This document shows, piece after piece, positions 1 to 64,000 of a stretch of 64,000 nucleotides of DNA. A model generated the notes under the pieces. It had not been told where the DNA came from and searched no databases. It saw only the letters and a list, made by a program, of their open reading frames with translations. The DNA comes from an uncultured Chthonomonas sp. (GTDB taxonomy: Bacteria > Armatimonadota > Chthonomonadetes > Chthonomonadales > Chthonomonadaceae): assembly GCA_903919615.1 (NCBI GenBank), contig CAIXIX010000521.1, positions 1 through 64,000 of the forward strand, written 5' to 3'. The number at the start of each line of letters is the position of its first letter. Position 1 is the first letter of the stretch. Made by a program: the position numbers and the translations under genes.

Positions 1-397
1 CACCATCCGCCTACCAAATGACTCTGTGAAATCCAAAGATTTTTTTACAAATCAAAATTATCGACAGGAACCCGCTCGGATATTATCACGAGTAGATGCC
101 TGAGTAGTAACAAAAAAACATAAATATTTTTTTATGTTGCGAACTAATCGTGCATATATTGCATCGCTCGCAGTTCGATTTAGCATGCCTGCACCATTCA
201 AATTGCGAGCGATTACGCGCACAGGCAGAATCTGGTATCATAAAGTATATATAGATGATTGGTTTAGTCAAGTCATAATAGGTTTGACTGGACCTTTTGC
301 AAGACTTCGAGTTCGGGTCAAAAATTAATCGGTACGAACCTGTGCGTTGAACTGTGCAGTTCGGCCGCACATCGAAGCTAATGGAGGCGAGAATCAT
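1..397. other. AT-rich upstream region, no gene supported
   Basis: I see no convincing coding sequence here; the open frames lack a ribosome site and their translations look random. The one structure worth noting is an inverted repeat AGTCAA (266-271) / TTGACT (284-289) with a 12-base spacer, about 110 bases before the peroxiredoxin start. It could be an operator, or its right arm could be a -35 box, but no good -10 hexamer follows at 17 bases, so neither reading is firm. Confidence 0.4.
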
Positions 398-1033
398 ATG
401 GCAATTCAACTCGGCGATACGGCGCCGGACTTTACCCAGGAATCGACAATTGGGCCAATTAACTTTCACGAGTGGGCTGGAGATAGCTGGGTAATCCTAT
501 TTTCTCATCCAAAGGATTACACTCCTGTATGTACCACCGAACTGGGAACCGTCGCAAAACTTAAACCGGAGTTTGACAGTCGCAACGTGAAGCCGATCGG
601 GCTGAGCGTAGATCCGCTCAAGGATCATGAAGGTTGGTCGAAAGACATTGAAGAGACACAGGGCGCCGCGCTGAATTTTCCGCTGATCGCAGATGCAGAT
701 CGCAAAGTCTCGACCCTCTATGGCATGATCCATCCGAATGCGGACAATACGTTCACGGTACGCTCGGTGTTCATTATCGGTCCGGACAAAAAGGTAAAGC
801 TCACGCTCACCTATCCAGCCAGTGCGGGCCGCAACTTCAATGAGATTCTGCGCGTTATAGATTCATTGCAGCTAACCGCGAATTACAAAGTCGCGACTCC
901 AGCGAACTGGAATCCAGGCGATGATGTGATCATTGTTCCGACTGTGTCAAACGAAGAGGCAGCCACCCTGTTCCCGGCAGGGTTTACGCAGATCAAGCCC
1001 TACCTTCGCACCACGAAGCAGCCGAACCTGTAA
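398..1033 (+). CDS. 1-Cys peroxiredoxin (Prx6 family)
   Basis: This 211-residue protein should reduce hydrogen peroxide and organic peroxides in the cytoplasm through one peroxidatic cysteine. The active-site stretch HPKDYTPVCTTEL matches the Prx6 pattern, and no other cysteine occurs in the chain, so a 1-Cys mechanism with an external reductant is expected. The C-terminal part (NWNPGDDVIIVPTVSNEEA) is the extended tail typical of Prx6 and separates it from AhpC and BCP types. I chose the ATG at 398 because GGAGGCGAG lies just upstream; an in-frame start at 347 would add 17 residues outside the conserved domain. The gene stands alone and a strong hairpin terminator follows. Family assignment is secure; the physiological substrate is unknown. 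Confidence 0.93.
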   Translation: MAIQLGDTAPDFTQESTIGPINFHEWAGDSWVILFSHPKDYTPVCTTELGTVAKLKPEFDSRNVKPIGLSVDPLKDHEGWSKDIEETQGAALNFPLIADADRKVSTLYGMIHPNADNTFTVRSVFIIGPDKKVKLTLTYPASAGRNFNEILRVIDSLQLTANYKVATPANWNPGDDVIIVPTVSNEEAATLFPAGFTQIKPYLRTTKQPNL

Positions 1034-1054
1034 TTAGTTCTGGCCAAACCTGCA

Positions 1055-1100
1055 AGCGGCATCAGACAGCAACTGCTGTCCGATGCCGCTTTCTTAGTTT
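1055..1100 (+). terminator. Rho-independent terminator after the peroxiredoxin gene
   Basis: A 17-base stem (arms 1055-1071 and 1074-1090, one mismatch, two-base loop) is followed by the T-rich stretch TTCTTAGTTT. It lies 20 bases after the peroxiredoxin stop and before the end of the convergent minus-strand operon. Confidence 0.85.
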
Positions 1101-1120
1101 GTACCGCGTTGGCTAAAACC

Positions 1121-1576
1121 TTAGTGTTTGCCTCTCGTGGCTCCATGCTGCTTCAGCAGCGCGATGACACCTGTCGCCTTCGCCTCTTCCGCTCTATCGA
1201 GCGGTGAATCGCCGTGTGGTGTTTTTAGATTGACCTCTGCGCCGCGATTAATCAGCACCTGAACGTCCGCTCTATTGCCGAAGTAGGCGGCGTCAAAGAT
1301 AAGCGTTGAGCCATTAAATGGTTTGTTCACCAGGTCGGGCCTCTGTTGCAGCAGGCTGTCGAGGAGGTCTGTTCTTGGGCGCGCGAGAGCGTCTTCGAGC
1401 AGTTTATGGTTCTCAGGCGACATCACATCTTTGCCAAAATCGGACGATGTTAGTGCGGCGCTCTTGGAGATTGCGCTGTTCATCTGTCGATGGCAGCCCG
1501 ATCCCGAAAATGCGATCGCCACTGTGGCCGAAATCCAGACAATACAGTTTCTGCTAAGGTTGTTTTTGTGTTGCAT
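1121..1576 (-). CDS. Small ankyrin-repeat protein, probable lipoprotein
   Basis: This 151-residue protein starts with a basic and hydrophobic signal segment ending near Cys28 (AFSGSGC), a plausible though not ideal lipobox. The rest carries ankyrin units: 'STLIFDAAYFGNRADVQVLI' followed by 'GAEVNLKTPHGDSPLDRA'. Ankyrin domains bind proteins, so an envelope binding role is likely, but the partner is unknown. It begins 12 bases after the stop of the corrinoid-activator gene on the same strand and may be co-transcribed as the last gene of the methyl-transfer operon. A functional tie to that operon is not shown; a second, longer ankyrin gene lies at 21.0-22.0 kb. Confidence 0.7.
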   Translation of the reverse strand: MQHKNNLSRNCIVWISATVAIAFSGSGCHRQMNSAISKSAALTSSDFGKDVMSPENHKLLEDALARPRTDLLDSLLQQRPDLVNKPFNGSTLIFDAAYFGNRADVQVLINRGAEVNLKTPHGDSPLDRAEEAKATGVIALLKQHGATRGKH

Positions 1577-1588
1577 AGGCGCCTTACG

Positions 1589-3106
1589 CTACACCGGCTG
1601 GTGAAAACCCATGCAGTCCACGTAGATATCCTGAAACTCTGGATCTGCAGTGAGAGAGATATGCGTCGACTTACTCAATATCTCCTGCTGCTCATCACTT
1701 CCTTTTTCGCCAGCGAACAGGGCAACCTTCGCTCCCAGCAGTGCAGAGTTGCCAACGGGCTGCACACGATCCGGGTCAAATTCCAACAGGCCAATCCTTC
1801 TCGCAGAGTTTCTGTCGATGTAGTTCCCGAAAGCGCCCGCAAGATAGATGTGTTCCAGATCCTCGGATGTTGTTCCCCACTGCTTTAGCAGGATCTTGAT
1901 TCCGGCAGCGATAGCGCCTTTGGCTAGCTGCAGTTCTCGAATGTCGGTCTGTGAGATTTCCACCGGGTCTCGCAGAGGCAGACTGTCTCCTTTGATCAGA
2001 CGGCCGCCTGGTTTTATCTGTTTTAGCTCCAGGGCCACAGCAACGGCATCTACAAGCCCACTGCCACAGAGGCCGGTTGGTTCGGCATTGCCAAGAACCT
2101 CGCAAGTGATCTCTTCGGAATCGCCTACACGGGCAACTTTCCATATTGCGCCGGATGCCGCTCGCATCCCCATCGAAATTCTCGCGCCTTCAAAGGCAGG
2201 GCCGGCGGCGGTTGAAGCACAGAGAATGCGATCGCGATTGCCTACGACAATCTCCCCATTGGTGCCTAGATCCACAAACAGGCTCGGCCGCTCGAAGCGA
2301 TGCAGGCCGGTGGCAAGTAATCCTGCCAGTATATCGCTGCCCACAAAGCCACCCATGCAGGGCAGAAACTCAATTACTGCATCAGGCACCGAATCCCAGC
2401 CAAGGCTGGCAGCGCTCATCGTCTGCAATCCGTCATTAACCGGTTCAAACGGATATGCAGATAGCGGAGTGAGGTCGATTCCGCAGAAGAGGTGGTGCAT
2501 TACCGTGTTGCCTACAAGGCTCACTCTCCGCACAGATTCTGGTGCAACCCTGGCTGAGGTTGTGAGCTGGTGCAACAGCGCTCCCACCTGGCGAAGGATG
2601 ACCTCCTGCAGCTGTTGTGCGCCATTCTCAGCGACCGCGGTCTGAACGCGGCTCATCACATCCCCGCCAAATCGCGCCTGTGGATTCAATCCGGTGCGCA
2701 CGCCCAGTACCGCTCCGGTCTGCATATCCAGCATTTGCGCCACGACCGTGGTGGTGCCTATGTCTACAGCCACACCAATTCCGTCTTGTGGCGTAAAGCT
2801 GAACGCGGTCTCATTGGTGAGGATAGCAGCATCCCACTGCCGCAATTCGAGCGTTGTGTCCTGCTCAACATGGCACTGGCACGCGAGGCGCCAGCCATCC
2901 TTCAACTCAGCCTCGGTTAGCCTCTCGCGCTGCGCATCGTTAATTTCGAGATTTCCGGAGATAGTTCGTACGCGGCATCCCCGGCAGCGCCCCTGGCCGC
3001 CGCATGGGAATTCGACGGAATGCTCAAAAAGAATATCCTTCAGCGCGGCGCCGTGCGCGGCTTCCAGCGTTGCGCCAACGGGATTGAGCGTTATTCGATG
3101 CTGCAA
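1589..3106 (-). CDS. Reductive activator of corrinoid proteins (2Fe-2S ferredoxin + DUF4445 ASKHA)
   Basis: This 505-residue enzyme should restore inactive Co(II) corrinoid protein to Co(I), using ATP and low-potential electrons. The N-terminal 90 residues form a plant-type 2Fe-2S ferredoxin domain with Cys35, Cys41, Cys44 and Cys76. From about residue 110 the DUF4445 ASKHA-type ATPase begins (AVDIGTTTVVAQMLD), with a second nucleotide-binding segment (LFVDLGTNGEIV) and late motifs GLCGSGLVDAV and IYLAGAFGNYID. This layout matches RACE proteins of O-demethylase systems and differs from the 4Fe-4S RamA of methanogens. The start is TTG at 3106, with GGGAG upstream, inside the 3' end of the previous gene, so translation is coupled. 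It is the expected partner of the corrinoid protein at 11988-12623. Confidence 0.9.
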   Translation of the reverse strand: MQHRITLNPVGATLEAAHGAALKDILFEHSVEFPCGGQGRCRGCRVRTISGNLEINDAQRERLTEAELKDGWRLACQCHVEQDTTLELRQWDAAILTNETAFSFTPQDGIGVAVDIGTTTVVAQMLDMQTGAVLGVRTGLNPQARFGGDVMSRVQTAVAENGAQQLQEVILRQVGALLHQLTTSARVAPESVRRVSLVGNTVMHHLFCGIDLTPLSAYPFEPVNDGLQTMSAASLGWDSVPDAVIEFLPCMGGFVGSDILAGLLATGLHRFERPSLFVDLGTNGEIVVGNRDRILCASTAAGPAFEGARISMGMRAASGAIWKVARVGDSEEITCEVLGNAEPTGLCGSGLVDAVAVALELKQIKPGGRLIKGDSLPLRDPVEISQTDIRELQLAKGAIAAGIKILLKQWGTTSEDLEHIYLAGAFGNYIDRNSARRIGLLEFDPDRVQPVGNSALLGAKVALFAGEKGSDEQQEILSKSTHISLTADPEFQDIYVDCMGFHQPV

Positions 3107-4128
3107 TTGCTGCTCCCAGCTAGAGTATGGCTGGCGGCATATTGCACCAGCGCTTTCAGATTTTCATGTGGCGTGTCCCGCACTACTTCGCAGCCAGCGC
3201 CACAAATCCAGCGGGCGCCAGCCTGCTCGTGGCACTGTTGCAGGGCTGAAAGGACCTCATCGGGAGTGCCATTTCTCAGCACTCTCACCGGGTCGATATT
3301 ACCAAGTAAAATCTGATCAGGCCCCATTGCCTGCCTGCCTTCGCCTACCGGGGCAAGAAAGTCCAGGTCTACAATGTCGCAGCCGAGCCTTCCCATTCCG
3401 GCGAGAATCTTGCGTGTGTTTCCGCAGATGTGCAGGCGCACGCGAGCGCCGAGCGCATGCACGCCATCGACCATCCGTTTTTCGAACGGGTAAACATACT
3501 TTTCGTAGATTCTCGGGCCAACCAGGGATGCAGCCGCATCGCCAATTCCGATGCTTTTCGCTCCTGCCGCAACCTGATGGCGCGCAAACTCTAGCTCCAT
3601 GGCAAGCACGAACTCAAAAAGGTCGGTCACAAATGCCGGGTCATCAATAAAATCGACCATGAGATTATTGATGCCGCGAAGGTCTGCTGCTTCAGCGCAC
3701 GGGCCTTCGATCCAGCCTTCAACCTGCTTCTCACCGCCCACGCGCTGCTTCAATAGTTCTAAGGCTCTTAGCCGATTTAGCATTCTGCCGGCCGTACAAT
3801 CGGGAATCGCTAACGACGTAAGTGCCCGTTTATCGATAAGCAACGCGTTTGATTCGTCAATTGCGGGAGGCGAATTGGGATAGAAAACCACTGTGGCGCC
3901 ACAGTCTGCTGCCTCGGTCGCCGGGTCGGACATCGTATTGACATAGTCAAACCCAAAGGCTTCCGCTGTTCTTACCTGACCCTCTGCCATCACGCGATAG
4001 TCAGTGGCATAGTCCAGATACTTCGCGCCAATAAAGTCACAGGCAAACTGCATCGTTATAGGCATACAGGGAAGCTGGTCCGTTCCACTTCCGTTCAGCA
4101 GCGCCTCAATACGCTCAACGCCGTTCAT
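3091..4128 (-). CDS. UroD-family (MtaA/CmuA-type) corrinoid methyltransferase, full zinc site
   Basis: This 345-residue protein belongs to the uroporphyrinogen decarboxylase fold family used as methylcobalamin-dependent methyltransferases. It has the classic zinc ligands of MtaA/CmuA: His233 and Cys235 (RLHICGN) and Cys313, five residues before TPHENL. It is therefore the best MtaA analogue of the five paralogues in this operon, able to move a methyl group between the corrinoid protein and a thiol or similar acceptor. The acceptor in a bacterium is unlikely to be coenzyme M and is unknown. I chose the ATG at 4128, preceded by GAGGTG; an in-frame GTG at 4155 is possible. The 3' end overlaps the activator gene by 16 bases. 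Confidence 0.87.
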   Translation of the reverse strand: MNGVERIEALLNGSGTDQLPCMPITMQFACDFIGAKYLDYATDYRVMAEGQVRTAEAFGFDYVNTMSDPATEAADCGATVVFYPNSPPAIDESNALLIDKRALTSLAIPDCTAGRMLNRLRALELLKQRVGGEKQVEGWIEGPCAEAADLRGINNLMVDFIDDPAFVTDLFEFVLAMELEFARHQVAAGAKSIGIGDAAASLVGPRIYEKYVYPFEKRMVDGVHALGARVRLHICGNTRKILAGMGRLGCDIVDLDFLAPVGEGRQAMGPDQILLGNIDPVRVLRNGTPDEVLSALQQCHEQAGARWICGAGCEVVRDTPHENLKALVQYAASHTLAGSSNCSIE

Positions 4129-4163
4129 ATCCACCTCTGTATGCGCGCCAGTCACATTGCGCG

Positions 4164-5243
4164 CTACGCATAGCTGCCCAACTCTTTAGCCAGCGAAACG
4201 ATATTCTGGAAATCCTGCAGGCTAACACTCGACGGCACCGAATGGTCCGAGGAAAAGATGTAGCCGCCGCTCTTCTTCATTTCGGGCACAACAGCGCGCA
4301 TCTCCGCTTCAATTTCGTCCGGTTTATCCCACAGTACCGCGTTGATTCCGCCATGAAATACGAGCTTGTCGCCGAACTTGCCCTTGAGCGCAACAGGATC
4401 CATCCCTGCCTTTACCTCGAGAGGATTCAGCGCATCCAGCCCGATCTCAATTAGGTCCGGAATGAACGGATTTACGTCTCCGCACGAGTGCAGGTGGGCT
4501 TTGATACCCTTCGAATGCGCCCATTCGATAGCACGAGCGTGATAAGGCTTGAGTACTTTACGGTAGGTCCTGAGCGAGAAGAACTGACTATGCTTATAAC
4601 CCATGTCGTCTGGCCACATAATGCTGTCAAATCGATAGCCAGCATCCCATACCGCATCCAGCAGTGCCAGATTAAGTTCGAGCATGTGCCCGAAGATATC
4701 CATTAGCCATTCTGGCTGCTCTATCAGCGCAAGCAGCACTCGGGTTGTTCCAACCGTCCAGGAGTGGGTAACGTCGAAACCGAACCAGAGGCCACCCTGA
4801 ATCCAATCTCCACGTTCTTTCCATTTCGGGTAGTTCTGTTTGAGATGCTCCCAAGGAATCCGGTCCTGCTGAACCGACATGCGTGCTTTTGCGGCATTCC
4901 AGCTATCCCAATCCACGATCGTGAAATCGAGAAACTCGGGCACGCCGCCTGCGTGCTTCCAGTCCTTTAGCGTTGCTCCATATGCCGTTGTATGGATGCG
5001 ATACTCCGTGGTCTCCTCGATCACCTTTACGGGATAGCGCGGGCTCAGATCCACGCCAATCCCAGATACGGTGTCCAGCCCAAAGAACTCTCTAAAGTCG
5101 ACTCCATCGGGCATTCCTTCATGTCGCCAGCGCTCAATGGTCGATCCCCAGGGATCGTCGATAACTGGGATACGGTCTGCATCTCGATGTTCAAACATCC
5201 GTTTGAACCGTTCATTTGACGTCATTCGGTCTGCATCAGCCAT
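4164..5243 (-). CDS. UroD-family methyltransferase, HxC site without the third cysteine
   Basis: This 359-residue UroD-fold protein keeps His252 and Cys254 (HLHSCGD), but the C-terminal position where MtaA has its third zinc cysteine reads SSDHSVP, with Asp333-His334 there instead. This subtype is common in bacterial clusters for demethylation of unknown substrates. It could be a substrate-side methyltransferase rather than an MtaA equivalent. The ATG at 5243 is preferred because AGGTGAT lies four bases upstream; a GTG at 5252 is also open. It lies 35 bases upstream of the next UroD paralogue and 31 bases downstream of the DUF1638 gene. Confidence 0.85.
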   Translation of the reverse strand: MADADRMTSNERFKRMFEHRDADRIPVIDDPWGSTIERWRHEGMPDGVDFREFFGLDTVSGIGVDLSPRYPVKVIEETTEYRIHTTAYGATLKDWKHAGGVPEFLDFTIVDWDSWNAAKARMSVQQDRIPWEHLKQNYPKWKERGDWIQGGLWFGFDVTHSWTVGTTRVLLALIEQPEWLMDIFGHMLELNLALLDAVWDAGYRFDSIMWPDDMGYKHSQFFSLRTYRKVLKPYHARAIEWAHSKGIKAHLHSCGDVNPFIPDLIEIGLDALNPLEVKAGMDPVALKGKFGDKLVFHGGINAVLWDKPDEIEAEMRAVVPEMKKSGGYIFSSDHSVPSSVSLQDFQNIVSLAKELGSYA

Positions 5244-5274
5244 ATCGATCACCTAGTTTCTTGGTGAGCTCGCG

Positions 5275-6012
5275 CTACTCAATGCCAACGATCCCATCGT
5301 CGTACTTACCAATAACGTGTTTGCCTGGCGGAATGACGAGGAAATCCTCGTCGAGCCACTCCCCATCAAGCATCTTCTGAATGAGCCCCATATCGCCAGC
5401 GACCTTCTCAAATTTCCAACCGCGACTCTCAGCGTCCATTTTGGTCTGCTCTTCGTAAGAGTTATTCGGTTCAATACCCATCTCGATGAAGGTGAACTGC
5501 CCATAGTTATGCTTGTCGTCACCAAGCATCCCGTAGAGGTAGCGGCCGTTGTCTTCCCCGTACTTTCGGATAAACTCCTCAAGCTTAGTATTCATCCCGG
5601 TTTGCTGTTGAATGGAGAGCTGCATAAGATCTCCGGTTGCGGCGCCGCGATCAATCCATCCTGTCGTTTTGAAGTAGACGCCCGGGTTGGCGTTGAAGTA
5701 ATCGATGTACTTTTGTCGGCTGCCCATAAACAGTGTGATGCAGTCGTGCGCTCGCGGCAATACAAGCGGTATGGTTCTTGCCTGCAAACCGGATAGGCCG
5801 TTGTTGCAGAGGCCGTAGCCTAGCAGGATCGCGTCGTATATCGACTCGTCCACACGATCAACGGCTTCTTGCATTCTGCTTAGCATGCCAGCAGCGCCGA
5901 TATCGTGGAGACCCTTGGGCAGAAACTCGATGTCTATCAGGTGCCGAGACGTGCTGACGGCCCGGCACATCTCCCGGTAGAACACCTCGCAACTGATGAG
6001 TTTGAATCGCAT
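5275..6012 (-). CDS. DUF1638-domain protein
   Basis: This 245-residue protein matches what I know of DUF1638: it opens with KLISCEVFYRE, then DAILLGYGLCNNG, then a 'PRAHDCITLFMGS' segment with conserved His, Asp and Cys. There is no signal peptide or membrane segment, so it is cytoplasmic. DUF1638 genes recur beside corrinoid proteins and UroD-type methyltransferases, and this one sits between two such genes. Its biochemical role is not established. The conserved Cys and His residues would allow metal binding, which is my inference. The start ATG at 6012 has GAGAAT upstream. Confidence 0.8.
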   Translation of the reverse strand: MRFKLISCEVFYREMCRAVSTSRHLIDIEFLPKGLHDIGAAGMLSRMQEAVDRVDESIYDAILLGYGLCNNGLSGLQARTIPLVLPRAHDCITLFMGSRQKYIDYFNANPGVYFKTTGWIDRGAATGDLMQLSIQQQTGMNTKLEEFIRKYGEDNGRYLYGMLGDDKHNYGQFTFIEMGIEPNNSYEEQTKMDAESRGWKFEKVAGDMGLIQKMLDGEWLDEDFLVIPPGKHVIGKYDDGIVGIE

Positions 6013-6131
6013 AGCTATTCTCGTTTATGTGCGTTGTTCGTGGACTTCACGATCTAGGCGCAGCAAGCAGCGCCACTACCACCTGATGAGCCTGTGCAAT
6101 TCGTGTCGCAGTATGCGGCGGCGTTACGGCC

Positions 6132-7301
6132 TTACTGGCCGAGGTGCCAGGAGTATCTCTCGCGGTCCTCGGAGGATGCATTTTCATCGACAACGCCTGT
6201 TGGCTTCAGATTTGGCAGTCCGCGACCCCATACACGCTTCGCTTCGTTTAGGTAGAAGATGTAGTTATCCAGCGGCACATCCGGTGGAACGCGATGGTCC
6301 GGCGTAGGTATAAAGCCACCGTCTTCGACTAGCCAGTTCAACCTTTCCACTTCGCGAGTAATGTCTGCGGTAGTGCCAGCTAACATGCGTTTTCCAACGC
6401 CTCCAACCATTAGCAGGTCTCTGCCGTACTCTTTTCGATAGGCGATAGGATCCGCGCCCCATGTTCCTATTTCGATCGGGAACATCGTATTGACGCCGCC
6501 CTCAAGCCAGAGCGGAAGAAGCTTGGACATGTCGCCATCGCAATCGAGAATTACAACATCGCAGCCGTATTTGCGGAGCAGATCGGTGACGCGTCTGTAC
6601 TGGGGCACCAGTACTTGCTTGAAGACGCGCGGGGAGAGGAGCGGACCGGCCCGATAGCACATGTCCTCCCACATCATTGCATACTCAAACTTCACGCCAG
6701 ATTCAAGCGCAGGAGTAATGCTCTCGATGATGCAATCGGCGACGGTTTCTACCATCTCTTCGAAGAGTGGTCGGTCATCGAAAACGAGCATTGAGACCGC
6801 TTCCAGCCCCATCCAGTTGCGAATCCAGCCGTACAGAGAGCCTGCGTTGATACCAAGCGGATAGTCTCGCGCCGGGTTCTGATACCGCACAAGCTGCTTC
6901 TGCCAGTGACTGCCGTAACGCTCTTTGCTGTTACCGTTCAGGCGCCACTTGAAGTCCTTCTCCCAGGTATCACGATCCTTGAGCGAATGGTCCAGGTGCC
7001 TCGGAATCGAGCCGAGAAACTTCCCTTGCTCTTTGGTTACGCCTTCCCCATCTCGCACTATTTCGCTGTCGCCCCTGTCTTCAATCACGACGTGTTGAAA
7101 CGCTGGAAACAGATGTACATTCACGGGCGCGACGTGCCACTGTGGGTCCATCCCAAAGAAGGCATCCGGATCACATTCGCATGGCAGGCCGTAACGCTCC
7201 CAAATCACGAGCGTCTCGTCCCAGAATCCGAAATCCATAATCGGGCAGCGATCTCTGGGCTGGTAGTGCATGGTTGCTACAAAACGGTCTCTCGCATTCA
7301 T
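6132..7301 (-). CDS. UroD-family protein with Asp-for-His/Cys substitutions
   Basis: This 389-residue protein has the UroD fold signature (for example FEYAMMWEDMCYRAGPLLSP and a C-terminal GGFIPTPDHRVP), but the zinc motif HxCG is replaced by Asp253-x-Asp255-Gly (LDCDGD). A related DxDG or DSDG form is common in large UroD families of uncultured heterotrophs. The metal site must differ from MtaA or be absent, so its activity cannot be assumed. The ATG at 7301 is preferred because AGGA lies seven bases upstream; the longer frame to 7331 has no such site. It lies between the homocysteine methyltransferase and the DUF1638 gene. Confidence 0.83.
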   Translation of the reverse strand: MNARDRFVATMHYQPRDRCPIMDFGFWDETLVIWERYGLPCECDPDAFFGMDPQWHVAPVNVHLFPAFQHVVIEDRGDSEIVRDGEGVTKEQGKFLGSIPRHLDHSLKDRDTWEKDFKWRLNGNSKERYGSHWQKQLVRYQNPARDYPLGINAGSLYGWIRNWMGLEAVSMLVFDDRPLFEEMVETVADCIIESITPALESGVKFEYAMMWEDMCYRAGPLLSPRVFKQVLVPQYRRVTDLLRKYGCDVVILDCDGDMSKLLPLWLEGGVNTMFPIEIGTWGADPIAYRKEYGRDLLMVGGVGKRMLAGTTADITREVERLNWLVEDGGFIPTPDHRVPPDVPLDNYIFYLNEAKRVWGRGLPNLKPTGVVDENASSEDRERYSWHLGQ

Positions 7302-7346
7302 CTCGATATCCTGTACCTGTTCAGCGTGCATTCGTGAGTTTGCCGA

Positions 7347-8225
7347 TCAAACGGCAGAGATTTTTACCTTTAGCGCATGAAGATAGGCCGGGCTCGTGCC
7401 GCAGCATCCTCCGATAAACGACGCACCAGCCTCAACGAGCCTGTACGCGTTTTCAGCGAATTCTGTGGGCGATGTGTTGTAAATCGCCTTCCCGTCCTGC
7501 AAAATCGGCAACCCTGCATTGGGCTTAACCCAGATGGGAGTACCCGGCGCAGCGGCCTTAAGCCTGATGCAGATCGGCAGCATCTGCTCCGCGCCCTGGC
7601 CGCAGTTGGATCCGATACCGTCCGCGCCTTCGCCTACAAGCCGCTCTGCTGCCTGCTCTGGAGTGGTGCCCATCATGGTGCGATCAAGGTTGCGTCCGGC
7701 ATCGTAGGTCATGCACACAATCACCGGGAGCCCCGTCGTTTTCGCAGATGAAAGAGCGATGCATGCTTCGTCCAGATCAGACATTGTCTCGATAACGATC
7801 GCATCGGCGCCACCCTCAGCCAGCGCAGCAGCCTGTTCCGTGAAGGCCTCACGCGCCTGATCTGTGGTGATCTCGCCCATTGCCAGCATCTTGCCAGTAG
7901 GCCCCATCGAAGCGAAGACGGCCGCAATGCTTCCCGTGGCCTTGCGTGAAATCGCGGCGCCTTCACGATTAATCTCGTATGCCTGTCCAGAGAGACCGTG
8001 CCGCTCCAGCGTAATGCGAGATGCCCCGAACGTGTTGCTTAAGATGACCTGGCTACCCGCGTTTACATACCCACTGGCCACCTCGCACACACTCTCCGGA
8101 TTGGTTAGGTTCCATGCATCCGGGCAGGCGCCAAACGCGAGACCGCGCGCCTGAAGCTGGGTGCCCCACGCGCCGTCAGTGAGTATCGGTCCATTTGCCA
8201 GTATATGCTCAAGTTTAGGGTTCAT
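7347..8225 (-). CDS. Homocysteine S-methyltransferase family protein
   Basis: This 292-residue protein has the complete zinc-thiolate site of the homocysteine methyltransferase domain: Cys208 (GSNCG) and Cys274-Cys275 (GGCCGT). Length and layout fit stand-alone MHT or BHMT-like enzymes and the N-terminal domain of MetH. The B12-binding and folate domains of MetH are absent, so the methyl donor must be a separate protein or a small methyl compound. Inside this operon, the obvious donor is the methylated corrinoid protein at 11988-12623. The expected product is methionine. The start ATG at 8225 has GAAGG seven bases upstream. Confidence 0.9.
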   Translation of the reverse strand: MNPKLEHILANGPILTDGAWGTQLQARGLAFGACPDAWNLTNPESVCEVASGYVNAGSQVILSNTFGASRITLERHGLSGQAYEINREGAAISRKATGSIAAVFASMGPTGKMLAMGEITTDQAREAFTEQAAALAEGGADAIVIETMSDLDEACIALSSAKTTGLPVIVCMTYDAGRNLDRTMMGTTPEQAAERLVGEGADGIGSNCGQGAEQMLPICIRLKAAAPGTPIWVKPNAGLPILQDGKAIYNTSPTEFAENAYRLVEAGASFIGGCCGTSPAYLHALKVKISAV

Positions 8226-8234
8226 CGTTTGCCT

Positions 8235-9431
8235 TCACGCCGCCACTTCGGGTCGGCTATAGATTCCATACTTACGTCCCGAATGGTACATCGCTTCTGT
8301 ATTGGCAAGAGGCGTACCCGGAGCAAGGTTGTTGCCTTCTCGGAGTACAAAGCCACCGCCTCTCATCACACCGCATTCAAGAATGCGCTTTGTCTCATCT
8401 TCGACCTCCTGCACGGAGCCAGTTCTTAACAGCTCAACGTGCGGACCGCCGAATAGCTTAACATCCTCGCCGAGCTCTGCGCGCATTGCGGCAAAATCGA
8501 TAGGGAAACCTGTATCGAAAGTGCGGATGTTCAACTCGTCCCGCAAGGTTTTGAAGTGGCGAGTAGCATTTCCGCAAAGATGAATCGATCCCGGTGCTTC
8601 GGTTCCAAAGTGCCTGTAAATTCTTTGATGATAGGGCAGCAGATGCTCGAGATACATCTTAGTTGAAATCAGGGCGATGCTGTCATCTGCTATACCGAAG
8701 CCCGGCTGCGGGATTGATATGCCGGAGAGTCGACGCCACGCCGACATGCGTACGATCGTGGCTTCCGTTATGAAATCGAGCAATTTATGCAGCCGGTCCG
8801 GCTCGCTTGCCATTGCCGTACAAACAAAAGCAGCGCCAAACAGGTTACAGGCTACCGTCATTGGCCCATCGCTACCGCATCCGAATCCGGCCGGATTGAT
8901 CTCAATCGGCAATCCGAGGAACTCCTCTTTCTTCGCTCGGCATTTGAACTGATTCAAGTAGTCCTGACCGCGGGCCAACACTCCGCCGAAAGGATCCGGC
9001 AAGCCATGCTCCATCACCCGTTCCGGGTTATCTGCAAAGCAGGGCCGTGTGTCTGGCACTTCTCCAGGGCAGTAGGTAAGCTCACATCCAAACCAGGCAG
9101 CCTCATAATAGTTTTGAAAGTCGACGCCAATCCGCCACTTCTCGGGCAGACCGAGTTCCGCATCCTGAAGGAGATTGTGTCGGCTCCAGCGCGCGAACCT
9201 CAATTGGGCTTCGAACATGATATCGGGATTCTGCGTGTACTTTTTGAAGTCGAGCCCGCATGGATTCGCGTCCCTATTTAACATGAAATAGCGCGTGTTA
9301 GTGCCAAGGATGATTGGAACGCGAGCAGGCGTGCCAGCGTGGAAGGCGCTCCACGTTTCGCGGACCTCCGCATTGTGCGCTTCAAAATCGAATCCGTTTA
9401 ATCTATCGTTCTCTCGAAGTCCCGTCTTCAT
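8235..9431 (-). CDS. UroD-family methyltransferase, third ligand replaced by Asn
   Basis: This 398-residue protein keeps His284-x-Cys286 (SIHLCGN). At the place of MtaA's third zinc cysteine it reads EGNNLAPGTPLANT, so asparagine stands where Cys precedes the TP motif. The remaining UroD features include the 'PYHQRIYRHFG' segment before the metal motif. A two-ligand site, or one completed by a side chain from elsewhere, is implied. The start ATG at 9431 is well set by GGAG six bases upstream. It ends nine bases before the homocysteine methyltransferase start, so the pair may be translated together. Confidence 0.84.
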   Translation of the reverse strand: MKTGLRENDRLNGFDFEAHNAEVRETWSAFHAGTPARVPIILGTNTRYFMLNRDANPCGLDFKKYTQNPDIMFEAQLRFARWSRHNLLQDAELGLPEKWRIGVDFQNYYEAAWFGCELTYCPGEVPDTRPCFADNPERVMEHGLPDPFGGVLARGQDYLNQFKCRAKKEEFLGLPIEINPAGFGCGSDGPMTVACNLFGAAFVCTAMASEPDRLHKLLDFITEATIVRMSAWRRLSGISIPQPGFGIADDSIALISTKMYLEHLLPYHQRIYRHFGTEAPGSIHLCGNATRHFKTLRDELNIRTFDTGFPIDFAAMRAELGEDVKLFGGPHVELLRTGSVQEVEDETKRILECGVMRGGGFVLREGNNLAPGTPLANTEAMYHSGRKYGIYSRPEVAA

Positions 9432-9449
9432 CGCGGTCTCCGTTCGATG

Positions 9450-10517
9450 TCAATTAGCAATGCAGCCCGCACTCTTCAGCAGGGCTCTCGCTTCACGTTC
9501 TGTGGGGCAGCTTGTAATGATGAAAAGCCCTTCCGGGCCAACGGCATCGATTAGAGGCAGCACCTCGTGGGGCGCCACATCGATGGCCTGCACACTCTTG
9601 CCTGCTTTCTTTATCGTTCTATAGAGGTCATACCATTCTGGCGATCCACCGCCCGGAATGCCGGCCTGTGGCGTCCATTCGATTGCCTTGATGGCCTCAA
9701 TCTCCAGCAGATTTGGAAGCTGAATGATTGCCTGTGTGCCATCCAGATGGTACATCGCGTAGTCCAGATAGTCGCACTGTCGAGTAAGTGTAGGCGTTAC
9801 ATATTTGCGGAACATCCGGGGGCTAATCATGCAGCAAAAATCACACTGAACCTTCGCCGTTTTGCCTGGCCCCCAGAGCTGGAAGGCATAGAAACTGATC
9901 CCTCCCCAGGGGTCCTGAACGATCGGCCACATCTCTTCATAACAGCGGATATATGCATCGCAGATCTCTTCCAAAGAGCGTTCCACCCACTGAGGACGCT
10001 CCACCAGATCCATCATCAGAATCTGCGAGCCCCTAAGCTGCGCAAGCGTGTCAATGTTTTCGACCAGGTCTGGGATTGTCACGAGGTAGCGGTCGCTGGA
10101 GTCTGCCATGCCTGCCTGCATAACCTCGATGTGCCGCTGCCACCACATGCTGTTTCGATCGAGACCAAGCGGAGGATGGTTTTCTGGATTATCGATGCAG
10201 GGGTCGTACCACACCGTAGTTTCGGCGATATGCCCCGTTGCGCCCATGAAGAGGCCGAGGCTGCCAGGCCCGCCAATATCCGTGTTGAACATCGGCAGCG
10301 CCGCTCCGCCGAAATAGGTGTTTGCAAGGCGATGCCGCTCTGCCGTAACGATATAGCGTGTATCCAGCCGTCTGCGCTCCGCAGAGGCGCCTTTTTCAGG
10401 CGCCTCTACGTTTTCCCATGGCGTATCAGCTGGTGATGTCACGTAGAGGGCAAGCCCTGTTCCGTTCCACCAGTCGGTTAGCGCCACTCTTGCCGCGGGC
10501 CAGTCGTCTTTCCACAC
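9450..10517 (-). CDS. UroD-family protein, HLDG variant
   Basis: This 355-residue UroD-fold protein has His257-Leu-Asp259-Gly (YHLDGTQAI) where MtaA has HxCG, so the first cysteine ligand is aspartate. A cluster of cysteines (Cys226, Cys228, Cys229) lies earlier. Related proteins are often named 'trimethylamine corrinoid protein 2', a label without proven function. The start is GTG at 10517, overlapping the TAG stop of the MtaB-like gene by one base (TAGTG), so the two are likely coupled in translation. This suggests a direct working link with MtaB. Confidence 0.8.
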   Translation of the reverse strand: MWKDDWPAARVALTDWWNGTGLALYVTSPADTPWENVEAPEKGASAERRRLDTRYIVTAERHRLANTYFGGAALPMFNTDIGGPGSLGLFMGATGHIAETTVWYDPCIDNPENHPPLGLDRNSMWWQRHIEVMQAGMADSSDRYLVTIPDLVENIDTLAQLRGSQILMMDLVERPQWVERSLEEICDAYIRCYEEMWPIVQDPWGGISFYAFQLWGPGKTAKVQCDFCCMISPRMFRKYVTPTLTRQCDYLDYAMYHLDGTQAIIQLPNLLEIEAIKAIEWTPQAGIPGGGSPEWYDLYRTIKKAGKSVQAIDVAPHEVLPLIDAVGPEGLFIITSCPTEREARALLKSAGCIAN

Positions 10518-11932
10518 TAGGCTAGTCCATACTCCGATGGAAGATAAGGTGCATCCTGCAACTGGTCGCGCATCGATTCACACATCGCCTCTTCGGAATC
10601 TGGAAGCGAGTCTGCCGCCCTGCACATCCTGTCCATCCACTTCACTTCGTTGCCGGCAATCCGCAACTCTCCGCTGGCCTGTGCAGACTTGAGCTCCGCC
10701 AGGGCTGCAGCGACCGCATTGCGTGTCCGAAGATAGGGGTTCTCCTCCTTGATAATCTCGGCGCTTATCCTCATTACAACATCGGGCCGAAGTACATACG
10801 CCTGCGGATCGAGCGCGGAGTCCGATTCTACAAGCCAGTTGCGCATGCGCAGTCGATCGGAGTCACCGCCGGCGGAAGCCCGATTTAACAGGCGGCAATC
10901 GTAAACAAGCTGCTCGAGGGAGACGGTGGGTGCGTATGCACTTAACAGACGCACGTTCTGCACCGATTCGTTGGACCAGCAGTCGCATACCGCCTGAGAG
11001 ATGTTGCCCACGGAACTTAGGTGGGCGCAAGCGGCGCTGCGGCCTTCCATCGATATTGGTGCGCCCGTAATTGCTTTGATGTATGGACCCTCGTAGGCAC
11101 AGTCTTTCGAAGGACCAACGGCTCCACATTCGTAGGCCACCAATCCTCGCGGCACCGACGCAACCCTGACAACCGCCGCAAATACACGCGGGACCATCCG
11201 TTGCTCTGCAAGCACCATCGCTGTATTTGCGAAACCGCATGCGGTGTCGCCAGCGGGCGTAATTCCCGCACCACGGCACACGGACACGATGTGAGACCAC
11301 AGAAACTCCATGTCTCGTGGAGCAAGAACTCCTAGCGCAAAGATCATGGTACGAAGGTCTGCATTCATTAACCCCTCGTCACAGATCTCTTTGCCACCCG
11401 TAGATTCGATGGCGATTAAGTCCGCGCCAGAAGGGCCAGCAAGGTCAAATAGTCGGCACATCGAGTCCCAGTAGGGACCAGATCTCATTTTTGGCGGCCG
11501 AATATGGTCCCTGCTGTCGTTGGGAGTTAAGCGCAGCGCCGCCTTGAGCCCATAGCGATCCGAGGCTTCATGGATCCGCTCGGCGAGTATAGAGGTGATC
11601 TCTGCTCCCCACTCGGGTCGGTTGGTCATCGGAGGCAGAGTTTCGAACTCAACGAGCAGACCTGGAGCTTCTAACGCAACGGCGCGCGTGCATACTCCAT
11701 CAATCATCGAAGCGTACTGTCTTCGGATCTCTGGCCAGGTAGTTTCGTTAATGTCGATAGGAGGGAGGGTGAAGTTAATCTCTGGCACAACCGTGCCGGA
11801 ACCAATCTCAAGGCCGCGACCTACACAGATTGGGTTTGGAGCCTTACCGTAAACAAGCTCATCCACGCTGGCGACAGCCAGCGAACGGTAGGCGACCCTG
11901 GAGGGGGCCGCTGTAGTACTAAGAGCGCTCAT
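10517..11932 (-). CDS. mtaB: Methanol:corrinoid methyltransferase (MtaB family)
   Basis: This 471-residue protein matches MtaB, which breaks the C-O bond of methanol and methylates its corrinoid protein. Expected zinc ligands are visible: Glu176 (IESTGGKE), Cys232 (GDTACGF) and Cys278 (GPSKDC; Cys269 is an alternative). Length agrees with the family. It lies 55 bases after the corrinoid protein gene, as mtaB and mtaC are neighbours elsewhere, and is followed with one-base overlap by a UroD paralogue. The ATG at 11932 has AGGTG upstream. The natural substrate could be methanol from pectin demethylation or a different methoxylated compound, since MtaB-like proteins with other substrates exist. 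Confidence 0.88.
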   Translation of the reverse strand: MSALSTTAAPSRVAYRSLAVASVDELVYGKAPNPICVGRGLEIGSGTVVPEINFTLPPIDINETTWPEIRRQYASMIDGVCTRAVALEAPGLLVEFETLPPMTNRPEWGAEITSILAERIHEASDRYGLKAALRLTPNDSRDHIRPPKMRSGPYWDSMCRLFDLAGPSGADLIAIESTGGKEICDEGLMNADLRTMIFALGVLAPRDMEFLWSHIVSVCRGAGITPAGDTACGFANTAMVLAEQRMVPRVFAAVVRVASVPRGLVAYECGAVGPSKDCAYEGPYIKAITGAPISMEGRSAACAHLSSVGNISQAVCDCWSNESVQNVRLLSAYAPTVSLEQLVYDCRLLNRASAGGDSDRLRMRNWLVESDSALDPQAYVLRPDVVMRISAEIIKEENPYLRTRNAVAAALAELKSAQASGELRIAGNEVKWMDRMCRAADSLPDSEEAMCESMRDQLQDAPYLPSEYGLA

Positions 11933-11987
11933 GTGACACCTCGAATTACACGGGCCGATGCCTTCTGGCAGCTCGGCCCGGTTTAGA

Positions 11988-12623
11988 TCACGCCGGTATC
12001 AGGCTGCGAGCGGTTCGCACTGCGCCACTGGCGTTGTCACTGAATGCGTCCGCGCCGATTTCATCTGCGTAGCGCTGCGTTACTGGCGCGCCGCCAATCA
12101 TCACCTTCACACTGCCTCGGACTCCCTCGCTGCTCAGGGTGTCAATGATCGACTTCATTCCCGGCATGGTTGTGGTTAGCAGCGCAGACATCGCAACGAT
12201 CTGGGCGTTATGCTCTTTGATTGCCGCAACGAACTTCTCAGGCGAAACATCGACGCCAAGATCGATCACTTCGAAGCCGCCACCTTCAAGCATGGCAGCG
12301 ACGAGGTTCTTACCGATATCGTGAAGGTCGCCGCGAACCGTACCAATAACAACCTTTGCTACTGGTTCTGCTCCCTTTGCTGCGAGCAGTGGACGCAGGA
12401 TTTCAAGACCGCCCTTCATGGCGCGGGCTGCGATCAACAGCTCTGGCACAAAGTATTCGTTCTCTTCGAAGAGGCGTCCAACTTCATCCATCGCAGGGAT
12501 CATATAGTTACTAAGGATAGACTGCGGATCTTCGCCCGCATCGACTGCAGCCTGAGTCAGTTTACGTGCTGTCGGAGCGTCCCCTTCTAGAACCGCAGCG
12601 TACAGTGGGTGCTGATCGCTCAT
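11988..12623 (-). CDS. mtaC: MtaC-like corrinoid (B12-binding) protein
   Basis: This 211-residue protein carries the methyl group on a bound corrinoid. Residues 1-85 form the helical B12-binding_2 cap; from about residue 90 the Rossmann-like domain shows Asp99-x-His101-Asp-x-Gly104 (GDLHDIGKN), with His101 the lower cobalt ligand, then 'SALLTTTM' and the late IGGAP loop. This is the base-off/His-on type of MtaC and MetH. I chose the ATG at 12623, seven bases after GAGGA; the open frame runs to 12728 but its extra 35 residues match nothing in the family. It is the first gene of the operon and the only corrinoid protein in it, so all methyltransferases here probably share it. Confidence 0.92.
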   Translation of the reverse strand: MSDQHPLYAAVLEGDAPTARKLTQAAVDAGEDPQSILSNYMIPAMDEVGRLFEENEYFVPELLIAARAMKGGLEILRPLLAAKGAEPVAKVVIGTVRGDLHDIGKNLVAAMLEGGGFEVIDLGVDVSPEKFVAAIKEHNAQIVAMSALLTTTMPGMKSIIDTLSSEGVRGSVKVMIGGAPVTQRYADEIGADAFSDNASGAVRTARSLIPA

Positions 12624-12751
12624 GATAATCTCCTCATCCGCTTGCTGCACACCGCGCCTTAAAAGTCCCGACATCTGCAAAATTGCGGTGACTGGCGCGT
12701 CGCAGGCTGAACAGCACTCTAGTTGCACCAGTGAGTGGCTGCCCAGACTGC

Positions 12752-12797
12752 ATTATAGGTGTAGTCATACAATTCTGCTATCCACAGAATGGTGGAT
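12752..12797 (-). promoter_or_regulatory. Candidate promoter and operator of the corrinoid operon
   Basis: A perfect -10 hexamer TATAAT (12757 down to 12752 on the minus strand) lies about 130 bases before the corrinoid gene start. No good -35 box is present at the usual spacing. In that position begins a perfect inverted repeat ATCCAC (12780-12785) / GTGGAT (12792-12797) with a six-base spacer, which would suit an activator or repressor. The rest of the 293-base gap (12624-12916) shows no other structure I can name. Confidence 0.35.
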
Positions 12798-12916
12798 TCT
12801 CTTGAGACGGCTGATGAAGTTCGTGGGGCGAAGATCGGGATGCTGGCTCCAGGTCAATGCCCGTGAGCGTGGTATCGGGGTGCGAGCGGAAATTTCGCTC
12901 AAGTCGCGGCCTCGAG

Positions 12917-13621
12917 TCAGCTTCTCAACTCTAACGGAATGTGTCCCTGGTAGTTGTGGAAAAGCAGCCGAATGCAGTCGTGACTATTGGGATCGACATC
13001 CGGCGGTGGCGGAGCATAAGCGTAGCGATTGTAGACGTCAAGATCAATGCAGGTGATGCCGCAGTTGTCGAACGGAAATCGATTGTAACCGGAGGGAGGC
13101 ATGCCAACTATCGTGCTAACAAAAGCGCTGCCAAATCTCCCATGTGAAACCACGATAATGTTAAAATCGGTTGCCTGAAGCGGCGTTTCGGCGTGGCGAT
13201 TACGCAGATCGGCGAGAGCCCGCGCTGCGCGGGCATAGAATACACTCTCCTTTTCGTCTTCGCGTCCGCCCCACCACCAACCGCTTTCGGAAATCGTGTC
13301 ATCTGGCACCACGCCGGGCCACTCAGCCAGAATCTGGCTTCGTGTTAAGCCTGCGTGCTCCCCCAGGGCTCCCGCTTCGCACAGGACAGGCAAAATTTGA
13401 GCCTGCAGGCCAAGCGCCTGACGAATCGGCTCTGCCGTTTGGAGGGTTCTGCGATGCGGGCTAACGTAGAGTGCAACCGCATTCAGGTTGAAATCTTGAA
13501 GCTGCTGTGCCGCGTATTGAGCCTGTTTGAAACCTAGCTCCGTTAGCGATGGGTCCGGATTAAAGACATCTTGATTGGCATTGTGAGCAGACTGTGCGTG
13601 TCGAACGAGGTAGATCTTCAT
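12917..13621 (-). CDS. Histidine phosphatase (phosphoglycerate mutase-like) family protein
   Basis: This 234-residue protein starts with YLVRHAQS, the RHxx motif whose histidine is phosphorylated in this superfamily, followed by the 'LTELGFKQA' segment and the second conserved histidine in 'IIVVSHGRFGSAF'. The substrate cannot be read from sequence; phosphosugars, nucleotide-loop intermediates of cobalamin synthesis (CobC type) and others are all handled by the family. A CobC role would fit the corrinoid operon downstream but is speculative. A gap of 293 bases separates it from that operon. The start ATG at 13621 has only a weak ribosome site. Confidence 0.8.
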   Translation of the reverse strand: MKIYLVRHAQSAHNANQDVFNPDPSLTELGFKQAQYAAQQLQDFNLNAVALYVSPHRRTLQTAEPIRQALGLQAQILPVLCEAGALGEHAGLTRSQILAEWPGVVPDDTISESGWWWGGREDEKESVFYARAARALADLRNRHAETPLQATDFNIIVVSHGRFGSAFVSTIVGMPPSGYNRFPFDNCGITCIDLDVYNRYAYAPPPPDVDPNSHDCIRLLFHNYQGHIPLELRS

Positions 13622-13733
13622 CAGGTATCCATTGGAGTTTAATGCTGCGCTAAGATTGGACAGCGAGCGGGCGGAATCCTGTTGTTGCAGTACACAACGT
13701 GCATGTTGACACCACTTGTGAGTTGTTGTAGAA

Positions 13734-15083
13734 TTGCCCGAATGCCAATACGATGGCTACAGGTCTGTGAAATCTCTAGTCTCAGATCGCGGATGGAGCC
13801 ACTTGCCCTCAAAACCCTCAAATCTATCTCGCTCGATCCTTCCTATCGCGGCTATCGCATGCGGTCTGGCGATTTTTGTTGGCCTGCTTATCTGGAGCAA
13901 TGGCTCCGACCGACGGAAGGATGCGTGGTTAATCACCCTCGATTTAGCGCACATCAAGGCGCTGGCGGATAGGGCCGACGCAGATTCACTGGTTCATATC
14001 GTCGCAGCGGAGAAGTTCGCGTTTGTTGGCAAGGGTGATCTGGCGCTAGAACAGGCAAACAAGGCGCTTAATCTGCTGCCAGAGGGCGACAATGGCGAAA
14101 CGGCGATACGGGTTAAGCTGGCATGGACTGTAATTGCGGCTGAATTTGGAGACGACTCGGCAGCTTCAAAGTCTGCAGAAGCGCTGCGCAAGATCGTTCC
14201 ACAGGATCCCAGGCTTCTTCTCGCCGAGGGCGAGATCAAATCTCGGGAACGTGAAGATGACCAGGGATTTCTGTTACTCGTGAAGGCGGCCAATGCGCTT
14301 CTGCAGAGTGCAGATGCCTGGAGACGCGCCGGAAGGGCCGCAATCACTTCCCAGCAGTTTCCCGAAGCTGAGGAGGCCTACACGAGAGCGGTTAAACTCG
14401 CCCCCAATGATGCCGGTTTGCGCGCGTCCTATGCGGATTCTCTTGGCAAGGTCGGCAAGTTTGAAGAGGCCTACCAGCAGAGCCTCATTGCTGCGAAGCT
14501 GGACCCCTTAACACCACGATTTACTGCTCTGCCGGCGTTTGGCAGGGCCATGGGCGCCAGAACCACCCAGGATTATGAGGCTGCAGTAGAAGTAGTGCAG
14601 CAGACCATGAAGGCTCAGCCAAACAATCATAAACTCGAGGCGATACTGGCCGGACTACACTATCGGTTTAACCACGTCGCGATTGCTCGCGATATTCAGA
14701 TTAGCTACCTTAAGAAGGCGAGGCTCGATTATTCGGGGTGGCTGGACCTGGAGAATATGTGCCAGAGACTTGGAGATAAGGCGGGCGAGGCCGATGCGCG
14801 CGCCCATTTTCAGGCTCTAGTCGATATCGACGATGCAACCCATTCACTGGCGATTCAAACACGTCTCCATCCCGATGATCCGAAACTCTTCGTTCAACTT
14901 TCTACCGTGCTTCACAAAGCAGGTAAATTGAGCCTTGCGTTTGAAGCGCTGCAAACCGCAGCCAGGCTGGCGCCCCAAGACAAGAAGATTGCTGAAATGG
15001 TTGCGACGGTACAGCGCATCCGAGGAACAGCCTCTGGAGAAACGGTTCTTGATAGCACTGAACGAGGTCTGGCCCCAAAATGA
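13734..15083 (+). CDS. Membrane-anchored TPR protein
   Basis: This protein of up to 449 residues has one N-terminal membrane segment (around residues 37-56, ILPIAAIACGLAIFVGLLIW) and then repeated helical pairs of tetratricopeptide type, such as 'FPEAEEAYTRAVKLAPNDA' and 'FEEAYQQSLIAAKLDP'. TPR domains serve as docking surfaces, here outside the membrane. The 3' end overlaps the cytochrome gene by four bases (ATGA), so the two are co-translated and likely form a unit, perhaps with the TPR part helping assembly of the cytochrome. The start is unsure: TTG at 13734 or GTG at 13767; neither has a clear ribosome site. Confidence 0.75.
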   Translation: MPECQYDGYRSVKSLVSDRGWSHLPSKPSNLSRSILPIAAIACGLAIFVGLLIWSNGSDRRKDAWLITLDLAHIKALADRADADSLVHIVAAEKFAFVGKGDLALEQANKALNLLPEGDNGETAIRVKLAWTVIAAEFGDDSAASKSAEALRKIVPQDPRLLLAEGEIKSREREDDQGFLLLVKAANALLQSADAWRRAGRAAITSQQFPEAEEAYTRAVKLAPNDAGLRASYADSLGKVGKFEEAYQQSLIAAKLDPLTPRFTALPAFGRAMGARTTQDYEAAVEVVQQTMKAQPNNHKLEAILAGLHYRFNHVAIARDIQISYLKKARLDYSGWLDLENMCQRLGDKAGEADARAHFQALVDIDDATHSLAIQTRLHPDDPKLFVQLSTVLHKAGKLSLAFEALQTAARLAPQDKKIAEMVATVQRIRGTASGETVLDSTERGLAPK

Positions 15084-16210
15084 ATAGAACAGCCTCGAGC
15101 TTCCTGTACCTCGGTTCCTTTGTTGCTTTTGCAGCGCTTGCCATTGTGTCTGGCTGCGCACATCAGAATACCCAGCCACTCATCACGCCTGTGGCAATAT
15201 CGCCGCCTGAGCAAATCGGATATGTCGGCGCGGAGAAGTGCGCTCCATGCCATGCCGCTGAATTCGATATTCAGAGTAAAACGCATCATGCCCTTACGCT
15301 CAGGCATGCGACTCGCAAAGAGTTGGGACCACTCTCACCTCCGATTGGCAGAGTAGGCGACGCACCTTACGTAGTGGCCGAAGAGAAGGGCGAATTCGTC
15401 TTTGCAAGCGCCGATGAGGCTGCTGGCGCTGCGCCTTTCCAATATGCATTTGGATCGGGAATCGCGAATATAACGTTTATTGGACAGATCGATGCCAATC
15501 GTATCACCGAGTTTCGGATGTCCTATAACCCGGGTGAAAAGCGCTGGTACACAACGCCTGGCCAGGAGACAAGTGAGGACCTTAGCATAGGGCGCGCGCA
15601 CGCTGCAGGCATTGCGAGGCGCTGTATTCACTGCCACTCGGGAGCGAGGGCTGCGGATCGGCTCGCGCCGCAAGAGGGGCTGCTGGGAGTTCAGTGCGAA
15701 TCGTGTCATGGACCGGGAGCGGCGCATATTGAGGCAGCGAGCCTGAATAGTCGACCGAAGGACCTAAAGATATTAAATCCCGGCCATATGTCTGCACATG
15801 GGGTTAACGAAGTATGCGGCGATTGCCACCGCACTACCAGAGATATCCCGCTTCAGGGGTTAGACACGGTGAACACGGGCCGTTTTCAACCCTATGCGAT
15901 TGAAAACAGCCCGTGTTACCGGAAAAGCGGGGACGCTATTTCGTGCATTACCTGCCACGACGCTCACAAAGACGCTTCAACTGACCTAAAGCATTACGAA
16001 GCGATTTGCCTCTCCTGCCACTCTTCGAAGGCTGGACCACCGGCGAAAGCCTGCCCCGTGAACGCAACCGAAAAGTGCATCGGATGCCATATGCCTCAAC
16101 GCCGCGTTCTTCCGGGCACGCATATCCCGCTAACCATGACCGATCACCTTATATGGGCCTATCGGCCCGAAAAGGGATCGGGTGGTTCGCACAAAACGGC
16201 TGCACGTTGA
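15080..16210 (+). CDS. Seven-heme c-type cytochrome lipoprotein
   Basis: This 376-residue protein carries a lipoprotein signal (lipid-modified Cys26 in IVSGC) and seven CxxCH heme sites: CAPCH, CIHCH, CESCH, CGDCH, CITCH, CLSCH and CIGCH. It should sit on the outer side of a membrane and move electrons. The early part between the first and second heme sites is a long non-heme domain, a layout seen in multiheme cytochromes linked to hydroxylamine-oxidoreductase or NrfA-like folds, but I cannot assign an enzyme activity. The gene overlaps the TPR gene by four bases. It converges with the next gene with only nine bases between the stops. Confidence 0.87.
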   Translation: MNRTASSFLYLGSFVAFAALAIVSGCAHQNTQPLITPVAISPPEQIGYVGAEKCAPCHAAEFDIQSKTHHALTLRHATRKELGPLSPPIGRVGDAPYVVAEEKGEFVFASADEAAGAAPFQYAFGSGIANITFIGQIDANRITEFRMSYNPGEKRWYTTPGQETSEDLSIGRAHAAGIARRCIHCHSGARAADRLAPQEGLLGVQCESCHGPGAAHIEAASLNSRPKDLKILNPGHMSAHGVNEVCGDCHRTTRDIPLQGLDTVNTGRFQPYAIENSPCYRKSGDAISCITCHDAHKDASTDLKHYEAICLSCHSSKAGPPAKACPVNATEKCIGCHMPQRRVLPGTHIPLTMTDHLIWAYRPEKGSGGSHKTAAR

Positions 16211-16219
16211 AGCGCGTGA

Positions 16220-17377
16220 CTACTCTTCGATGATCTCGACGTTGGCGCGCGGGACAACCACTTTTCTGCCGTCCTGGAGCGTCGCTTCAAGCACGCGGAC
16301 CATCGTTTCCGATTCCACCTCTACCAGCTCAGAAGGCAGCCCGCTAACCGTACCTAACAGGCCGAAATAGGGCTCACGAATAATTCGGATCGGTGTTCCG
16401 CCCGAAAGCTGACCCCCTTCAGACTCCGCTGATATACCCTTGTCGCTGGCCGATGCGGCCGAATCCATCGGGACAATCACCTCGGGCCGAATTACTCCTG
16501 CGCGTATCTGGGTGGCTCCATTCAATGAAGCAACCTTTCCCTGCAGCGATTTTAGAAGCTGGAAGGTTCTCGCCGCCATGGCAATGGTGCCGAAGCCCTC
16601 GGTTATCAGGAGAGAAAAGGGAATCGCTTCCTGGCCGGTAATCGCGACGCCGATATCGAACCCGGGCTGATTAAGCGCTTCAGAGAGGTAATCCATCAGG
16701 TCGCGATCGACGATCCCACCGCAAACAATTCCAATTACGCCGGCGCGATCTGCCGCCCGCAGCGCTCCTGCAGAGATATTGGAGCCGCCAATTACAATTT
16801 TGCCCTTCATAATGGGCGTAATGCTTGCTTCGGTTAAGGGCTGATCCGGGCCAGAGACAGCAATGGCGATCTCACCCAACCGCTCGCCGCCCACGCCGAA
16901 AATTCCCTGAATTAAGGCGCCTTCGCAGCTTACGACAACACCCTCTTCAGGGATGACACGTGTCACTTTGCCCTTAATATAGGCATCTTTCTCAATCGGG
17001 GTTGGCGCCTGCCTAACGCCGACATTGCCCGTCGTGCTGGAGATCAGCTCAATCTTGCCCGCAAACGGAGATTTCAATTCGCTCCGGAAGAACTTGCCAA
17101 AAAGGCCCTTTGTTTCAGCAATCACGTCACCAACGGCGATGCTGTCGCCCACCTTTATCTTCAGCGATCCTGCGAGATCACCCGGCTCGACGCCTAGCCG
17201 CTCCGCTGCCTTGATGGTCTGCATGATCCCTGGCAGTTCTGTGCGAGCGACGACAGTTCCCGGCGAGACCGTATCTCCAAGCGCAACGACGACTTCTCCC
17301 TTAAGTGGAAGCCTTCGTAACTTCTCGATGGTTGTGCGGGCGCTAACTTTTAGCCCGGGCGTATAGGCAGTTCCCAT
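16220..17377 (-). CDS. Protein of unknown function with lipoyl-like segments and C-terminal KOW-like motif
   Basis: This 385-residue protein begins with two half-barrel segments like those of biotinyl/lipoyl domains (KGEVVVALGDTVSPGTVVAR; VGDSIAVGDVIAETKG) but without the modified lysine motif. The middle (GVIGIVCGGIVDRDLMDYL) is a conserved glycine-rich region, and the end resembles a KOW segment (FGLLGTVSGLPSELV; DGRKVVVPRANVEII). No signal peptide is present. I do not recognise a named function. It lies downstream of the GlmL-like gene with one small gene between, on the same strand, and a shared role with that protein is the reasonable inference. Confidence 0.7.
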   Translation of the reverse strand: MGTAYTPGLKVSARTTIEKLRRLPLKGEVVVALGDTVSPGTVVARTELPGIMQTIKAAERLGVEPGDLAGSLKIKVGDSIAVGDVIAETKGLFGKFFRSELKSPFAGKIELISSTTGNVGVRQAPTPIEKDAYIKGKVTRVIPEEGVVVSCEGALIQGIFGVGGERLGEIAIAVSGPDQPLTEASITPIMKGKIVIGGSNISAGALRAADRAGVIGIVCGGIVDRDLMDYLSEALNQPGFDIGVAITGQEAIPFSLLITEGFGTIAMAARTFQLLKSLQGKVASLNGATQIRAGVIRPEVIVPMDSAASASDKGISAESEGGQLSGGTPIRIIREPYFGLLGTVSGLPSELVEVESETMVRVLEATLQDGRKVVVPRANVEIIEE

Positions 17378-17424
17378 GAACAGTCAATCTCCTGAAAAAG
17401 CGATAGTCACTAATATTTTGCGAA

Positions 17425-18090
17425 CTAAGGCTGTTTGAAATCTTTCCGCGTCCTCACCGATACTGCGCCGCTGGCATAGAGCACCACGGTTGCCGCGTTA
17501 TCGGGATCATCCGAAAAGTGTGGAAAATCCAGAATCTTGTAGAGCGCATCGGCCGCGCTTGAGGTTCCCTGAACTGGCATATTCTGGTGAGAGTTGGACT
17601 GCGAGCCGGCATGCTCGATCAGCAGGATGAGCTGGTGCGGGTCGATCTTGTGCTTTTTGCCATCCGGGCCGATCTTCTCCTCATCCTGAATGTTGTAGCC
17701 GCCAGCGCTCTCGTTATAGATGTAGCCGACTTTTTCACCATCGCCGGGGCCGGCGAGATAGGATTGCTTACCTCCAGCCAGACCGCTGGCTGAAGGCAGA
17801 TATCCGGTTGCCGCATCGGTCCACTCTTCGGAAGGGGGCAGTTTGCCATCCCAATCAAGCGAGTAGTGGTATAGCGCCTCATACAGCGAATGGAGATTGT
17901 TTTCCGCAATGGTGATGTCGCGCTTGGCCTTAAAGTTCAGTGCAACACGATAACCGAGAAACAACAGCGGAAGCGCAATAATCAGGATAAAGACAACGAG
18001 TATGGCGTTCAAACCATACTTGCCAAACCGCAGCGTCGCTTTACGAGCAGGTTTTGGCGGTGTCGGTTCTGGCGCGACGGTATCGGACAT
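17425..18090 (-). CDS. Membrane protein with pilin-like soluble domain
   Basis: This 221-residue protein has a proline-rich cytoplasmic start, one membrane segment (residues 29-50, AILVVFILIIALPLLFLGYR) and then 'ENNLHSLYEALYHYSLDWDG', which resembles the post-helix segment of DUF1559-type pilins. It lacks the prepilin peptidase site (no GFTLIE), so it is a fixed membrane protein. The ATG at 18090 follows AAAGG; a longer frame to 18150 has no ribosome site. It lies between the GlmL-like gene and the lipoyl-like protein, and all three are probably one transcript. The function is unknown. Confidence 0.65.
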   Translation of the reverse strand: MSDTVAPEPTPPKPARKATLRFGKYGLNAILVVFILIIALPLLFLGYRVALNFKAKRDITIAENNLHSLYEALYHYSLDWDGKLPPSEEWTDAATGYLPSASGLAGGKQSYLAGPGDGEKVGYIYNESAGGYNIQDEEKIGPDGKKHKIDPHQLILLIEHAGSQSNSHQNMPVQGTSSAADALYKILDFPHFSDDPDNAATVVLYASGAVSVRTRKDFKQP

Positions 18091-18171
18091 GAAGAACCTT
18101 TCAAACTGAGTGTATCTGGCGAATGCCACAGAGCTTGTACGGAAGCTCACGGTGCAGATGTCTCACCCGGC

Positions 18172-20007
18172 TCAACTCAACGGGATGTTCATCGCCTGCA
18201 GCCACTCTTTCAGCTTAGTAATACGGAAATCATCGGCGGTCGGAATCTGCAGCGGCCGCCCCCGCGTGTCAATAATCACGCCTGTTACGCCACCCTGTAC
18301 TGTCGTGGTAATCGGGCTGCCTTTGCCTGCGCCAACGTCGAATCCGCGCGATGGAGTTACGGTTATCTCTGCCGATTCGGGCTCGCCATCCTTGCCATTT
18401 TTGAAGCCGAGCGGAAGCACCTTGATGGCTCCAAACGGAATGGCATGGGTCTCGCCCTTAAACTGCACGGATACGCAGGCTTCGCCTTCCTTTGCGGTGC
18501 CCACTGGCGCAATGCAGGTACCAAGGTAGACAAGACAGTCTCTCTCAAAGACCTGTGTAGCCGCTTCCGGATGCACTGTGGAGAGAATGCCCAACTGAGG
18601 CATCATGAAGATCGAGTCGACCGTGAGAAGGGTAAAGCCCTCGGGCTGATACGCGTCCATCATCATCAGGGCAGATTGTTCGCGCCGCGGAGCGTGCGAG
18701 AGCACGCCACCGGAGCCTACGATCATATCCAGTTTCATCAAGTTGACGAGGGTTTGGCCAGTGCCCTTCTGGTCGAAGATATTTCCGACGTTCTTCTCGG
18801 TCGCGAAACCTGTAAGCCCGCGCGCCAGTGACTTGTGATGGTCGAAGGCAAGGCGCAGCGCTTCGCGGCTTACGGCCTGTTCAATCTGCATGTCCTGCAT
18901 GCGCTGGGGAATCGTTGTCGGGCGGATCATCTTGTTGCGCAGCTGATTCCGCAGATCGGCTTCCGAAACGGCGAAAGGGAGCCAGCGCTTAATGTTCGCA
19001 ACGCCTGCTTCTGTAAGCACGTTACAGATCGAGTAGGACATTCCCAGGTTTGCGGAGACGGTGCGATTAAATATTTCGCTGAAGACTGAGAAGACGTCGG
19101 TGGTTGCGCCACCGATATCGACACCGAGGACATTGATCTTGCGCTGTTCTGCGATCGTCTGCATAATCTTGCCAACCGCGTTCGGGGTTGACATGATGCC
19201 TGCGCTGGTCCAGCTAGAGAGCTTGCCGTAGCCGGGAGCCTGCTGCATAACGTGCTCAAGAAACAGTTCATGTATCGCTTCGCGAGCAGGAAGCAGGTTC
19301 TCGTGCTCCATGGTTGGGCGAAGATTGGGGACCTGCCGCAGTGCAACGCGCGACTCCAGAAGCTCGGCAACCTTCGGATAGGCATCCTTGTTGCCGGCGA
19401 AGATAACGGGGAGATTTAGCCCGATCCCAAGCCTTGGTTTCGGGTCTGCCGAGACCAGCATTTCGCTCAGTTCAACCAGATGGTTTACCGTTCCGCCATC
19501 CGTGCCGCCAGACATCAGGATCATGTCTGGGCGAAGCTGGCGCAATCGTTCAACGCGCTGATACTCTTTGCGGCCATCGTCTACTGCAATCACATCGATG
19601 ATGATCGCGCCTGCTCCGAGTGCGGCCCTCTGCGCTGATTCTGCGCTCATCGCCTTGACGACGCCTGCGACAGACATCTGGAGCCCGCCACCTGCGCTCG
19701 ACGTGGAGAGGTAGAGGTCTACTCCGGTATTACCGTCTGTCTCAGGGGTTAGCGGCTTGCCGCCACCCTCGGAAAGAATGGTGCGGCCGCTCAGCTCTTC
19801 CACTTCACGTACAGCGTTAACTACACCAACTGTAACATCGTCGAAGGGCGCTTCCACGGTGGTGGGCGCCTCACCGCGAACGGTAAGACGGTACTGGCCA
19901 TCGGGCTGCCGAACAATGAGAATGGCTTTGGTTGTGGTGCTTCCGCAGTCGGTGGCGAGGATGGATTTTACGTTGGAAACGTCGAGTGAGTGTGCGGTAT
20001 CGCTCAT
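18172..20007 (-). CDS. Glutamate mutase L (GlmL/MutL) family ATPase
   Basis: This 611-residue protein is an ASKHA-fold ATPase of the GlmL family: phosphate-1 motif ATDCGSTTTKAIL near residue 18, 'LMSGGTDGGTVNHLVELSEM' and phosphate-2 region NVLGVDIGGATTDVFSV, followed by 'GSGGVLSHAP'. GlmL genes accompany adenosylcobalamin-dependent glutamate mutase or ornithine aminomutase and are thought to act in chaperoning or reactivating them. No such mutase is in this window, so the partner is elsewhere or different. Its conserved companion here is the lipoyl-like protein at 16220-17377. The ribosome site is weak. Confidence 0.86.
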   Translation of the reverse strand: MSDTAHSLDVSNVKSILATDCGSTTTKAILIVRQPDGQYRLTVRGEAPTTVEAPFDDVTVGVVNAVREVEELSGRTILSEGGGKPLTPETDGNTGVDLYLSTSSAGGGLQMSVAGVVKAMSAESAQRAALGAGAIIIDVIAVDDGRKEYQRVERLRQLRPDMILMSGGTDGGTVNHLVELSEMLVSADPKPRLGIGLNLPVIFAGNKDAYPKVAELLESRVALRQVPNLRPTMEHENLLPAREAIHELFLEHVMQQAPGYGKLSSWTSAGIMSTPNAVGKIMQTIAEQRKINVLGVDIGGATTDVFSVFSEIFNRTVSANLGMSYSICNVLTEAGVANIKRWLPFAVSEADLRNQLRNKMIRPTTIPQRMQDMQIEQAVSREALRLAFDHHKSLARGLTGFATEKNVGNIFDQKGTGQTLVNLMKLDMIVGSGGVLSHAPRREQSALMMMDAYQPEGFTLLTVDSIFMMPQLGILSTVHPEAATQVFERDCLVYLGTCIAPVGTAKEGEACVSVQFKGETHAIPFGAIKVLPLGFKNGKDGEPESAEITVTPSRGFDVGAGKGSPITTTVQGGVTGVIIDTRGRPLQIPTADDFRITKLKEWLQAMNIPLS

Positions 20008-20218
20008 GTGAAGATGTGTCCCGAATCCCAGAAAAAGGGATAATTAATAATAGGTCGCGCGAACGCGCTAAGTCTGTTGAGTATACCCTGCGAGCAGAAG
20101 GGGAAGTACGCCGCAATCGGCGAGCGCACCTATTGGAGCCCGCGTGTCCCCACGCGGTCCCTTTGCAGTCGCAAGCCGCTCCGGCGGGTGGCATTCTTCG
20201 GGCTGTAGCACAAAAAGG

Positions 20219-20563
20219 TCAGGTCATTGAGTCTACGAAGTTGATAATGTCTTTGAAGTCGAGGCGTGGTACGAGAAAGGTGTAGCCCAACCGTGCCGCT
20301 ATAGCTGGAAATGAACCCGTGACTTCAACGAAGAACGCCATCGTTGTGGGAAGTTGCGTGTGGCGCTTTTCCGCGCCGCACACCGCCTCCGTTTCGGCAT
20401 CCAAATCACCGCATTTCCCAACTACCAATCGTCTCGCATTCTGCCCGCAGGGCATCTGTTCAATGGCATCGCATTTATGCCATGTGTCTGCCGACACCCA
20501 TTTTATTAACCCCGTTACCTCCTCTTCTTCCGCACGCGAGCGGCGTGTGGAAGAAGAGGACAA
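20219..20563 (-). CDS. Doubtful small ORF, 114 codons
   Basis: The frame encodes a soluble-looking protein with four cysteines (KCDAIEQMPCGQ, VGKCGDL, EAVCGAE) and a hydrophobic end (AARLGYTFLVP). The start would be TTG at 20563, and its first 15 codons lie in the long hairpin at 20521-20559, with no ribosome site. I recognise no family. It may be translated repeat sequence rather than a gene. Confidence 0.2.
   Translation of the reverse strand: MSSSSTRRSRAEEEEVTGLIKWVSADTWHKCDAIEQMPCGQNARRLVVGKCGDLDAETEAVCGAEKRHTQLPTTMAFFVEVTGSFPAIAARLGYTFLVPRLDFKDIINFVDSMT
20521..20559. repeat. Long hairpin, 17-base arms
   Basis: Arms at 20521-20537 and 20543-20559 pair over 17 bases with one mismatch around a five-base loop (GAGCG). 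No T-run follows on either strand, so a simple Rho-independent terminator is unlikely. It resembles a stand-alone intergenic palindrome. Confidence 0.7.
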
Positions 20564-20605
20564 TTAGGAATTGTGTCTGTTTTCACCGATCCCGGAATCT
20601 GGTAG

Positions 20606-20645
20606 TTGCTAAGAACGCCAAATTGTTGTGTGATGAGGCTTGGCG
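20606..20645 (+). repeat. Palindromic intergenic repeat, copy 1
   Basis: This 40-base unit starts TTGCTAAGAACGCC and ends AGGCTTGGCG. It matches copy 2 at 38 of 40 positions. The ends CGCCAA and TTGGCG are inverted, so the unit can fold into a stem with an 18-base loop. Confidence 0.75.
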
Positions 20646-20694
20646 GAGTTAGTTGGCGTCACTGAGCTCAGGCAGGCTTCATATTGCTTGTTAT

Positions 20695-20734
20695 TTGCTA
20701 AGACCGCCAAATTGTTGTGTGATGAGGCCTGGCG
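20695..20734 (+). repeat. Palindromic intergenic repeat, copy 2
   Basis: Second copy of the 40-base unit, 89 bases after the first and in the same direction. One of its two differences (AGGCCTGGCG) weakens the outer stem by one pair. Confidence 0.75.
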
Positions 20735-20989
20735 TCCTTAGGCAGTTGTGTAGCACAAGGCAGCGGTCACGTCTTTGAGGTTTGTGAAGTCAGTAGGTCT
20801 ATAAGTCAGAGACCAGGTCATTCAGGCTGAATTGGTAGTTGCGCCGCTTGCTGCGCACTTGACGCTTCGCGCAAACCGCATTCTGCGAACAAAGAAGCGA
20901 CCTCGCTACCCGTCGTTTCGAAGAAGCTGCGGAGGCCATTCAAAAGGGCGACAGGCAAACTCCCTACACCGCCATCCACCGCGCGCGCC

Positions 20990-21991
20990 TCACTTCGCGC
21001 CGTGCGCAAGCAGCCACGGGCGGACGTCGCGATTCGGGTTATTGGCCGATAGCCTCAAGCAGGTCCGTCCGTTGCCGTCACGGACATTTACGGCTCCCCC
21101 ACGTTTGTAAATCGCCTCGACGAGTTTTAGCGGGCCAAAATTGCATACGTAGAGCATCGGAGTTTTGCCCGCACGATCGCGAACATTCACTGCTGCACCG
21201 TTATTGATCAAAGCCAACACTGTTGGCGTCTCGCGCAGTGCACAGGCATACAATAGTGGCGTTGCGCCGAACTTGCTGGTTGTGTTCACCCTGGCGCCAT
21301 GCGAGATTAGCCATTCGGTCTGAGGCGAAGATGCAATCATCAGGGCGGTTTCCCCATCGGGGCTCGTCGCGTTCACATCTGTTCCACAGGCTACAAGTAT
21401 CGGCAGATCGATCAGGTCGGCTGAACCGAGGGCTATCCATGGATTATCGATGTGTTTATGACTGAGCTCCAACAATCGACTAACCACCCGATGATGCCGG
21501 CACATGAGCGCGCAATTGAGGAGCGAATACTGGGGTAAAGGTTGGTCACGCACTAGGTCGCCAAGAGGTTTGGATTCTAGTGACGAACCTGAGCCCAGCA
21601 GCGCTAGCGCAAGGTCTTCACACTGGGGTTTGGGCTCACGAAACGAATTAATCCATGGATTGCCTTCAATCTCTGTTTTGTAGAGTAAGGCTAGAGCATC
21701 GGGATTATCGGGCTCGTGGCTCGCCTTAGAAGGGTGTCTCAATCTCACCCACATTCGTGAAAAGAATTGGCGGAAATCCTCTTCCTGGCTTTTGCGCGCT
21801 GTACCGTCGGCACCTTGTTTTATCAGCTTAAGCGCTTCGGAATAGCTCCCATCGGAGATGGCCTCGATCAGCTCGCCGTTCAGGTAATTTCGGCGAATTT
21901 CATGCCGGGCAAACAACGCCGGAGCGATAAGCAGCAGCGCAATCATCGCCCACTTCGAGTTCAAACGCAAGTTTTTGCGGTTTGGGTTCAT
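20990..21991 (-). CDS. Ankyrin-repeat protein with N-terminal membrane segment
   Basis: This 333-residue protein has a basic start (MNPNRKNLRLNSK) and one hydrophobic segment (WAMIALLLIAPALFA) that could be a membrane anchor or signal peptide. The C-terminal 150 residues hold ankyrin units with the usual phrasing (ACGTDVNATSPDGETALMIA; GAAVNVRDRAGKTPMLYVC; GGAVNVRDGNGRTCLRLSA). The middle part shows no known domain. It probably binds an unknown protein partner in the periplasm. I chose the ATG at 21991; the frame is open to a TTG at 22039, but the added residues precede the basic start of the signal. Confidence 0.75.
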   Translation of the reverse strand: MNPNRKNLRLNSKWAMIALLLIAPALFARHEIRRNYLNGELIEAISDGSYSEALKLIKQGADGTARKSQEEDFRQFFSRMWVRLRHPSKASHEPDNPDALALLYKTEIEGNPWINSFREPKPQCEDLALALLGSGSSLESKPLGDLVRDQPLPQYSLLNCALMCRHHRVVSRLLELSHKHIDNPWIALGSADLIDLPILVACGTDVNATSPDGETALMIASSPQTEWLISHGARVNTTSKFGATPLLYACALRETPTVLALINNGAAVNVRDRAGKTPMLYVCNFGPLKLVEAIYKRGGAVNVRDGNGRTCLRLSANNPNRDVRPWLLAHGAK

Positions 21992-22313
21992 ATCTGTTTG
22001 GATTTTATCCTCGTGGCTGACGCCATGCTGGAGGAGCAATTATAACCGTAATTGTATCGCATGCATCGCATTTAACCTCTCATGCCGCAATCTTCGAAGA
22101 CATCAAAAACGTCACAGGCATCAAGAACGTGATCTATCGTGGCAGAATTGGGATAATTGCTTCCTGAAAAAGTTTATACATGTGAAGGATATTATTTAGA
22201 GTTGGCAGAATTGGGGAGCTTATATGGCTATGCGCTCGTTTGTACTGCGCATGTTGCCGCGTCATGGTGTGACCAATCCATTGCGTCAAAGCGCGAAGGG
22301 GGGCTAAACAAGC
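21992..22313. other. Divergent intergenic region
   Basis: The region separates the minus-strand ankyrin gene from the plus-strand PEP-CTERM gene and must hold both promoters. A 12-base direct repeat GGCAGAATTGGG occurs at 22141-22152 and 22204-22215. No gene is supported. Confidence 0.4.
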
Positions 22314-23027
22314 ATGGTTAGTTTGACACTCAAGGCTCGACATTATCGATCTCTGACAGGGCTGGCGTGCCTGATGATGGCTGCGCTGCCTTTAACCTCG
22401 CAGGCTCAGTCCTAGAACCTCGCCACTAACTTCAGCGAGGTCTCAAACCCGAACGGCGCCTGGACTTACGGTTACCTAACCGGCAGCACGTTCAATACCT
22501 TTAACGAAACTGCTGTTTCCCCACCCTTAGCTTCTGCTGTGTGGTATGCGGGAACTCTGCCAGATGTTCCATTCATCGGTATAAACGACTCTATTAGCAC
22601 AAAGTACGGGATATCACCAGGGCAAGTAACTCTTGGATCAGACTACGGTACGGTTGATGCGCGGTGGACTGCGCCGAGTACAGGCAGCTTCGACATCGCT
22701 GCCGCAGTTGGCGGGACGCTGGTCGAGGACATTGGCTTTGGAAACGCAAATGCTGATCTCTCGGGATTGCAGATAAACGGAGTTTCTCAGGCGGTCACTA
22801 GTGTAAGCAACAACGTGTATACATGGTCCCTTAACAATGTCAGTCTTTCTGCCGGGGCAACTGTCGACGTGTACGTCGGTCAGCACTTAGGCGCTGGGAA
22901 CACAAATACTATTTTTACTGTTGATGAGCTTGTGGCAACTCCTGAACCGGGCTCCTGCGGACTTGTGGTCGGTCTATTCGTTTCGGGAGCGGCGCTGTTT
23001 CGACGTCGCCGAATGCGCACTCCATAA
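22314..23027 (+). pseudogene. PEP-CTERM protein gene interrupted by an in-frame amber codon
   Basis: From the ATG at 22314 (AAGGGGGG upstream) the frame encodes a clean signal peptide that ends in LTSQAQS. Codon 34 is then TAG (22413-22415). The same frame continues without further stops to 23027 and ends in a PEP-CTERM sorting signal (VATPEPGSCGLV, hydrophobic helix, RRRR). Between them lies a beta-rich domain of about 170 residues like other exported PEP-CTERM proteins. One base change from TAT or TAC would explain the stop. An intact gene would make an exported surface or matrix protein processed by exosortase; none is in the window. Amber readthrough or a sequencing error are alternatives. 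Confidence 0.75.
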
Positions 23028-23082
23028 GATCACCGGATTGACCGTTTCAAAACGCTATATTCGGGATCTGCGCGGTTACACT

Positions 23083-23121
23083 GAGGGGCATTCTCATTTC
23101 GAGAGTTGCCCCTCGATTTTA
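23083..23121 (+). terminator. Rho-independent terminator after the PEP-CTERM gene
   Basis: Arms GAGGGGCA (23083-23090) and TGCCCCTC (23107-23114) pair perfectly, with an inner TCTC/GAGA pairing, and are followed by GATTTTA. It lies 56 bases after the stop of the PEP-CTERM frame. Confidence 0.8.
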
Positions 23122-23379
23122 TAAGTGCGCAAGAATTGCGCATAAAGGGAGCCGTGAAAAGGGATCAGGGACAAGTGAAATGCCATTGATCCTCACATCG
23201 AACTAAACCAATTACCGCATTACCGATTGCTCGATTACCTTCTTCGCCCCAGCGAAGATTGGAAGTTTGCAACATTTGCTTGACCCATGTGTCTTAATCG
23301 CGATACAATTGACGAATAGTGCAATTGTTTAGCGCAGCAGTTGCGTAGAGATATGTTTCTCGAGTGGGAGCGTGTGCAC
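23122..23379. other. Upstream region of the cytochrome/DUF1501 cassette
   Basis: No gene is supported. The promoter of the downstream four-gene plus-strand cassette is expected here, but I cannot point to convincing -35 and -10 boxes. Confidence 0.3.
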
Positions 23380-25665
23380 ATGACGTTTGTGCGGTGCCGA
23401 ATCGCCAAAATGCTGGTACCTGGCGTAGTTGCCGCCGCTGCGATCGCCTGCAGCGGGCGCACACTCGCTTTGCCTCCCACATTGGCTGCTGCTCCAATAT
23501 CGACAAGCGTAAAAGCCGCGCCAAAGATTAGCTTTACCAACGATATTGAACCCGTGCTCACGCGGAATGGCTGCAACCAGGGTCCATGCCATGGATCGCA
23601 ATTCGGCAAGGGCGGATACAAGCTTTCACTGGCCGGATTTGATTCGGATCTCGACTATCAGAACACCGTAAAGCAGGCCGCCAGCCGTCGTGTTTCGCTC
23701 ACCGACCCTGCGAATAGCCTTCTGCTTCTTAAGCCAACGATGTCCGTTCCGCATGGCGGCGGCATGCGGCTTGTTAAGGGTTCGCCAGACTATCAGCTTC
23801 TCGCACAGTGGATGCGATCTGGAGCCGCGCCGCCAGACCCAACCGAAGCGGTAATCACCTCCGTGGAAGTGATGCCTTCAGAGCAGGTGCTGCCGAAACC
23901 TGGCGTCACGCTCCAGCTAAAGGTGATCGCACGCTACAGCGATGGTTCGAAACGGGATGTGACAGCCCATGCGAGGCTTTCCACACTGAATGATGCCGTG
24001 GTGGCGTGCACGCTAGAGGGCAAGGTTACAGCCTCCGGCCGCGGACAGACTGCGATCATGGTGCGCTACTCCGGGCTCGCTACCGTCGCGACGATGATGG
24101 TGCCTTATGGAAAGGCTGCACCACATCCGCAGAAAAGCCCAACCAATGATGTGGCGAATCCTGTCGATGCGCTCATAACGCGTAAACAGCTCCAGCTTGG
24201 TCTGGCAGCGTCGCCAATCTGCGATGATCGAACTTTTATTCGGCGCGTCTATCTGGATCTAATCGGCACGGTGCCGAACCAGAAGGAGGTCGACGCGTTC
24301 CTCGCTGACAAGACGCCCGAACGACGCACTGTCCTGATTGATGCCCTGCTGGCACGCCCGGAATATGCCGACTACTGGACCCTCAAGTGGGGCGACCTCC
24401 TTCGCTCGAACCGGCCCGCGCTTGGTGTGAAGGGAATGTGGAGCTTTTCGAACTGGATTCACGATCAACTTCGCCAGAACAGACCCGTCGATGCCTTCGT
24501 CCGTGATCTCATTCTCGCCCAGGGCAGCACATTCACGAATGGCCCGTCTAACTACTACAGGGTAGCCAGCAATCCGCAGGATCTGGCGGAAACCACCAGC
24601 GAAGTCTTTCTTGGCTTGCGCCTACAGTGCGCAAAATGCCATCACCATCCGTTCGAGAAATGGAGTCAGGGCGATTACTATCAGTTTGCCGCCTTCTTCG
24701 CACGCGTTGGCCTGAAAGGCAGCGGCGATTTCGGTGTGTTCGGCAACGAGAACGTCGTGAAAATTCAGGATGGCGGTGAGGTCTACCATCCCAAAACCGG
24801 CAGCCTGATGCGGCCCGCCGCTCTTGGCGTGCAGCAAGCGGTACTGAAGAGTGGCGCACAGAAACCTGATCCCGATGCGGATGGCGACCGGAGGCAGGCG
24901 CTTGCAGCCTGGCTGACCTCGCCGGAGAACAGGCTGTTTGCCCGAAATATTGCAAATCGCTACTGGGGATACATGTTTGGGAATGGCATCGTCAACCCTA
25001 TTGACGATCAGCGCGTAACCAATCCGCCAACCAACCCACAACTGCTAGATGCGCTCGCCGACGATCTGATCAAGCACCATTTCGATCTGAAACGCCTGCT
25101 GAGGACCATCTGCACTACGCGCACGTATCAGCGCAGCTCACAGGCGACACCTGCCAACAGGTTCGATGATCTCTTTTTCACGCATTACCTTCCGAAGCGG
25201 CTGCCGGCAGAACCTCTGCTCGATGCCGTAGATTATGCCTGCGGCACGCATGAAAAGTACCCGGATTTGCCGAAAGGAACGCGGGCGATTCAGCTGCCCG
25301 ATCCTTCCGTCAGTTCCGATTTTCTCGATGTCTTCGGCCGACCGCAGCGGTTGATCTCGTGTGAATGCGAGCGGCAGGCAGAGCCCAATCTGTCTCAGGC
25401 GCTGAGGATGATGAACGGCGAACTCGTGAACCGTAAAGCGTCGCAGAGCGATGGCCGTATCGCAAAGCTGATCGCCGACGGGAAATCGGACCCAGCCATT
25501 CTAAATGAGATCTATAATGCCGCTCTCGTTCGGCTGCCAAGCCTGAATGAGAAGCGAACGGTGCTTGGGCTGCTGGCCTTCACAAAGCCTGCAGAACGGA
25601 AGGCGGTTTTCGAAGATGTGCTGGTAACGCTGCTGAACAGCAAAGAATTTCTGTTTAATCACTGA
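23380..25665 (+). CDS. DUF1549/DUF1553 planctomycete-type cytochrome protein
   Basis: This 761-residue exported protein has a signal peptide (residues 1-30), an N-terminal planctomycete cytochrome-like segment with Cys65-x4-Cys70-His71 (CNQGPCH), a bacterial Ig-like segment (around 165-250, 'VTLQLKVIARYSDGSKRDVTA'), then DUF1549 (FIRRVYLDLIGTVPNQKEVDAFL) with an internal CAKCHHHPFEKW heme-type motif, and DUF1553 (NRLFARNIANRYWGYMFGNG; TRTYQRSS). The pair DUF1549-DUF1553 is thought to act in extracellular breakdown or electron transfer, but no activity is proven. I chose ATG 23380, nine bases after GGGAG; ATG 23353 is also possible. It opens the cassette with the DUF1501 and WD40 genes. Confidence 0.85.
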   Translation: MTFVRCRIAKMLVPGVVAAAAIACSGRTLALPPTLAAAPISTSVKAAPKISFTNDIEPVLTRNGCNQGPCHGSQFGKGGYKLSLAGFDSDLDYQNTVKQAASRRVSLTDPANSLLLLKPTMSVPHGGGMRLVKGSPDYQLLAQWMRSGAAPPDPTEAVITSVEVMPSEQVLPKPGVTLQLKVIARYSDGSKRDVTAHARLSTLNDAVVACTLEGKVTASGRGQTAIMVRYSGLATVATMMVPYGKAAPHPQKSPTNDVANPVDALITRKQLQLGLAASPICDDRTFIRRVYLDLIGTVPNQKEVDAFLADKTPERRTVLIDALLARPEYADYWTLKWGDLLRSNRPALGVKGMWSFSNWIHDQLRQNRPVDAFVRDLILAQGSTFTNGPSNYYRVASNPQDLAETTSEVFLGLRLQCAKCHHHPFEKWSQGDYYQFAAFFARVGLKGSGDFGVFGNENVVKIQDGGEVYHPKTGSLMRPAALGVQQAVLKSGAQKPDPDADGDRRQALAAWLTSPENRLFARNIANRYWGYMFGNGIVNPIDDQRVTNPPTNPQLLDALADDLIKHHFDLKRLLRTICTTRTYQRSSQATPANRFDDLFFTHYLPKRLPAEPLLDAVDYACGTHEKYPDLPKGTRAIQLPDPSVSSDFLDVFGRPQRLISCECERQAEPNLSQALRMMNGELVNRKASQSDGRIAKLIADGKSDPAILNEIYNAALVRLPSLNEKRTVLGLLAFTKPAERKAVFEDVLVTLLNSKEFLFNH

Positions 25666-25858
25666 TGAGGGAAATGCAGGTGGTGGGTGGTGGGTTTTAG
25701 GATGGAGATCGTGCCTACGGGATGCCTGGCAGATGCAGAATATTTGCCGCAAAAAGACGCAAAGAAATGCAGTTGGCAGGAGCGTAATTTTCTTCTCAAA
25801 ATGAGGAGAGGTCACTTGGTAGCATACGACTTGCGCACAGAATTGCAAGGAGAATCGG

Positions 25859-27184
25859 ATGTTCGATATCGGAGCCGGTGGTTTGCGAGACTGCGAAGGA
25901 ATCTCCCGCAGAGACTTTATTCGGGTTGGCGGCCTCAGCGCTCTGGGAATTTCACTGCCCGGGCTGCTGCAATCCGAGTCTGCGCGCGCGGCCACGGCTC
26001 CGGCAAAGCGCGAGATCTCCTGCATTCTGCTCTGGATGGGTGGCGGACCGAGCCATATCGATACCTTCGATCCCAAGCCTGATGCGCCAGCAGATATACG
26101 CGGTTCGTTCAGCACCATCAAAACGAATATCCCGGGCACGAATGTGAGCGAACATCTGCCGAAAATCGCCAAGCAGATGGACAAGCTCTCTGTGATTCGA
26201 TCGGTAACTTCACCGGATGGAACACATGAGACGGCAACGCACTACCTGCTCTCCGGTTACCCTTTTACTCCTGCTATCGAGTATCCCGGGTACGGCTCGG
26301 TGGTGGCAAGAGAAAAGGGATTTCAGAATGGCATGCCGCCCTACATGATGTTCGGCGCGATGCCCAACAACCATGGCGGCGGCGGCTACATGGGCGCGGT
26401 TTATAACCCGTTTGTGATCAGCGGCGACCCAAATAATGCGGCCTTCAGCGTACAGGATGTCGCCCTTCCTAACGGTGTGGATACGCTGCGGCTGGATCGA
26501 AGGCGGATGCTCCGCGGATCTCTTGACGACTGGCAGCGCGATAAGGAGACGGCCAGCAAGCAGACCCAGACGATGGATGCCTTCTATACCCGCGCCTACG
26601 ATCTGGTTACCTCTCCCATTGCGAAAAAGGCTTTCAACCTGAAGGAAGAGCCGGATAAGCTGCGAGACAGCTATGGACGGCACTATTTTGGACAGTCATG
26701 CCTTCTCGCGCGCCGGCTGGTGGAATCGGGCATCCGAACCGTCAGCATCAACTTCAATGGCTGGGATACCCATCAGGACAACTTTAACGCCTTGAAGAAC
26801 GGGCTGCTTCCCCAGCTCGATTCTGGATACTCTGCCTTGCTCGCCGATCTGAAGGATCGCGGCATGCTGGATACCACCCTCGTCGTCTGGATGGGCGAGT
26901 TCGGCCGAACTCCACGCGTCAACTCTTCAGCCGGTCGAGACCACTGGCCAGGCGCTATCTCCGTGTGTATGGGCGGCGGCGGCATAAAGACGGGCGCCGT
27001 GATCGGTTCTTCAAACGAGCGTGGAGAGTATCCCAAAGACCGTCCGCTGCGCGTAGAGGATGTTGCGGCAACCATCTACACAGCCCTTGGGATTGATCCC
27101 GGTAAGGCGTATCTTTCTGCGCAGCAGCGCCCTATCCCGATCAACTATGGCGGCACTCCCATTGCAGAACTGATGGAGAGCTGA
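25859..27184 (+). CDS. DUF1501 family exported protein, Tat signal
   Basis: This 441-residue protein has a twin-arginine signal (SRRDFIRVGG, Arg17-Arg18) and then the DUF1501 domain, distantly related to sulfatase and alkaline-phosphatase folds: MGGGPSHIDTFDPKP, HETATHYLLSGY, 'NGWDTHQDNF', 'WMGEFGRTPR' and 'GRDHWPGAISVCMGGGGI'. Conserved Asp and His residues in these motifs could bind metals. DUF1501 genes are regularly next to DUF1549/DUF1553 genes, as here, and the two products are thought to work together outside the cytoplasm. AAGGAGAA lies just before the ATG. The WD40 gene starts two bases after its stop. Confidence 0.87.
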   Translation: MFDIGAGGLRDCEGISRRDFIRVGGLSALGISLPGLLQSESARAATAPAKREISCILLWMGGGPSHIDTFDPKPDAPADIRGSFSTIKTNIPGTNVSEHLPKIAKQMDKLSVIRSVTSPDGTHETATHYLLSGYPFTPAIEYPGYGSVVAREKGFQNGMPPYMMFGAMPNNHGGGGYMGAVYNPFVISGDPNNAAFSVQDVALPNGVDTLRLDRRRMLRGSLDDWQRDKETASKQTQTMDAFYTRAYDLVTSPIAKKAFNLKEEPDKLRDSYGRHYFGQSCLLARRLVESGIRTVSINFNGWDTHQDNFNALKNGLLPQLDSGYSALLADLKDRGMLDTTLVVWMGEFGRTPRVNSSAGRDHWPGAISVCMGGGGIKTGAVIGSSNERGEYPKDRPLRVEDVAATIYTALGIDPGKAYLSAQQRPIPINYGGTPIAELMES

Positions 27185-27186
27185 CC

Positions 27187-28857
27187 GTGCCGTATGCAAA
27201 AGCCGGAACCGCTCTGGCTGTTGGTCTTTTGAACCTCCTGCCCGCCTGGAGTCTCGCGCAGACACAAAAGTCCGTGTCGGATTTTGCTGCCATTCGCCCG
27301 ATTCTGCAGGCGCGCTGTACCGTCTGTCACAACAGGGAGATGCTTTCGAACGCTTCGGTGTCTGGCGGATTGGACCTAAGCACGCCGGACGCGCTGAAAC
27401 GCGGAGTCGAGGTCAAGGGTGGCTTTCGATCGATCCTTGCTGCTTCCGGCAAAGGAGGAGTCTGCTCGCTGATCGAGCGTCTTAACGCAATCAGTCCGAG
27501 TCGGATGATGCCCAAAGGCGGTCCACCGCTTTCGCCACCGCAGATCGCCCTGTTCAGTCGGTGGATTGCTGCGGGCGCCCCTGCAGGCGCAGCGCCAGTT
27601 GTCGCTGTCGTTTCCGTACCTGCTGCTCCTGCGCCTCTGCCTGCCGGCACAACGAATGTCTTGTTCAGTACCAGCCTTCATGCAGCTCCCGCGCAGCTAG
27701 CAAAGCCAGTTACTCCGCCTCCCTCCGTCCGGTATGCGCTCAAGATCGGCCCTGCGCCTGCGATAACTGCCCTCGCTTTCAGCCCCGATGGAAACCTGCT
27801 GGCCGTTGGCGCCTACCGTTCCGTTACGCTGTGGAATCTCCATGATGGTAAGGCGGTAGCCTGCATCAACTACTTGCCAGGGCAGATTCAATGCCTTGCG
27901 TTTCGGCCTGATGGCGTTCAGCTTGCGATCGGTGGCGGGACGCCAGGACTGCCTTCGGAGGTGCGCATCTTCGATGTGAAGGGCCCCGGCGAATTGGGAC
28001 CACGTCTCAAAGGACATACCGAAGTAACGCTGAGCATCGCATGGAGCCCCGATGGAAAACTGATCGCAACCGGCAGCCAGGATCGATCCTCCAGAATCTG
28101 GGAGTGGCCCGGCGGGAAAGAGCTGAAAAACTTCAAAGAGCACGGCGACGCCGTGAGCAGGGTCTGCTTCTCTCCAGACGGAAAATCTCTCTATACGGCC
28201 AGCCTGGATCATAATATTCGACGGTACGAGATTGCGACTGGCGCTCTCATGCGAACCTATGCCGGGCATGCGGAAGCCGTGGCGGCATTAGCGGTGAGTG
28301 CGGATGGCAAGCGTCTCGTATCTGCAGGAATAGAGCCCGCTCTTAAATGGTGGAATGCCGAAACGGGAGACGCCACCGGCGCGCAGGGCGGGCATGGCGG
28401 GCCCGTGAATGAGATCAGCCTGAGCAAGGACGGCAAGACAGTTGTTAGCGTTTCGGCGGACAAAACACTGAAGACCTGGGATGCCATCGGCACGGGCCAG
28501 CAGCGCAGCTTCGCTGGCGCAGCGGATTGGCTGTACGCTGGGGCAATCAGCCCGGATGCAAAGCTTGTCGCCGGCGCCGGAGCCGAGGGAATTGTCTGGC
28601 TCTGGGATATCAGTGGCAGGCTGCGCCTGAGCTTAATAAGCTGGCCGCTGCCGAAGACACAGGAACCGCTCTGGCTGGCCGTATCGCCCGAAGGCTACTA
28701 CGATGGTTCGCAGTCGTGGACGGCATTGCTGCTCCCGGAGCTAACCGGGAATGCCTTGCCTTCGCCAGCGCTCGCTGCCTGGGTAAAGACACTGCAAAAG
28801 CCAGAGATGATCTCACGAAGCTGGCAGGGACTGCCGGTTGAGCCTGCAAAACCGTAG
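27187..28857 (+). CDS. Exported protein with cytochrome-like domain and WD40 propeller
   Basis: This 556-residue protein has a signal peptide (cleavage likely after SLAQ), a planctomycete C-type cytochrome domain with Cys44-x-x-Cys47-His48 (ARCTVCHNR) and the usual 'SPSRMMPKGGPPLS' segment, an alanine/proline linker (about 135-180), then WD40 repeats ('LKGHTEVTLSIAWSPDGKLI', 'FKEHGDAVSRVCFSPDGKSL', 'YAGHAEAVAALAVSADGKRL'). The propeller probably binds a partner of the cassette while the N-terminus carries a heme. The start is GTG at 27187, two bases after the DUF1501 stop, so the two are coupled. Confidence 0.86.
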   Translation: MPYAKAGTALAVGLLNLLPAWSLAQTQKSVSDFAAIRPILQARCTVCHNREMLSNASVSGGLDLSTPDALKRGVEVKGGFRSILAASGKGGVCSLIERLNAISPSRMMPKGGPPLSPPQIALFSRWIAAGAPAGAAPVVAVVSVPAAPAPLPAGTTNVLFSTSLHAAPAQLAKPVTPPPSVRYALKIGPAPAITALAFSPDGNLLAVGAYRSVTLWNLHDGKAVACINYLPGQIQCLAFRPDGVQLAIGGGTPGLPSEVRIFDVKGPGELGPRLKGHTEVTLSIAWSPDGKLIATGSQDRSSRIWEWPGGKELKNFKEHGDAVSRVCFSPDGKSLYTASLDHNIRRYEIATGALMRTYAGHAEAVAALAVSADGKRLVSAGIEPALKWWNAETGDATGAQGGHGGPVNEISLSKDGKTVVSVSADKTLKTWDAIGTGQQRSFAGAADWLYAGAISPDAKLVAGAGAEGIVWLWDISGRLRLSLISWPLPKTQEPLWLAVSPEGYYDGSQSWTALLLPELTGNALPSPALAAWVKTLQKPEMISRSWQGLPVEPAKP

Positions 28858-29390
28858 GAGGTCAGAGACAGGTACCTTTCTGATCAGGGATTTGCCGTGC
28901 TTCGATTTCCAAATGAACCGATTCTGAATGAAACTGAAGGTGTTCTTGAGGCGATTAGTTCGGCATGCCACGACCGGAAGCAAATTGGGACAAGATAACA
29001 ATGAAAGTTTGAGTGTTCAGCCAAGTGTAATCCTGCGATTTGCTCACGGCGTGCGATACGGGACCCTCACCCAGGTACACTGTGCGCGCCCGAATTCATC
29101 CCATGCCTGGCTCCCTCATTCTTCGGGCGGCATAGGAGCCCTGGGGAGAAGCGCGTAGGGCCTCTCCCTTCTCCGCTTGCCTCATCGTGTTCTCTGCCCT
29201 CGCCGCAGAGCGGCAAGGTGTCAAGAGGGAAAGAGGCAAGCTGGTGCCTCTTTCTGCTCAAGTCCCTCATTCTTCGGGCGCAGTAGAGAACACGGGAGAG
29301 GGGCCAGAACGCGCCTCCGGATGGTGGCGCAGTCCAATTGTGGTCTCCGCGCACAGCGTGTGATTCAAACCCTTGAAGGGCATAACTTCA
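28858..29390. other. Repeat-containing intergenic region of about 530 bases
   Basis: No gene is supported. The part from 29062 to about 29345 is repeat-like. An 18-base sequence (TCCCTCATTCTTCGGGCG) occurs at 29112-29129 and 29263-29280. A segment at 29062-29096 (ACCCTCACCCAGGTACACTG onward) matches sequence at 43763-43801. The open frames across it are translations of these repeats. Confidence 0.55.
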
Positions 29391-31532
29391 ATGCAGATTC
29401 GATGTTTTCGGGCTCTTCTGGCCCTTATCTTCATATTTAGCGCGGCGTCACGATCGGTCGCGCAGACCTCTTTCCCGATGATCATCTCGAGCTTCCCCAC
29501 CGGGGTGCAGCGCGGCAAGACGACCGACGTCGTCGTTACGGCCGGCACCGTCGCGGGTGGCGGCGGCGCGAACCTCTACGCCGCCTATAAGGCGATGTTC
29601 GAAGGCGAAGGAGTGAAGGCAGAGATCGTCCCTCCTGAAAAGGGCTGGCCCGCAAAAGACCCAAAGACTCCGAATGCCGTTCCCGTTGTAGCGTCGGTGA
29701 CCATGCGCGTTACTGTCGCGGCCGATGCCGCGCCGGGCGTGCGGGAGTTTCGGCTCGCGACGCCTCATCACGGAACCTCGTCCTTAGGACTTCTTGTTAT
29801 CGGCGATGAGCCGGAGATTACTGAGATTGAGCCCAACAATGATACAGAACACGCTCAGCTAATAACGGTTCCGTGCGTTGTAAATGGCAGAATTCAGGCT
29901 GCAGAGGATGTGGATTGCTTTAAGTTTACGGCGACTGCTGGGCAGGAGATCACCTTTTCGTGCGAGTGCGCAAGGCTTGAAGACAAAATTCACGACATCT
30001 CGCCTCACGCTGATCCGCTGCTCGTCGTCAAGGATATGACGGGCCATGAGCTTGCGCGCAACGACGACTACTATCGCGCCGACCCGATGGTGCACTGCGT
30101 GTTTCCCGCTGCGGGAACCTATCTTATTGAACTGCGAGACGTTGGGTATCAGGGCAATCAGAACTGGGTGTATCGTCTCGATGTCACCTCGCGCCCCTAT
30201 GTGGTCTCAACCGTTCCCTGCGCAGTTCGCCGCGGCCAGAGCGCTGAGCTTCACCTCGTGGGATACAACCTTGGCGGAGTTCAGACGGCGCATCTGGATG
30301 TACCTGGCAGCCAGTCTGCAGGTATCTGGTACACCACTCTAAAACTGCCTGGTGGAACCACAAACACGGTTCCGCTGCTTGTTACCGATGCTCCGCAGGC
30401 GGCTTTTGTGCCCGCTCCTTCTGCTGCGCCAGCATCGGCATCGCCGAAAGCCTCCATCGTCACGCGAGGCGCCCTGCAGCTTCCTGGAGGGGTTAACTCC
30501 TGGGTCGACCATGAGAATCAGGTAGATCGCTACACTTACCACGCGAAGAAGGGCGAGACCTGGGGATTTGAGGTGACGGCGCGCCGCATCGACTCGGAGA
30601 TAGACTCCGAGATAAAGATACGCGATTCAAAAGGCGCTGTACTTGCCGCCAACGACGATGCATTCGGTAAGGACTCGCGTCTGGATTGGACCGCTCCGGC
30701 CGATGGCGACTATACGATCGATGTGCGCGACCTGGCAGGGCATGCAGGGCCCACATACTACTATAACCTCACCGCAGAGCGGCTCATTCCCGACTTCAAG
30801 ATCAAGTTCGACACCGATCGCGGAATGATCGCGCCCGGTAATCACACCGCATGGTTTGCCCTTGTAGAGCGGCGTTACGGTTTTGCCGGAGAGGTCCACG
30901 TCGATGTAAAGGGCTTGCCTGCAGGCATCGCAGTGTCCCCATTAACACTTGCACCGGGCCAGGCACAGGGCGCGTTGATCTTTACCGCAGCGCCGGATGC
31001 CAAGATCGACGCGGGCATGGTTCAGATCACTGGCACCGCGATGGTTCATGGCCTGGACGGCAAGCCACACAGCGTAACGCATACTGCGTCGCCCGTTACA
31101 GAGATCTACATCCCGGGAGGCGCCCGGGGTCAATTCGACGTTAGCACGGCAGCCATCGGCATTTCTGAACCGAATGACATCGTGGTTACCACATCGACGC
31201 CCTCCATTACGCTAGCGCCTGGCGGAACAGCGAAGATTGAGGTGGAGCTCAAGCGCAGAGCCGATTACACGAAGCCTGTCACGATTGATGTGAGGGTGAA
31301 CCATCTTGGAAGCGTCTTTACAAATCAGCTGCCGACCGGAGTGACCGTGGAGGCCGATGCGGTAACGATCGGCGAGGGGCAGACAAAGGGAGTAATCACG
31401 CTGAGGGCTGCGGCCGACGCGCCGCCAATTCAGAACTACACACTTGCTGTTATGGCCAATGTGAGCGTGAACTTTGTGATGAAGGTGTGGTACGTGACGC
31501 CGGTGACGCTAACGGTAACGCCGAAGAAATAA
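29391..31532 (+). CDS. Exported protein with PPC (pre-peptidase C-terminal-like) domains
   Basis: This 713-residue protein has a signal peptide (MQIRCFRALLALIFIF, cleavage near SVAQ) and beta-sandwich modules. Two PPC-type domains are visible by the phrases 'AEDVDCFKFTATAGQEITF' with 'YLIELRDVGYQGNQNWVYRL', and 'DSRLDWTAPADGDYTIDV' with 'RDLAGHAGPTYYYNL'. Immunoglobulin-like segments follow towards the C-terminus. No catalytic domain is apparent, so binding or scaffolding outside the cell is likely. Such proteins are often found with DUF1549/DUF1501 genes, as here. The ATG at 29391 follows GAAGGG; a TTG at 29373 is a poorer choice. Confidence 0.8.
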   Translation: MQIRCFRALLALIFIFSAASRSVAQTSFPMIISSFPTGVQRGKTTDVVVTAGTVAGGGGANLYAAYKAMFEGEGVKAEIVPPEKGWPAKDPKTPNAVPVVASVTMRVTVAADAAPGVREFRLATPHHGTSSLGLLVIGDEPEITEIEPNNDTEHAQLITVPCVVNGRIQAAEDVDCFKFTATAGQEITFSCECARLEDKIHDISPHADPLLVVKDMTGHELARNDDYYRADPMVHCVFPAAGTYLIELRDVGYQGNQNWVYRLDVTSRPYVVSTVPCAVRRGQSAELHLVGYNLGGVQTAHLDVPGSQSAGIWYTTLKLPGGTTNTVPLLVTDAPQAAFVPAPSAAPASASPKASIVTRGALQLPGGVNSWVDHENQVDRYTYHAKKGETWGFEVTARRIDSEIDSEIKIRDSKGAVLAANDDAFGKDSRLDWTAPADGDYTIDVRDLAGHAGPTYYYNLTAERLIPDFKIKFDTDRGMIAPGNHTAWFALVERRYGFAGEVHVDVKGLPAGIAVSPLTLAPGQAQGALIFTAAPDAKIDAGMVQITGTAMVHGLDGKPHSVTHTASPVTEIYIPGGARGQFDVSTAAIGISEPNDIVVTTSTPSITLAPGGTAKIEVELKRRADYTKPVTIDVRVNHLGSVFTNQLPTGVTVEADAVTIGEGQTKGVITLRAAADAPPIQNYTLAVMANVSVNFVMKVWYVTPVTLTVTPKK

Positions 31533-31757
31533 GTTCGCCGGTAGGTATAGCCGCAACGAAAGACAAGAGTGTCACGCAAAGCCGCCAAGAAATGCAGAAG
31601 AGGCTAAGTGGAGTCTCGATGCTCCTGCTGTTAACTGATCCACTAGCCGAGAACGTTACCAACCTGCCGTCTCTTTTGCCCGTGGAGAGGGGCCACTCCA
31701 TTGCCTACCGGATGAAGACCAAAGGTCTGGAACCTAATGAAACAAGATAAGGCCTCA

Positions 31758-32555
31758 TTAATCCCCATCAAACTGGGAAAGAGCCTCTTCAAACAGGGCA
31801 TTGTCGGCGGCGAAATCGCGCGCTTTGGCCGCTCGTTTCGCTGCAGGATCTTGCGAAGAGGGCTTTGCTGGTTTCTGAGCGATCACAGGTGGCGCCAGCT
31901 TTTCCAGCCCGGTGCGCTTCTGCACCTTCAGCGTATCGGTATCGGTATCGGCAACGCGCACCAGTTCGGCGTTCCACCAACCCTCCTGATGGAGTATTTC
32001 AGAGGGTGGGCGGACAACAGCCGCACCAGGCTTCAGATCGCGATCTGCCACCTTGCCCGAACGGCGCCTCTCCATTCCGTCCAGTCTGGTTATTTCAGCA
32101 AGCCATAATGATTCGTCTTTGCGCTTCGCAAGTATCTGCGACATCGCATCCGTTTTGCGCTTCCGCTCCTCTTCCTGCTGCCTTACTCGCTCCGCGGCGC
32201 GCGCCTTCTGGGCTGCAACCGGATCATACACCTCCGCCTGCTGTTCGGGGGTGAGCGAAAGGCCCTTGTCTTTCAGAGTGACGGTAAGGTGCTCGTTAAC
32301 CATCTTACGCTTTGTGGGATAGATAAGCGCAGATCCCGGGTTATTTGCTTCAATCTCAAATGGGATGCCCATCTCGGCGCACCATTTCGGTAGAGCGAAA
32401 CGAAGCACGTCGCCACGGCCGTGAACAAGCCGCACCTTCTGCATGCCCTTCCAGCCGGGCCACTCTTGCTGAAGCGCGTGCCGCATCTCTTCGGCGGTAT
32501 AGCCGTGAAGATCGAACTCACTATCCACGTCTCGATTGCGGTTTCTGTTAGCCAA
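31758..32555 (-). CDS. Smr-domain protein with long charged C-terminal region
   Basis: This 265-residue protein begins with a small MutS-related (Smr) domain, with DLHGYTAEEM near residue 15 and VHGRGD near residue 45, the histidine motifs of Smr nucleases. After about residue 105 it is rich in Arg, Glu and Lys, with a probable coiled coil (QKARAAERVRQQEEERKRK), then a lysine/proline-rich end. Smr domains cut or bind branched or structured nucleic acids. MutS2 itself is not present, so this is a stand-alone Smr protein. The start is TTG at 32555. It converges with the PPC gene. Confidence 0.75.
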   Translation of the reverse strand: MANRNRNRDVDSEFDLHGYTAEEMRHALQQEWPGWKGMQKVRLVHGRGDVLRFALPKWCAEMGIPFEIEANNPGSALIYPTKRKMVNEHLTVTLKDKGLSLTPEQQAEVYDPVAAQKARAAERVRQQEEERKRKTDAMSQILAKRKDESLWLAEITRLDGMERRRSGKVADRDLKPGAAVVRPPSEILHQEGWWNAELVRVADTDTDTLKVQKRTGLEKLAPPVIAQKPAKPSSQDPAAKRAAKARDFAADNALFEEALSQFDGD

Positions 32556-32661
32556 CTCTGTTCGGAAGCTCCATCTGGAAAAGGTCTAGCCTGGACTATT
32601 CAAAAATCCGAAGCACGCGGTCGCAGCAAGCGGCGACCCTACCACACGTGAATAACGTGGT

Positions 32662-33870
32662 TCAGGCAATTGCCGCGTCCACAGCATACCACTCCGTATG
32701 TTCGATCTTACGGGACGAAGGCACGCAACGAATGACGTACTGCGGAACATTTTCCCACGTGAGCCCGCTCTCGTGCTCCAGGCGCTGGATTGTGGTCATA
32801 TCTACACCGTCCCAGAGTACCTCACCATCGCGGAGCGCCAGATACCGCTCATGATATCTGTCGGCGAGATTATCCTGGTTGGCTCGATACGCCGCAACAC
32901 AATCTGCACCGCGCCTCAACTGCTCCGAGCGCTTTGTATCGCCATCGTAACGATGAACATGAAATGGTTCGCTGCGGCCATCGGGAGAGACACCAACTGT
33001 TTCGATTAGCGCGGGATCGTGTGGCCCTACGCCAAGCTCGGCAGCGAGTTTAATAACGTTGCGGCGATAAAAGTAGGGATGGTCTGGATAGTCGCCACAG
33101 GGATCAAAACCCATGACGCGTGCGCCCACGCTGTCTGTCGCTACGCAATTGGTGCCGGCTAGAATGACATTGGGATGAAGCGGTTCGCCGTACCACTCGC
33201 TGTTGTTGTTCGCGACGATTCCATCCACGACATTGAGGCACGGTTTATAATAGCAGGCAAGATCGGCAAGAACCCTCGGCAGGCGAATCAGCCTATCGTG
33301 CAGATAGTTGCGCGGCACGCCATAGACGGAGGTCGGCAGCCAGCCAAACAGGTTCTTGATGCTCAGAGTACAGCCAACGCTCGTGTGTGCCTTCATCTTC
33401 GCTAGCGAAACGAAGGCATCGGCCTCAACAAGCTCGAGCGGCATCATGTAGGTATCGAACATGGGGCCGGCATGTGGCATCGGCGTTTCGACAATCACGT
33501 CGTTTGCGAAATCGATCAGGCGTACATCCTTGTACTTCGCGAGTCTGGCCGGATATCCAAGCGCCTCGTAAAGAACCGAGGAGGTGCCATCTGTCGGAGC
33601 ATCGCCGATTACGATTTCGGCATCGGTCACTTTGCGGATTGCCCGAATGGCGCCCTCGACAACCGCTGGCTCTGTCAGTTCGGTCTGCCTGCCATCCGTC
33701 AGGACGACTCGGTTGATCCCTGCATTGATCTTGATCGCGATCTTGCGTGCAGACCGTAATCCGGCTCCGTAATCTCCCAGCATCTCGATCGCTTCGATCG
33801 TTCTGTGGATAATCTGCTCATCCGTCGCACCGGTATCGCACGCAACCAGGCTTACCCGTTCTTTCGTCAT
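32662..33870 (-). CDS. DUF362 domain-containing protein
   Basis: This 402-residue protein has the DUF362 signature: 'KIAIKINAGIN' near residue 45, 'EIVIGDAPTDG', 'DAFVSLAKMKAHTSVGCTLSIKN' in two linked segments, and 'NVILAGTNCVATDSVGARVMGFDP'. DUF362 proteins often carry iron-sulfur motifs at the end, but this one shows none, so it is the short type. The function of the family is not settled. It is followed within 40 bases of its start side by a PhyH-type gene region on the same strand, and the two could be expressed together. Confidence 0.82.
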   Translation of the reverse strand: MTKERVSLVACDTGATDEQIIHRTIEAIEMLGDYGAGLRSARKIAIKINAGINRVVLTDGRQTELTEPAVVEGAIRAIRKVTDAEIVIGDAPTDGTSSVLYEALGYPARLAKYKDVRLIDFANDVIVETPMPHAGPMFDTYMMPLELVEADAFVSLAKMKAHTSVGCTLSIKNLFGWLPTSVYGVPRNYLHDRLIRLPRVLADLACYYKPCLNVVDGIVANNNSEWYGEPLHPNVILAGTNCVATDSVGARVMGFDPCGDYPDHPYFYRRNVIKLAAELGVGPHDPALIETVGVSPDGRSEPFHVHRYDGDTKRSEQLRRGADCVAAYRANQDNLADRYHERYLALRDGEVLWDGVDMTTIQRLEHESGLTWENVPQYVIRCVPSSRKIEHTEWYAVDAAIA

Positions 33871-33904
33871 CTGGCCCCCACGGCGCTCGAATTAGGAACA
33901 CAGA

Positions 33905-34774
33905 TTATACACGATGTGCTTTAACGCCATGTGAAGCAGCCAGCGCATCTTGCCAGCGCTGCGACCAGGACAGGTAGTTGATGGCCTGCGGTGTTCCGCT
34001 GCTGCGCACTGCAAACTCCGGATAAAAGGGCCTACCCGTAGGAAGCCCCGTAGGCTGGTAGCGAAGATCGATGCTCCATCGCACCATGTCGGTGTTGTTG
34101 GGTGTGGAGCGATGGGGCGTAAACCGGCTCATAAAAACCACGCCTCCACGTTTCACTGGCACAGCCACCGGTGTTACCTCCGGCAGAACGTCCGGACGAA
34201 TGGTTGTTCCCGCTCCGCCGGTGTGGTGGGGAAGATAGCCCAATTTGAACACGCCCGGCAGCACCTCCATGCAGCCGTTTTCGACGGTAGCATCCACAAA
34301 CGCGATCCAGCAGGTGACGATATTCGTATCGTCGGCCTCTGCCCACGTCACGGCGGCATCCTGATGCCATGGGACCACATAGTAGCCATTTGAGTTAACT
34401 CTATCCGGGGGCTTCGCACGAATATGCTGAATGGGGTTGCAGGTGATTTCCGATCCAACCAGCCCTTCGACAGCATCCAGCAGATTGGCGCACTGCAGAA
34501 GACCGCACATCGCTGGCAGCCGAGCCTGCATGATGTCCATGCCATCGAGAATGGTGGAACATTGTTCCGCGAGCAAGCCGATGCGAGCGTCAAACGATGC
34601 GTCAGAATAAAGGTCTATAATTCGGTCATCGGCAAGGAGTTCTCTGGCGCGCTCGTCTATCCACGCTTCGTAAGCCGCCTGGACGGGATCCAGATCGGAG
34701 GGCTCAAGCACTCCATCGAGCGCCAGATAGCCCTGCTCTTCGAAAAAGCGAATCTGATCTGCGTTGAGTTTCAT
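33905..34774 (-). CDS. Phytanoyl-CoA dioxygenase (PhyH) family protein
   Basis: This 289-residue protein fits the Fe(II)/2-oxoglutarate dioxygenases of the PhyH family. The metal-binding His-x-Asp is visible in WHQDAAVTW, the second half of the site in FTPHRSTPNNTD, and the opening FFEEQGYLALDGVLEPSDL is typical. It probably hydroxylates a small molecule in the cytoplasm; the substrate is unknown. Its start (ATG 34774, GAGGTAATC upstream) is two bases after the stop of the alpha/beta hydrolase gene, so the two are coupled. Confidence 0.86.
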   Translation of the reverse strand: MKLNADQIRFFEEQGYLALDGVLEPSDLDPVQAAYEAWIDERARELLADDRIIDLYSDASFDARIGLLAEQCSTILDGMDIMQARLPAMCGLLQCANLLDAVEGLVGSEITCNPIQHIRAKPPDRVNSNGYYVVPWHQDAAVTWAEADDTNIVTCWIAFVDATVENGCMEVLPGVFKLGYLPHHTGGAGTTIRPDVLPEVTPVAVPVKRGGVVFMSRFTPHRSTPNNTDMVRWSIDLRYQPTGLPTGRPFYPEFAVRSSGTPQAINYLSWSQRWQDALAASHGVKAHRV

Positions 34775-34776
34775 GA

Positions 34777-35748
34777 TTACCTCGTTGTTGGCAGTTTGGC
34801 ATGTGCGTCGACAGGCTTCGCGAGATTGTGGTCGAAAAACGCGTCGATATGCGCTTCAAAGGCGTCCGGAGCACGATCCACAGCCTCCACATGCCCGGCA
34901 TTTGGCACCGTCCATAACGCTTTTGGGTCTCCCGCAGCCGACATGAGCTGTTTCGTCTCCGAAGGAGGGCAGAGTTTGTCGTTTGCGTCTTGTATCAGGA
35001 GGACGGAGCCAGGCGCGATCCGATTGATAACCTTTGCCGGTGCGATATCGTCAACTGGCTTCCCTATTAAACGCTGACCGAACCAGATTACAGGGGACTC
35101 GATAAGTTTTGCTCCCGCGCCGAAGATGCTTGAGAAGTGGTTATGTATGGCGTGATCGAGGCTGGCGAATGGGCTCTCCGCAATAACGGCATGAATATCT
35201 GACGCGCGCGAAGCCGCCATCAGAACAACAGCGCCACCCATCGAATGGCCCAACAGCCCGACTGGCAGGCCCTGCAGCTCTCTTCGCGCTCGAACCATGG
35301 CGATGGCAGCCAGCAGATCGTCGGTTTCACGATAGCCGATGGTGCAGCGATCCCCACCGCTTTCGCCGCGAGCGCGGAAATCGAACAGCAGCGCGGCATA
35401 CCCATGCTTCACCAGCATCTGGGCCGGCTTTATCATGGCGGTGCGATCTCCGTCGATGCCATGGCAGAGCACAACGACTCCTTTTGGATGCTCACCAGGA
35501 GACACAAGCCAACCGCTGAGTTTCGTACCATCGGCAGATTGAAACGTAATATTGGTCGCCTTCGTGCCGAAGGCAGCGGCGCTATTTGGAATTGGTCTGT
35601 GTTTTGGCTGCACGGTTACGTAGGCGATGTAGGCGCAGATCGAGAGGTAGATTCCGCCGTATATGGCGACTCTAATCGCAAAAGCCTTAGCTATCTTGCC
35701 TTTTGTTCGACGGCTCTTTTCAGGGACGTCCGATCGATCCTGCCTCAT
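34777..35748 (-). CDS. Membrane-anchored alpha/beta hydrolase
   Basis: This 323-residue protein has an N-terminal membrane segment (about residues 25-45, RVAIYGGIYLSICAYIAYVT) and an alpha/beta hydrolase domain with the nucleophile elbow GHSMGG, a likely acid in 'DANDKLCPP' and a late histidine in 'NAGHVEAVD'. It belongs to the serine aminopeptidase S33/BEM46-like group, with the active domain outside the membrane. I chose the ATG at 35748, nine bases after GAGG; starts at 35763 and a TTG at 35802 are open. It precedes the PhyH gene by two bases and is divergent from the secreted esterase at 35953. Confidence 0.82.
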   Translation of the reverse strand: MRQDRSDVPEKSRRTKGKIAKAFAIRVAIYGGIYLSICAYIAYVTVQPKHRPIPNSAAAFGTKATNITFQSADGTKLSGWLVSPGEHPKGVVVLCHGIDGDRTAMIKPAQMLVKHGYAALLFDFRARGESGGDRCTIGYRETDDLLAAIAMVRARRELQGLPVGLLGHSMGGAVVLMAASRASDIHAVIAESPFASLDHAIHNHFSSIFGAGAKLIESPVIWFGQRLIGKPVDDIAPAKVINRIAPGSVLLIQDANDKLCPPSETKQLMSAAGDPKALWTVPNAGHVEAVDRAPDAFEAHIDAFFDHNLAKPVDAHAKLPTTR

Positions 35749-35952
35749 GTATGGTTGCCTCATATCTCCGTAACACCCGGTTAGCCATTCACGCTTCTTC
35801 AAACTGACGAGTCTATCCTGCAGAGAGGTCGCACTGTTTTGAGCTGTTGCGATGCGTTCCTCGCTGGCAGGAACAGCGGCTCGTACAGTAGAACTTACGC
35901 GGGCGGGCGCTCTCTCGTTCTAACCACCCCTCTCAACTCACAGGAGAATTGA

Positions 35953-36840
35953 ATGAAGCTGAATCGTGACCTATCTGCGTTTGTGTTGTGTTGTGCGCTG
36001 GCTGCGGGGCTAACCGGCTCTTCAATGGCCCAAAAGGCGCCGGGTATCGTCTTCGAAAAGGACGTAGAGTACTCCAATCCGGACGAGCAGCATCTATTTG
36101 TGGATATCGCACATCCGGCAGCGCACGATAAGAAGCTGCTGCCCGCCATCCTCTGTATTCATGGCGGTGGATTTCGGGCCGGCGATCGTCATGGTTACGA
36201 CGGCCTCGTGCAGGAGTTTGCGCGCCGCGGCTATGTGGCAGCAACCGTGGAGTACCGTCTCGCGCCGAAATACCCATTCCCGGCTGCCGTCTACGATGTA
36301 AAGGCCTGTGTGCGCTGGCTGCGAGCCAACGCGAAGCGTTACCATATCGACCCCAATCGAATTGGTGTCACTGGCGGCTCAGCCGGCGGGCATCTGGCTC
36401 AGTTTCTGGGCGTAACGATTGGCCTGAAGCAGTTCGAGGGCGACGGCGGCAACCCGAAGGAATCGAGCGCGGTTCAGGTTGTTGTAAACCAGTACGGACC
36501 GAGCGATTTCACGAAGTCCTATGGCAAGAGCGTAGACGCTGCAGAGGTGCTTCCTCTCTTTCTGGGAGGCGATCTCGAGCATGCGCGGCTCCGCCACATC
36601 GAGTCCAGCCCATTAAACTGGGTAACGCCGAACGCAGCCCCAACGCTCTTCATCCATGGCACGAAGGACAACTATGTCGCCTTCGAACAGGCCGAATGGA
36701 TTAGCGAGAGACTGAAAGCCTGCGGCGTTGAATCGGTTCTGATGCCTATCGAAGGGGCAGGGCATGGCTTCGGCGGGGAGAACGCCAAACGCGCAGATGC
36801 GGCGATGTTCGCGTTCTTCGACGCGCACCTGAAGAAGTAA
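35953..36840 (+). CDS. Secreted alpha/beta hydrolase, esterase/lipase (HSL-like)
   Basis: This 295-residue protein has a signal peptide (cleavage near SSMA), the oxyanion motif HGGGF, the nucleophile GGSAGG, and the acid and histidine in 'GTKDNYVAF' and 'GAGHGFGG'. These match hormone-sensitive-lipase-like esterases, often carbohydrate esterases in this kind of genome. The ATG at 35953 follows AGGAGAA. It stands between a divergent hydrolase and repeat sequence and is probably transcribed alone. Confidence 0.87.
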   Translation: MKLNRDLSAFVLCCALAAGLTGSSMAQKAPGIVFEKDVEYSNPDEQHLFVDIAHPAAHDKKLLPAILCIHGGGFRAGDRHGYDGLVQEFARRGYVAATVEYRLAPKYPFPAAVYDVKACVRWLRANAKRYHIDPNRIGVTGGSAGGHLAQFLGVTIGLKQFEGDGGNPKESSAVQVVVNQYGPSDFTKSYGKSVDAAEVLPLFLGGDLEHARLRHIESSPLNWVTPNAAPTLFIHGTKDNYVAFEQAEWISERLKACGVESVLMPIEGAGHGFGGENAKRADAAMFAFFDAHLKK

Positions 36841-36849
36841 GACTCTCGT

Positions 36850-36908
36850 CCACAAAAAGGCACAAGAAATGCGGGTTTTAGCCACAAAAACGCACAAAAG
36901 ACGCAAAA
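36850..36908 (+). repeat. CACAAAAA-type repeats, left side of the GxxExxY remnant
   Basis: Two degenerate copies (36850-36872 and 36881-36908) of a motif that reads GCCACAAAAACGCACAAAAG and continues with ACGCAAAA. Inverted copies lie at 37351-37374 and 37421-37440. Relatives occur at 25747-25772 and 31587-31598. Confidence 0.65.
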
Positions 36909-36956
36909 TGGGGCATTGACCTCGCGATCCGCCACTTCATACTTATGTGGGAATAA

Positions 36957-37454
36957 ATGATCGGGTTGTTTACGCTAGAAGTTCGGAATGTTGGATGCGG
37001 TAATAAGCGACGATTGTTTGTTGTTGATGACCGCATCCATTTGCATATCCAGGAGGAGCAATTGGACGAATCTATGCGAAAACTGGGGATCGCTGTGGCG
37101 CAACAGCATCAGCTTCCTGTTTACTATGAAGACGGTACCTTGCTCGGAGATTTTAAAGCAGACCTATTTGTTGAAGGGAAGGTGATCGTCGAGCTGAAAA
37201 GTGCAAAGTCTCTTACGGATGCACACACCGCGCAGATGCTCGGTTACCATCGTGCTGCACGAATCGAACATGGCATTTTGATCAATTTTGGAGCGCCATG
37301 CCTCCAGTTTGCAACCACTGCCGGTCCGCCAGGCATCCATGCCAAATTTTGTGCGTTCTGCGTCTTTTTGTGGCTAGAATGTGCATCATCTCGAAACTTT
37401 GCTGCGGGAGTCTCCTTGATTCTGCGTCTTTTTGTGGCCAAAATGTATCTCTGA
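36957..37454 (+). pseudogene. GxxExxY-family remnant
   Basis: The central part of this frame (about residues 35-120) fits the GxxExxY family: 'GIAVAQQHQLPVYYEDGTLL', 'DLFVEGKVIVELKSAKSL', 'QMLGYHRAARIEHGILINFG'. The N-terminal part that should hold the name-giving motif (helix with G-E-Y) is missing, and the C-terminal 45 residues are translation of the flanking repeat (FCAFCVFLW; ILRLFVAKM). I therefore call it a decayed copy. It is flanked by inverted repeats on both sides. The function of GxxExxY proteins is unknown; they resemble PD-(D/E)xK nucleases in pattern. Confidence 0.6.
37351..37440 (-). repeat. CACAAAAA-type repeats, right side of the GxxExxY remnant
   Basis: Two copies (37351-37374 and 37421-37440) share CTGCGTCTTTTTGTGGC and are inverted relative to the left-hand copies at 36850-36908. 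Both lie within the 3' part of the remnant frame. Confidence 0.65.
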
Positions 37455-37459
37455 TGCAG

Positions 37460-40400
37460 CTACGGATACTCCGCCTTCGCATAGTACCGTAGCTCGATCC
37501 GCGTGACCTTTTTCCTCTCATTGCTATTGCCGGCGAGTTCGATTTTATTCTCGGCCCCGAACCGTATCAATGGTGTTATGTTGATAATGAACAGATGCTG
37601 CCTCGGCTGATCGCCATGCCGAATCAGATGCCCGTTTACGATCAGCGCAAGCCGATCCCCTTCCGACTCGCAATATACGAATACACTGCGGCCCTGCCTG
37701 TTTGCATCGATCTGTACACTTCGTCCCAGGTACATCGCCTTTGTCTCGCCGGGCAGATGGGCAGTGCCGTCGCGGCGAATCGCGTCCGACCAGCACACCC
37801 ACTCACCCGCCAGATCCTGGCGATGCTCGTCAGCAACATCCGGGATGCAGGAGAGCCAGATGGGGCCGCGCGAGCCAATGAGAGTCGACTTCGTCGCAAT
37901 ATCCAACCCGATCAGATGCTTCGAGCCCGGGATGAAAACTCCGCCAACGGTATCAAAATAGGGTCCGTCGACCGTCTTTCTGCCCTCGGCCCAGGGCTTA
38001 CCATCAATGAAGATTCTTGTCTCGTGAAAGAACTGAGCGTAGGGAATATCCGCAAACAGCGCGATCTGTGATGCAGCTGGCCAGTGTGCGGGCACAGTAA
38101 ACGTTCGTCGCATCAGCAGCCGCTTCTGGCTGTGGTCTCCCGGGTACAGATACTGCCCGAGCGTTCTGCGCTCCCAGGTCTGATCGTTAAAATCTGGCGA
38201 TAGCATCCGATGCGCCCCATCGTCGTCGACGCCCGGAGCCATCTTGAGGGCCCAGCCCCTGGTGAGATCCAGGGAGAAGCGCTGAAGCTCTTCCGGCGAT
38301 GGCAGCCTCTTCGCTGGCGGACTCTGGGTACCCTGATGCCAGCCTCGCTGAAGCGTTAGCCATTCCAATGGTGAGCCTGCGACATCCGATCGTGCGGAGA
38401 CAAACATGCGCGTCTGCCAGCGTGCGAGCTCCATGCCCGGGATCGTGTCGCCGCTCGGATTGCGTTCGATCTTCTGAGCTTCGCCCGTTACGATATCGAT
38501 CACGTTGGCTGGATGCAGGTCTGCCCTAAAATTGATATCGAAAGCTATCGGTGAATCCGACTCATTGAAGACAACCCAAACGTCGTGAAGGCCAGTGTTC
38601 CCTATGAAATGTCGGAAGTGCAGCCCGCTCTGAGGTGTTACGCTGGCGCCCGGGCGCTCCGTGGCGCCAAAGTGCGTTAACAGTGGCTTTATCCACTCTA
38701 CAAAATCGCCGCCGGATACTTCCATACCAAAGTGAATGATATAACCGGACCCTAGTCGCCGCATGCAGACTGCCGCTGTCCCGTCTTCCCATAGCAACAG
38801 GGGCTCGCTGTTTACTGCCTGCAGGCGCAAACCCGAAGCATTTTTCGGCTCTCTCCGGTATACCTTCTGCCCCGGTGCGGGCGAAACGGTTCCACCTGGC
38901 CCGTTGGCACGAACAACATGCGTTCGTGTAAGCCGCGTTATCGGCCAACCGTCGGGCTCCAGCGGAGAGCTGCGACCGGTCTGCCCGTAGGTGATGAACA
39001 CGCCTCCCCGCTTACAGTACCGCTCGATGCCCTGAATGAGATGGTCGTCCATCACAGAGGAGTTGGTATCAACGATCACCCGATATCTGTCGATATCGGT
39101 TCCATCAAAGTCGAGGGCGCCAACACCGTCACGCGGACACAGGTTGAGGAGGTGCATCGCCGCATTCCAGCCAGAGTAGTAGCCGCCCACACCTGCTGGA
39201 CCTGTATCCCAAGGGAAGCCAGTGAGCCACTGGCTCTGGAGGCTGAAAAGCACTCCTACCTGTGCGAACGGAGCATGGTACTTGCCTACCGCTTCGTACA
39301 TCACTCGGTTGGCTTGAAAGACAGCCAGCACCTCCGGATTCCACGCGATCTCGCCCCAGTTCTGGAAATAGTGGACCCCGTTGACGCCCTCGGTAATCCA
39401 TCTGCCCCAGAACAGCTGCAGCTCTCGGATATTCGGCGCGCCGTTGCCCGGCTCTGCCGTAACCGGCAAGCGTGCGCCACTCATCCAGAGGCAGTTCTCG
39501 TCGGTCCAGAATCCTGCCATCGATCCAGTATCGTGAAATCGCCCGCCATAATCTTTGCAGGCCTGCCGAACCGGATCCGCATAATCGGTAGCCGCCATGA
39601 AGTTGATGGATCGGTGGGGATCCACCTGACGTATCATCTCGGCGCCGCGCCGGATCTGAGCCCCGCGAGAATCGATATTCCACTGCAGGAAGTCTTCCCA
39701 TTGCGCGTTAAGATGCGGGCCGAGGTGAGGATATTGCACAGGCTCAGCATGCGTGATGTAAGAGCGGTAGCAGATGATTGCCCGCGGCATAAGCAGAGCT
39801 AAATGGTTGACGCCCGGCTTTACTGCGGCGGTAATGTCAAATCTGGTCCAGCGCTGGTCGTTCGCGCCATGCGTTTCTGCCGGAGCAGGTGTGCCGTTGA
39901 CCCAAAGGCTTGTCTTATCGTCACGCAGACCAACAATCTCCCACACGTACAGGCTTACACTCTTGTGACCGTTGAGCCATTGCGGTGAGATAGTAATGCT
40001 GCGCCGATAGAGCAATGGGCTGCGCGCAATGAACAGCAGGCGATCGTTGCCGGGAGCGAAGAGCAGATCCCATCCAGAATCGTCATAATCGGGCTGGAGC
40101 CACTCCGGCGGAATGGGCGCGGTTGGCGGCGGCGATGCAAGCCCCCGGGCCTCATCGTGCGTGTAGGTATGCCCATCCCGCGCACGAAGGTACTTTACTC
40201 GCCAATCTCCCTGTAGATCGATGGCATCCTTGCCGAAACCGGCAAACGCTGCCACCTCAGGCATTCGGATCTGCTCCCACGAAGTATAGCGAGACGGATT
40301 ATCGTGCCAGCGATGCCCTACTGCCTGAAGCGAACCGTATTTATGGCGCAGCCAATCGCTGAAAGCCTTGTCTGCGTACGGACCGGAGTCCAGAAACAGC

Positions 40401-41401
40401 TTCTGAGGCAGTTCGTAGGTTTCACCATGTGGTTCGAGCCATCCAACAATGTTGGCATCAGCCGCAAATCGCTTTACATCGCTCTGAAACACGCCAAGCA
40501 GGGCATCCCAGGCCTCCTGCGAAAGCCAGGAGATGGCGCTGAGGCCCGTGGAGTCGTGCCCGACGCCGTAGTATCCGCCCAGAAACTGTGGCGCTTTGAG
40601 CATCGTCTGTTCGGGGTAACGGTTTGCCAGCCACAGTTGCGGAGGGTTGATCTGGGTGTTGACATGTACGGGGATGTTCATCCGCCGTGCCGCCTCCTGC
40701 ACCCAGCTCCAGCTCTGCACGCTGCTGCCCGGAAAGAAGTCATCATTTACCGGGTAGGTCCATGGGACCAGCCCAAGCTGATTATCTCGCGCGAAGTTCA
40801 GGCCGTTGGCATAGTCCCACTTCTGGTCCACATAGTCCGAACCCGGAGGCAAAACTTCTGGCCCAAAGTAGCAGAGGAGGCCATATTTGTCCCAGCGGTC
40901 CAGGTACATGGGCACGTCTGCGCGGGAGTGAAACTCGGAGGCTGTGGCGGAGTTTAAGGGCTCTTGCGCAAAGAGCGATGGGGGAATCTCTCGTTTATTT
41001 GCAGCGAGGATGAGGACTGTGTTGTGCCTGGCGAAGCAGGCAGTCTGACCGGCAGCAGTGCTCCAGAACCGTGCCGTTCCGCCATGTGGCAACCGATGCT
41101 CGGCCGCCTTTACTCCGGGCAGCCGCTGCAGATCGGAGAGATACTTTGCCTGCACCAGCAGCGCCTTTGCCGCAGACTCGCATTCGATAGTCGCAAGTGA
41201 GACGCCATCCGAGTTTGAAGAATGAATGGTTGCCGATATGCGGCCATAGCCGTGGAGCATCTGTGGAGGAAGAACGACCACTTTCCGCGCTTGTGCGGAT
41301 GGTGATTCGGGCGCGGCTTTCGAAGCGAGTGGTTCAAGCAATTCGCCGCCAAGCGCCGCCACTGCCGTATGCGCAGCCAGACAACGTCGTGTGAGTTTCA
41401 T
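37460..41401 (-). CDS. Large secreted glycoside hydrolase-like protein (GH42/GH2-like)
   Basis: This 1313-residue protein starts with a probable signal (MKLTRRCLAAHTAVAALGG). A beta-galactosidase-like TIM barrel follows (about 170-420) with GWLEPHGETY as a possible acid/base region, interrupted by a GH2-type jelly roll ('DLQGDWRVKYL', 'YRRSITISPQWLNGHKSV'), then the second barrel part (WTDENCLWMSG; GVNGVHYFQNWGEIAW), a Rossmann-like domain as in A4-type beta-galactosidases ('GVFITYGQTGRS') and a last GH2-like sandwich near the C-terminus. It probably acts on plant or microbial polysaccharide side chains. The start ATG at 41401 fits the signal; the frame is open to 41536 but would overlap the TolB-like gene. 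Confidence 0.72.
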   Translation of the reverse strand: MKLTRRCLAAHTAVAALGGELLEPLASKAAPESPSAQARKVVVLPPQMLHGYGRISATIHSSNSDGVSLATIECESAAKALLVQAKYLSDLQRLPGVKAAEHRLPHGGTARFWSTAAGQTACFARHNTVLILAANKREIPPSLFAQEPLNSATASEFHSRADVPMYLDRWDKYGLLCYFGPEVLPPGSDYVDQKWDYANGLNFARDNQLGLVPWTYPVNDDFFPGSSVQSWSWVQEAARRMNIPVHVNTQINPPQLWLANRYPEQTMLKAPQFLGGYYGVGHDSTGLSAISWLSQEAWDALLGVFQSDVKRFAADANIVGWLEPHGETYELPQKLFLDSGPYADKAFSDWLRHKYGSLQAVGHRWHDNPSRYTSWEQIRMPEVAAFAGFGKDAIDLQGDWRVKYLRARDGHTYTHDEARGLASPPPTAPIPPEWLQPDYDDSGWDLLFAPGNDRLLFIARSPLLYRRSITISPQWLNGHKSVSLYVWEIVGLRDDKTSLWVNGTPAPAETHGANDQRWTRFDITAAVKPGVNHLALLMPRAIICYRSYITHAEPVQYPHLGPHLNAQWEDFLQWNIDSRGAQIRRGAEMIRQVDPHRSINFMAATDYADPVRQACKDYGGRFHDTGSMAGFWTDENCLWMSGARLPVTAEPGNGAPNIRELQLFWGRWITEGVNGVHYFQNWGEIAWNPEVLAVFQANRVMYEAVGKYHAPFAQVGVLFSLQSQWLTGFPWDTGPAGVGGYYSGWNAAMHLLNLCPRDGVGALDFDGTDIDRYRVIVDTNSSVMDDHLIQGIERYCKRGGVFITYGQTGRSSPLEPDGWPITRLTRTHVVRANGPGGTVSPAPGQKVYRREPKNASGLRLQAVNSEPLLLWEDGTAAVCMRRLGSGYIIHFGMEVSGGDFVEWIKPLLTHFGATERPGASVTPQSGLHFRHFIGNTGLHDVWVVFNESDSPIAFDINFRADLHPANVIDIVTGEAQKIERNPSGDTIPGMELARWQTRMFVSARSDVAGSPLEWLTLQRGWHQGTQSPPAKRLPSPEELQRFSLDLTRGWALKMAPGVDDDGAHRMLSPDFNDQTWERRTLGQYLYPGDHSQKRLLMRRTFTVPAHWPAASQIALFADIPYAQFFHETRIFIDGKPWAEGRKTVDGPYFDTVGGVFIPGSKHLIGLDIATKSTLIGSRGPIWLSCIPDVADEHRQDLAGEWVCWSDAIRRDGTAHLPGETKAMYLGRSVQIDANRQGRSVFVYCESEGDRLALIVNGHLIRHGDQPRQHLFIINITPLIRFGAENKIELAGNSNERKKVTRIELRYYAKAEYP

Positions 41402-41453
41402 GAAGTCAAGTACTGCTTTGGGCCGGCGATAACCTCTTAACCCAAATACCGCA

Positions 41454-42320
41454 TTAGACCGGGCGCCATGCGGCACGACTGCCATCAATTGCACAATAAA
41501 GTCGTAAATGCTCGACAACATGCGCACCGGTTCCATCCGGACGGATCAGCCAGACCGGACGCTTATCTGCACGCTTCTCCGCGTAGACCTGTCTTGCTCT
41601 TTCGGGATCGCTCCAGTACCTTTCGTCCGTAAAACGAAACGATATCCACTCACCATCCGGCGACCAGGCAGCCGGCGTTGCGATCTTCCCGAGTCGGGTC
41701 AACTGCCGTATGTTCTGCCCTTCCGCATCGGTGATGAATAGCTCCAGAGCGTCACCCACAGGATACGAATAGACTATCTGCTTACTGTCGGGAGACCAGT
41801 TAGGGAAAGTCGCCCCTACGTCACTTGCTCCTGCAACGATCTGCCGTTTGTTCTCGCCATCCAGATCCATAACGAACACCGAGACACCGCCCGTAACGTG
41901 GCCCGTAAAGCAGATCTGTTTACCATCGGGCGAGATCGTCGGGTCGTGCCCCTCGCCGAGCATCTTAAGGTCCGTACCGTCTTGCCGGATACTTGCCATC
42001 TCCGCTATTTCGCCATGCATGCCAAACACGATACGCTCACCAAACGCGGTTCGCTGCCAGCTTGGCATGTAGCATACTGCATCGGTATGGAACAGGAGGC
42101 GAACGTCATTGCCATCTGCGTTCATTACGTAGAGATTGTATTGACCATCACGGTTGGAGGTAAACGCGATTCGGTTTCCATCTGGCGACCAGCACGGATA
42201 CCGGTTATCTGAGCTGGGGCTTCGGGACAGATTGCAAGCATTTCCAGTCTCCAGATCCACCAGAAACACTTCAGTATTGTCAGTACATATGGAGGTGATC
42301 AGCATCGACGCCGTCAGCAT
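41454..42320 (-). CDS. TolB-like WD40/PD40 beta-propeller protein
   Basis: This 288-residue protein is made of PD40 repeats with the typical phrase 'WSPDGNRIAFTSNRDGQYNLYV', repeated as 'ISPDGKQICFTG', 'WSPDSKQIVYSY' and 'WSPDGEWISFRF'. It has no signal peptide. Related proteins are found next to glycosidases and may serve as oligosaccharide lyase-like or sensing propellers, but nothing here sets the ligand. AAGGAG precedes the ATG at 42320. It is followed 52 bases later by the large glycosidase gene on the same strand. Confidence 0.8.
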   Translation of the reverse strand: MLTASMLITSICTDNTEVFLVDLETGNACNLSRSPSSDNRYPCWSPDGNRIAFTSNRDGQYNLYVMNADGNDVRLLFHTDAVCYMPSWQRTAFGERIVFGMHGEIAEMASIRQDGTDLKMLGEGHDPTISPDGKQICFTGHVTGGVSVFVMDLDGENKRQIVAGASDVGATFPNWSPDSKQIVYSYPVGDALELFITDAEGQNIRQLTRLGKIATPAAWSPDGEWISFRFTDERYWSDPERARQVYAEKRADKRPVWLIRPDGTGAHVVEHLRLYCAIDGSRAAWRPV

Positions 42321-42361
42321 GATTTACTCCTTCGCGCCTGCTTTGCGGAGGATGGTTGCCG

Positions 42362-43336
42362 TCATCTCGGCTCCTCCGCATTGCCAATCGAAGCCCGCAG
42401 CAACAACTCAGGTTCATCAGCCTTTGTACAAACCGCAGCGCGCAGCAACTCACTTTCCTTATCATACGGCCTCGACCCCGCTCGGAGAAGCTGAGTGGGA
42501 GCCTTGCTTTCCATCTCGCGCTGGCGCAGGATGGGCAAAAGCTCGAAAGCTGCTGTTCCAATTTCAGGAGTTGCCGGATTTTGGACAATGCGTTCGACCA
42601 TCTGAATGGCTCGACCATCTCCAATCACAGCGAGAGCATTCAGAATTATCTGAGATGCGTCAGGGTTCGCCCAGTCAAGCGCTTTGCAGAGTGAAGGAAC
42701 AGTATCGTTTGGAACGGCGCCATAGTGCTCAGGACGAAGATTTGCGGTGATTCTCGCGAGTGCTGCAGTTGCTGCATCTCGAACTGCCGCATGTTTGGTG
42801 GCATTCACACTTGTTCCCAGGCTGGCTGGATCCGCCAGTTTGCTGAGCGCTTCAAGTGTTACACGAGCCTGTATTAACTTCGAAAATGTTTCACGTTTGG
42901 TTAGAGCAAGCATAACCAGCATGTACGCCGCAAATGACAAAGAGGCGAATGCGCTGCCAAGCCCAAAGTAGTACGCAGCAAATAGTTCCAGGGCAACAAC
43001 GACATATATACTATATAGCCACGACAGCCCGAAACCTCCACTCCAGCCCGACATAGCCCACCGCAGCGATTTGCACAGCTGTTGAGTAATCATTTCGCGT
43101 TGTTCGCAAGACCAGTTTGCGCTAGAGGCAATCCACGCCGCAGCAACGATTTTGCTTCTATTGCGGAACCGACGTGAGGTCAACGCTTGAAGCATTGGAT
43201 GCAAATCCTCTATCGACGAACTCGGATCAGCTAAAATCTTCTCCGCCTGCTGGCGTAAAGGATTGTCCTTTCGCAGTGAGCGGATTGCTTTGAGAACCTT
43301 GTCGTCAATATTGTGTGCCTTATTCTCGGCTTCCAT
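42362..43336 (-). CDS. Membrane protein with helical (HEAT-like) repeats
   Basis: This 324-residue protein has two adjacent membrane segments (about residues 102-148, 'LYSIYVVVALELFAAYYFG' and 'FASLSFAAYMLVMLAL') between soluble helical regions. The second half (residues 165-270) looks like HEAT or armadillo repeats ('AVRDAATAALARITANL', 'DASQIILNALAVIGDGRAI'). I recognise no named family. It is 41 bases upstream of the TolB-like gene on the same strand. The ribosome site is weak. Confidence 0.6.
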   Translation of the reverse strand: MEAENKAHNIDDKVLKAIRSLRKDNPLRQQAEKILADPSSSIEDLHPMLQALTSRRFRNRSKIVAAAWIASSANWSCEQREMITQQLCKSLRWAMSGWSGGFGLSWLYSIYVVVALELFAAYYFGLGSAFASLSFAAYMLVMLALTKRETFSKLIQARVTLEALSKLADPASLGTSVNATKHAAVRDAATAALARITANLRPEHYGAVPNDTVPSLCKALDWANPDASQIILNALAVIGDGRAIQMVERIVQNPATPEIGTAAFELLPILRQREMESKAPTQLLRAGSRPYDKESELLRAAVCTKADEPELLLRASIGNAEEPR

Positions 43337-43765
43337 GTGTTGATAAATCCATGCACGTATGCGCTTTTGTAGTTTACGTATTTATTTTCTTACATCGTTA
43401 TAGCTGTTTTCGCACAGCAGAGTGCAATCGGATTGCCTGTTTTGATTCATCAGATAGGAGGCGATCTCGTTTGGCAGGTGGGGGATTTCAATCGCCTGCA
43501 CTAGGTAATCGCTGTCTCAGGTCGCTTCGCTCCACGACGTGCATTTCAATTGTTCCCTCGCCAAATGAGTTATATTTCATGTCGAAATGAAGGGGGGTGC
43601 GAAAGCACGACTGCGGTAATGGGGTAATTGGGTGCAGCAATGGAAGCGGATTGCGGATTGGTTAAGGGCGCCGCAAGCAGGCACCCCTACCATACCATGT
43701 CTGCCAGATGCGAGAGGAAATGCTGCGCCACTATCTGCTTTCGGAGATTCGCCCCCAATCACCCC
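43337..43765. other. Intergenic region of about 430 bases
   Basis: No gene is supported. The right end runs into the repeat shared with 29.06 kb. The rest shows no repeat or hairpin I can define. Confidence 0.4.
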
Positions 43766-43801
43766 TCACCCCGGCCCAGGTACACTGCGCCCGCCCGAGT
43801 T
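43763..43801 (+). repeat. Intergenic repeat shared with 29062-29096
   Basis: The segment beginning CCCTCACCCCGGCCCAGGTA, running on through CACTGCGCCCGCCCGAGTT, matches 29062-29096 apart from a five-base gap and a few changes. It overlaps the last codons of the creatininase-family gene. Confidence 0.65.
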
Positions 43802-44638
43802 ACGATGGATACAGGGCGTAGGGCCCACAAGGGGCGAGGGAGGAAATGCGGCGCCTTTCGGCCCTGCGTAGTACTCCTTCGTGAACTCCGTTAAGTGTTT
43901 CAGGCATGCCTCGATCAGTACGCGGCCGGCTTCGGCTGTGGCGGGGGTGGGGTCGCCGAGGAGGCCGGTGTGACTCTTGTGCACATGCCAGGTTGACCAG
44001 AATACCTTCGACGATCCGATAAAATTGTCGCCGGCGATATAGGGCGTATGATGGTTCACATGGTCCACGTCGGTGTAGAGCGAAGTGTCGATATCGTAGT
44101 CGTAATGCAGCATCACGGCAGTCTCATCCTCGCCGCCATGGATGCTGCTGCCCGCCCCACCCTGTCGCACGGCATTGTATTCGGCCGCGCCAAGATAGAG
44201 AAAATTGGAGACCGCACAGTAGACCTTGTGATCGTCGGCGATCTCTCTCGCGACCACCCGCAATAGCTCCGTATGATGCCCGTGCCCGTTCAGAACCAAT
44301 ATTTTCTCGAATCCCATCTCGCATAGGGATCCGATGATCTCGCGCATCATGTCCATCACCGTCCGCGTGCGCATACGGATGGTGCCTGGCCAGCGCTGCA
44401 TCTCTGCGCCAGAGTAGCCGGTCCAGATCGCAGGCAGGGAAAGGAAAGGAATGTCGGTCTCCGCATCTAGCTTTGCGGCGAAGTCGTCCATAAACCGCTG
44501 CGTGATGAACAGATCCGTGCCTGTCGGCAGATGCGCCCCATGCTCTTCGATGGTGCCGATGCCCATGATCAGCAGCGGCTTGCGAGCGACCTGCTCGCCG
44601 ATCTGCACTGAGGTGAGATACTCAAAACGGTGTTCCAA
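43766..44638 (-). CDS. Creatininase-family amidohydrolase with repeat-derived C-terminus
   Basis: This 290-residue protein carries the metal-binding motifs of the creatininase family: 'GTIEEHGAHLPTGTD' near residue 27, 'NGHGHHTELL' and 'HGGEDETAV'. Members cleave amide or ring C-N bonds (creatinine, mycofactocin precursor, formamidopyrimidine). The substrate here is unknown. The start is TTG at 44638 with a strong AAGGAG eight bases upstream. The last 30 or so residues (GPTPCIHRNSGGRSVPGPG) are encoded by an intergenic repeat, so the original stop seems to have been lost. It is the last gene of the four-gene operon, 12 bases after the kinase stop. Confidence 0.83.
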   Translation of the reverse strand: MEHRFEYLTSVQIGEQVARKPLLIMGIGTIEEHGAHLPTGTDLFITQRFMDDFAAKLDAETDIPFLSLPAIWTGYSGAEMQRWPGTIRMRTRTVMDMMREIIGSLCEMGFEKILVLNGHGHHTELLRVVAREIADDHKVYCAVSNFLYLGAAEYNAVRQGGAGSSIHGGEDETAVMLHYDYDIDTSLYTDVDHVNHHTPYIAGDNFIGSSKVFWSTWHVHKSHTGLLGDPTPATAEAGRVLIEACLKHLTEFTKEYYAGPKGAAFPPSPLVGPTPCIHRNSGGRSVPGPG

Positions 44639-44650
44639 AATAAGTGCTCC

Positions 44651-45958
44651 TTAATATTTCAATACCTTCGCGATGCCGATCAGGGCGGCTTGCTCGTTTT
44701 CTACGCACGTAAACCGCTGCCCAGTTCTTGCGGAGAGCAGCGAAATCCACGCGTCGCTCTTTGCCAATCCGCCGGCGGCGATCTGTTCGCCGCTATCCGA
44801 GATGACGCCCATCTCTGCCAGCAGGCTGTTCAGTCGCCCCGCAAATCGATCGATCACGGCATGTGCAATTCCGATTCTATCCCGGATTGCAGAGGTCGCA
44901 TCGGCCGGCAGTTCGCCGCGCCTTGCCAGCGCCAGCGTTACGACCTCCGCAGCCCAGCGGCTATTCACAGTCGCGTCTGCATTAATCAGCCTCTGTAACA
45001 TTCCTTCAAGGCTGTCGTGTGGAAACAGCCGGTCTGCAAGCGCCTGAATGACGTTCCCGCACTCGGATTCAACTCCGAGCAGGAAGTACCTACCGGTAAG
45101 CGGATCGATCCCCGCGATCTGATCGGGCAGGATGCCAACCGGACGTTCGCTGCGGCGCGAGTAGGCGACCATCGCCGTGCCGAAATTGCACAGAATGCCC
45201 ACAGAATCGACAGGCAGTACGCCCGCCGCCGAGCAGGTTTGATCGTTCCCGCACAGGTAGACCGGTATCTGCCCAAGGGCCAGATGGCTCGCGACTTCTG
45301 CGGTCAAGGGATGGCAGATCGAACCTGCCGGCCCAATCTCGGGACCTAGCAGCCCAGGATCAATGCCCGTCAGCTCAAACGCTCTCTCGGCAAAGCATCT
45401 GCGCCCGATGTCATAAAATCCGCCCATGCCCTGGCTAGTGGTATCGCCAAATGCAACTCCCGTGAGTGCGAATGCAGTGACCTCATTCAGCAGCAGCAGG
45501 CGCTTCACTCGCGCCTTATAAACGTTGTCGTTCTTGAACAGCGCAGCAGCCTTCGGAAGAAACTGCTGTCCGCTGACCTGTGCAAACCCACACCACGCCT
45601 CGCCCGGAGCGATCCTATCGTTAAGAGCCGCAGCCTCTGCCGCACCGCGATTATCAGTCCAGACAATGGCATCGCCGAGCGGACGCATCAAATCGTCTAA
45701 TGCCACAAAGGTCTGCGCCTGCGATGCGATGCCTATCGCATCCGGAACAAGGCCTTCCGCCCGTGCCGTCTGCGCCACAGTTCTCAGCGACTCCAAAGCA
45801 GCCTTTATGTAGCGCTCAAGCGGGCAGGTGACGCTTTCGCCAGCGATATCCAGCGCATACGGCACGACTATCGGTTCGGCAATCAGTTCAGAATCGACAA
45901 CCACGCCAGCCTTAAACGATGAGGTGCCGAGATCCAGAGCCAGCAGGCAGCGCACCAT
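44651..45958 (-). CDS. FGGY-family carbohydrate kinase
   Basis: This 435-residue cytoplasmic kinase begins with LALDLGTSSFKAGVV, the phosphate-1 motif, followed by 'IGIASQAQTFVALD', 'AIVWTDNRG' and a late 'EQIAAGGLAKSDAWISLL' ATP-site segment. It should phosphorylate a sugar or polyol; the subfamily (xylulokinase, sedoheptulokinase or other) cannot be told safely. Its ATG at 45958 is one base after the stop of the cupin gene, and it ends 12 bases before the creatininase-family gene, so the four products most likely form one pathway. Confidence 0.86.
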   Translation of the reverse strand: MVRCLLALDLGTSSFKAGVVVDSELIAEPIVVPYALDIAGESVTCPLERYIKAALESLRTVAQTARAEGLVPDAIGIASQAQTFVALDDLMRPLGDAIVWTDNRGAAEAAALNDRIAPGEAWCGFAQVSGQQFLPKAAALFKNDNVYKARVKRLLLLNEVTAFALTGVAFGDTTSQGMGGFYDIGRRCFAERAFELTGIDPGLLGPEIGPAGSICHPLTAEVASHLALGQIPVYLCGNDQTCSAAGVLPVDSVGILCNFGTAMVAYSRRSERPVGILPDQIAGIDPLTGRYFLLGVESECGNVIQALADRLFPHDSLEGMLQRLINADATVNSRWAAEVVTLALARRGELPADATSAIRDRIGIAHAVIDRFAGRLNSLLAEMGVISDSGEQIAAGGLAKSDAWISLLSARTGQRFTCVENEQAALIGIAKVLKY

Positions 45959-45959
45959 C

Positions 45960-46445
45960 TCAGATTACGCCGGAGCGCCCGATACGCTTATCGGCGAAGA
46001 AGTTGTCTCCCTCGATCGAGGGCAGCGAGACTTCAAGGATCAGCACCGGCCCACCGATGGCCGAGAACGTATGGTTTTTGCCCGGCGCCATCTTGTAAAC
46101 ACTTCCTGTTTCCAGCACGAAATCTTCGCCGTCAACGTGCATGCTCACCGAACCGCGCATTACGTAGAAAGTCTCGTCCTTCATTCGATGGTAGTGCAGA
46201 GGGCAGCGCTGCCCTTCAAACAGGAACAAGAATTTTCCGCAGTACTGATTGGATGTGTCGTTGACGATCCAGTACTCCACCTCGCCGATAGTTCGGAAAT
46301 CGTTCAGCCCGAAATGGATCGCCAGAGGTTCGCATGGCGGCATCACCAGTCCCCAGCCTTTGATCATCGCTTCGGCCGCCGCTAGCTGCGCCTCCCGTTC
46401 CACTCCCTTAAGCTCAAAATCGAGGGTCCAGTCTACGGAACTCAT
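45960..46445 (-). CDS. Cupin-domain protein
   Basis: This 161-residue protein has a single cupin barrel: motif 1 'RCPLHYHRMKDETFYVMRGS' with two histidines and a glutamate, and motif 2 'MAPGKNHTFSAIGGPV' with a third histidine. The size and the 'NDTSNQYCGKFLFLFEGQRC' segment resemble sugar isomerases of the D-lyxose/mannose isomerase group, so isomerisation of the kinase substrate is a sensible guess, not a proof. It overlaps the aminotransferase stop by four bases (ATGA) and is followed by the kinase after one base. Confidence 0.8.
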   Translation of the reverse strand: MSSVDWTLDFELKGVEREAQLAAAEAMIKGWGLVMPPCEPLAIHFGLNDFRTIGEVEYWIVNDTSNQYCGKFLFLFEGQRCPLHYHRMKDETFYVMRGSVSMHVDGEDFVLETGSVYKMAPGKNHTFSAIGGPVLILEVSLPSIEGDNFFADKRIGRSGVI

Positions 46446-47830
46446 GCGTATCCCAGCTCCTTCTCGGTCTCCGCTATCGCCTCTTCGACGATATCCATCC
46501 CTTTCACCGCGATCTCTTGATCCATAATAATCGGCGGCGAGAGGCGCAGAATGTGGCCCGCTGGTATCCAGGCGAGCCCTTTGCGGAACGCCTTCTGGTA
46601 GACCCTTTTGCCGGCCTCATCGAACGGCTCTTTGGTATCGCGATCCTTCACCAGTTCAATCCCAAGCAGGCAGCCCTTAACGCGCACATCCCCGATCATC
46701 GGGTGGGCCGCCTTCATGCTCTCCATCCTGCGCTCAAAGTACCGCTCCAGCATCTGCGCGTTGCTCAGCAGATCCTCCTCCTCGATCACCTGGATCGAGG
46801 CGAGCGCCGCAGCACAGGCCATCGGGTTGCCACCATAACTTGTGGATGCCGAGATCCTATCGAAGGCATCCTTGACGGTCTCATGTGCGACCATGGCGGT
46901 GACAGGGAAGCCATTCCCGAATCCCTTGCCCAGCGTGGTGATATCGGCCACGGTATCCCAATGCTCCAGCGCGAGGTAGCTGCCTGTTCGACCCATACAG
47001 GTCAGCACTTCATCGGCGATGAGAAGCATGCCCCGTCGCTGACAGAAGCTCTTGAGCTTCGGGAAAAAGTCTTCGGGAGGCATCACTGAGCCGCCCCAGC
47101 CCTGAATCGGCTCAATCACGAATGCAGCAAGCTGACCTGTTGTCGCGTTTTCGACGAACTCGTCATAAAAAGCGATATAGGCATCCGAATCGATCATGCC
47201 ATCCGACTTAACGAAGTGTGGCCGATACGGGTTCGGCCGAGGAACCATGTAGAACCCTTCGGCGCGCCCGGCGCCGTTGGTCTTGTTCATCTTCGCGAGG
47301 CTAACCGCATGGCCCGATTTCCCATGGAAATCCATAAAACAGCTCAGGAATTCGTGCTTGCCGGTGTGGGCCCGTGCGGCACGAAGCGCAGCCTCTACGG
47401 CCGTCGTACCGGAGTCGTAGAGCTGAACGCCATTGACGCCATCCGGCAAAATCGAAACCAGCTTCTCCAGCAGTTCGGCCTTAACTGGCGTTGTGAAGTC
47501 GTGGCAGTTCATCAGCGTGTGCGCCGCCTTTGCGACCGCCTCAGAGACCTTCGGGTGGCAGTGGCCAAGCGTGGTGACATAGATACCGGATGAGAAGTCG
47601 ATGTAGGTGTTGCCGTCGACGTCGGTGAGCGTAACGCCGAACCCCTGCTTAAAGCAGACCGGGTGCAGCCGCACCTGTGAGGAGAGCCCTTTAAAGGTGT
47701 CCACCGTTTTGCCATGCAGTTTGCGCGATTCTGGCCCAGGGCTTTCTGTGACCATATTCGGCAATCGAGAAAAGTCGAGACCCTGCCGCCACCAGTTGCG
47801 GTCGACCTGCGGTTTGATCAATGTGTCCAT
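46442..47830 (-). CDS. Class III pyridoxal-phosphate aminotransferase
   Basis: This 462-residue enzyme has the class III layout: 'YDSGTTAVEAALRAARAHTG' for the phosphate site, Asp273 in IADEVLTCMG and the PLP lysine Lys302 in TTLGKGFGNGFPV. The family includes 4-aminobutyrate, ornithine and 2,2-dialkylglycine enzymes; substrate is not readable. The ATG at 47830 follows AGGA. It is the first of four coupled genes (aminotransferase, cupin, FGGY kinase, creatininase-like), which suggests catabolism of an amino- or amide-containing sugar derivative. Confidence 0.86.
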   Translation of the reverse strand: MDTLIKPQVDRNWWRQGLDFSRLPNMVTESPGPESRKLHGKTVDTFKGLSSQVRLHPVCFKQGFGVTLTDVDGNTYIDFSSGIYVTTLGHCHPKVSEAVAKAAHTLMNCHDFTTPVKAELLEKLVSILPDGVNGVQLYDSGTTAVEAALRAARAHTGKHEFLSCFMDFHGKSGHAVSLAKMNKTNGAGRAEGFYMVPRPNPYRPHFVKSDGMIDSDAYIAFYDEFVENATTGQLAAFVIEPIQGWGGSVMPPEDFFPKLKSFCQRRGMLLIADEVLTCMGRTGSYLALEHWDTVADITTLGKGFGNGFPVTAMVAHETVKDAFDRISASTSYGGNPMACAAALASIQVIEEEDLLSNAQMLERYFERRMESMKAAHPMIGDVRVKGCLLGIELVKDRDTKEPFDEAGKRVYQKAFRKGLAWIPAGHILRLSPPIIMDQEIAVKGMDIVEEAIAETEKELGYA

Positions 47831-47978
47831 TCGAGTATTCCTAACCTGACAATGCCAGTGGCAAAGCTGAGCCGAATCTGCCCCTCATTGCGGCATGAGT
47901 CAGCTTCGTCCTCTATCTTCGATGAGTGCAGCACAGAGAGGCTAATACAGTGCCACTGCCAGTTTTCGGAGATACGTA

Positions 47979-49562
47979 CTACTTCTCAGACTTTAATGCG
48001 GCTTTCATTGCCGTGATGAGCTGCGTGGTGTACGTCTCAATCGTGGCGAAATTGGCTGCAACTTGCTGTGGCGCCGTGCGGCCAGCCTCAAACGGTGGCT
48101 TCGCCTCATAGGTGATGTTCAGCACCTTGTCGATCTCGGGCGATTTCAGTCGATGCAGCGCGCGATGCAGTTCGGGGTCCCAGTAGTTGTTCTGATAACC
48201 ATGCTGATGCTGCCAGGTTACCAGCGCCTGAGTTACACCACGCAGCGCGGTCTTCAGCGCTTTCGGCGTATCCGGGGCTTTATCGAGCTTGATCACCGCA
48301 GCACGCAGTTTCAACTGCATCGCGAGATCAGTAACAAATCGCCTCGGGCTGCCGAAAAGCAGGCCGCCAAGATTGCCTGAGGTTAGCTGATCGTCTGTAA
48401 GGGCCTGTAGTGCCCCAGAGTCGGAGAGCATCACTGCGGCATCGCTTCCCTGCAGGTTCTTCCATGCCTGAACGATCTGCTTGCCCTGCCCCGGGATCAG
48501 ATCGTTCGCAAAATCGACGTAGTCGCTATCGGTCAGTGACCTGCCAGTTGCGCCGCGCGAGAAGGCGAAGATATTGGGAAGTTGAACGCAATGCGTTTGC
48601 GCGTTGCCCAGCACTCCGCGCGGCCCTGCCTCCTGCGAGCCTTTATAGGCAGCTTCTCCGCCAAAGTTCGTTCGTGGGAAGGAAGGTTCGCCCTCGATGA
48701 GGCCATAGTTGAACCGAATTACCCGGCTCGCAATCCCAAGTTTCTCCGCATAGGGGAGCCCATTTGCGATGCCCCATGGCTCGGGGTTCAGCGCCTTCAC
48801 CCTGGTCAGCACATCGGTCTGCTCTTCGGGAGTGCCAAGAATCAGTTGCCCGGTTTCGTAGAAGCGACTCCAGCCTTGCCAGCCGGCATGCATCCAGTAG
48901 ATCAGCTCAATGCCCGGACGCAGCCGATCCAGCATCTTACGATGCTCGCCCAGCAGATGCACGAACTCTTCGTTCTTTGAACCCGCATAGCCGCCCGGGT
49001 CGCTATCGATAATCGTTATGCCGTCACAGGCGGCGAGAGGCTTCAGCAGCCTTTCTCGCCAGGCGATAAGATCCTGCATCGCCTTCGGGTCTGCCGGGTT
49101 TACGAGCTGATCGCTCCAGTAGTAGTGCCTTGTGGTAAAGCTGGCCCGCGCCGCGCCGGACCGAAAATGGATATTCGGGCAGAGGCAGAAGTAGACGCGC
49201 ATCCCGAATTCGGAGTGAAGCATATCGATCACATCGTGCATACGCGCCAGAAACGCACGATCGCTCGAGGTGAGCGGATCGGGCATGATCTCCAGCATGG
49301 GCCAGACGAGAACGGTGTTATAACCTAGCTTGTGAATGCCGTCGGCGAAGCCTCGCCAGTCCTCTACGGTCCAGGTTCGCGCGGCATAGGGATGGTTATA
49401 GGGCCAATGCTGATGCACATAGAGCCCGACGATCCCACCGGGCAGAGGCGCCTCCTTCATCGTTGAATCTCCTTCGGCCCAGCAGGCTCTAGATACGAGA
49501 GCTAACAGGGTCACAAGTGCGAGGCCGCACAAACCGAAAAGCTTTGACTGCGTACGTCTCAA
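47979..49562 (-). CDS. Exported TIM-barrel glycosidase-like protein
   Basis: From the TTG at 49562 this 527-residue protein has a proper signal peptide (MRRTQSK, then LFGLCGLALVTLLALV, cleavage near RACWA), and GGAG lies seven bases upstream. The mature part looks like a TIM barrel of GH type ('LGYNTVLVWPMLEIMPDPL', 'FGMRVYFCLCPNI', 'DGITIIDSDPGGYAGSKNEE', 'GIELIYWMHAGWQG'). It resembles in style the protein at 61173-62564. An ATG at 49460 also has a strong AAGGAG and would give a 493-residue protein without signal. The first bases of the gene and its ribosome site lie in the 38-base repeat that also forms the end of rbsC at 59.2 kb. Confidence 0.72.
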   Translation of the reverse strand: MRRTQSKLFGLCGLALVTLLALVSRACWAEGDSTMKEAPLPGGIVGLYVHQHWPYNHPYAARTWTVEDWRGFADGIHKLGYNTVLVWPMLEIMPDPLTSSDRAFLARMHDVIDMLHSEFGMRVYFCLCPNIHFRSGAARASFTTRHYYWSDQLVNPADPKAMQDLIAWRERLLKPLAACDGITIIDSDPGGYAGSKNEEFVHLLGEHRKMLDRLRPGIELIYWMHAGWQGWSRFYETGQLILGTPEEQTDVLTRVKALNPEPWGIANGLPYAEKLGIASRVIRFNYGLIEGEPSFPRTNFGGEAAYKGSQEAGPRGVLGNAQTHCVQLPNIFAFSRGATGRSLTDSDYVDFANDLIPGQGKQIVQAWKNLQGSDAAVMLSDSGALQALTDDQLTSGNLGGLLFGSPRRFVTDLAMQLKLRAAVIKLDKAPDTPKALKTALRGVTQALVTWQHQHGYQNNYWDPELHRALHRLKSPEIDKVLNITYEAKPPFEAGRTAPQQVAANFATIETYTTQLITAMKAALKSEK

Positions 49563-49586
49563 TCTTCCGCTCCAGATCTTCTGTTT
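49549..49586 (-). repeat. 38-base direct repeat, copy A (left island edge)
   Basis: Matches 59166-59203 at 37 of 38 positions, same direction. Read on the minus strand it holds GGAGCGGAAGATTGAGA, which is here the ribosome site and TTG start of the glycosidase-like gene. Confidence 0.9.
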
Positions 49587-49648
49587 TCCTGCTCGTAAAT
49601 GTAACCTTAGATGTTTCAAGAACAGGAGTAACGGATTCCATTCGCTCG

Positions 49649-51274
49649 CTATATGCTGGGTCTGTTCGGCATATTCTCGAGCAGATTCAGTATCATGCGC
49701 TGAGCAACACGACTTAGCCTCGATTCTCGCTGGTCTGTTCCCCAATCATCCAGCGCCCAGCACCAGTTAATCGTGCCCGCTGCAAACACATATCCACCAG
49801 ATTCAGGCTCAGTTATGGTCATATGTGATAGAGAGGACTGCCGATCGCCACTTTGCTGCGGAATGTAACCTCGTACCAGCAGCCGTTCAACCGCCCGTAT
49901 GCGTCTCTCTCCAATGCGTCTGCCTAGTCTAGTCCGCATCAAAATCCCCAGGAGCCGTCCTCCAGAGCAGCGAGACTCTGCAAGTATTGTAAGGTTGTTG
50001 GCTTTGACTCCGTGAATCCTGTCGAACTCATATCCAATCAGCAGCGGCAGAACATCTCCACGTCGCACGCCGGTGCCAGCGAATACCCAGTGGTCTGTAT
50101 TCAGGAGCTTCATGTCGTCCTTTGCATCATCCCCCTTGAATCGGTACATTATGCCAATGAGGTCCTGCTCTGGCATGGCTGCCCTCTTGCTGCTCGTTAA
50201 GGAGTCGCGCCATCGAATCGTTATTCTGTCGTGATCATGAGCCATTGTAGATAGACTTAGTGGATCCCGAGTAACCGTTCCTTGAAAATCGATGGTATGG
50301 AATTTGTAACATACAAGGGTTCTGTTCGCTTGCCCGGTAATCTGCGACGGCTCAAATCGTACCTGCCAGTAGCAGCAGTTTGCACCCAGAAACAGGAGAT
50401 TCGTGCCACTGCTTCTGGCGCTTTCAACGTGCTTGCGCATCTCCTTCGACCAGTATTCGTCGTGCCCGACGGAGAGGAAATAACGGACAGCTCCAAGCTG
50501 CGCACCGTCTCTGTGAGTATCAACATTAGTGCTGTACTTTACATCGCAGCCATGCATTTCAAGAAATCGTACGGCGCAATACTCCCAGCCTGCGGGTGAA
50601 CCCGCTTCTCCTCCTATAAGAAAATCCGATGCACCAACTCCATACAGATTTGCGCTGTTTCTGGTTAGCGCGTAGGGCCTGTTGAACGAAACCTTATCAG
50701 CCTTACCGGTGGGGCTCAAATAGCTGTAGAGGCATTTACTGCCCCAGCAATTATATGCCTGAAAAGTGGTGACGCTGGACTGAAACAGGATAGCGGCCCT
50801 TCTATCATCGTCGCGCAGGACAAAAAGTATATACGCCTGTTTGCCGCTGGTTAGAGCCGTTAGCTTTGCGAGAAAGCAGCCGCTAACCCAGTTTGCACGC
50901 TCACTTGATGCAATTTGCAGCTCATAGCCTGACGTCCAACAACACTCCACCAATCCAGTTTCAGGGTCTGGCTCCGGTTCCGACTGCTTCGTGCCGGCAA
51001 GCCGGATCGGGCCAATAACGCGCCGCCCGCCGAGCCCCTGATACCAGCCCATTCTGAATATCTCGAGGTGATATTCTATTTCGGAAGTGCTGATAAAGAG
51101 CTGCAGCAGTTCATCGTATGCGATGCTCGTCGCGGAGGCATAACCCTCAATCTCACGATTAATTGCAGGGCAAGAAAGCCGCCAGTCTGCAGTGCCAGGT
51201 TTCTGATTTTCAAGGAAAACAGGACCTGAATCTCCGGGGGCCTCAGAGACTGTTTCCACCAAGTTGCCATCCAT
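49649..51274 (-). CDS. N,N-dimethylformamidase beta-subunit-like protein
   Basis: This 541-residue protein resembles the large-subunit domain of N,N-dimethylformamidase: 'LEIFRMGWYQGLGGRRV', 'QAYNCWGSKCLYSYLS', 'KVSFNRPYA', and 'FLSVGHDEYWSKEMRKHVE' with 'LLFLGANCCYWQVRFEP' and a C-terminal 'FAAGTINWCWALDDWG'. There is no small subunit. Proteins like this are common in polysaccharide loci, where amide hydrolysis of dimethylformamide is unlikely; deacylation or deamidation of a sugar amide is a possible role. It has no signal peptide. It is the last gene in the transcription order of the island. Confidence 0.75.
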   Translation of the reverse strand: MDGNLVETVSEAPGDSGPVFLENQKPGTADWRLSCPAINREIEGYASATSIAYDELLQLFISTSEIEYHLEIFRMGWYQGLGGRRVIGPIRLAGTKQSEPEPDPETGLVECCWTSGYELQIASSERANWVSGCFLAKLTALTSGKQAYILFVLRDDDRRAAILFQSSVTTFQAYNCWGSKCLYSYLSPTGKADKVSFNRPYALTRNSANLYGVGASDFLIGGEAGSPAGWEYCAVRFLEMHGCDVKYSTNVDTHRDGAQLGAVRYFLSVGHDEYWSKEMRKHVESARSSGTNLLFLGANCCYWQVRFEPSQITGQANRTLVCYKFHTIDFQGTVTRDPLSLSTMAHDHDRITIRWRDSLTSSKRAAMPEQDLIGIMYRFKGDDAKDDMKLLNTDHWVFAGTGVRRGDVLPLLIGYEFDRIHGVKANNLTILAESRCSGGRLLGILMRTRLGRRIGERRIRAVERLLVRGYIPQQSGDRQSSLSHMTITEPESGGYVFAAGTINWCWALDDWGTDQRESRLSRVAQRMILNLLENMPNRPSI

Positions 51275-51373
51275 GGTCCGGCTTCAATTCTAAATGCACA
51301 GGGGTAATAAAACACAGCACAGGCTACCTGCGCATTCTGTTAAACCTGATATCGAAAGATCTTGAATATGCCG

Positions 51374-52537
51374 TCAATCCTGTTGCGATACGGCCCTGAG
51401 CTCATCGATAATGTAAGAAATCTCAACATTCGTCATGTCGGGAAACAGAGGGAGCAAGAGCATTGAGTTGCGCGCATCTTCCGAATTGGGCAAACTTACG
51501 GGGTTGTGTTCCAGATGAGCTCCTTCCTGATGTGCATTCATTATCCCTGGCCTTGTGCTTATACCCCGGGCTAAGAGAAACTGCATCAGTGCGTTGCGAT
51601 CCATAGAAAAGTGTGGCAAAACACGTATCGCATACGACTGGAAATTAGGGGTTTCCCAACTGCGCAGCGGCAGGCATTCGATGCCATCTATGGTGGCGAT
51701 AGCCTCAGAGTAGCGTGCAGCCAGCTCTCGTCTCCTGGCAACCAATCGCGGAAGCTTTCGAAGCTGAACTCTGCCGATAGCAGCCTGAATATCCGTCATT
51801 CGATAGTTGTAACCGATCTCCGGATACTCCTCAAATACAACCTGTGTGGAGTTGTGCCGCTGCCGATCTGTCAGCGTCATCCCATGCTGGCGAAGAAGCG
51901 TGAATCTCTTAAGTAGATCCGGTTCGGACGTGGTTATCATCCCGCCTTCGCCCGTCGTCAGAACCTTTCGCGGATGAAATGAGAAGCACGCGATCAAACC
52001 ATGTGGTTTGCCAATCATCTGCCAACTGCCGTCCATCCGTATCGCCGAACCCACGGCACACGCTGCGTCTTCTATCACTGGTATCGAATGGTGCTGTGCT
52101 ATATGCAGGATTCTCGTGAGATCGCAGGGATGCCCGATCTGATGTACCGCAAGGATGGCTCGCGTTCGCGGCGAAATGGCGGCTTCAACCCGTTCCGGAT
52201 CGATATTGCAGCTGTCTCGTTCAATGTCCACAAAAACGGGTTTTGCTCCCGTATATCGTATGGCATTAGCCGTTGCTATAAAGCTGTGGCTCACCGTAAT
52301 CACTTCATCGCCATCGCCAATGCCAAGCGCAACAAGCGCCATGTGCAGCGCAGCCGTGCAGCTTGAAACGGCGCAAGCAAATGGTGCGCCGGTCATCGAT
52401 GCAAACTCGGATTCAAACGCCTCTACCTGCGGACCCTGCGTCACCCATCCAGTGAGGATGGCATCGCGGGCTGCAGCCGCTTCCTCTTCACCTAAATGTG
52501 GGCGCGCAACCGGTATCTGTTTCACGGATTGGTGCAT
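51374..52537 (-). CDS. DegT/DnrJ/EryC1 sugar aminotransferase
   Basis: This 387-residue PLP enzyme adds an amino group to a keto sugar nucleotide. It shows 'CAVSSCTAALHMAL' for the cofactor phosphate, 'IPVIEDAACAVGS' with the conserved Asp, and the PLP lysine Lys191 in FHPRKVLTTGEGG. I chose the ATG at 52537, which gives the normal family N-terminus; the frame is open to a GTG at 52576. It overlaps the epimerase gene by 16 bases. It is the second aminotransferase of the island. Confidence 0.88.
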   Translation of the reverse strand: MHQSVKQIPVARPHLGEEEAAAARDAILTGWVTQGPQVEAFESEFASMTGAPFACAVSSCTAALHMALVALGIGDGDEVITVSHSFIATANAIRYTGAKPVFVDIERDSCNIDPERVEAAISPRTRAILAVHQIGHPCDLTRILHIAQHHSIPVIEDAACAVGSAIRMDGSWQMIGKPHGLIACFSFHPRKVLTTGEGGMITTSEPDLLKRFTLLRQHGMTLTDRQRHNSTQVVFEEYPEIGYNYRMTDIQAAIGRVQLRKLPRLVARRRELAARYSEAIATIDGIECLPLRSWETPNFQSYAIRVLPHFSMDRNALMQFLLARGISTRPGIMNAHQEGAHLEHNPVSLPNSEDARNSMLLLPLFPDMTNVEISYIIDELRAVSQQD

Positions 52538-53526
52538 CCTTTGGCTGCCTTGTCTGAGAGCTCCCGCTTTCGCCACGCGACAAGTCTGCTCAGCCCTTCT
52601 TGAAGATCCACGTGTGCCGAGAAGCCGAGATCTCGTCGAGCCGCTTCGACATCCGCGAGTCGTCGCGGCACTGGGTTAACTTTGCGCGCTGGATGGTATT
52701 CCGGCACTATCCCTGAATTCCCGGATGCCGCGCAAAGAGCATCACACAGCGCCCTGAGCGAAGTCTCTTTGCCAGAGCCAATGTTGTACACGGCGTCGGT
52801 CTGTTCACCCTCCATCGCAAGTATATTTGCCCGCGCTATATCATCTGCAAAAATGAAATCCATCGTCGCGGCGCCATCACCGTGAATCTGTGGCGGGAGC
52901 CCCTGTTCAAGCCTGTCCAGCCACCGTATAAAGACTTCCGTATATGCGCCTGTAACGTCCATTCGCGGGCCATATACGTTGAAATAGCGAAGGCCAACTG
53001 AGGGCATTCCATACATCTCGTTGAAGCTTCTGGCGATGCCCTCGTTCATTGTTTTCGCCGCCCCATACATGGTGCGGTTATTGTAAGGGTGGTGGGATTC
53101 TGCAGTTGGGAAGGTTTCTGCGGCACCATAGACCGACGCCGAGGATGCGTAAACGATCTTCTTCACTCCCGCCTTAACGGCAGCTTCAAAGAGATTGAAA
53201 GTACCAGTCACTAGCACTTCGAGGCATTCGCGCGGCTGCTCGGCACAAAGAGTAATCCTGATGGCAGCCTGATGGAAAACATAGTCGCAGCCATTAATGG
53301 CAAGTTCAACATCGCTCAGGTTTCGAACATCGCCCTGTATAATCTCGATTGGCGCACCGGTGGCCAGTGCCGATTCTAGATTGGCCATGCGGCCGCGCAC
53401 GAAATTATCCAGAATTCGGATCTCGCCGACGCCTTTGTCAATCAATTGGTCGACTATGTGAGATCCAATTAGCCCGGCTCCCCCCGTCACTAAAACTCTG
53501 GAGCCATCCAGTATGCATTCAGTCAT
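52522..53526 (-). CDS. NAD-dependent sugar-nucleotide epimerase/dehydratase (SDR)
   Basis: This 334-residue extended SDR has the dinucleotide motif TGGAGLIGSH near residue 15 and the catalytic YxxxK in TMYGAAKTMNE, plus Ser in 'YASSASVYG'. The general look is that of GalE or WbpP-like 4-epimerases. It should act on an NDP-sugar in the cytoplasm, upstream of the two aminotransferases. The gene overlaps the DegT gene and lies 33 bases after the fusion gene. Confidence 0.88.
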   Translation of the reverse strand: MTECILDGSRVLVTGGAGLIGSHIVDQLIDKGVGEIRILDNFVRGRMANLESALATGAPIEIIQGDVRNLSDVELAINGCDYVFHQAAIRITLCAEQPRECLEVLVTGTFNLFEAAVKAGVKKIVYASSASVYGAAETFPTAESHHPYNNRTMYGAAKTMNEGIARSFNEMYGMPSVGLRYFNVYGPRMDVTGAYTEVFIRWLDRLEQGLPPQIHGDGAATMDFIFADDIARANILAMEGEQTDAVYNIGSGKETSLRALCDALCAASGNSGIVPEYHPARKVNPVPRRLADVEAARRDLGFSAHVDLQEGLSRLVAWRKRELSDKAAKGCTNP

Positions 53527-53559
53527 TTAACATTCCTGTTTAAGATTAAAAGTCAGCTG

Positions 53560-55215
53560 TTAATGTGCGTTCGAACAGAGATCGGATAATGCCGCGATTA
53601 CTCTGTCTTGCTCTGCATCCGTCATCTCAGCGAATAGGGGCAGCGAAAGGCAATGGTTCGCAACGTTCTCCGCCACAGGGAAATCGCCGGGCCTGTGTCC
53701 GAGATGGGCGTATGCAGGCTGAAGGTGAACGGGTATCGGATAGTGCGACGCTGTTGTGATGCCGCGTTCTGCAAGCATGCTCTTAAGCCAGTCTCGATTC
53801 TCGTGTCGAACCGAATACAGATGCCACGAGTGGCTGCAGTTTGCCGCTTCTGTCGGAAGCTTCAAAACATCTGCCGATATCATTTTGAGCGCAGTGTGGT
53901 ACCGATCAGCTCGCTCCCGGCGCTTCTCTGTCCATTGGCAGGTGTACGGCAGCTTTGCGCCAAGCACTGCTCCCTGTATCGCATCCATCCTGTAGTTGAA
54001 GCCGAGCTCTTCGTGGTGGCCGCGTTTCGGCTGTGCGTGATCCCTCAAGTTACGGACTCTAGCAGCGATGGCATCGTCATTTGTAACAATCGCACCGCCC
54101 TCGCCGCAAGCTCCCAGATTCTTACTCGGGTAGAAACTAAAGCAGCCAAGCAGCCCGATTCCCCCGGCCGGTTTTCCGCCATACAATGCGCCAGCCGCCT
54201 GTGCTGCATCTTCAATTACTGGAATGCCGCGCTCATTGGCAGCGGACAGAATGGAATCTAAATCCGCGCATTGGCCGTACAGGTGCACCGGCACGATTGC
54301 CTTTGTCCTGGAGGTAATCTTCGCTGCAATCTCACGCGGGTCGATGCAAAACGTGTCGGGATCGATGTCTGCAAACACGGGCTTTGCGCCGATATAGCTG
54401 ATAGCCCATGCGGTGGAGACAAAGGTTAGCGGCGAGGTGATAACCTCATCTCCCGGGCCAACACCGGCTGCAATCAAAGCAAGGTGCAGCGCACTCGTGC
54501 CACTGTTTACAGCAATGCATTGCCCGTTGCCAACCGAGGCGGCGAAGCTCCGCTCGAACGATGCCACGTAGGGACCAAGCACATAGGCTCCGCTGTCGAT
54601 TACGTCCGTAACTGCGGCCAGTATTTGATCGCGGAGTGCGGCGTTCTCAAGCTGCCGACGCGGTTCGGTGAGCGGCAGAGGCTTCGCATCCAATTCAGGG
54701 CGGTCGTCCGTCATATCCGTATCTACTCCATCCGTAACTCTGCTTCGAAGCAATCTGGCGGGAATGCCAGCGACTACGCTGTGCGCATCGACGTCCTTCG
54801 TTACCACGGCGCCCGCTCCAACTAATGCGCCTTCGCCGATGGTTACGCCACCGAGAATTACCGCGCCACTGCCGATCGATGCCGTCTTACACACTCGCAC
54901 TGGCAAACACTTCCAGTCATGCTCGGTTGCAAGCCGGCCGTTTATGGCTGCACGTGGATCTGTATCATTAAGAAACATCACCCCGTGCCCTACAAAAACT
55001 TCGTCTTCAATTGTAACGCCCTCGCAAATGAACGTGTGGCTGGATATTTTGCACCGAGCTCCGATGCTAACGTTCTTTTGAACCTCTACGAATGCGCCGA
55101 TTCTCGTCTCATCGCCGATAACGCAGCCATAGAGGTTAACAAACCCGAAGAGTCTAACGCCGGTTCCGAGCCTCACGTCCGCCGCAACTCGATTATAGGA
55201 AGGCAATTCTGTCAT
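53560..55215 (-). CDS. Fused hexapeptide acyltransferase and DegT aminotransferase
   Basis: This 551-residue protein joins two enzymes. Residues 1-157 form a left-handed beta-helix acyltransferase like FdtC or WbpD (repeats such as 'GDETRIGAFVEVQKNVSIGA', 'GGVTIGEGALVGAGAVVTKD'). Residues 180-551 form a DegT aminotransferase with 'VNSGTSALHLAL', 'IPVIEDAAQAAG' and PLP Lys365 in FYPSKNLGACGEGG. The two act in sequence in known pathways: a 3-keto sugar nucleotide is aminated, then N-acylated (Qui3NAc, Fuc3NAc, ManNAc3NAcA routes). No dehydratase for the first step is in the island. The ATG at 55215 lies six bases from the stop of the ABC ATPase gene. Confidence 0.87.
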   Translation of the reverse strand: MTELPSYNRVAADVRLGTGVRLFGFVNLYGCVIGDETRIGAFVEVQKNVSIGARCKISSHTFICEGVTIEDEVFVGHGVMFLNDTDPRAAINGRLATEHDWKCLPVRVCKTASIGSGAVILGGVTIGEGALVGAGAVVTKDVDAHSVVAGIPARLLRSRVTDGVDTDMTDDRPELDAKPLPLTEPRRQLENAALRDQILAAVTDVIDSGAYVLGPYVASFERSFAASVGNGQCIAVNSGTSALHLALIAAGVGPGDEVITSPLTFVSTAWAISYIGAKPVFADIDPDTFCIDPREIAAKITSRTKAIVPVHLYGQCADLDSILSAANERGIPVIEDAAQAAGALYGGKPAGGIGLLGCFSFYPSKNLGACGEGGAIVTNDDAIAARVRNLRDHAQPKRGHHEELGFNYRMDAIQGAVLGAKLPYTCQWTEKRRERADRYHTALKMISADVLKLPTEAANCSHSWHLYSVRHENRDWLKSMLAERGITTASHYPIPVHLQPAYAHLGHRPGDFPVAENVANHCLSLPLFAEMTDAEQDRVIAALSDLCSNAH

Positions 55216-55220
55216 ATGTC

Positions 55221-56456
55221 TCAGTCCGCCACAGCTCCGCTTGAGTGGTTAACCGTCTTAAGGTCGAGCATGTAAACGCCAACGGTCAGATCATAAGTGT
55301 CGGGCCGAGGGAGCACCGTGAAGGAGCATGGTTGAAACTCATCAACCAGCTTATGCACATCATTCAAAGTAAATGTTACGCCAACACGGTATTCGCCAGG
55401 AATCAGCTGGCAGCGCAGCGAAAAACGGATCGTCCCTGATGAAAATGGCGACAAATCTTTGCCCACGACCTGATACCCTACTCCAGCAATCTGGTCGTTA
55501 ACCGTATTTATGATCCACACTGCGAACCGGCCGAAGGTTACCTCGGATCGCGCCGCAATTAACACATCAAGCAGCAGATTATCGCCACTCGTTACCGTGG
55601 TGACGGGTACACCTGTAACTGAAAGCAGATCGCCAGCCACAAGGCTCAGAAGAGTCTCCTCATGTCGGAGCACGCTTCTCTCGCTGGTCGCCGATACACC
55701 TACCGATTCCCTGTACACCTGTACGGCAGCCTTTGCAGAGCCTTCGAAGGCAACCCTTCCATTCGCAAGAACCATGCCTCTATCGCAGGTCTCCTCAACC
55801 AACGTCAGGCTGTGTGAAACCAGAATAATACTGACGCCCTTCTGGCGGATTTCAGCGATTTTTTGGCGGCATTTGCCGACGAAGCGTATATCGCCGACAG
55901 AGAGGACTTCATCTACCAGCAGGATATCGGGCTCAGTGTGTATGGCCACCGAAAACCCGAGCCGGACGTACATACCGCTGCTATAGGTTTTAATTGGTGC
56001 GTCCAGAACAGCACTGTCTAGCCCGGCGAACTCTACGATGGTATCAAATTTCTCGTCGATCTCCCTGCGCGACATGCCAAGAATGGTGCCATTAACATAC
56101 ACGTTCTCCCGGCCCGTTAGCATCGGATGAAAGCCGGCGCCAACTTCAATCAACGCACCAACGCGTCCGTTCACCTCGATACACCCGGTATCCGGCATAT
56201 AGATGCCGTTAAGCATCTTTAGGATGGTGCTCTTGCCGGCTCCGTTGGAGCCAATAATGGCGAGGCATTCCCCGCGCTTCAGTTCAAGACTTACGTCGTG
56301 AACGCTCCAGAACTCATCCTTTCTTAAAGCGCTCGACGGCGCGCGCAGGCCGATTATATCCCGCGCAACATCCGTGGCAGTATAGAGAATTCCCTGTTTC
56401 AGCTTTCGGCAGAACTTCTTCGAAACAGAATCCATTTTGATCGCTATTTCGGACAC
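55221..56456 (-). CDS. Polysaccharide ABC exporter ATPase (Wzt-type)
   Basis: This 411-residue protein has an ABC ATPase domain with Walker A GSNGAGKST (69-77), signature YSSGMYVRLGFS and Walker B ILLVDEVLSVGD. From about residue 265 a Wzt-type beta-sandwich C-terminal domain follows, the kind that binds the end of the polymer. This points to export of a finished, end-modified glycan across the inner membrane. The start is GTG at 56456 with GGGAG seven bases upstream. The permease lies next to it, 58 bases upstream. Confidence 0.9.
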   Translation of the reverse strand: MSEIAIKMDSVSKKFCRKLKQGILYTATDVARDIIGLRAPSSALRKDEFWSVHDVSLELKRGECLAIIGSNGAGKSTILKMLNGIYMPDTGCIEVNGRVGALIEVGAGFHPMLTGRENVYVNGTILGMSRREIDEKFDTIVEFAGLDSAVLDAPIKTYSSGMYVRLGFSVAIHTEPDILLVDEVLSVGDIRFVGKCRQKIAEIRQKGVSIILVSHSLTLVEETCDRGMVLANGRVAFEGSAKAAVQVYRESVGVSATSERSVLRHEETLLSLVAGDLLSVTGVPVTTVTSGDNLLLDVLIAARSEVTFGRFAVWIINTVNDQIAGVGYQVVGKDLSPFSSGTIRFSLRCQLIPGEYRVGVTFTLNDVHKLVDEFQPCSFTVLPRPDTYDLTVGVYMLDLKTVNHSSGAVAD

Positions 56457-56514
56457 TAAGCCGCTCCCAACCTGTAACCAAGCAACAATATCGGTTTGCG
56501 CGTAACAGCCAGCA

Positions 56515-57417
56515 TTAGACTCGCTCCGCGATTCTAGCTTCCGTAAAGTGGAACAGCCTCCAGCCGAATAGAAACAACGCCAGACTGATTAAACAGGCTG
56601 CTCCGAGGCCGGCTGGCTGAGTAAGATATCCGCGTATAACTAGGTCCTGCGCGGCAACGATATAAGCGCTGATTGGGTTCAACAGACATGCTCTCAGCGT
56701 AAGACCAGATGCTGGCGGCGGATAAATTACCGGAGTGAGAAACATCCATATTGAAAGCAGCAGCGTTATGACCTGCCCGGCGTCCCTTACAATGCCGTTG
56801 ACCATAGAGAAGATAAAACCCAGCCCGAGGGTTAACAGGCAAAGCGGCATGAGGCAGATCGGCACAAATATAATCGTCCAATGTGGCGTGGTGCGAAACA
56901 GGACAAAGGCGATCAGCACGAGAACTGCGCGAAGAAGAAATTCGAAAATCGATTGGCCGAATGCTGCTATCACCAAGGTCTCTCTCGGAAAGTTGATCTT
57001 GGTGATCAGCGAACCAGCGCTCGCGAGGCTCTGCGTGCCTGAAGAAAAACCGCTGGCGAACAGCTGCCACACCGCCGTGTTCAGCAGCACAAAGAGGGGG
57101 TATGGCAGGCCAGTGCTTCGAACCGGCAAAATATTCGCGCGATTTAACCACGCGAAAGTCGCTGTAGAAAGAATGAGAGGAATGATGGCCCACAGATAAC
57201 CAAGCACCGATTGGCGATAGCGCACCGAGAAATCTCGTATGTAGAAACGCCAAGCAAGCTCACGTGATGAGATGATTTCGCCGACCATCTCTCGCCAGAC
57301 GGCGAGCCCACCGGGGCGCTGACTCGGTGGAACATAGATGCGCTGCGTTTTTATCTGTTTCTGGCTAATGACCTGCAAGCTCGTTTGCCCGTTCTCCAAT
57401 AACGATATTCGGCTCAT
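56515..57417 (-). CDS. Polysaccharide ABC exporter permease (Wzm-type)
   Basis: This 300-residue membrane protein belongs to the ABC-2 family of O-antigen and teichoic-acid exporters, with six membrane segments (for example 'VLGYLWAIIPLILSTATFAW', 'LFVLLNTAVWQLFASGF', 'VITLLLSIWMFLTPVIYP'). A cytoplasmic N-terminus of about 65 residues precedes them. It should form the channel with the neighbouring ATPase. The ATG overlaps the stop of the acyltransferase gene by four bases (ATGA). Confidence 0.88.
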   Translation of the reverse strand: MSRISLLENGQTSLQVISQKQIKTQRIYVPPSQRPGGLAVWREMVGEIISSRELAWRFYIRDFSVRYRQSVLGYLWAIIPLILSTATFAWLNRANILPVRSTGLPYPLFVLLNTAVWQLFASGFSSGTQSLASAGSLITKINFPRETLVIAAFGQSIFEFLLRAVLVLIAFVLFRTTPHWTIIFVPICLMPLCLLTLGLGFIFSMVNGIVRDAGQVITLLLSIWMFLTPVIYPPPASGLTLRACLLNPISAYIVAAQDLVIRGYLTQPAGLGAACLISLALFLFGWRLFHFTEARIAERV

Positions 57418-58043
57418 CTCACTCTCAAAAAACGCCCCGGGTTTCCGATAATCACTGATCTTGGGGGCACATCCTTTGTTACCACGGCGCCCATGCCAAT
57501 CAGGCTGCCGGCGCCAATCGTCACATTCTGTTTTATGGTGCAGCTCTGCCCGAGATAACAGTTCGCCTCTACATGCACCGAACCTGCAAGGTGTACACCG
57601 CTTGCCAGAATCACGCTGTCGTCGAGGCGAACATCATGATTGATAATGCAGCCGCTCAAGCAAAAGACATTTCGCCCAAGCTGTGCATTTAAGCCAACGA
57701 AGCTATGCGGATAGATGACGCACCCCGGCGAGATATCCGCCGTGCGGGAGACTACCGCCGATGGATCGATTAAACGAATGGCGCGCGTTTCCAGATTCCA
57801 GGCGGGATCAACCGCCGCATTTCGCCACTTATTATCCGGAATTACATAGGCTTGCTCGAACTCCGCATATTGCTTTGCGGAGCCGATAACAGGATAGCCA
57901 TTGTGAAATTCGCCCACCACGCCCGAATCAACCGAGATATAGCCCAGCAGATTCCAGATGGGATCAGTTCCGTTAACCCGATCAACGATCTCGGCCATTT
58001 CCCGGCTGTGAACTCCGGTACCCAGGATTAACAGGTCTTTCAA
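57414..58043 (-). CDS. NeuD-type sugar O-acyltransferase
   Basis: This 209-residue protein has the two-part layout of NeuD/PglD-type enzymes: an N-terminal Rossmann-like part (LLILGTGVHSREMAEIVDRV) and a C-terminal hexapeptide beta-helix ('GCVIYPHSFVGLNAQLGRNV', 'TIGAGSLIGMGAVVTKDVPP', ending GNPGRFLRV). It should transfer an acetyl group to an amino or hydroxyl group of an activated sugar. The start is TTG at 58043 with GGAG six bases upstream. It overlaps the permease gene by four bases. Confidence 0.87.
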   Translation of the reverse strand: MKDLLILGTGVHSREMAEIVDRVNGTDPIWNLLGYISVDSGVVGEFHNGYPVIGSAKQYAEFEQAYVIPDNKWRNAAVDPAWNLETRAIRLIDPSAVVSRTADISPGCVIYPHSFVGLNAQLGRNVFCLSGCIINHDVRLDDSVILASGVHLAGSVHVEANCYLGQSCTIKQNVTIGAGSLIGMGAVVTKDVPPRSVIIGNPGRFLRVR

Positions 58044-58091
58044 GTGGCTCTCCAGCGCGGCACAGCGTTCTTGGCCCGGTGCTGCTCATTA

Positions 58092-59087
58092 CTATTCTTT
58101 ATCGTAGTCAGCAGATCTTCGATGCGCGATCAAGCGAGAAATAAGGTTTAGCCCAGGAAGAGCCCGGCGCTGTAGCCCCCAATAGACGCGTCTGGTTCGG
58201 ATCTTTGGGTATATTCGTACCGCAAAACTTATCGCATCACGCCAGTTGTTGTCAAGTGCATCTTTTTGGTCGATCGCGACACTTGCCATTCGAATCGCTT
58301 CGGATGCGATCTTAAAGTGTGTGCGACTCATTCGCTTTTCGAGGTCGTAAATACGTTCCCCATAGTTTTCAAATGCGGTATCGAAGGCGAGGCATACCTG
58401 CTCGAGCTGTTTCAGCTTAGAGCTAAATTGGGTAGCATGCATGTTGCTGCCGTGGATACGATAGTAAGCCTGGTCAGCGTCCAGCACGCCGACATGGCTA
58501 ACAGATGCAAATCGCAGCCACATCTCAAGGTCAGCAGTATGTGGAAGTTTAGGATCGTATCCGCCAAGCTCCTTTTGCAGAGAGGTGCGAGTGATCGCTT
58601 CTGGAGAGTAGATCACATTCATTCCGGCAGCGCACCGTTGTGCAATCCACTCCTGGCCGGGTACAAGCCTATCGCCCCCGTGGCATCCCGCCTCCGGCGC
58701 CGGAGGCGTATCGCCGCTCTGCAGCTTAACGACTCTCCCATATACCATCCCCGCGGAAGGGTTCTGCTCCATAAAGGTGGCCGCGCGCTCGAGGGAGCCC
58801 GGCGTAAGCATGTCGTCGGCTGACATCAGGAGTGTCAGGTCACCAGACGACCATTCGAGACCCTCATTGTAGGTTTGGATATGGCCAATATTAGCTTCGT
58901 GGCGCCTGTATTCAATTCGGGGGTCGGAGCGTGCGAAGGAAGACGCAACGTCAGGTGTGTTATCGGAGGAACAATCGTCCAGCACGAGGACCCGAAGGTC
59001 CACGTGCTGGCTGAGTATGGAGTTAAGGCACGGCGGCAGGAAACGGGCGTAATTATAGCAGGGCACAATGATATCAACTCGTGTCAC
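58092..59087 (-). CDS. Family 2 glycosyltransferase
   Basis: This 331-residue protein has the GT-A fold of family 2: 'DIIVPCYNYARFLPPCLNSI' at the start, 'VLVLDDCSSDNTPDV' with nucleotide-binding acidic residues, 'LLMSADDMLTPGSLER' as the DxD-type motif, and 'GYDPKLPHTADLEMWLRFA' with the ED-like acid. There is no membrane segment. It should add one sugar to the growing glycan on the cytoplasmic face. The start is GTG at 59087 without a clear ribosome site. It is the first gene of the island, about 80 bases inside its right-hand repeat, and the only glycosyltransferase there. Confidence 0.88.
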   Translation of the reverse strand: MTRVDIIVPCYNYARFLPPCLNSILSQHVDLRVLVLDDCSSDNTPDVASSFARSDPRIEYRRHEANIGHIQTYNEGLEWSSGDLTLLMSADDMLTPGSLERAATFMEQNPSAGMVYGRVVKLQSGDTPPAPEAGCHGGDRLVPGQEWIAQRCAAGMNVIYSPEAITRTSLQKELGGYDPKLPHTADLEMWLRFASVSHVGVLDADQAYYRIHGSNMHATQFSSKLKQLEQVCLAFDTAFENYGERIYDLEKRMSRTHFKIASEAIRMASVAIDQKDALDNNWRDAISFAVRIYPKIRTRRVYWGLQRRALPGLNLISRLIAHRRSADYDKE

Positions 59088-59165
59088 TGTTGTCTATACA
59101 TATATTGCACAGTGTCCGTCGGCTGGGCTGGTGGATAACAGTCATCAACCGCCTTGGGGCGCATT

Positions 59166-59203
59166 TGCGTACATCTCAATCTTCCGCTCCAGATCTTCTG
59201 TTT
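59166..59203 (-). repeat. 38-base direct repeat, copy B (right island edge)
   Basis: Matches 49549-49586 with one difference (59173 against 49556). On the minus strand it encodes the last eight residues and TGA stop of the RbsC-like protein, and the TTG that overlaps this stop corresponds to the start codon used at copy A. Confidence 0.9.
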
Positions 59204-60135
59204 CGCATTCCATTAATGAGCACGGCGGCAAAGATCAGCATTCCGCGCACGACGTACTGGGTGTAGATCGGAATATCCATCAGCGTCATTCCATTAATAA
59301 TCACGCCAATAAATACGATCCCGACGAGCGTACCCCAAACGGTTCCTTCACCACCGCGCAGGCTGGTGCCTCCTATTATTACCGAGGCAATAATATCTAA
59401 TTCCCAGCCGACCGCAACGGTGGGAGTGCCGGACATGATTCTTGCGGCCAGCATCACGCCGCTAAGCGCGGCGAGCATCCCTGTAAGCGCGAGAACCGCA
59501 ATCCTCACTTTCGCAACGGGCACGCCGGCCAGCCTCGCCGCCTGCCTGTTTCCGCCCACGGCATAGACATATCTGCCAAATCGCGTTGCCTTCATCACAC
59601 ACGCGAGAACCACAAACGCCGCAAACAGCACAATAGTAGGGAATGGAATACCAAGCAGATAGCCGCCGCCAAGAAACTCGAACTTCTCCGGAAAGGGTGT
59701 TATAGGGAAACCGCCCGTAAGCATTAGCGCTGCGCCTTTTAGTCCGGTGAAAAGCGCGAGCGTGGTAATGAAGGTTGGTACGCCGAAGCGCGTGCGCATC
59801 ACTCCTGTAAATGCGCCTATCGACGCTCCAGAAACAGCCGTGACGACAATCCCGAAGGGTATCGGCAGACCGCGCTGTGTCAGCCAGGCAAGTAAACAGC
59901 CGGCAAACGCCACTGCTGCTCCGACGCTCAGATCTATCTCACCGATGATGATCACCAGTGTCATACCGAATGCGATAAGCGCCTGCATAGAGATGGAGCG
60001 CATTACATTCATCAGGTTGTTCTGCGTATTGAAGCCAGGTGCGCGCAGGCCTAGCGCCACACAAAGCGCCAGGAGAACGATCTCCATCACGTGGGCACTG
60101 ACAAATTTGTATCGCTTCTCCGAACTTGAACTCAT
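59176..60135 (-). CDS. Sugar ABC transporter permease (RbsC-type)
   Basis: This 319-residue membrane protein belongs to the BPD_transp_2 family of ribose/xylose-type permeases: 'NVMRSISMQALIAFGMTLVI' followed by 'IGEIDLSVGAAVAFAG', and the cytoplasmic loop 'YAVGGNRQAARLAGVPVAKV' that contacts the ATPase. About nine membrane helices are visible. The start overlaps the stop of the binding-protein gene by four bases. No RbsA-type ATPase follows; instead the gene ends in the 38-base repeat and the glycan island begins. Confidence 0.9.
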   Translation of the reverse strand: MSSSSEKRYKFVSAHVMEIVLLALCVALGLRAPGFNTQNNLMNVMRSISMQALIAFGMTLVIIIGEIDLSVGAAVAFAGCLLAWLTQRGLPIPFGIVVTAVSGASIGAFTGVMRTRFGVPTFITTLALFTGLKGAALMLTGGFPITPFPEKFEFLGGGYLLGIPFPTIVLFAAFVVLACVMKATRFGRYVYAVGGNRQAARLAGVPVAKVRIAVLALTGMLAALSGVMLAARIMSGTPTVAVGWELDIIASVIIGGTSLRGGEGTVWGTLVGIVFIGVIINGMTLMDIPIYTQYVVRGMLIFAAVLINGMRNRRSGAED

Positions 60136-61130
60136 TTGCTAACGCCGCGCAGGAACTCCTGAACCTTCTTCACCTCATACGGCTTCGTTCGTGTATACAG
60201 TATTCCTGGCAGAGATGTCTGCTTTTCGACGGCCTCTCCCTTCACAGCTTTCAGAGCCGCATCGAGCGCCTGCGCGCCGATTTCCAGCGGCTTCTGACCG
60301 GTAACTGCCTGTAAAATGTTGTCATTCGCGAGCAGGAAGCCTGCGATCTGATCGGAGATATCGGTGCCAAACACCACTACCTTGCCGGCCTTGCCGCTGT
60401 TTCGCACGGCGGTCACCGCTCCCACCGTGCCGCCCTCATTGGCAGCCCAGATAAGATCGACATCGGGATGTGCGGTAAGGATGCTATCGACCACATTCGC
60501 CGCCTCTGGCGCCAGCCAGGCATCCTGCTGTGCAACGATCTTAACGCCAGGCAGCTTCTTAACCTCATCTGTAAAGCCAGAGGTGCGCTTCGAAGCCGGC
60601 TCCGGCGCAAGCGCCATGTAGGTCACTACCGCGATATTGGCCTTGCCATGCATCTTATCCTGAATGTACTGTCTGGCCTCGGCTCCGGTGAGCGCCCCGA
60701 GGGATGAAGGATCAGTTTTGATGCTGGCAACCGGAAAATCGGCTTCAATAGCGCTGTCGTAGGTAACGATCTTTATCCCTGCTTCGTGCGCCTTCTTTAA
60801 CGCCGTGATCGACCCCTTTGCACTGACAGGTGCAATAACGATCGCATCCACTTTGCGTGAGGTGTATGTGTCGAGCAGCGAGATCTCCTTATCCAGCGAG
60901 TTGCCGCTATTGGCGGTTGCAAGACCCACCCCCTGCTTAGCTGCTTCGCTCTTCATCCCGGTCTCAACCAGTTTAAAGAACTGATCGTCCTGGAACATAA
61001 TGCCCGCAATCTGCTTTTTGCCATTCGCTCCTCCCGCTGCAGGGCCAGACGAAGGTTTATCGCTCTTGCATCCCACGATCGAGAGCAGGGCCGCTGCGGC
61101 AATCCAGAGCTTTAGGTGTTGCTGTTTCAT
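60132..61130 (-). CDS. Sugar ABC transporter substrate-binding lipoprotein (RbsB-type)
   Basis: This 332-residue protein has a lipoprotein signal (lipobox LSIVGC, Cys21), a Gly/Ser-rich linker, then the periplasmic binding protein fold of the ribose family: 'QIAGIMFQDDQFFKLVETGM', 'DAIVIAPVSAKGSITALKKA', 'IVTYDSAIEADFPVASI', 'VDLIWAANEGGTVGAVTAV'. It should deliver a sugar to the RbsC-like permease with which it overlaps by four bases. The sugar is not readable. An exported glycosidase-like gene lies 42 bases upstream, which suggests uptake of its products. Confidence 0.9.
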   Translation of the reverse strand: MKQQHLKLWIAAAALLSIVGCKSDKPSSGPAAGGANGKKQIAGIMFQDDQFFKLVETGMKSEAAKQGVGLATANSGNSLDKEISLLDTYTSRKVDAIVIAPVSAKGSITALKKAHEAGIKIVTYDSAIEADFPVASIKTDPSSLGALTGAEARQYIQDKMHGKANIAVVTYMALAPEPASKRTSGFTDEVKKLPGVKIVAQQDAWLAPEAANVVDSILTAHPDVDLIWAANEGGTVGAVTAVRNSGKAGKVVVFGTDISDQIAGFLLANDNILQAVTGQKPLEIGAQALDAALKAVKGEAVEKQTSLPGILYTRTKPYEVKKVQEFLRGVSK

Positions 61131-61172
61131 CGTGTGTTCCTGTTCCGGTTATCGGCCTACTAAACTATCATT

Positions 61173-62564
61173 TCAAGCTGTGGTTCGCATCCGCTTCACA
61201 GAGTGGTTGAGATCGGCGAGCCATAATTCTGGCGACGTCGGCAGCGGCGCCGGCTTCGGGTTTGGCCGGATGCGGCTGATCGCATCTGCCGCAGTCTCGG
61301 CATTTAGTGAACCGTGCAGCGGTGCGAGCCGGGCATCGTCGGGCATCTGATGATGCCAGTAGCTGCTGTTCTCGAGCCAGATAAGCGCCTCCGTCAGCAG
61401 GCCAACATCCCGGCGGTCGGCGACAAGCTTCGCGAAATCGTGCAGTATCTCGGTGGGTTGTAAGTTAGGGTTGTGAAGCAGCCTGCCATAAGCATAGGTG
61501 TTCGAAAGCTGAAGCCAGGGCAGATACAGGTTGCCAATGACGCGATGAATGCCCACGCTCTTAAGCGAGTGCAATAGCGCCTGAATGTATCGCACCTCAC
61601 TGTGCACGATGCCCCACGATTTCGCTCTGTAAGCGTCGTCGTCCATCACGAAGTGGGTCCACGCCAGCACATCTCGCCCGGCGGCTTGGACTCTTTCCAC
61701 ATCGTTGCGAGTGGGGAATTCTGGAGTCTTTGACTTCCCGCCATAGGCTTCGAAAGCCAGGGGTCGATACAGGTGATGGCATGGCAGCGCGAGATCTACA
61801 TTGGCTGGCAGCGAATGCAGCGCGTCGATCACACTGCGCGAACCGGTAATTTCTCGATCAAAAACGCCCTTCCATCCGTCTGACATCGGATCTTTATGCC
61901 AGAAGGAGATGCACCAGGTGTCTGCATAGATTCGTGCACCATCATGAACCTCATTGAGGCGACCCGCGAGCTCCTTAACGTAGCGCAGATACTGATCCAC
62001 ACCACACTCACCGCAGGTGCATCCGCCCCAGTCTGCCGCAAACTCTTCAAAGAAATCGGCTTTGCGAAACGTATCCATAAAGAAGCGCGGAATGGCAATC
62101 GTCTTCTCAAAATTGCCAGGGATTCGCGGGCAGAGAGTAGTGGCACGGTTTTGCTGTTGATGGCCAGGCTCTTCACCAACTGGAACGGTGCTCAAAACCG
62201 TATTCGTCAGCAGATAGCCGAACTTCAGTCCTATCTTATGCGCATAATCCAGTATGCGCAGCTTGTCGTCGATCTTGCGGCGTTCAAGATCGGTGGAGGG
62301 CAGCCGGTTAAACTCCAGCATCGTGGCATACTCAACGGCGTTGATGCCGCAATAACGCAGCCAGTCGAGCTGAAGCTTCCAGTGATTGAAGTCCCAGTAC
62401 AGTGGAGCGTGAGTTTTAGGCTCGGCGTCGAACCCATCGTGGAAGTAGACACCGCGTAGAGAAAACTCAGTCCCTCGAATACTCGCATCGGCCGCTAGCG
62501 CGCGTTCTGCGCTCAGGGCGGCGCAACCCACCGCATATAGAAGCTGTTTACGGCTCAACTTCAC
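61173..62564 (-). CDS. Exported TIM-barrel glycosidase-like protein with CxCxxC motif
   Basis: This 463-residue protein has a signal peptide (MKLSRKQLLYAVGCAAL, cleavage near ALAA) and a TIM-barrel-like body ('YCGINAVEYATMLEFNRLP', 'KIGLKFGYLLTNTV', 'FAADWGGCTCGECGVDQYL', 'ADTWCISFWHKDPM', 'LAWTHFVMDDDAYRA'). The CTCGEC cluster could hold a metal or a disulfide; similar motifs occur in GH20-like and related uncharacterised barrels. I cannot assign a family. The start is GTG at 62564 with GGAG six bases upstream. It opens the operon with the RbsB- and RbsC-like genes. Confidence 0.75.
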   Translation of the reverse strand: MKLSRKQLLYAVGCAALSAERALAADASIRGTEFSLRGVYFHDGFDAEPKTHAPLYWDFNHWKLQLDWLRYCGINAVEYATMLEFNRLPSTDLERRKIDDKLRILDYAHKIGLKFGYLLTNTVLSTVPVGEEPGHQQQNRATTLCPRIPGNFEKTIAIPRFFMDTFRKADFFEEFAADWGGCTCGECGVDQYLRYVKELAGRLNEVHDGARIYADTWCISFWHKDPMSDGWKGVFDREITGSRSVIDALHSLPANVDLALPCHHLYRPLAFEAYGGKSKTPEFPTRNDVERVQAAGRDVLAWTHFVMDDDAYRAKSWGIVHSEVRYIQALLHSLKSVGIHRVIGNLYLPWLQLSNTYAYGRLLHNPNLQPTEILHDFAKLVADRRDVGLLTEALIWLENSSYWHHQMPDDARLAPLHGSLNAETAADAISRIRPNPKPAPLPTSPELWLADLNHSVKRMRTTA

Positions 62565-62963
62565 GCATCACTCCATCATTTCGAGAAGGGAATTAACCGC
62601 TGCTAGTTGCTCGCTAATATGCTGAGTCAAAGAGCAATATTCCTTCTGCTCCTCAAGCGGTGCGAGATTTGTGACTGGTCGCGTTCTATCGTTAATTGTT
62701 TTTCAGAAATGTTGGTGAAAGTATCGGTGGCTAATTGACTCGGATGGCACCACAGCAGGTAAACTGAACAGGTATCAGCGTTGATCCTCATATATCACTC
62801 ATGCCGCGTGTTAATGTAAAGTGCGGCAATATTAACACAACGTTAATAATTTCGTCGCCTGTCCTTAATCTCACATCCTTATACTATGTTGGTGTCCTCC
62901 ATGAGAGGTGCATCACACGTGTCGAGTAAGGCCAACACTACCCACACCATGTAGGAGGCAGTA
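62565..62963. other. Divergent regulatory region
   Basis: This 399-base gap separates the minus-strand sugar operon from the plus-strand prepilin gene and must hold both promoters. It contains no gene. GTTAAT-type words occur several times (62694, 62811 and the palindrome at 62830-62848). A possible -10 TATACT lies about 85 bases before the prepilin ATG. Confidence 0.45.
62830..62848. promoter_or_regulatory. Candidate operator, inverted repeat TATTAAC/GTTAATA
   Basis: Perfect seven-base arms (62830-62836 and 62842-62848) flank a five-base spacer. The site lies between the divergent sugar operon and the prepilin gene and has the shape of a regulator binding site. Which gene it controls is unknown. 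Confidence 0.4.
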
Positions 62964-63890
62964 ATGCACAGTTCTCCGTCTTCAAGCTCGAAGAAAAGTG
63001 GCTTCACACTTATCGAGCTGCTTGTCGTTATAGCGATCATCGCTATTCTGGCTGCAATTCTCTTCCCCGTATTCGCCCAGGCGCGTGAAAAGGCACGACA
63101 GACCTCCTGCCTTTCTAACACCAAGCAGCTCAGCCTTGGGCTGTTGATGTATGTACAGGACTATGATGAGACCTGGCCACGAAATGACGATTGTGTTAAC
63201 AATGGCACCCAGGCTGTAGATGGTGCACCGTCGACTGCGATTGGTTGTTCGGGCCCTGGCTATGGCGACCGCGTAAACCACTACAAGTGGTGGTACTGGA
63301 CCTACCCGTACGTTAAGAACGTACAGATCGATTTCTGCCCCAGCCGCCAGAAGGACCCAACCAACTGGAACCTGAACGCAGAGATCTATAACGCTGGGTA
63401 CGGACTAAACATTGCAGTTACAGGAAGCTTGAACACCTGGCCCACCTGGGCAGCCGCAGGCGCATTCCGCAACTCCTGGACTGGTGGTACGCTTGCTGGA
63501 TTGAACTCCCCAAGCGAAGCGATGCTCACGATGGAGGTCAATCTCCCAGGCGTTGGTGCATACAACTATCCGTATAGCGGTCAGATCGAAACGTCTTACC
63601 CGCTTGCAACCCGTGAGTACTGGGCACAGAACCTGTTGAATGATGACGGTTCGGTCAATCACACCAATGCGCCGCACACCGATGGCTTCAACGTAGGCTA
63701 CACCGACGGACACTCCAAGTTCCTCAAGGTTAGCAGCTTCCTGGGCCTTTGCCCGACGGCAGCGCAGTACGGCGTCACCATGTGGCCGTGCAAGGGATGC
63801 AAGCCGGATGCGTCCTACGAAGTCATGTCCACCAACCCGGGCGCACAGCCGACCTGGTCGCAGCCTTGGCCCTTCTGGAACCTGCAGTAA
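62964..63890 (+). CDS. DUF1559-type prepilin-like protein with H-X9-DG motif
   Basis: This 308-residue protein starts with a short basic leader and the prepilin peptidase site [19 protein letters not shown], then [13 protein letters not shown], typical of the abundant pilin-like proteins of Armatimonadota and Planctomycetes. The C-terminal part carries the H-X9-DG motif ([12 protein letters not shown]). It should be cleaved and methylated, then assembled by a type II secretion or type IV pilus-like machine, or stay as a membrane protein; its role is unknown. GGAGG lies seven bases before the ATG. Its TAA overlaps the ATG of the next gene (TAATG). Confidence 0.9.
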
Positions 63891-64000
63891 TGCGATCGAG
63901 AACGGTACTGGCGCTTCTGTGCAGTGTCGTAGCAATCTCGGCGGTCTCTGGCTGCTCTTCGAAGCAGCCAGATGCCAAAGAGCAGGCGGCAAAACTGGAT
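63890..64000 (+). CDS. Lipoprotein, 3'-truncated by the window end
   Basis: The first 37 codons are present. They encode a lipoprotein signal: basic start MRSRT, hydrophobic core and lipobox AVSGC with Cys22, then a polar region (SSKQPDAKEQAAK). The start overlaps the prepilin stop by one base, so the two are coupled. In related genomes small lipoproteins follow DUF1559-type genes; the function is not known. Confidence 0.7.
   Translation, partial: MRSRTVLALLCSVVAISAVSGCSSKQPDAKEQAAKLD

Follow-up and report, generated by a model that had tools for sequence, protein, structure and literature searches.

The closest described relatives of the locus presented here are the methanol:corrinoid methyltransferase system MtaABC of Methanosarcina and acetogens, the split methionine synthases of Phaeobacter (PMC5764234) and Ruegeria (MtgC/MtgD, PMC12478193), the type 1 mlp clusters of Kountz and Balskus (PMC10418091), and the UroD-family O-demethylases and dehalogenases OdmB, VdmB, MtoB and CdmB. 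Among UroD methyltransferases, changes from Cys to a carboxylate go with oxygen substrates (PMC10418091). The UroD-family methyltransferase CdmB works without zinc (PMC13222342), and an altered site therefore need not imply an altered metal. A DUF1638 member is genetically needed for corrinoid-dependent methionine synthesis in Phaeobacter (PMC5764234). In the locus studied here, profile searches and gene spacing place all component types of a corrinoid methyltransferase system together in one putative operon.

Gene content and organization

The locus is a ten-gene set at positions 1589-12728 of the window (the whole 64,000-nucleotide stretch of DNA that was analyzed), with every gene on the minus strand and in the order C, B, U5, U4, H, U3, D, U2, U1, R:

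11988..12728, minus strand: C, corrinoid (B12) carrier protein with cap and B12-binding domains and a DxHxxG motif (Pfam B12-binding, B12-binding_2)
10517..11932, minus strand: B, MtaB, methanol:corrinoid methyltransferase family (Pfam MtaB, 531 bits)
9450..10517, minus strand: U5, UroD fold, outside Pfam URO-D, with invariant His257-x-Asp259-Gly (profile comparison, predicted fold)
8235..9431, minus strand: U4, UroD family, with invariant His284-x-Cys286 and Asn367-Asn368 (Pfam, alignment, tree)
7347..8225, minus strand: H, lone homocysteine S-methyltransferase domain, lacking a pterin or B12 domain (Pfam S-methyl_trans, 228.7 bits)
6132..7331, minus strand: U3, UroD family, with invariant Asp263-x-Asp265 and Asp345-His346 (Pfam, alignment); start originally predicted at 7301
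5275..6012, minus strand: D, DUF1638 protein (Pfam DUF1638, 116 bits)
4164..5252, minus strand: U2, UroD family, with invariant His255-x-Cys257 and Asp336-His337 (Pfam, alignment, tree); start originally predicted at 5243
3091..4155, minus strand: U1, MtaA-like, with the full His242/Cys244/Cys322 set (alignment, tree); start originally predicted at 4128
1589..3106, minus strand: R, ATP-dependent corrinoid reductive activase, RACo/RamA-like, with 2Fe-2S, middle and ASKHA domains (Pfam Fer2, Raco_middle, RACo_C_ter)

The intergenic gaps range from -16 to 55 bases, plus a single gap of 119 bases, and the R and U1 genes overlap by 16 bases; this spacing suggests that the ten genes are co-transcribed as one operon. 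The original prediction was concerned with the five UroD-superfamily genes within 3091-10517, and it is the genes missing from it, those for the corrinoid protein, MtaB, the homocysteine methyltransferase, the DUF1638 protein and the activase, that give the operon its meaning. The longest frames of U1, U2 and U3 begin slightly upstream of the starts first assigned to them; for U1 the start at 4128 is more likely than that at 4155, and the ATG near 12623 is the likely true start of C.

The best NCBIfam class for C is MtgC / TIGR02370, with scores under the curated cut-offs. The B protein is the only MtaB in the genome and retains all of Glu164, Cys220 and Cys269 in alignment with 2i2x, leaving the three zinc ligands intact, with a score of 390 that falls under the cut-off of 720 of the NCBIfam MtaB_Meth equivalog. 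In H, the GSNCGQG and GGCCGT motifs match the zinc cysteines of MetH, all three of which are kept in alignment with 1q7m. The operon contains no regulator or substrate transporter that would point to the substrates of U2-U5, no riboswitch in the 64-kb window reached Rfam thresholds, and a search of a limited literature collection found no paper describing the ten-gene cluster.

Divergence of the UroD-family proteins

The prediction of five UroD-family reading frames was borne out by an ORF check, Pfam, profile comparison and the fold of U5. Pfam URO-D scores for U1, U2, U3 and U4 were 192, 62.7, 45.2 and 94.8 bits against a cut-off of 23.9. U5 had no Pfam match, and was placed in the UroD superfamily by profile-profile comparison (U4-U5 97%, U1-U5 93%). 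Its AlphaFold2 model (pLDDT 77.7, pTM 0.82) matched, by Foldseek at E<=0.001, UroD-family structures only in the PDB, with 4ay7 (MtaA) first and then 6w2o, 4ay8 and 4zr8; the top matches to the predicted fold are MtaA and HemE.

Pairwise identity among U1-U5 is about 20-25%, and in the tree the proteins fall into five old, separate, starred clades, with U1 clustering with MtaA and U4. Recent duplication as the origin of the five, which would have told against the idea of functionally distinct copies, is ruled out by these identities and the tree. In many genomes the types are again found together, next to these same corrinoid genes. U1 shares 25.8% identity with MtaA (4ay7) over 337 residues, and scores 160.3 bits with the MtaA/CmuA family TIGR01463, under its curated cut-off of 235.4.

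Active-site residues

The five proteins carry distinct ligand sets: H/C/C in U1, H/C/DH in U2, D/D/DH in U3, H/C/N in U4 and H/D in U5. In orthologue alignments each site type proved fixed within its own clade, with H242/C244/C322 of U1 invariant in 27 of 27 sequences, H255/C257/D336-H337 of U2 in 11 of 11, D263/D265 of U3 in 27 of 27 (D345-H346 at the third place is also invariant), H284/C286/N367-N368 of U4 in 53 of 53 and H257/D259 of U5 in 31 of 31. The third place of U5 has no conserved residue, Cys occurring there in just 8 of 31 sequences. All residues named by eye in the original prediction were correct, but the Asp-His at the third place of U3 had been overlooked. In both U2 and U3 it is the His of this pair that falls in the alignment column of U1's third, MtaA-type Cys. 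The His-x-Cys...Cys ligand pattern of MtaA and the SCMTs is present in U1 and absent from U2-U5, which leaves U1, as foreseen, as exactly one MtaA-like member.

Judged from the alignments, such invariance within deeply divergent families is far beyond chance, and the motif residues of U2-U5 are best regarded as candidate metal ligands only. The variant sites might not be catalytic metal sites at all, with U2-U5 serving as scaffolds or in some other function of the same fold; the zinc-free chloromethane methyltransferase CdmB is probably a substrate-selecting scaffold (PMC13222342), and the lack of a conserved third residue in U5 would be in keeping with such a role. This reading is quite improbable, however, as each family has few positions that never vary across dozens of genomes, and the motif residues belong to them.

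The His-Cys-Cys set is the mark of S/Se methyltransferases (PMC10418091), and U1 adjoins the activase. In the SelD gene of this genome an in-frame TGA codon falls at the Sec position. Selenocysteine is made by 87% of the genomes that carry type 1 mlp clusters (PMC10418091). These features would suit an operon that is related to the type 1 mlp clusters and salvages methylated sulfur or selenium compounds, U1 acting as the S/Se enzyme. Such a relationship is nevertheless unlikely: four of the five UroD proteins lack His-Cys-Cys, which mlp proteins carry almost invariably; the genome encodes a haem-copper oxidase, whereas type 1 clusters are reported from obligate anaerobes only; and MtaB, DUF1638 and a free homocysteine enzyme are not among the type 1 core or accessory genes as described (PMC10418091).

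Recurrence in other genomes

In 21 of 23 other genomes (24 loci, one genome counted twice), orthologues of U3 sharing 50% identity or more have a C, B, H, D or R gene no farther than 8 kb away. H is nearby in 11 of 14 cases for U5 and 9 of 10 for U2, and the activase in 13 of 17 for U1; U1 and the activase form a two-gene module which in other genomes is encoded away from the remaining genes. The gene order C-(B)-U5-U4-H-D-U2 is retained across several genomes of the same taxonomic order. Some clusters hold C, U5, U4 and H without a detected MtaB, and methanol is therefore not always the substrate.

Solitary U4 and U5 genes elsewhere have no consistent neighbour, and their surroundings are too mixed for guilt by association to be informative. 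No U4 relatives were found among viral contigs. In named genomes U5 occurs at four loci only, in Phycisphaerae and Spirochaetia; apart from a distant U2-type UroD in one of them (L032), their surroundings contain no recognised cluster genes.

A related cluster (L044) has an alpha-L-fucosidase and a GFO/IDH/MocA oxidoreductase interspersed among its genes, and a similar oxidoreductase is present in another (L039). U3 and U5 have carboxylates where Cys would stand, a replacement also seen in O-demethylases (PMC10418091). Together these points raise the prospect that U2-U5 are O-demethylases acting on methylated sugars or on other methyl ethers from plants, and the operon a carbohydrate demethylation system. 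We consider this improbable: the operon in the window contains no sugar gene, and around solitary U4 and U5 genes there is only a slight sugar bias, with 3-4 oxidoreductases in 72 and 78 neighbours.

Proposed role of the operon

The evidence read from sequence (family membership, fold, conservation of sites, gene order and recurrence) points with fair probability to a corrinoid-dependent methyl-transfer hub, with one carrier, several loading enzymes and homocysteine as the main acceptor; the direction of the steps, the donor role of U2-U5 and the choice of main acceptor are what we infer. R, assisted by the DUF1638 protein, would keep C as active Co(I). MtaB would load C with methyl groups from methanol, and most of U2-U5 probably load it from other methylated compounds, each site being tuned by its own ligand set. 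H would then pass the methyl group from C to homocysteine to give methionine. U1, with its His-Cys-Cys site, possibly hands a methyl group to a thiol or selenol, and moves with the activase as a general module. Coenzyme M as the acceptor of U1 is unsupported, as the archaeal-type synthase gene ComA was looked for and not found. The substrates that can be named so far are probably methanol and homocysteine.

The complete MetH in the genome counts against the hub: the operon's methionine route is therefore unneeded for housekeeping, and a housekeeping methionine synthase as its sole role is ruled out. MetE was not found in the genome. The genome also has an unlinked methyl-THF:corrinoid methyltransferase-like gene (L143:662-1552), encoding a PRK07535-like pterin-binding protein and adjoining MTHFR and its C-terminal partner domain, so that folate may be the real acceptor: methyl groups from C would pass to tetrahydrofolate, and the adjacent MTHFR would then oxidise them, as happens in acetogens and Desulfitobacterium. 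MTII transfers methyl groups to THF in acetogens (PMC13391211), and in relatives the same gene pair shares a short contig with H, U3, D, U2, U1 and R (L144 in G050) or lies near D, C and U3 (L178). Even so, of the 12 cluster-bearing genomes in a 61-genome set only 4 encode a third, free-standing pterin-binding protein, and a genome of the same genus (G001) lacks it, whereas H is present in the operon in all 12, which makes folate a possible but rather doubtful acceptor. In its fullest form the hub would have one corrinoid protein that serves at least five methyl donors through four UroD-fold enzymes and MtaB, each with its own ligand set, and that hands the methyl groups directly to homocysteine. 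An aerobe-capable bacterium could then build methionine from methanol and other methylated compounds with no need of folate; this full version is speculative and unlikely.

If the hub reading is correct, the operon contains four kinds of UroD-family protein whose active sites are strictly conserved but uncharacterised. As these adjoin their likely partners, each could be tested together with the right corrinoid protein and activase. The operon would also provide a direct link from methyl-compound use to the formation of methionine in organisms other than strict anaerobes, and help account for the many unassigned UroD-family genes in bacterial genomes.

Comparison with known systems

The operon shares with MtaABC an MtaB with three zinc ligands, a corrinoid protein, an MtaA-like His-Cys-Cys enzyme and a reductive activase. 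It differs in that its corrinoid protein is closer to the MtgC/MtbC class, in the addition of four UroD proteins, a homocysteine methyltransferase and DUF1638, and in the lack of a detectable archaeal-type ComA. The split methionine synthases likewise have a free homocysteine methyltransferase, a free corrinoid protein, a RamA-like activase and DUF1638; the operon here, in contrast, has no pterin-binding module, the candidate being the unlinked gene at L143, and has MtaB and five UroD proteins in a genome with a full MetH elsewhere.

Like the type 1 mlp clusters, the operon brings several UroD-superfamily paralogues from different lineages together with a single corrinoid protein and a single activase, the latter two lying in a same-strand cluster as in type 1. 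A type 1 cluster includes two or more His-Cys-Cys Mlps from the Mlp2 and Mlp3 clades, whereas here that set is confined to U1, which is also the only one of the five whose identity to an SCMT reaches 25% along its entire length, and the oxidase of this genome is of the aerobe type. OdmB, VdmB, MtoB and CdmB resemble the operon in system type, pairing a UroD-fold methyltransferase I with a corrinoid protein, and in having sites other than His-Cys-Cys or no metal, but here five types are found within one operon. The operon is thus not one of the published type 1 mlp clusters, and because the genome has its full MetH it is not the housekeeping methionine synthase either.

Organization of the gene cluster

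The five UroD-superfamily paralogues (U1 to U5) are carried in a cluster of ten closely spaced genes. Its gene order, from 12728 down to 1589, is corrinoid protein (C), MtaB (B), U5, U4, homocysteine methyltransferase (H), U3, DUF1638 protein (D), U2, U1 and corrinoid activase (R).

12728 to 1589, minus strand, ten-gene cluster
9450-10517, minus strand, U5
8235-9431, minus strand, U4
6132-7331, minus strand, U3
4164-5252, minus strand, U2
3091-4155, minus strand, U1

The ten genes likely form one operon, as the intergenic gaps are short (55, -1, 18, 9, 15, 119, 22, 8 and -16 bases, from C to R in order) and base composition is even across the cluster.

Elsewhere in the window, downstream of the gene for a MutL-family protein (18172-20007, minus strand) lies that for a protein of 385 residues (16220-17377, minus strand) with no Pfam or NCBIfam match. 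A PSCyt2/PSD1 (DUF1549/DUF1553) and DUF1501 pair, then a WD40 protein, occupy 23341-28857 (plus strand), and a 1358-residue protein (37460-41536, minus strand) has no Pfam match at E<=1e-10. On another contig of this genome (C569:247-1188, minus strand; L184), a SelD gene has TGA in frame where the catalytic Sec/Cys would be encoded (CAG*AAKIGP). In this organism, selenocysteine is probably made and SelD is probably a selenoprotein.

The five UroD paralogues

U1 to U4 score above the URO-D cut-off of Pfam; no Pfam family matches U5. Profile-profile comparison joined U5 to U4 (97%) and to U1 (93%), and the predicted AlphaFold2 model of U5, built from five sequences, matched only UroD-family entries in the PDB at E<=0.001: MtaA (4ay7, 4ay8) and HemE (three chains, from 6w2o and 4zr8). 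Any two of the five paralogues are about 20-25% identical. In a tree of 101 UroD-type rows, with MtaA represented by the aligned portion of 4ay7 (residues 17-341), each type formed its own starred clade, which excludes recent duplication. U2 and U3 fell inside one larger starred clade, and another (97) was common to U1, MtaA and U4, with U5 far away; the deep branching order is uncertain, given the quick method, midpoint root and several long branches.

Family-by-family alignment of orthologues from other genomes found the following residues invariant: H242, C244 and C322 in U1 (n=27); H255, C257, D336 and H337 in U2 (n=11); D263, D265, D345 and H346 in U3 (n=27); H284, C286, N367 and N368 in U4 (n=53); and H257 and D259 in U5 (n=31). 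By direct alignment, the third-Cys column of U1 is occupied by H337 of U2, H346 of U3 and N367 of U4. The residues originally read at these sites were thus correct for all five proteins, but the Asp-His of U3 had been missed, and U5 has no third ligand. U1 would bind metal at His/Cys/Cys, a full match to MtaA, and U2 to U5 may do so at their predicted sites. His-Cys-Cys sites fit S or Se substrates and carboxylates fit O substrates (PMC10418091), but zinc can be absent, as CdmB illustrates (PMC13222342).

Recurrence in other genomes

One check originally proposed was whether the UroD types recur together, and they do. The cluster is nearly whole in a genome of the same genus (L033); elsewhere in the order, and in further families of the phylum, its membership varies. 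U1 and U3 were each searched alone, neighbours disregarded, and all U3 matches with >=50% identity were followed up for neighbours. At these identity thresholds, which we chose and on which the counts depend, 21 of the 23 genomes other than the window's encode one or more of C, B, H, D and R within 8 kb of U3. The remaining two are L164 and L168; in L168 the locus is truncated by a contig end. Of the U1 orthologues (~59% identity or more), 13/17 lie within 8 kb of R. Since the U1-R pair is often separate from the remaining cluster genes, the window's operon joins two modules, a donor module (C, B, U5, U4, H and U3/D/U2) and a U1-R module.

Related clusters (L104, L107, L120, L129 and L142) contain further UroD types that are absent from the window's operon; one of these is a U2-related clade, some members of which have an HTDG motif. 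One related corrinoid cluster, L044, includes an alpha-L-fucosidase (L044:10605-12122) and a GFO/IDH/MocA oxidoreductase (6417-7697), a hint at methylated sugars.

Partner proteins and possible methyl acceptors

In alignments, MtaB retains the zinc ligands of the methanol enzyme (Glu164, Cys220 and Cys269 in the 2i2x structure), and H retains the MetH zinc cysteines; in Pfam, R matches each of the three bacterial activase domains. Where a UroD-family member adjoins a corrinoid protein, its usual role is to add methyl to that protein or take it off, and U2 to U5, sharing a cluster with one, may act likewise.

The genome encodes a complete MetH elsewhere, no MetE was found in it, and a pterin-binding protein lies beside MTHFR, unlinked to the operon:

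L143:662-2905, contig C490, methyl-THF:corrinoid methyltransferase-like (pterin-binding) protein adjoining MTHFR and its C-terminal partner domain

Homocysteine and folate are therefore both possible acceptors. Homocysteine is favoured, as H occurs in 12/12 clusters followed in a 61-genome set, against a third pterin-binding gene in only 4/12 of those genomes; the 12 clusters were selected for having a close U5 with H, C or both in the vicinity. Methionine synthesis in Phaeobacter needs RamA-like and DUF1638 proteins with a split methionine synthase (PMC5764234), and in Ruegeria an MtgC-type protein connects betaine demethylation to methionine synthesis (PMC12478193).

Comparison with known systems

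Our literature search found no paper describing this cluster. Of the published concepts, the type 1 mlp cluster comes closest, and it likewise has several UroD lineages per cluster; however, four of the five UroD members here depart from its His-Cys-Cys criterion, and the window's genome carries a haem-copper oxidase. The operon resembles split methionine synthase in having H, C, R and D, whereas MtaB and the UroD proteins replace the pterin module. It is a real, recurrent and new variant of corrinoid methyltransferase operons.
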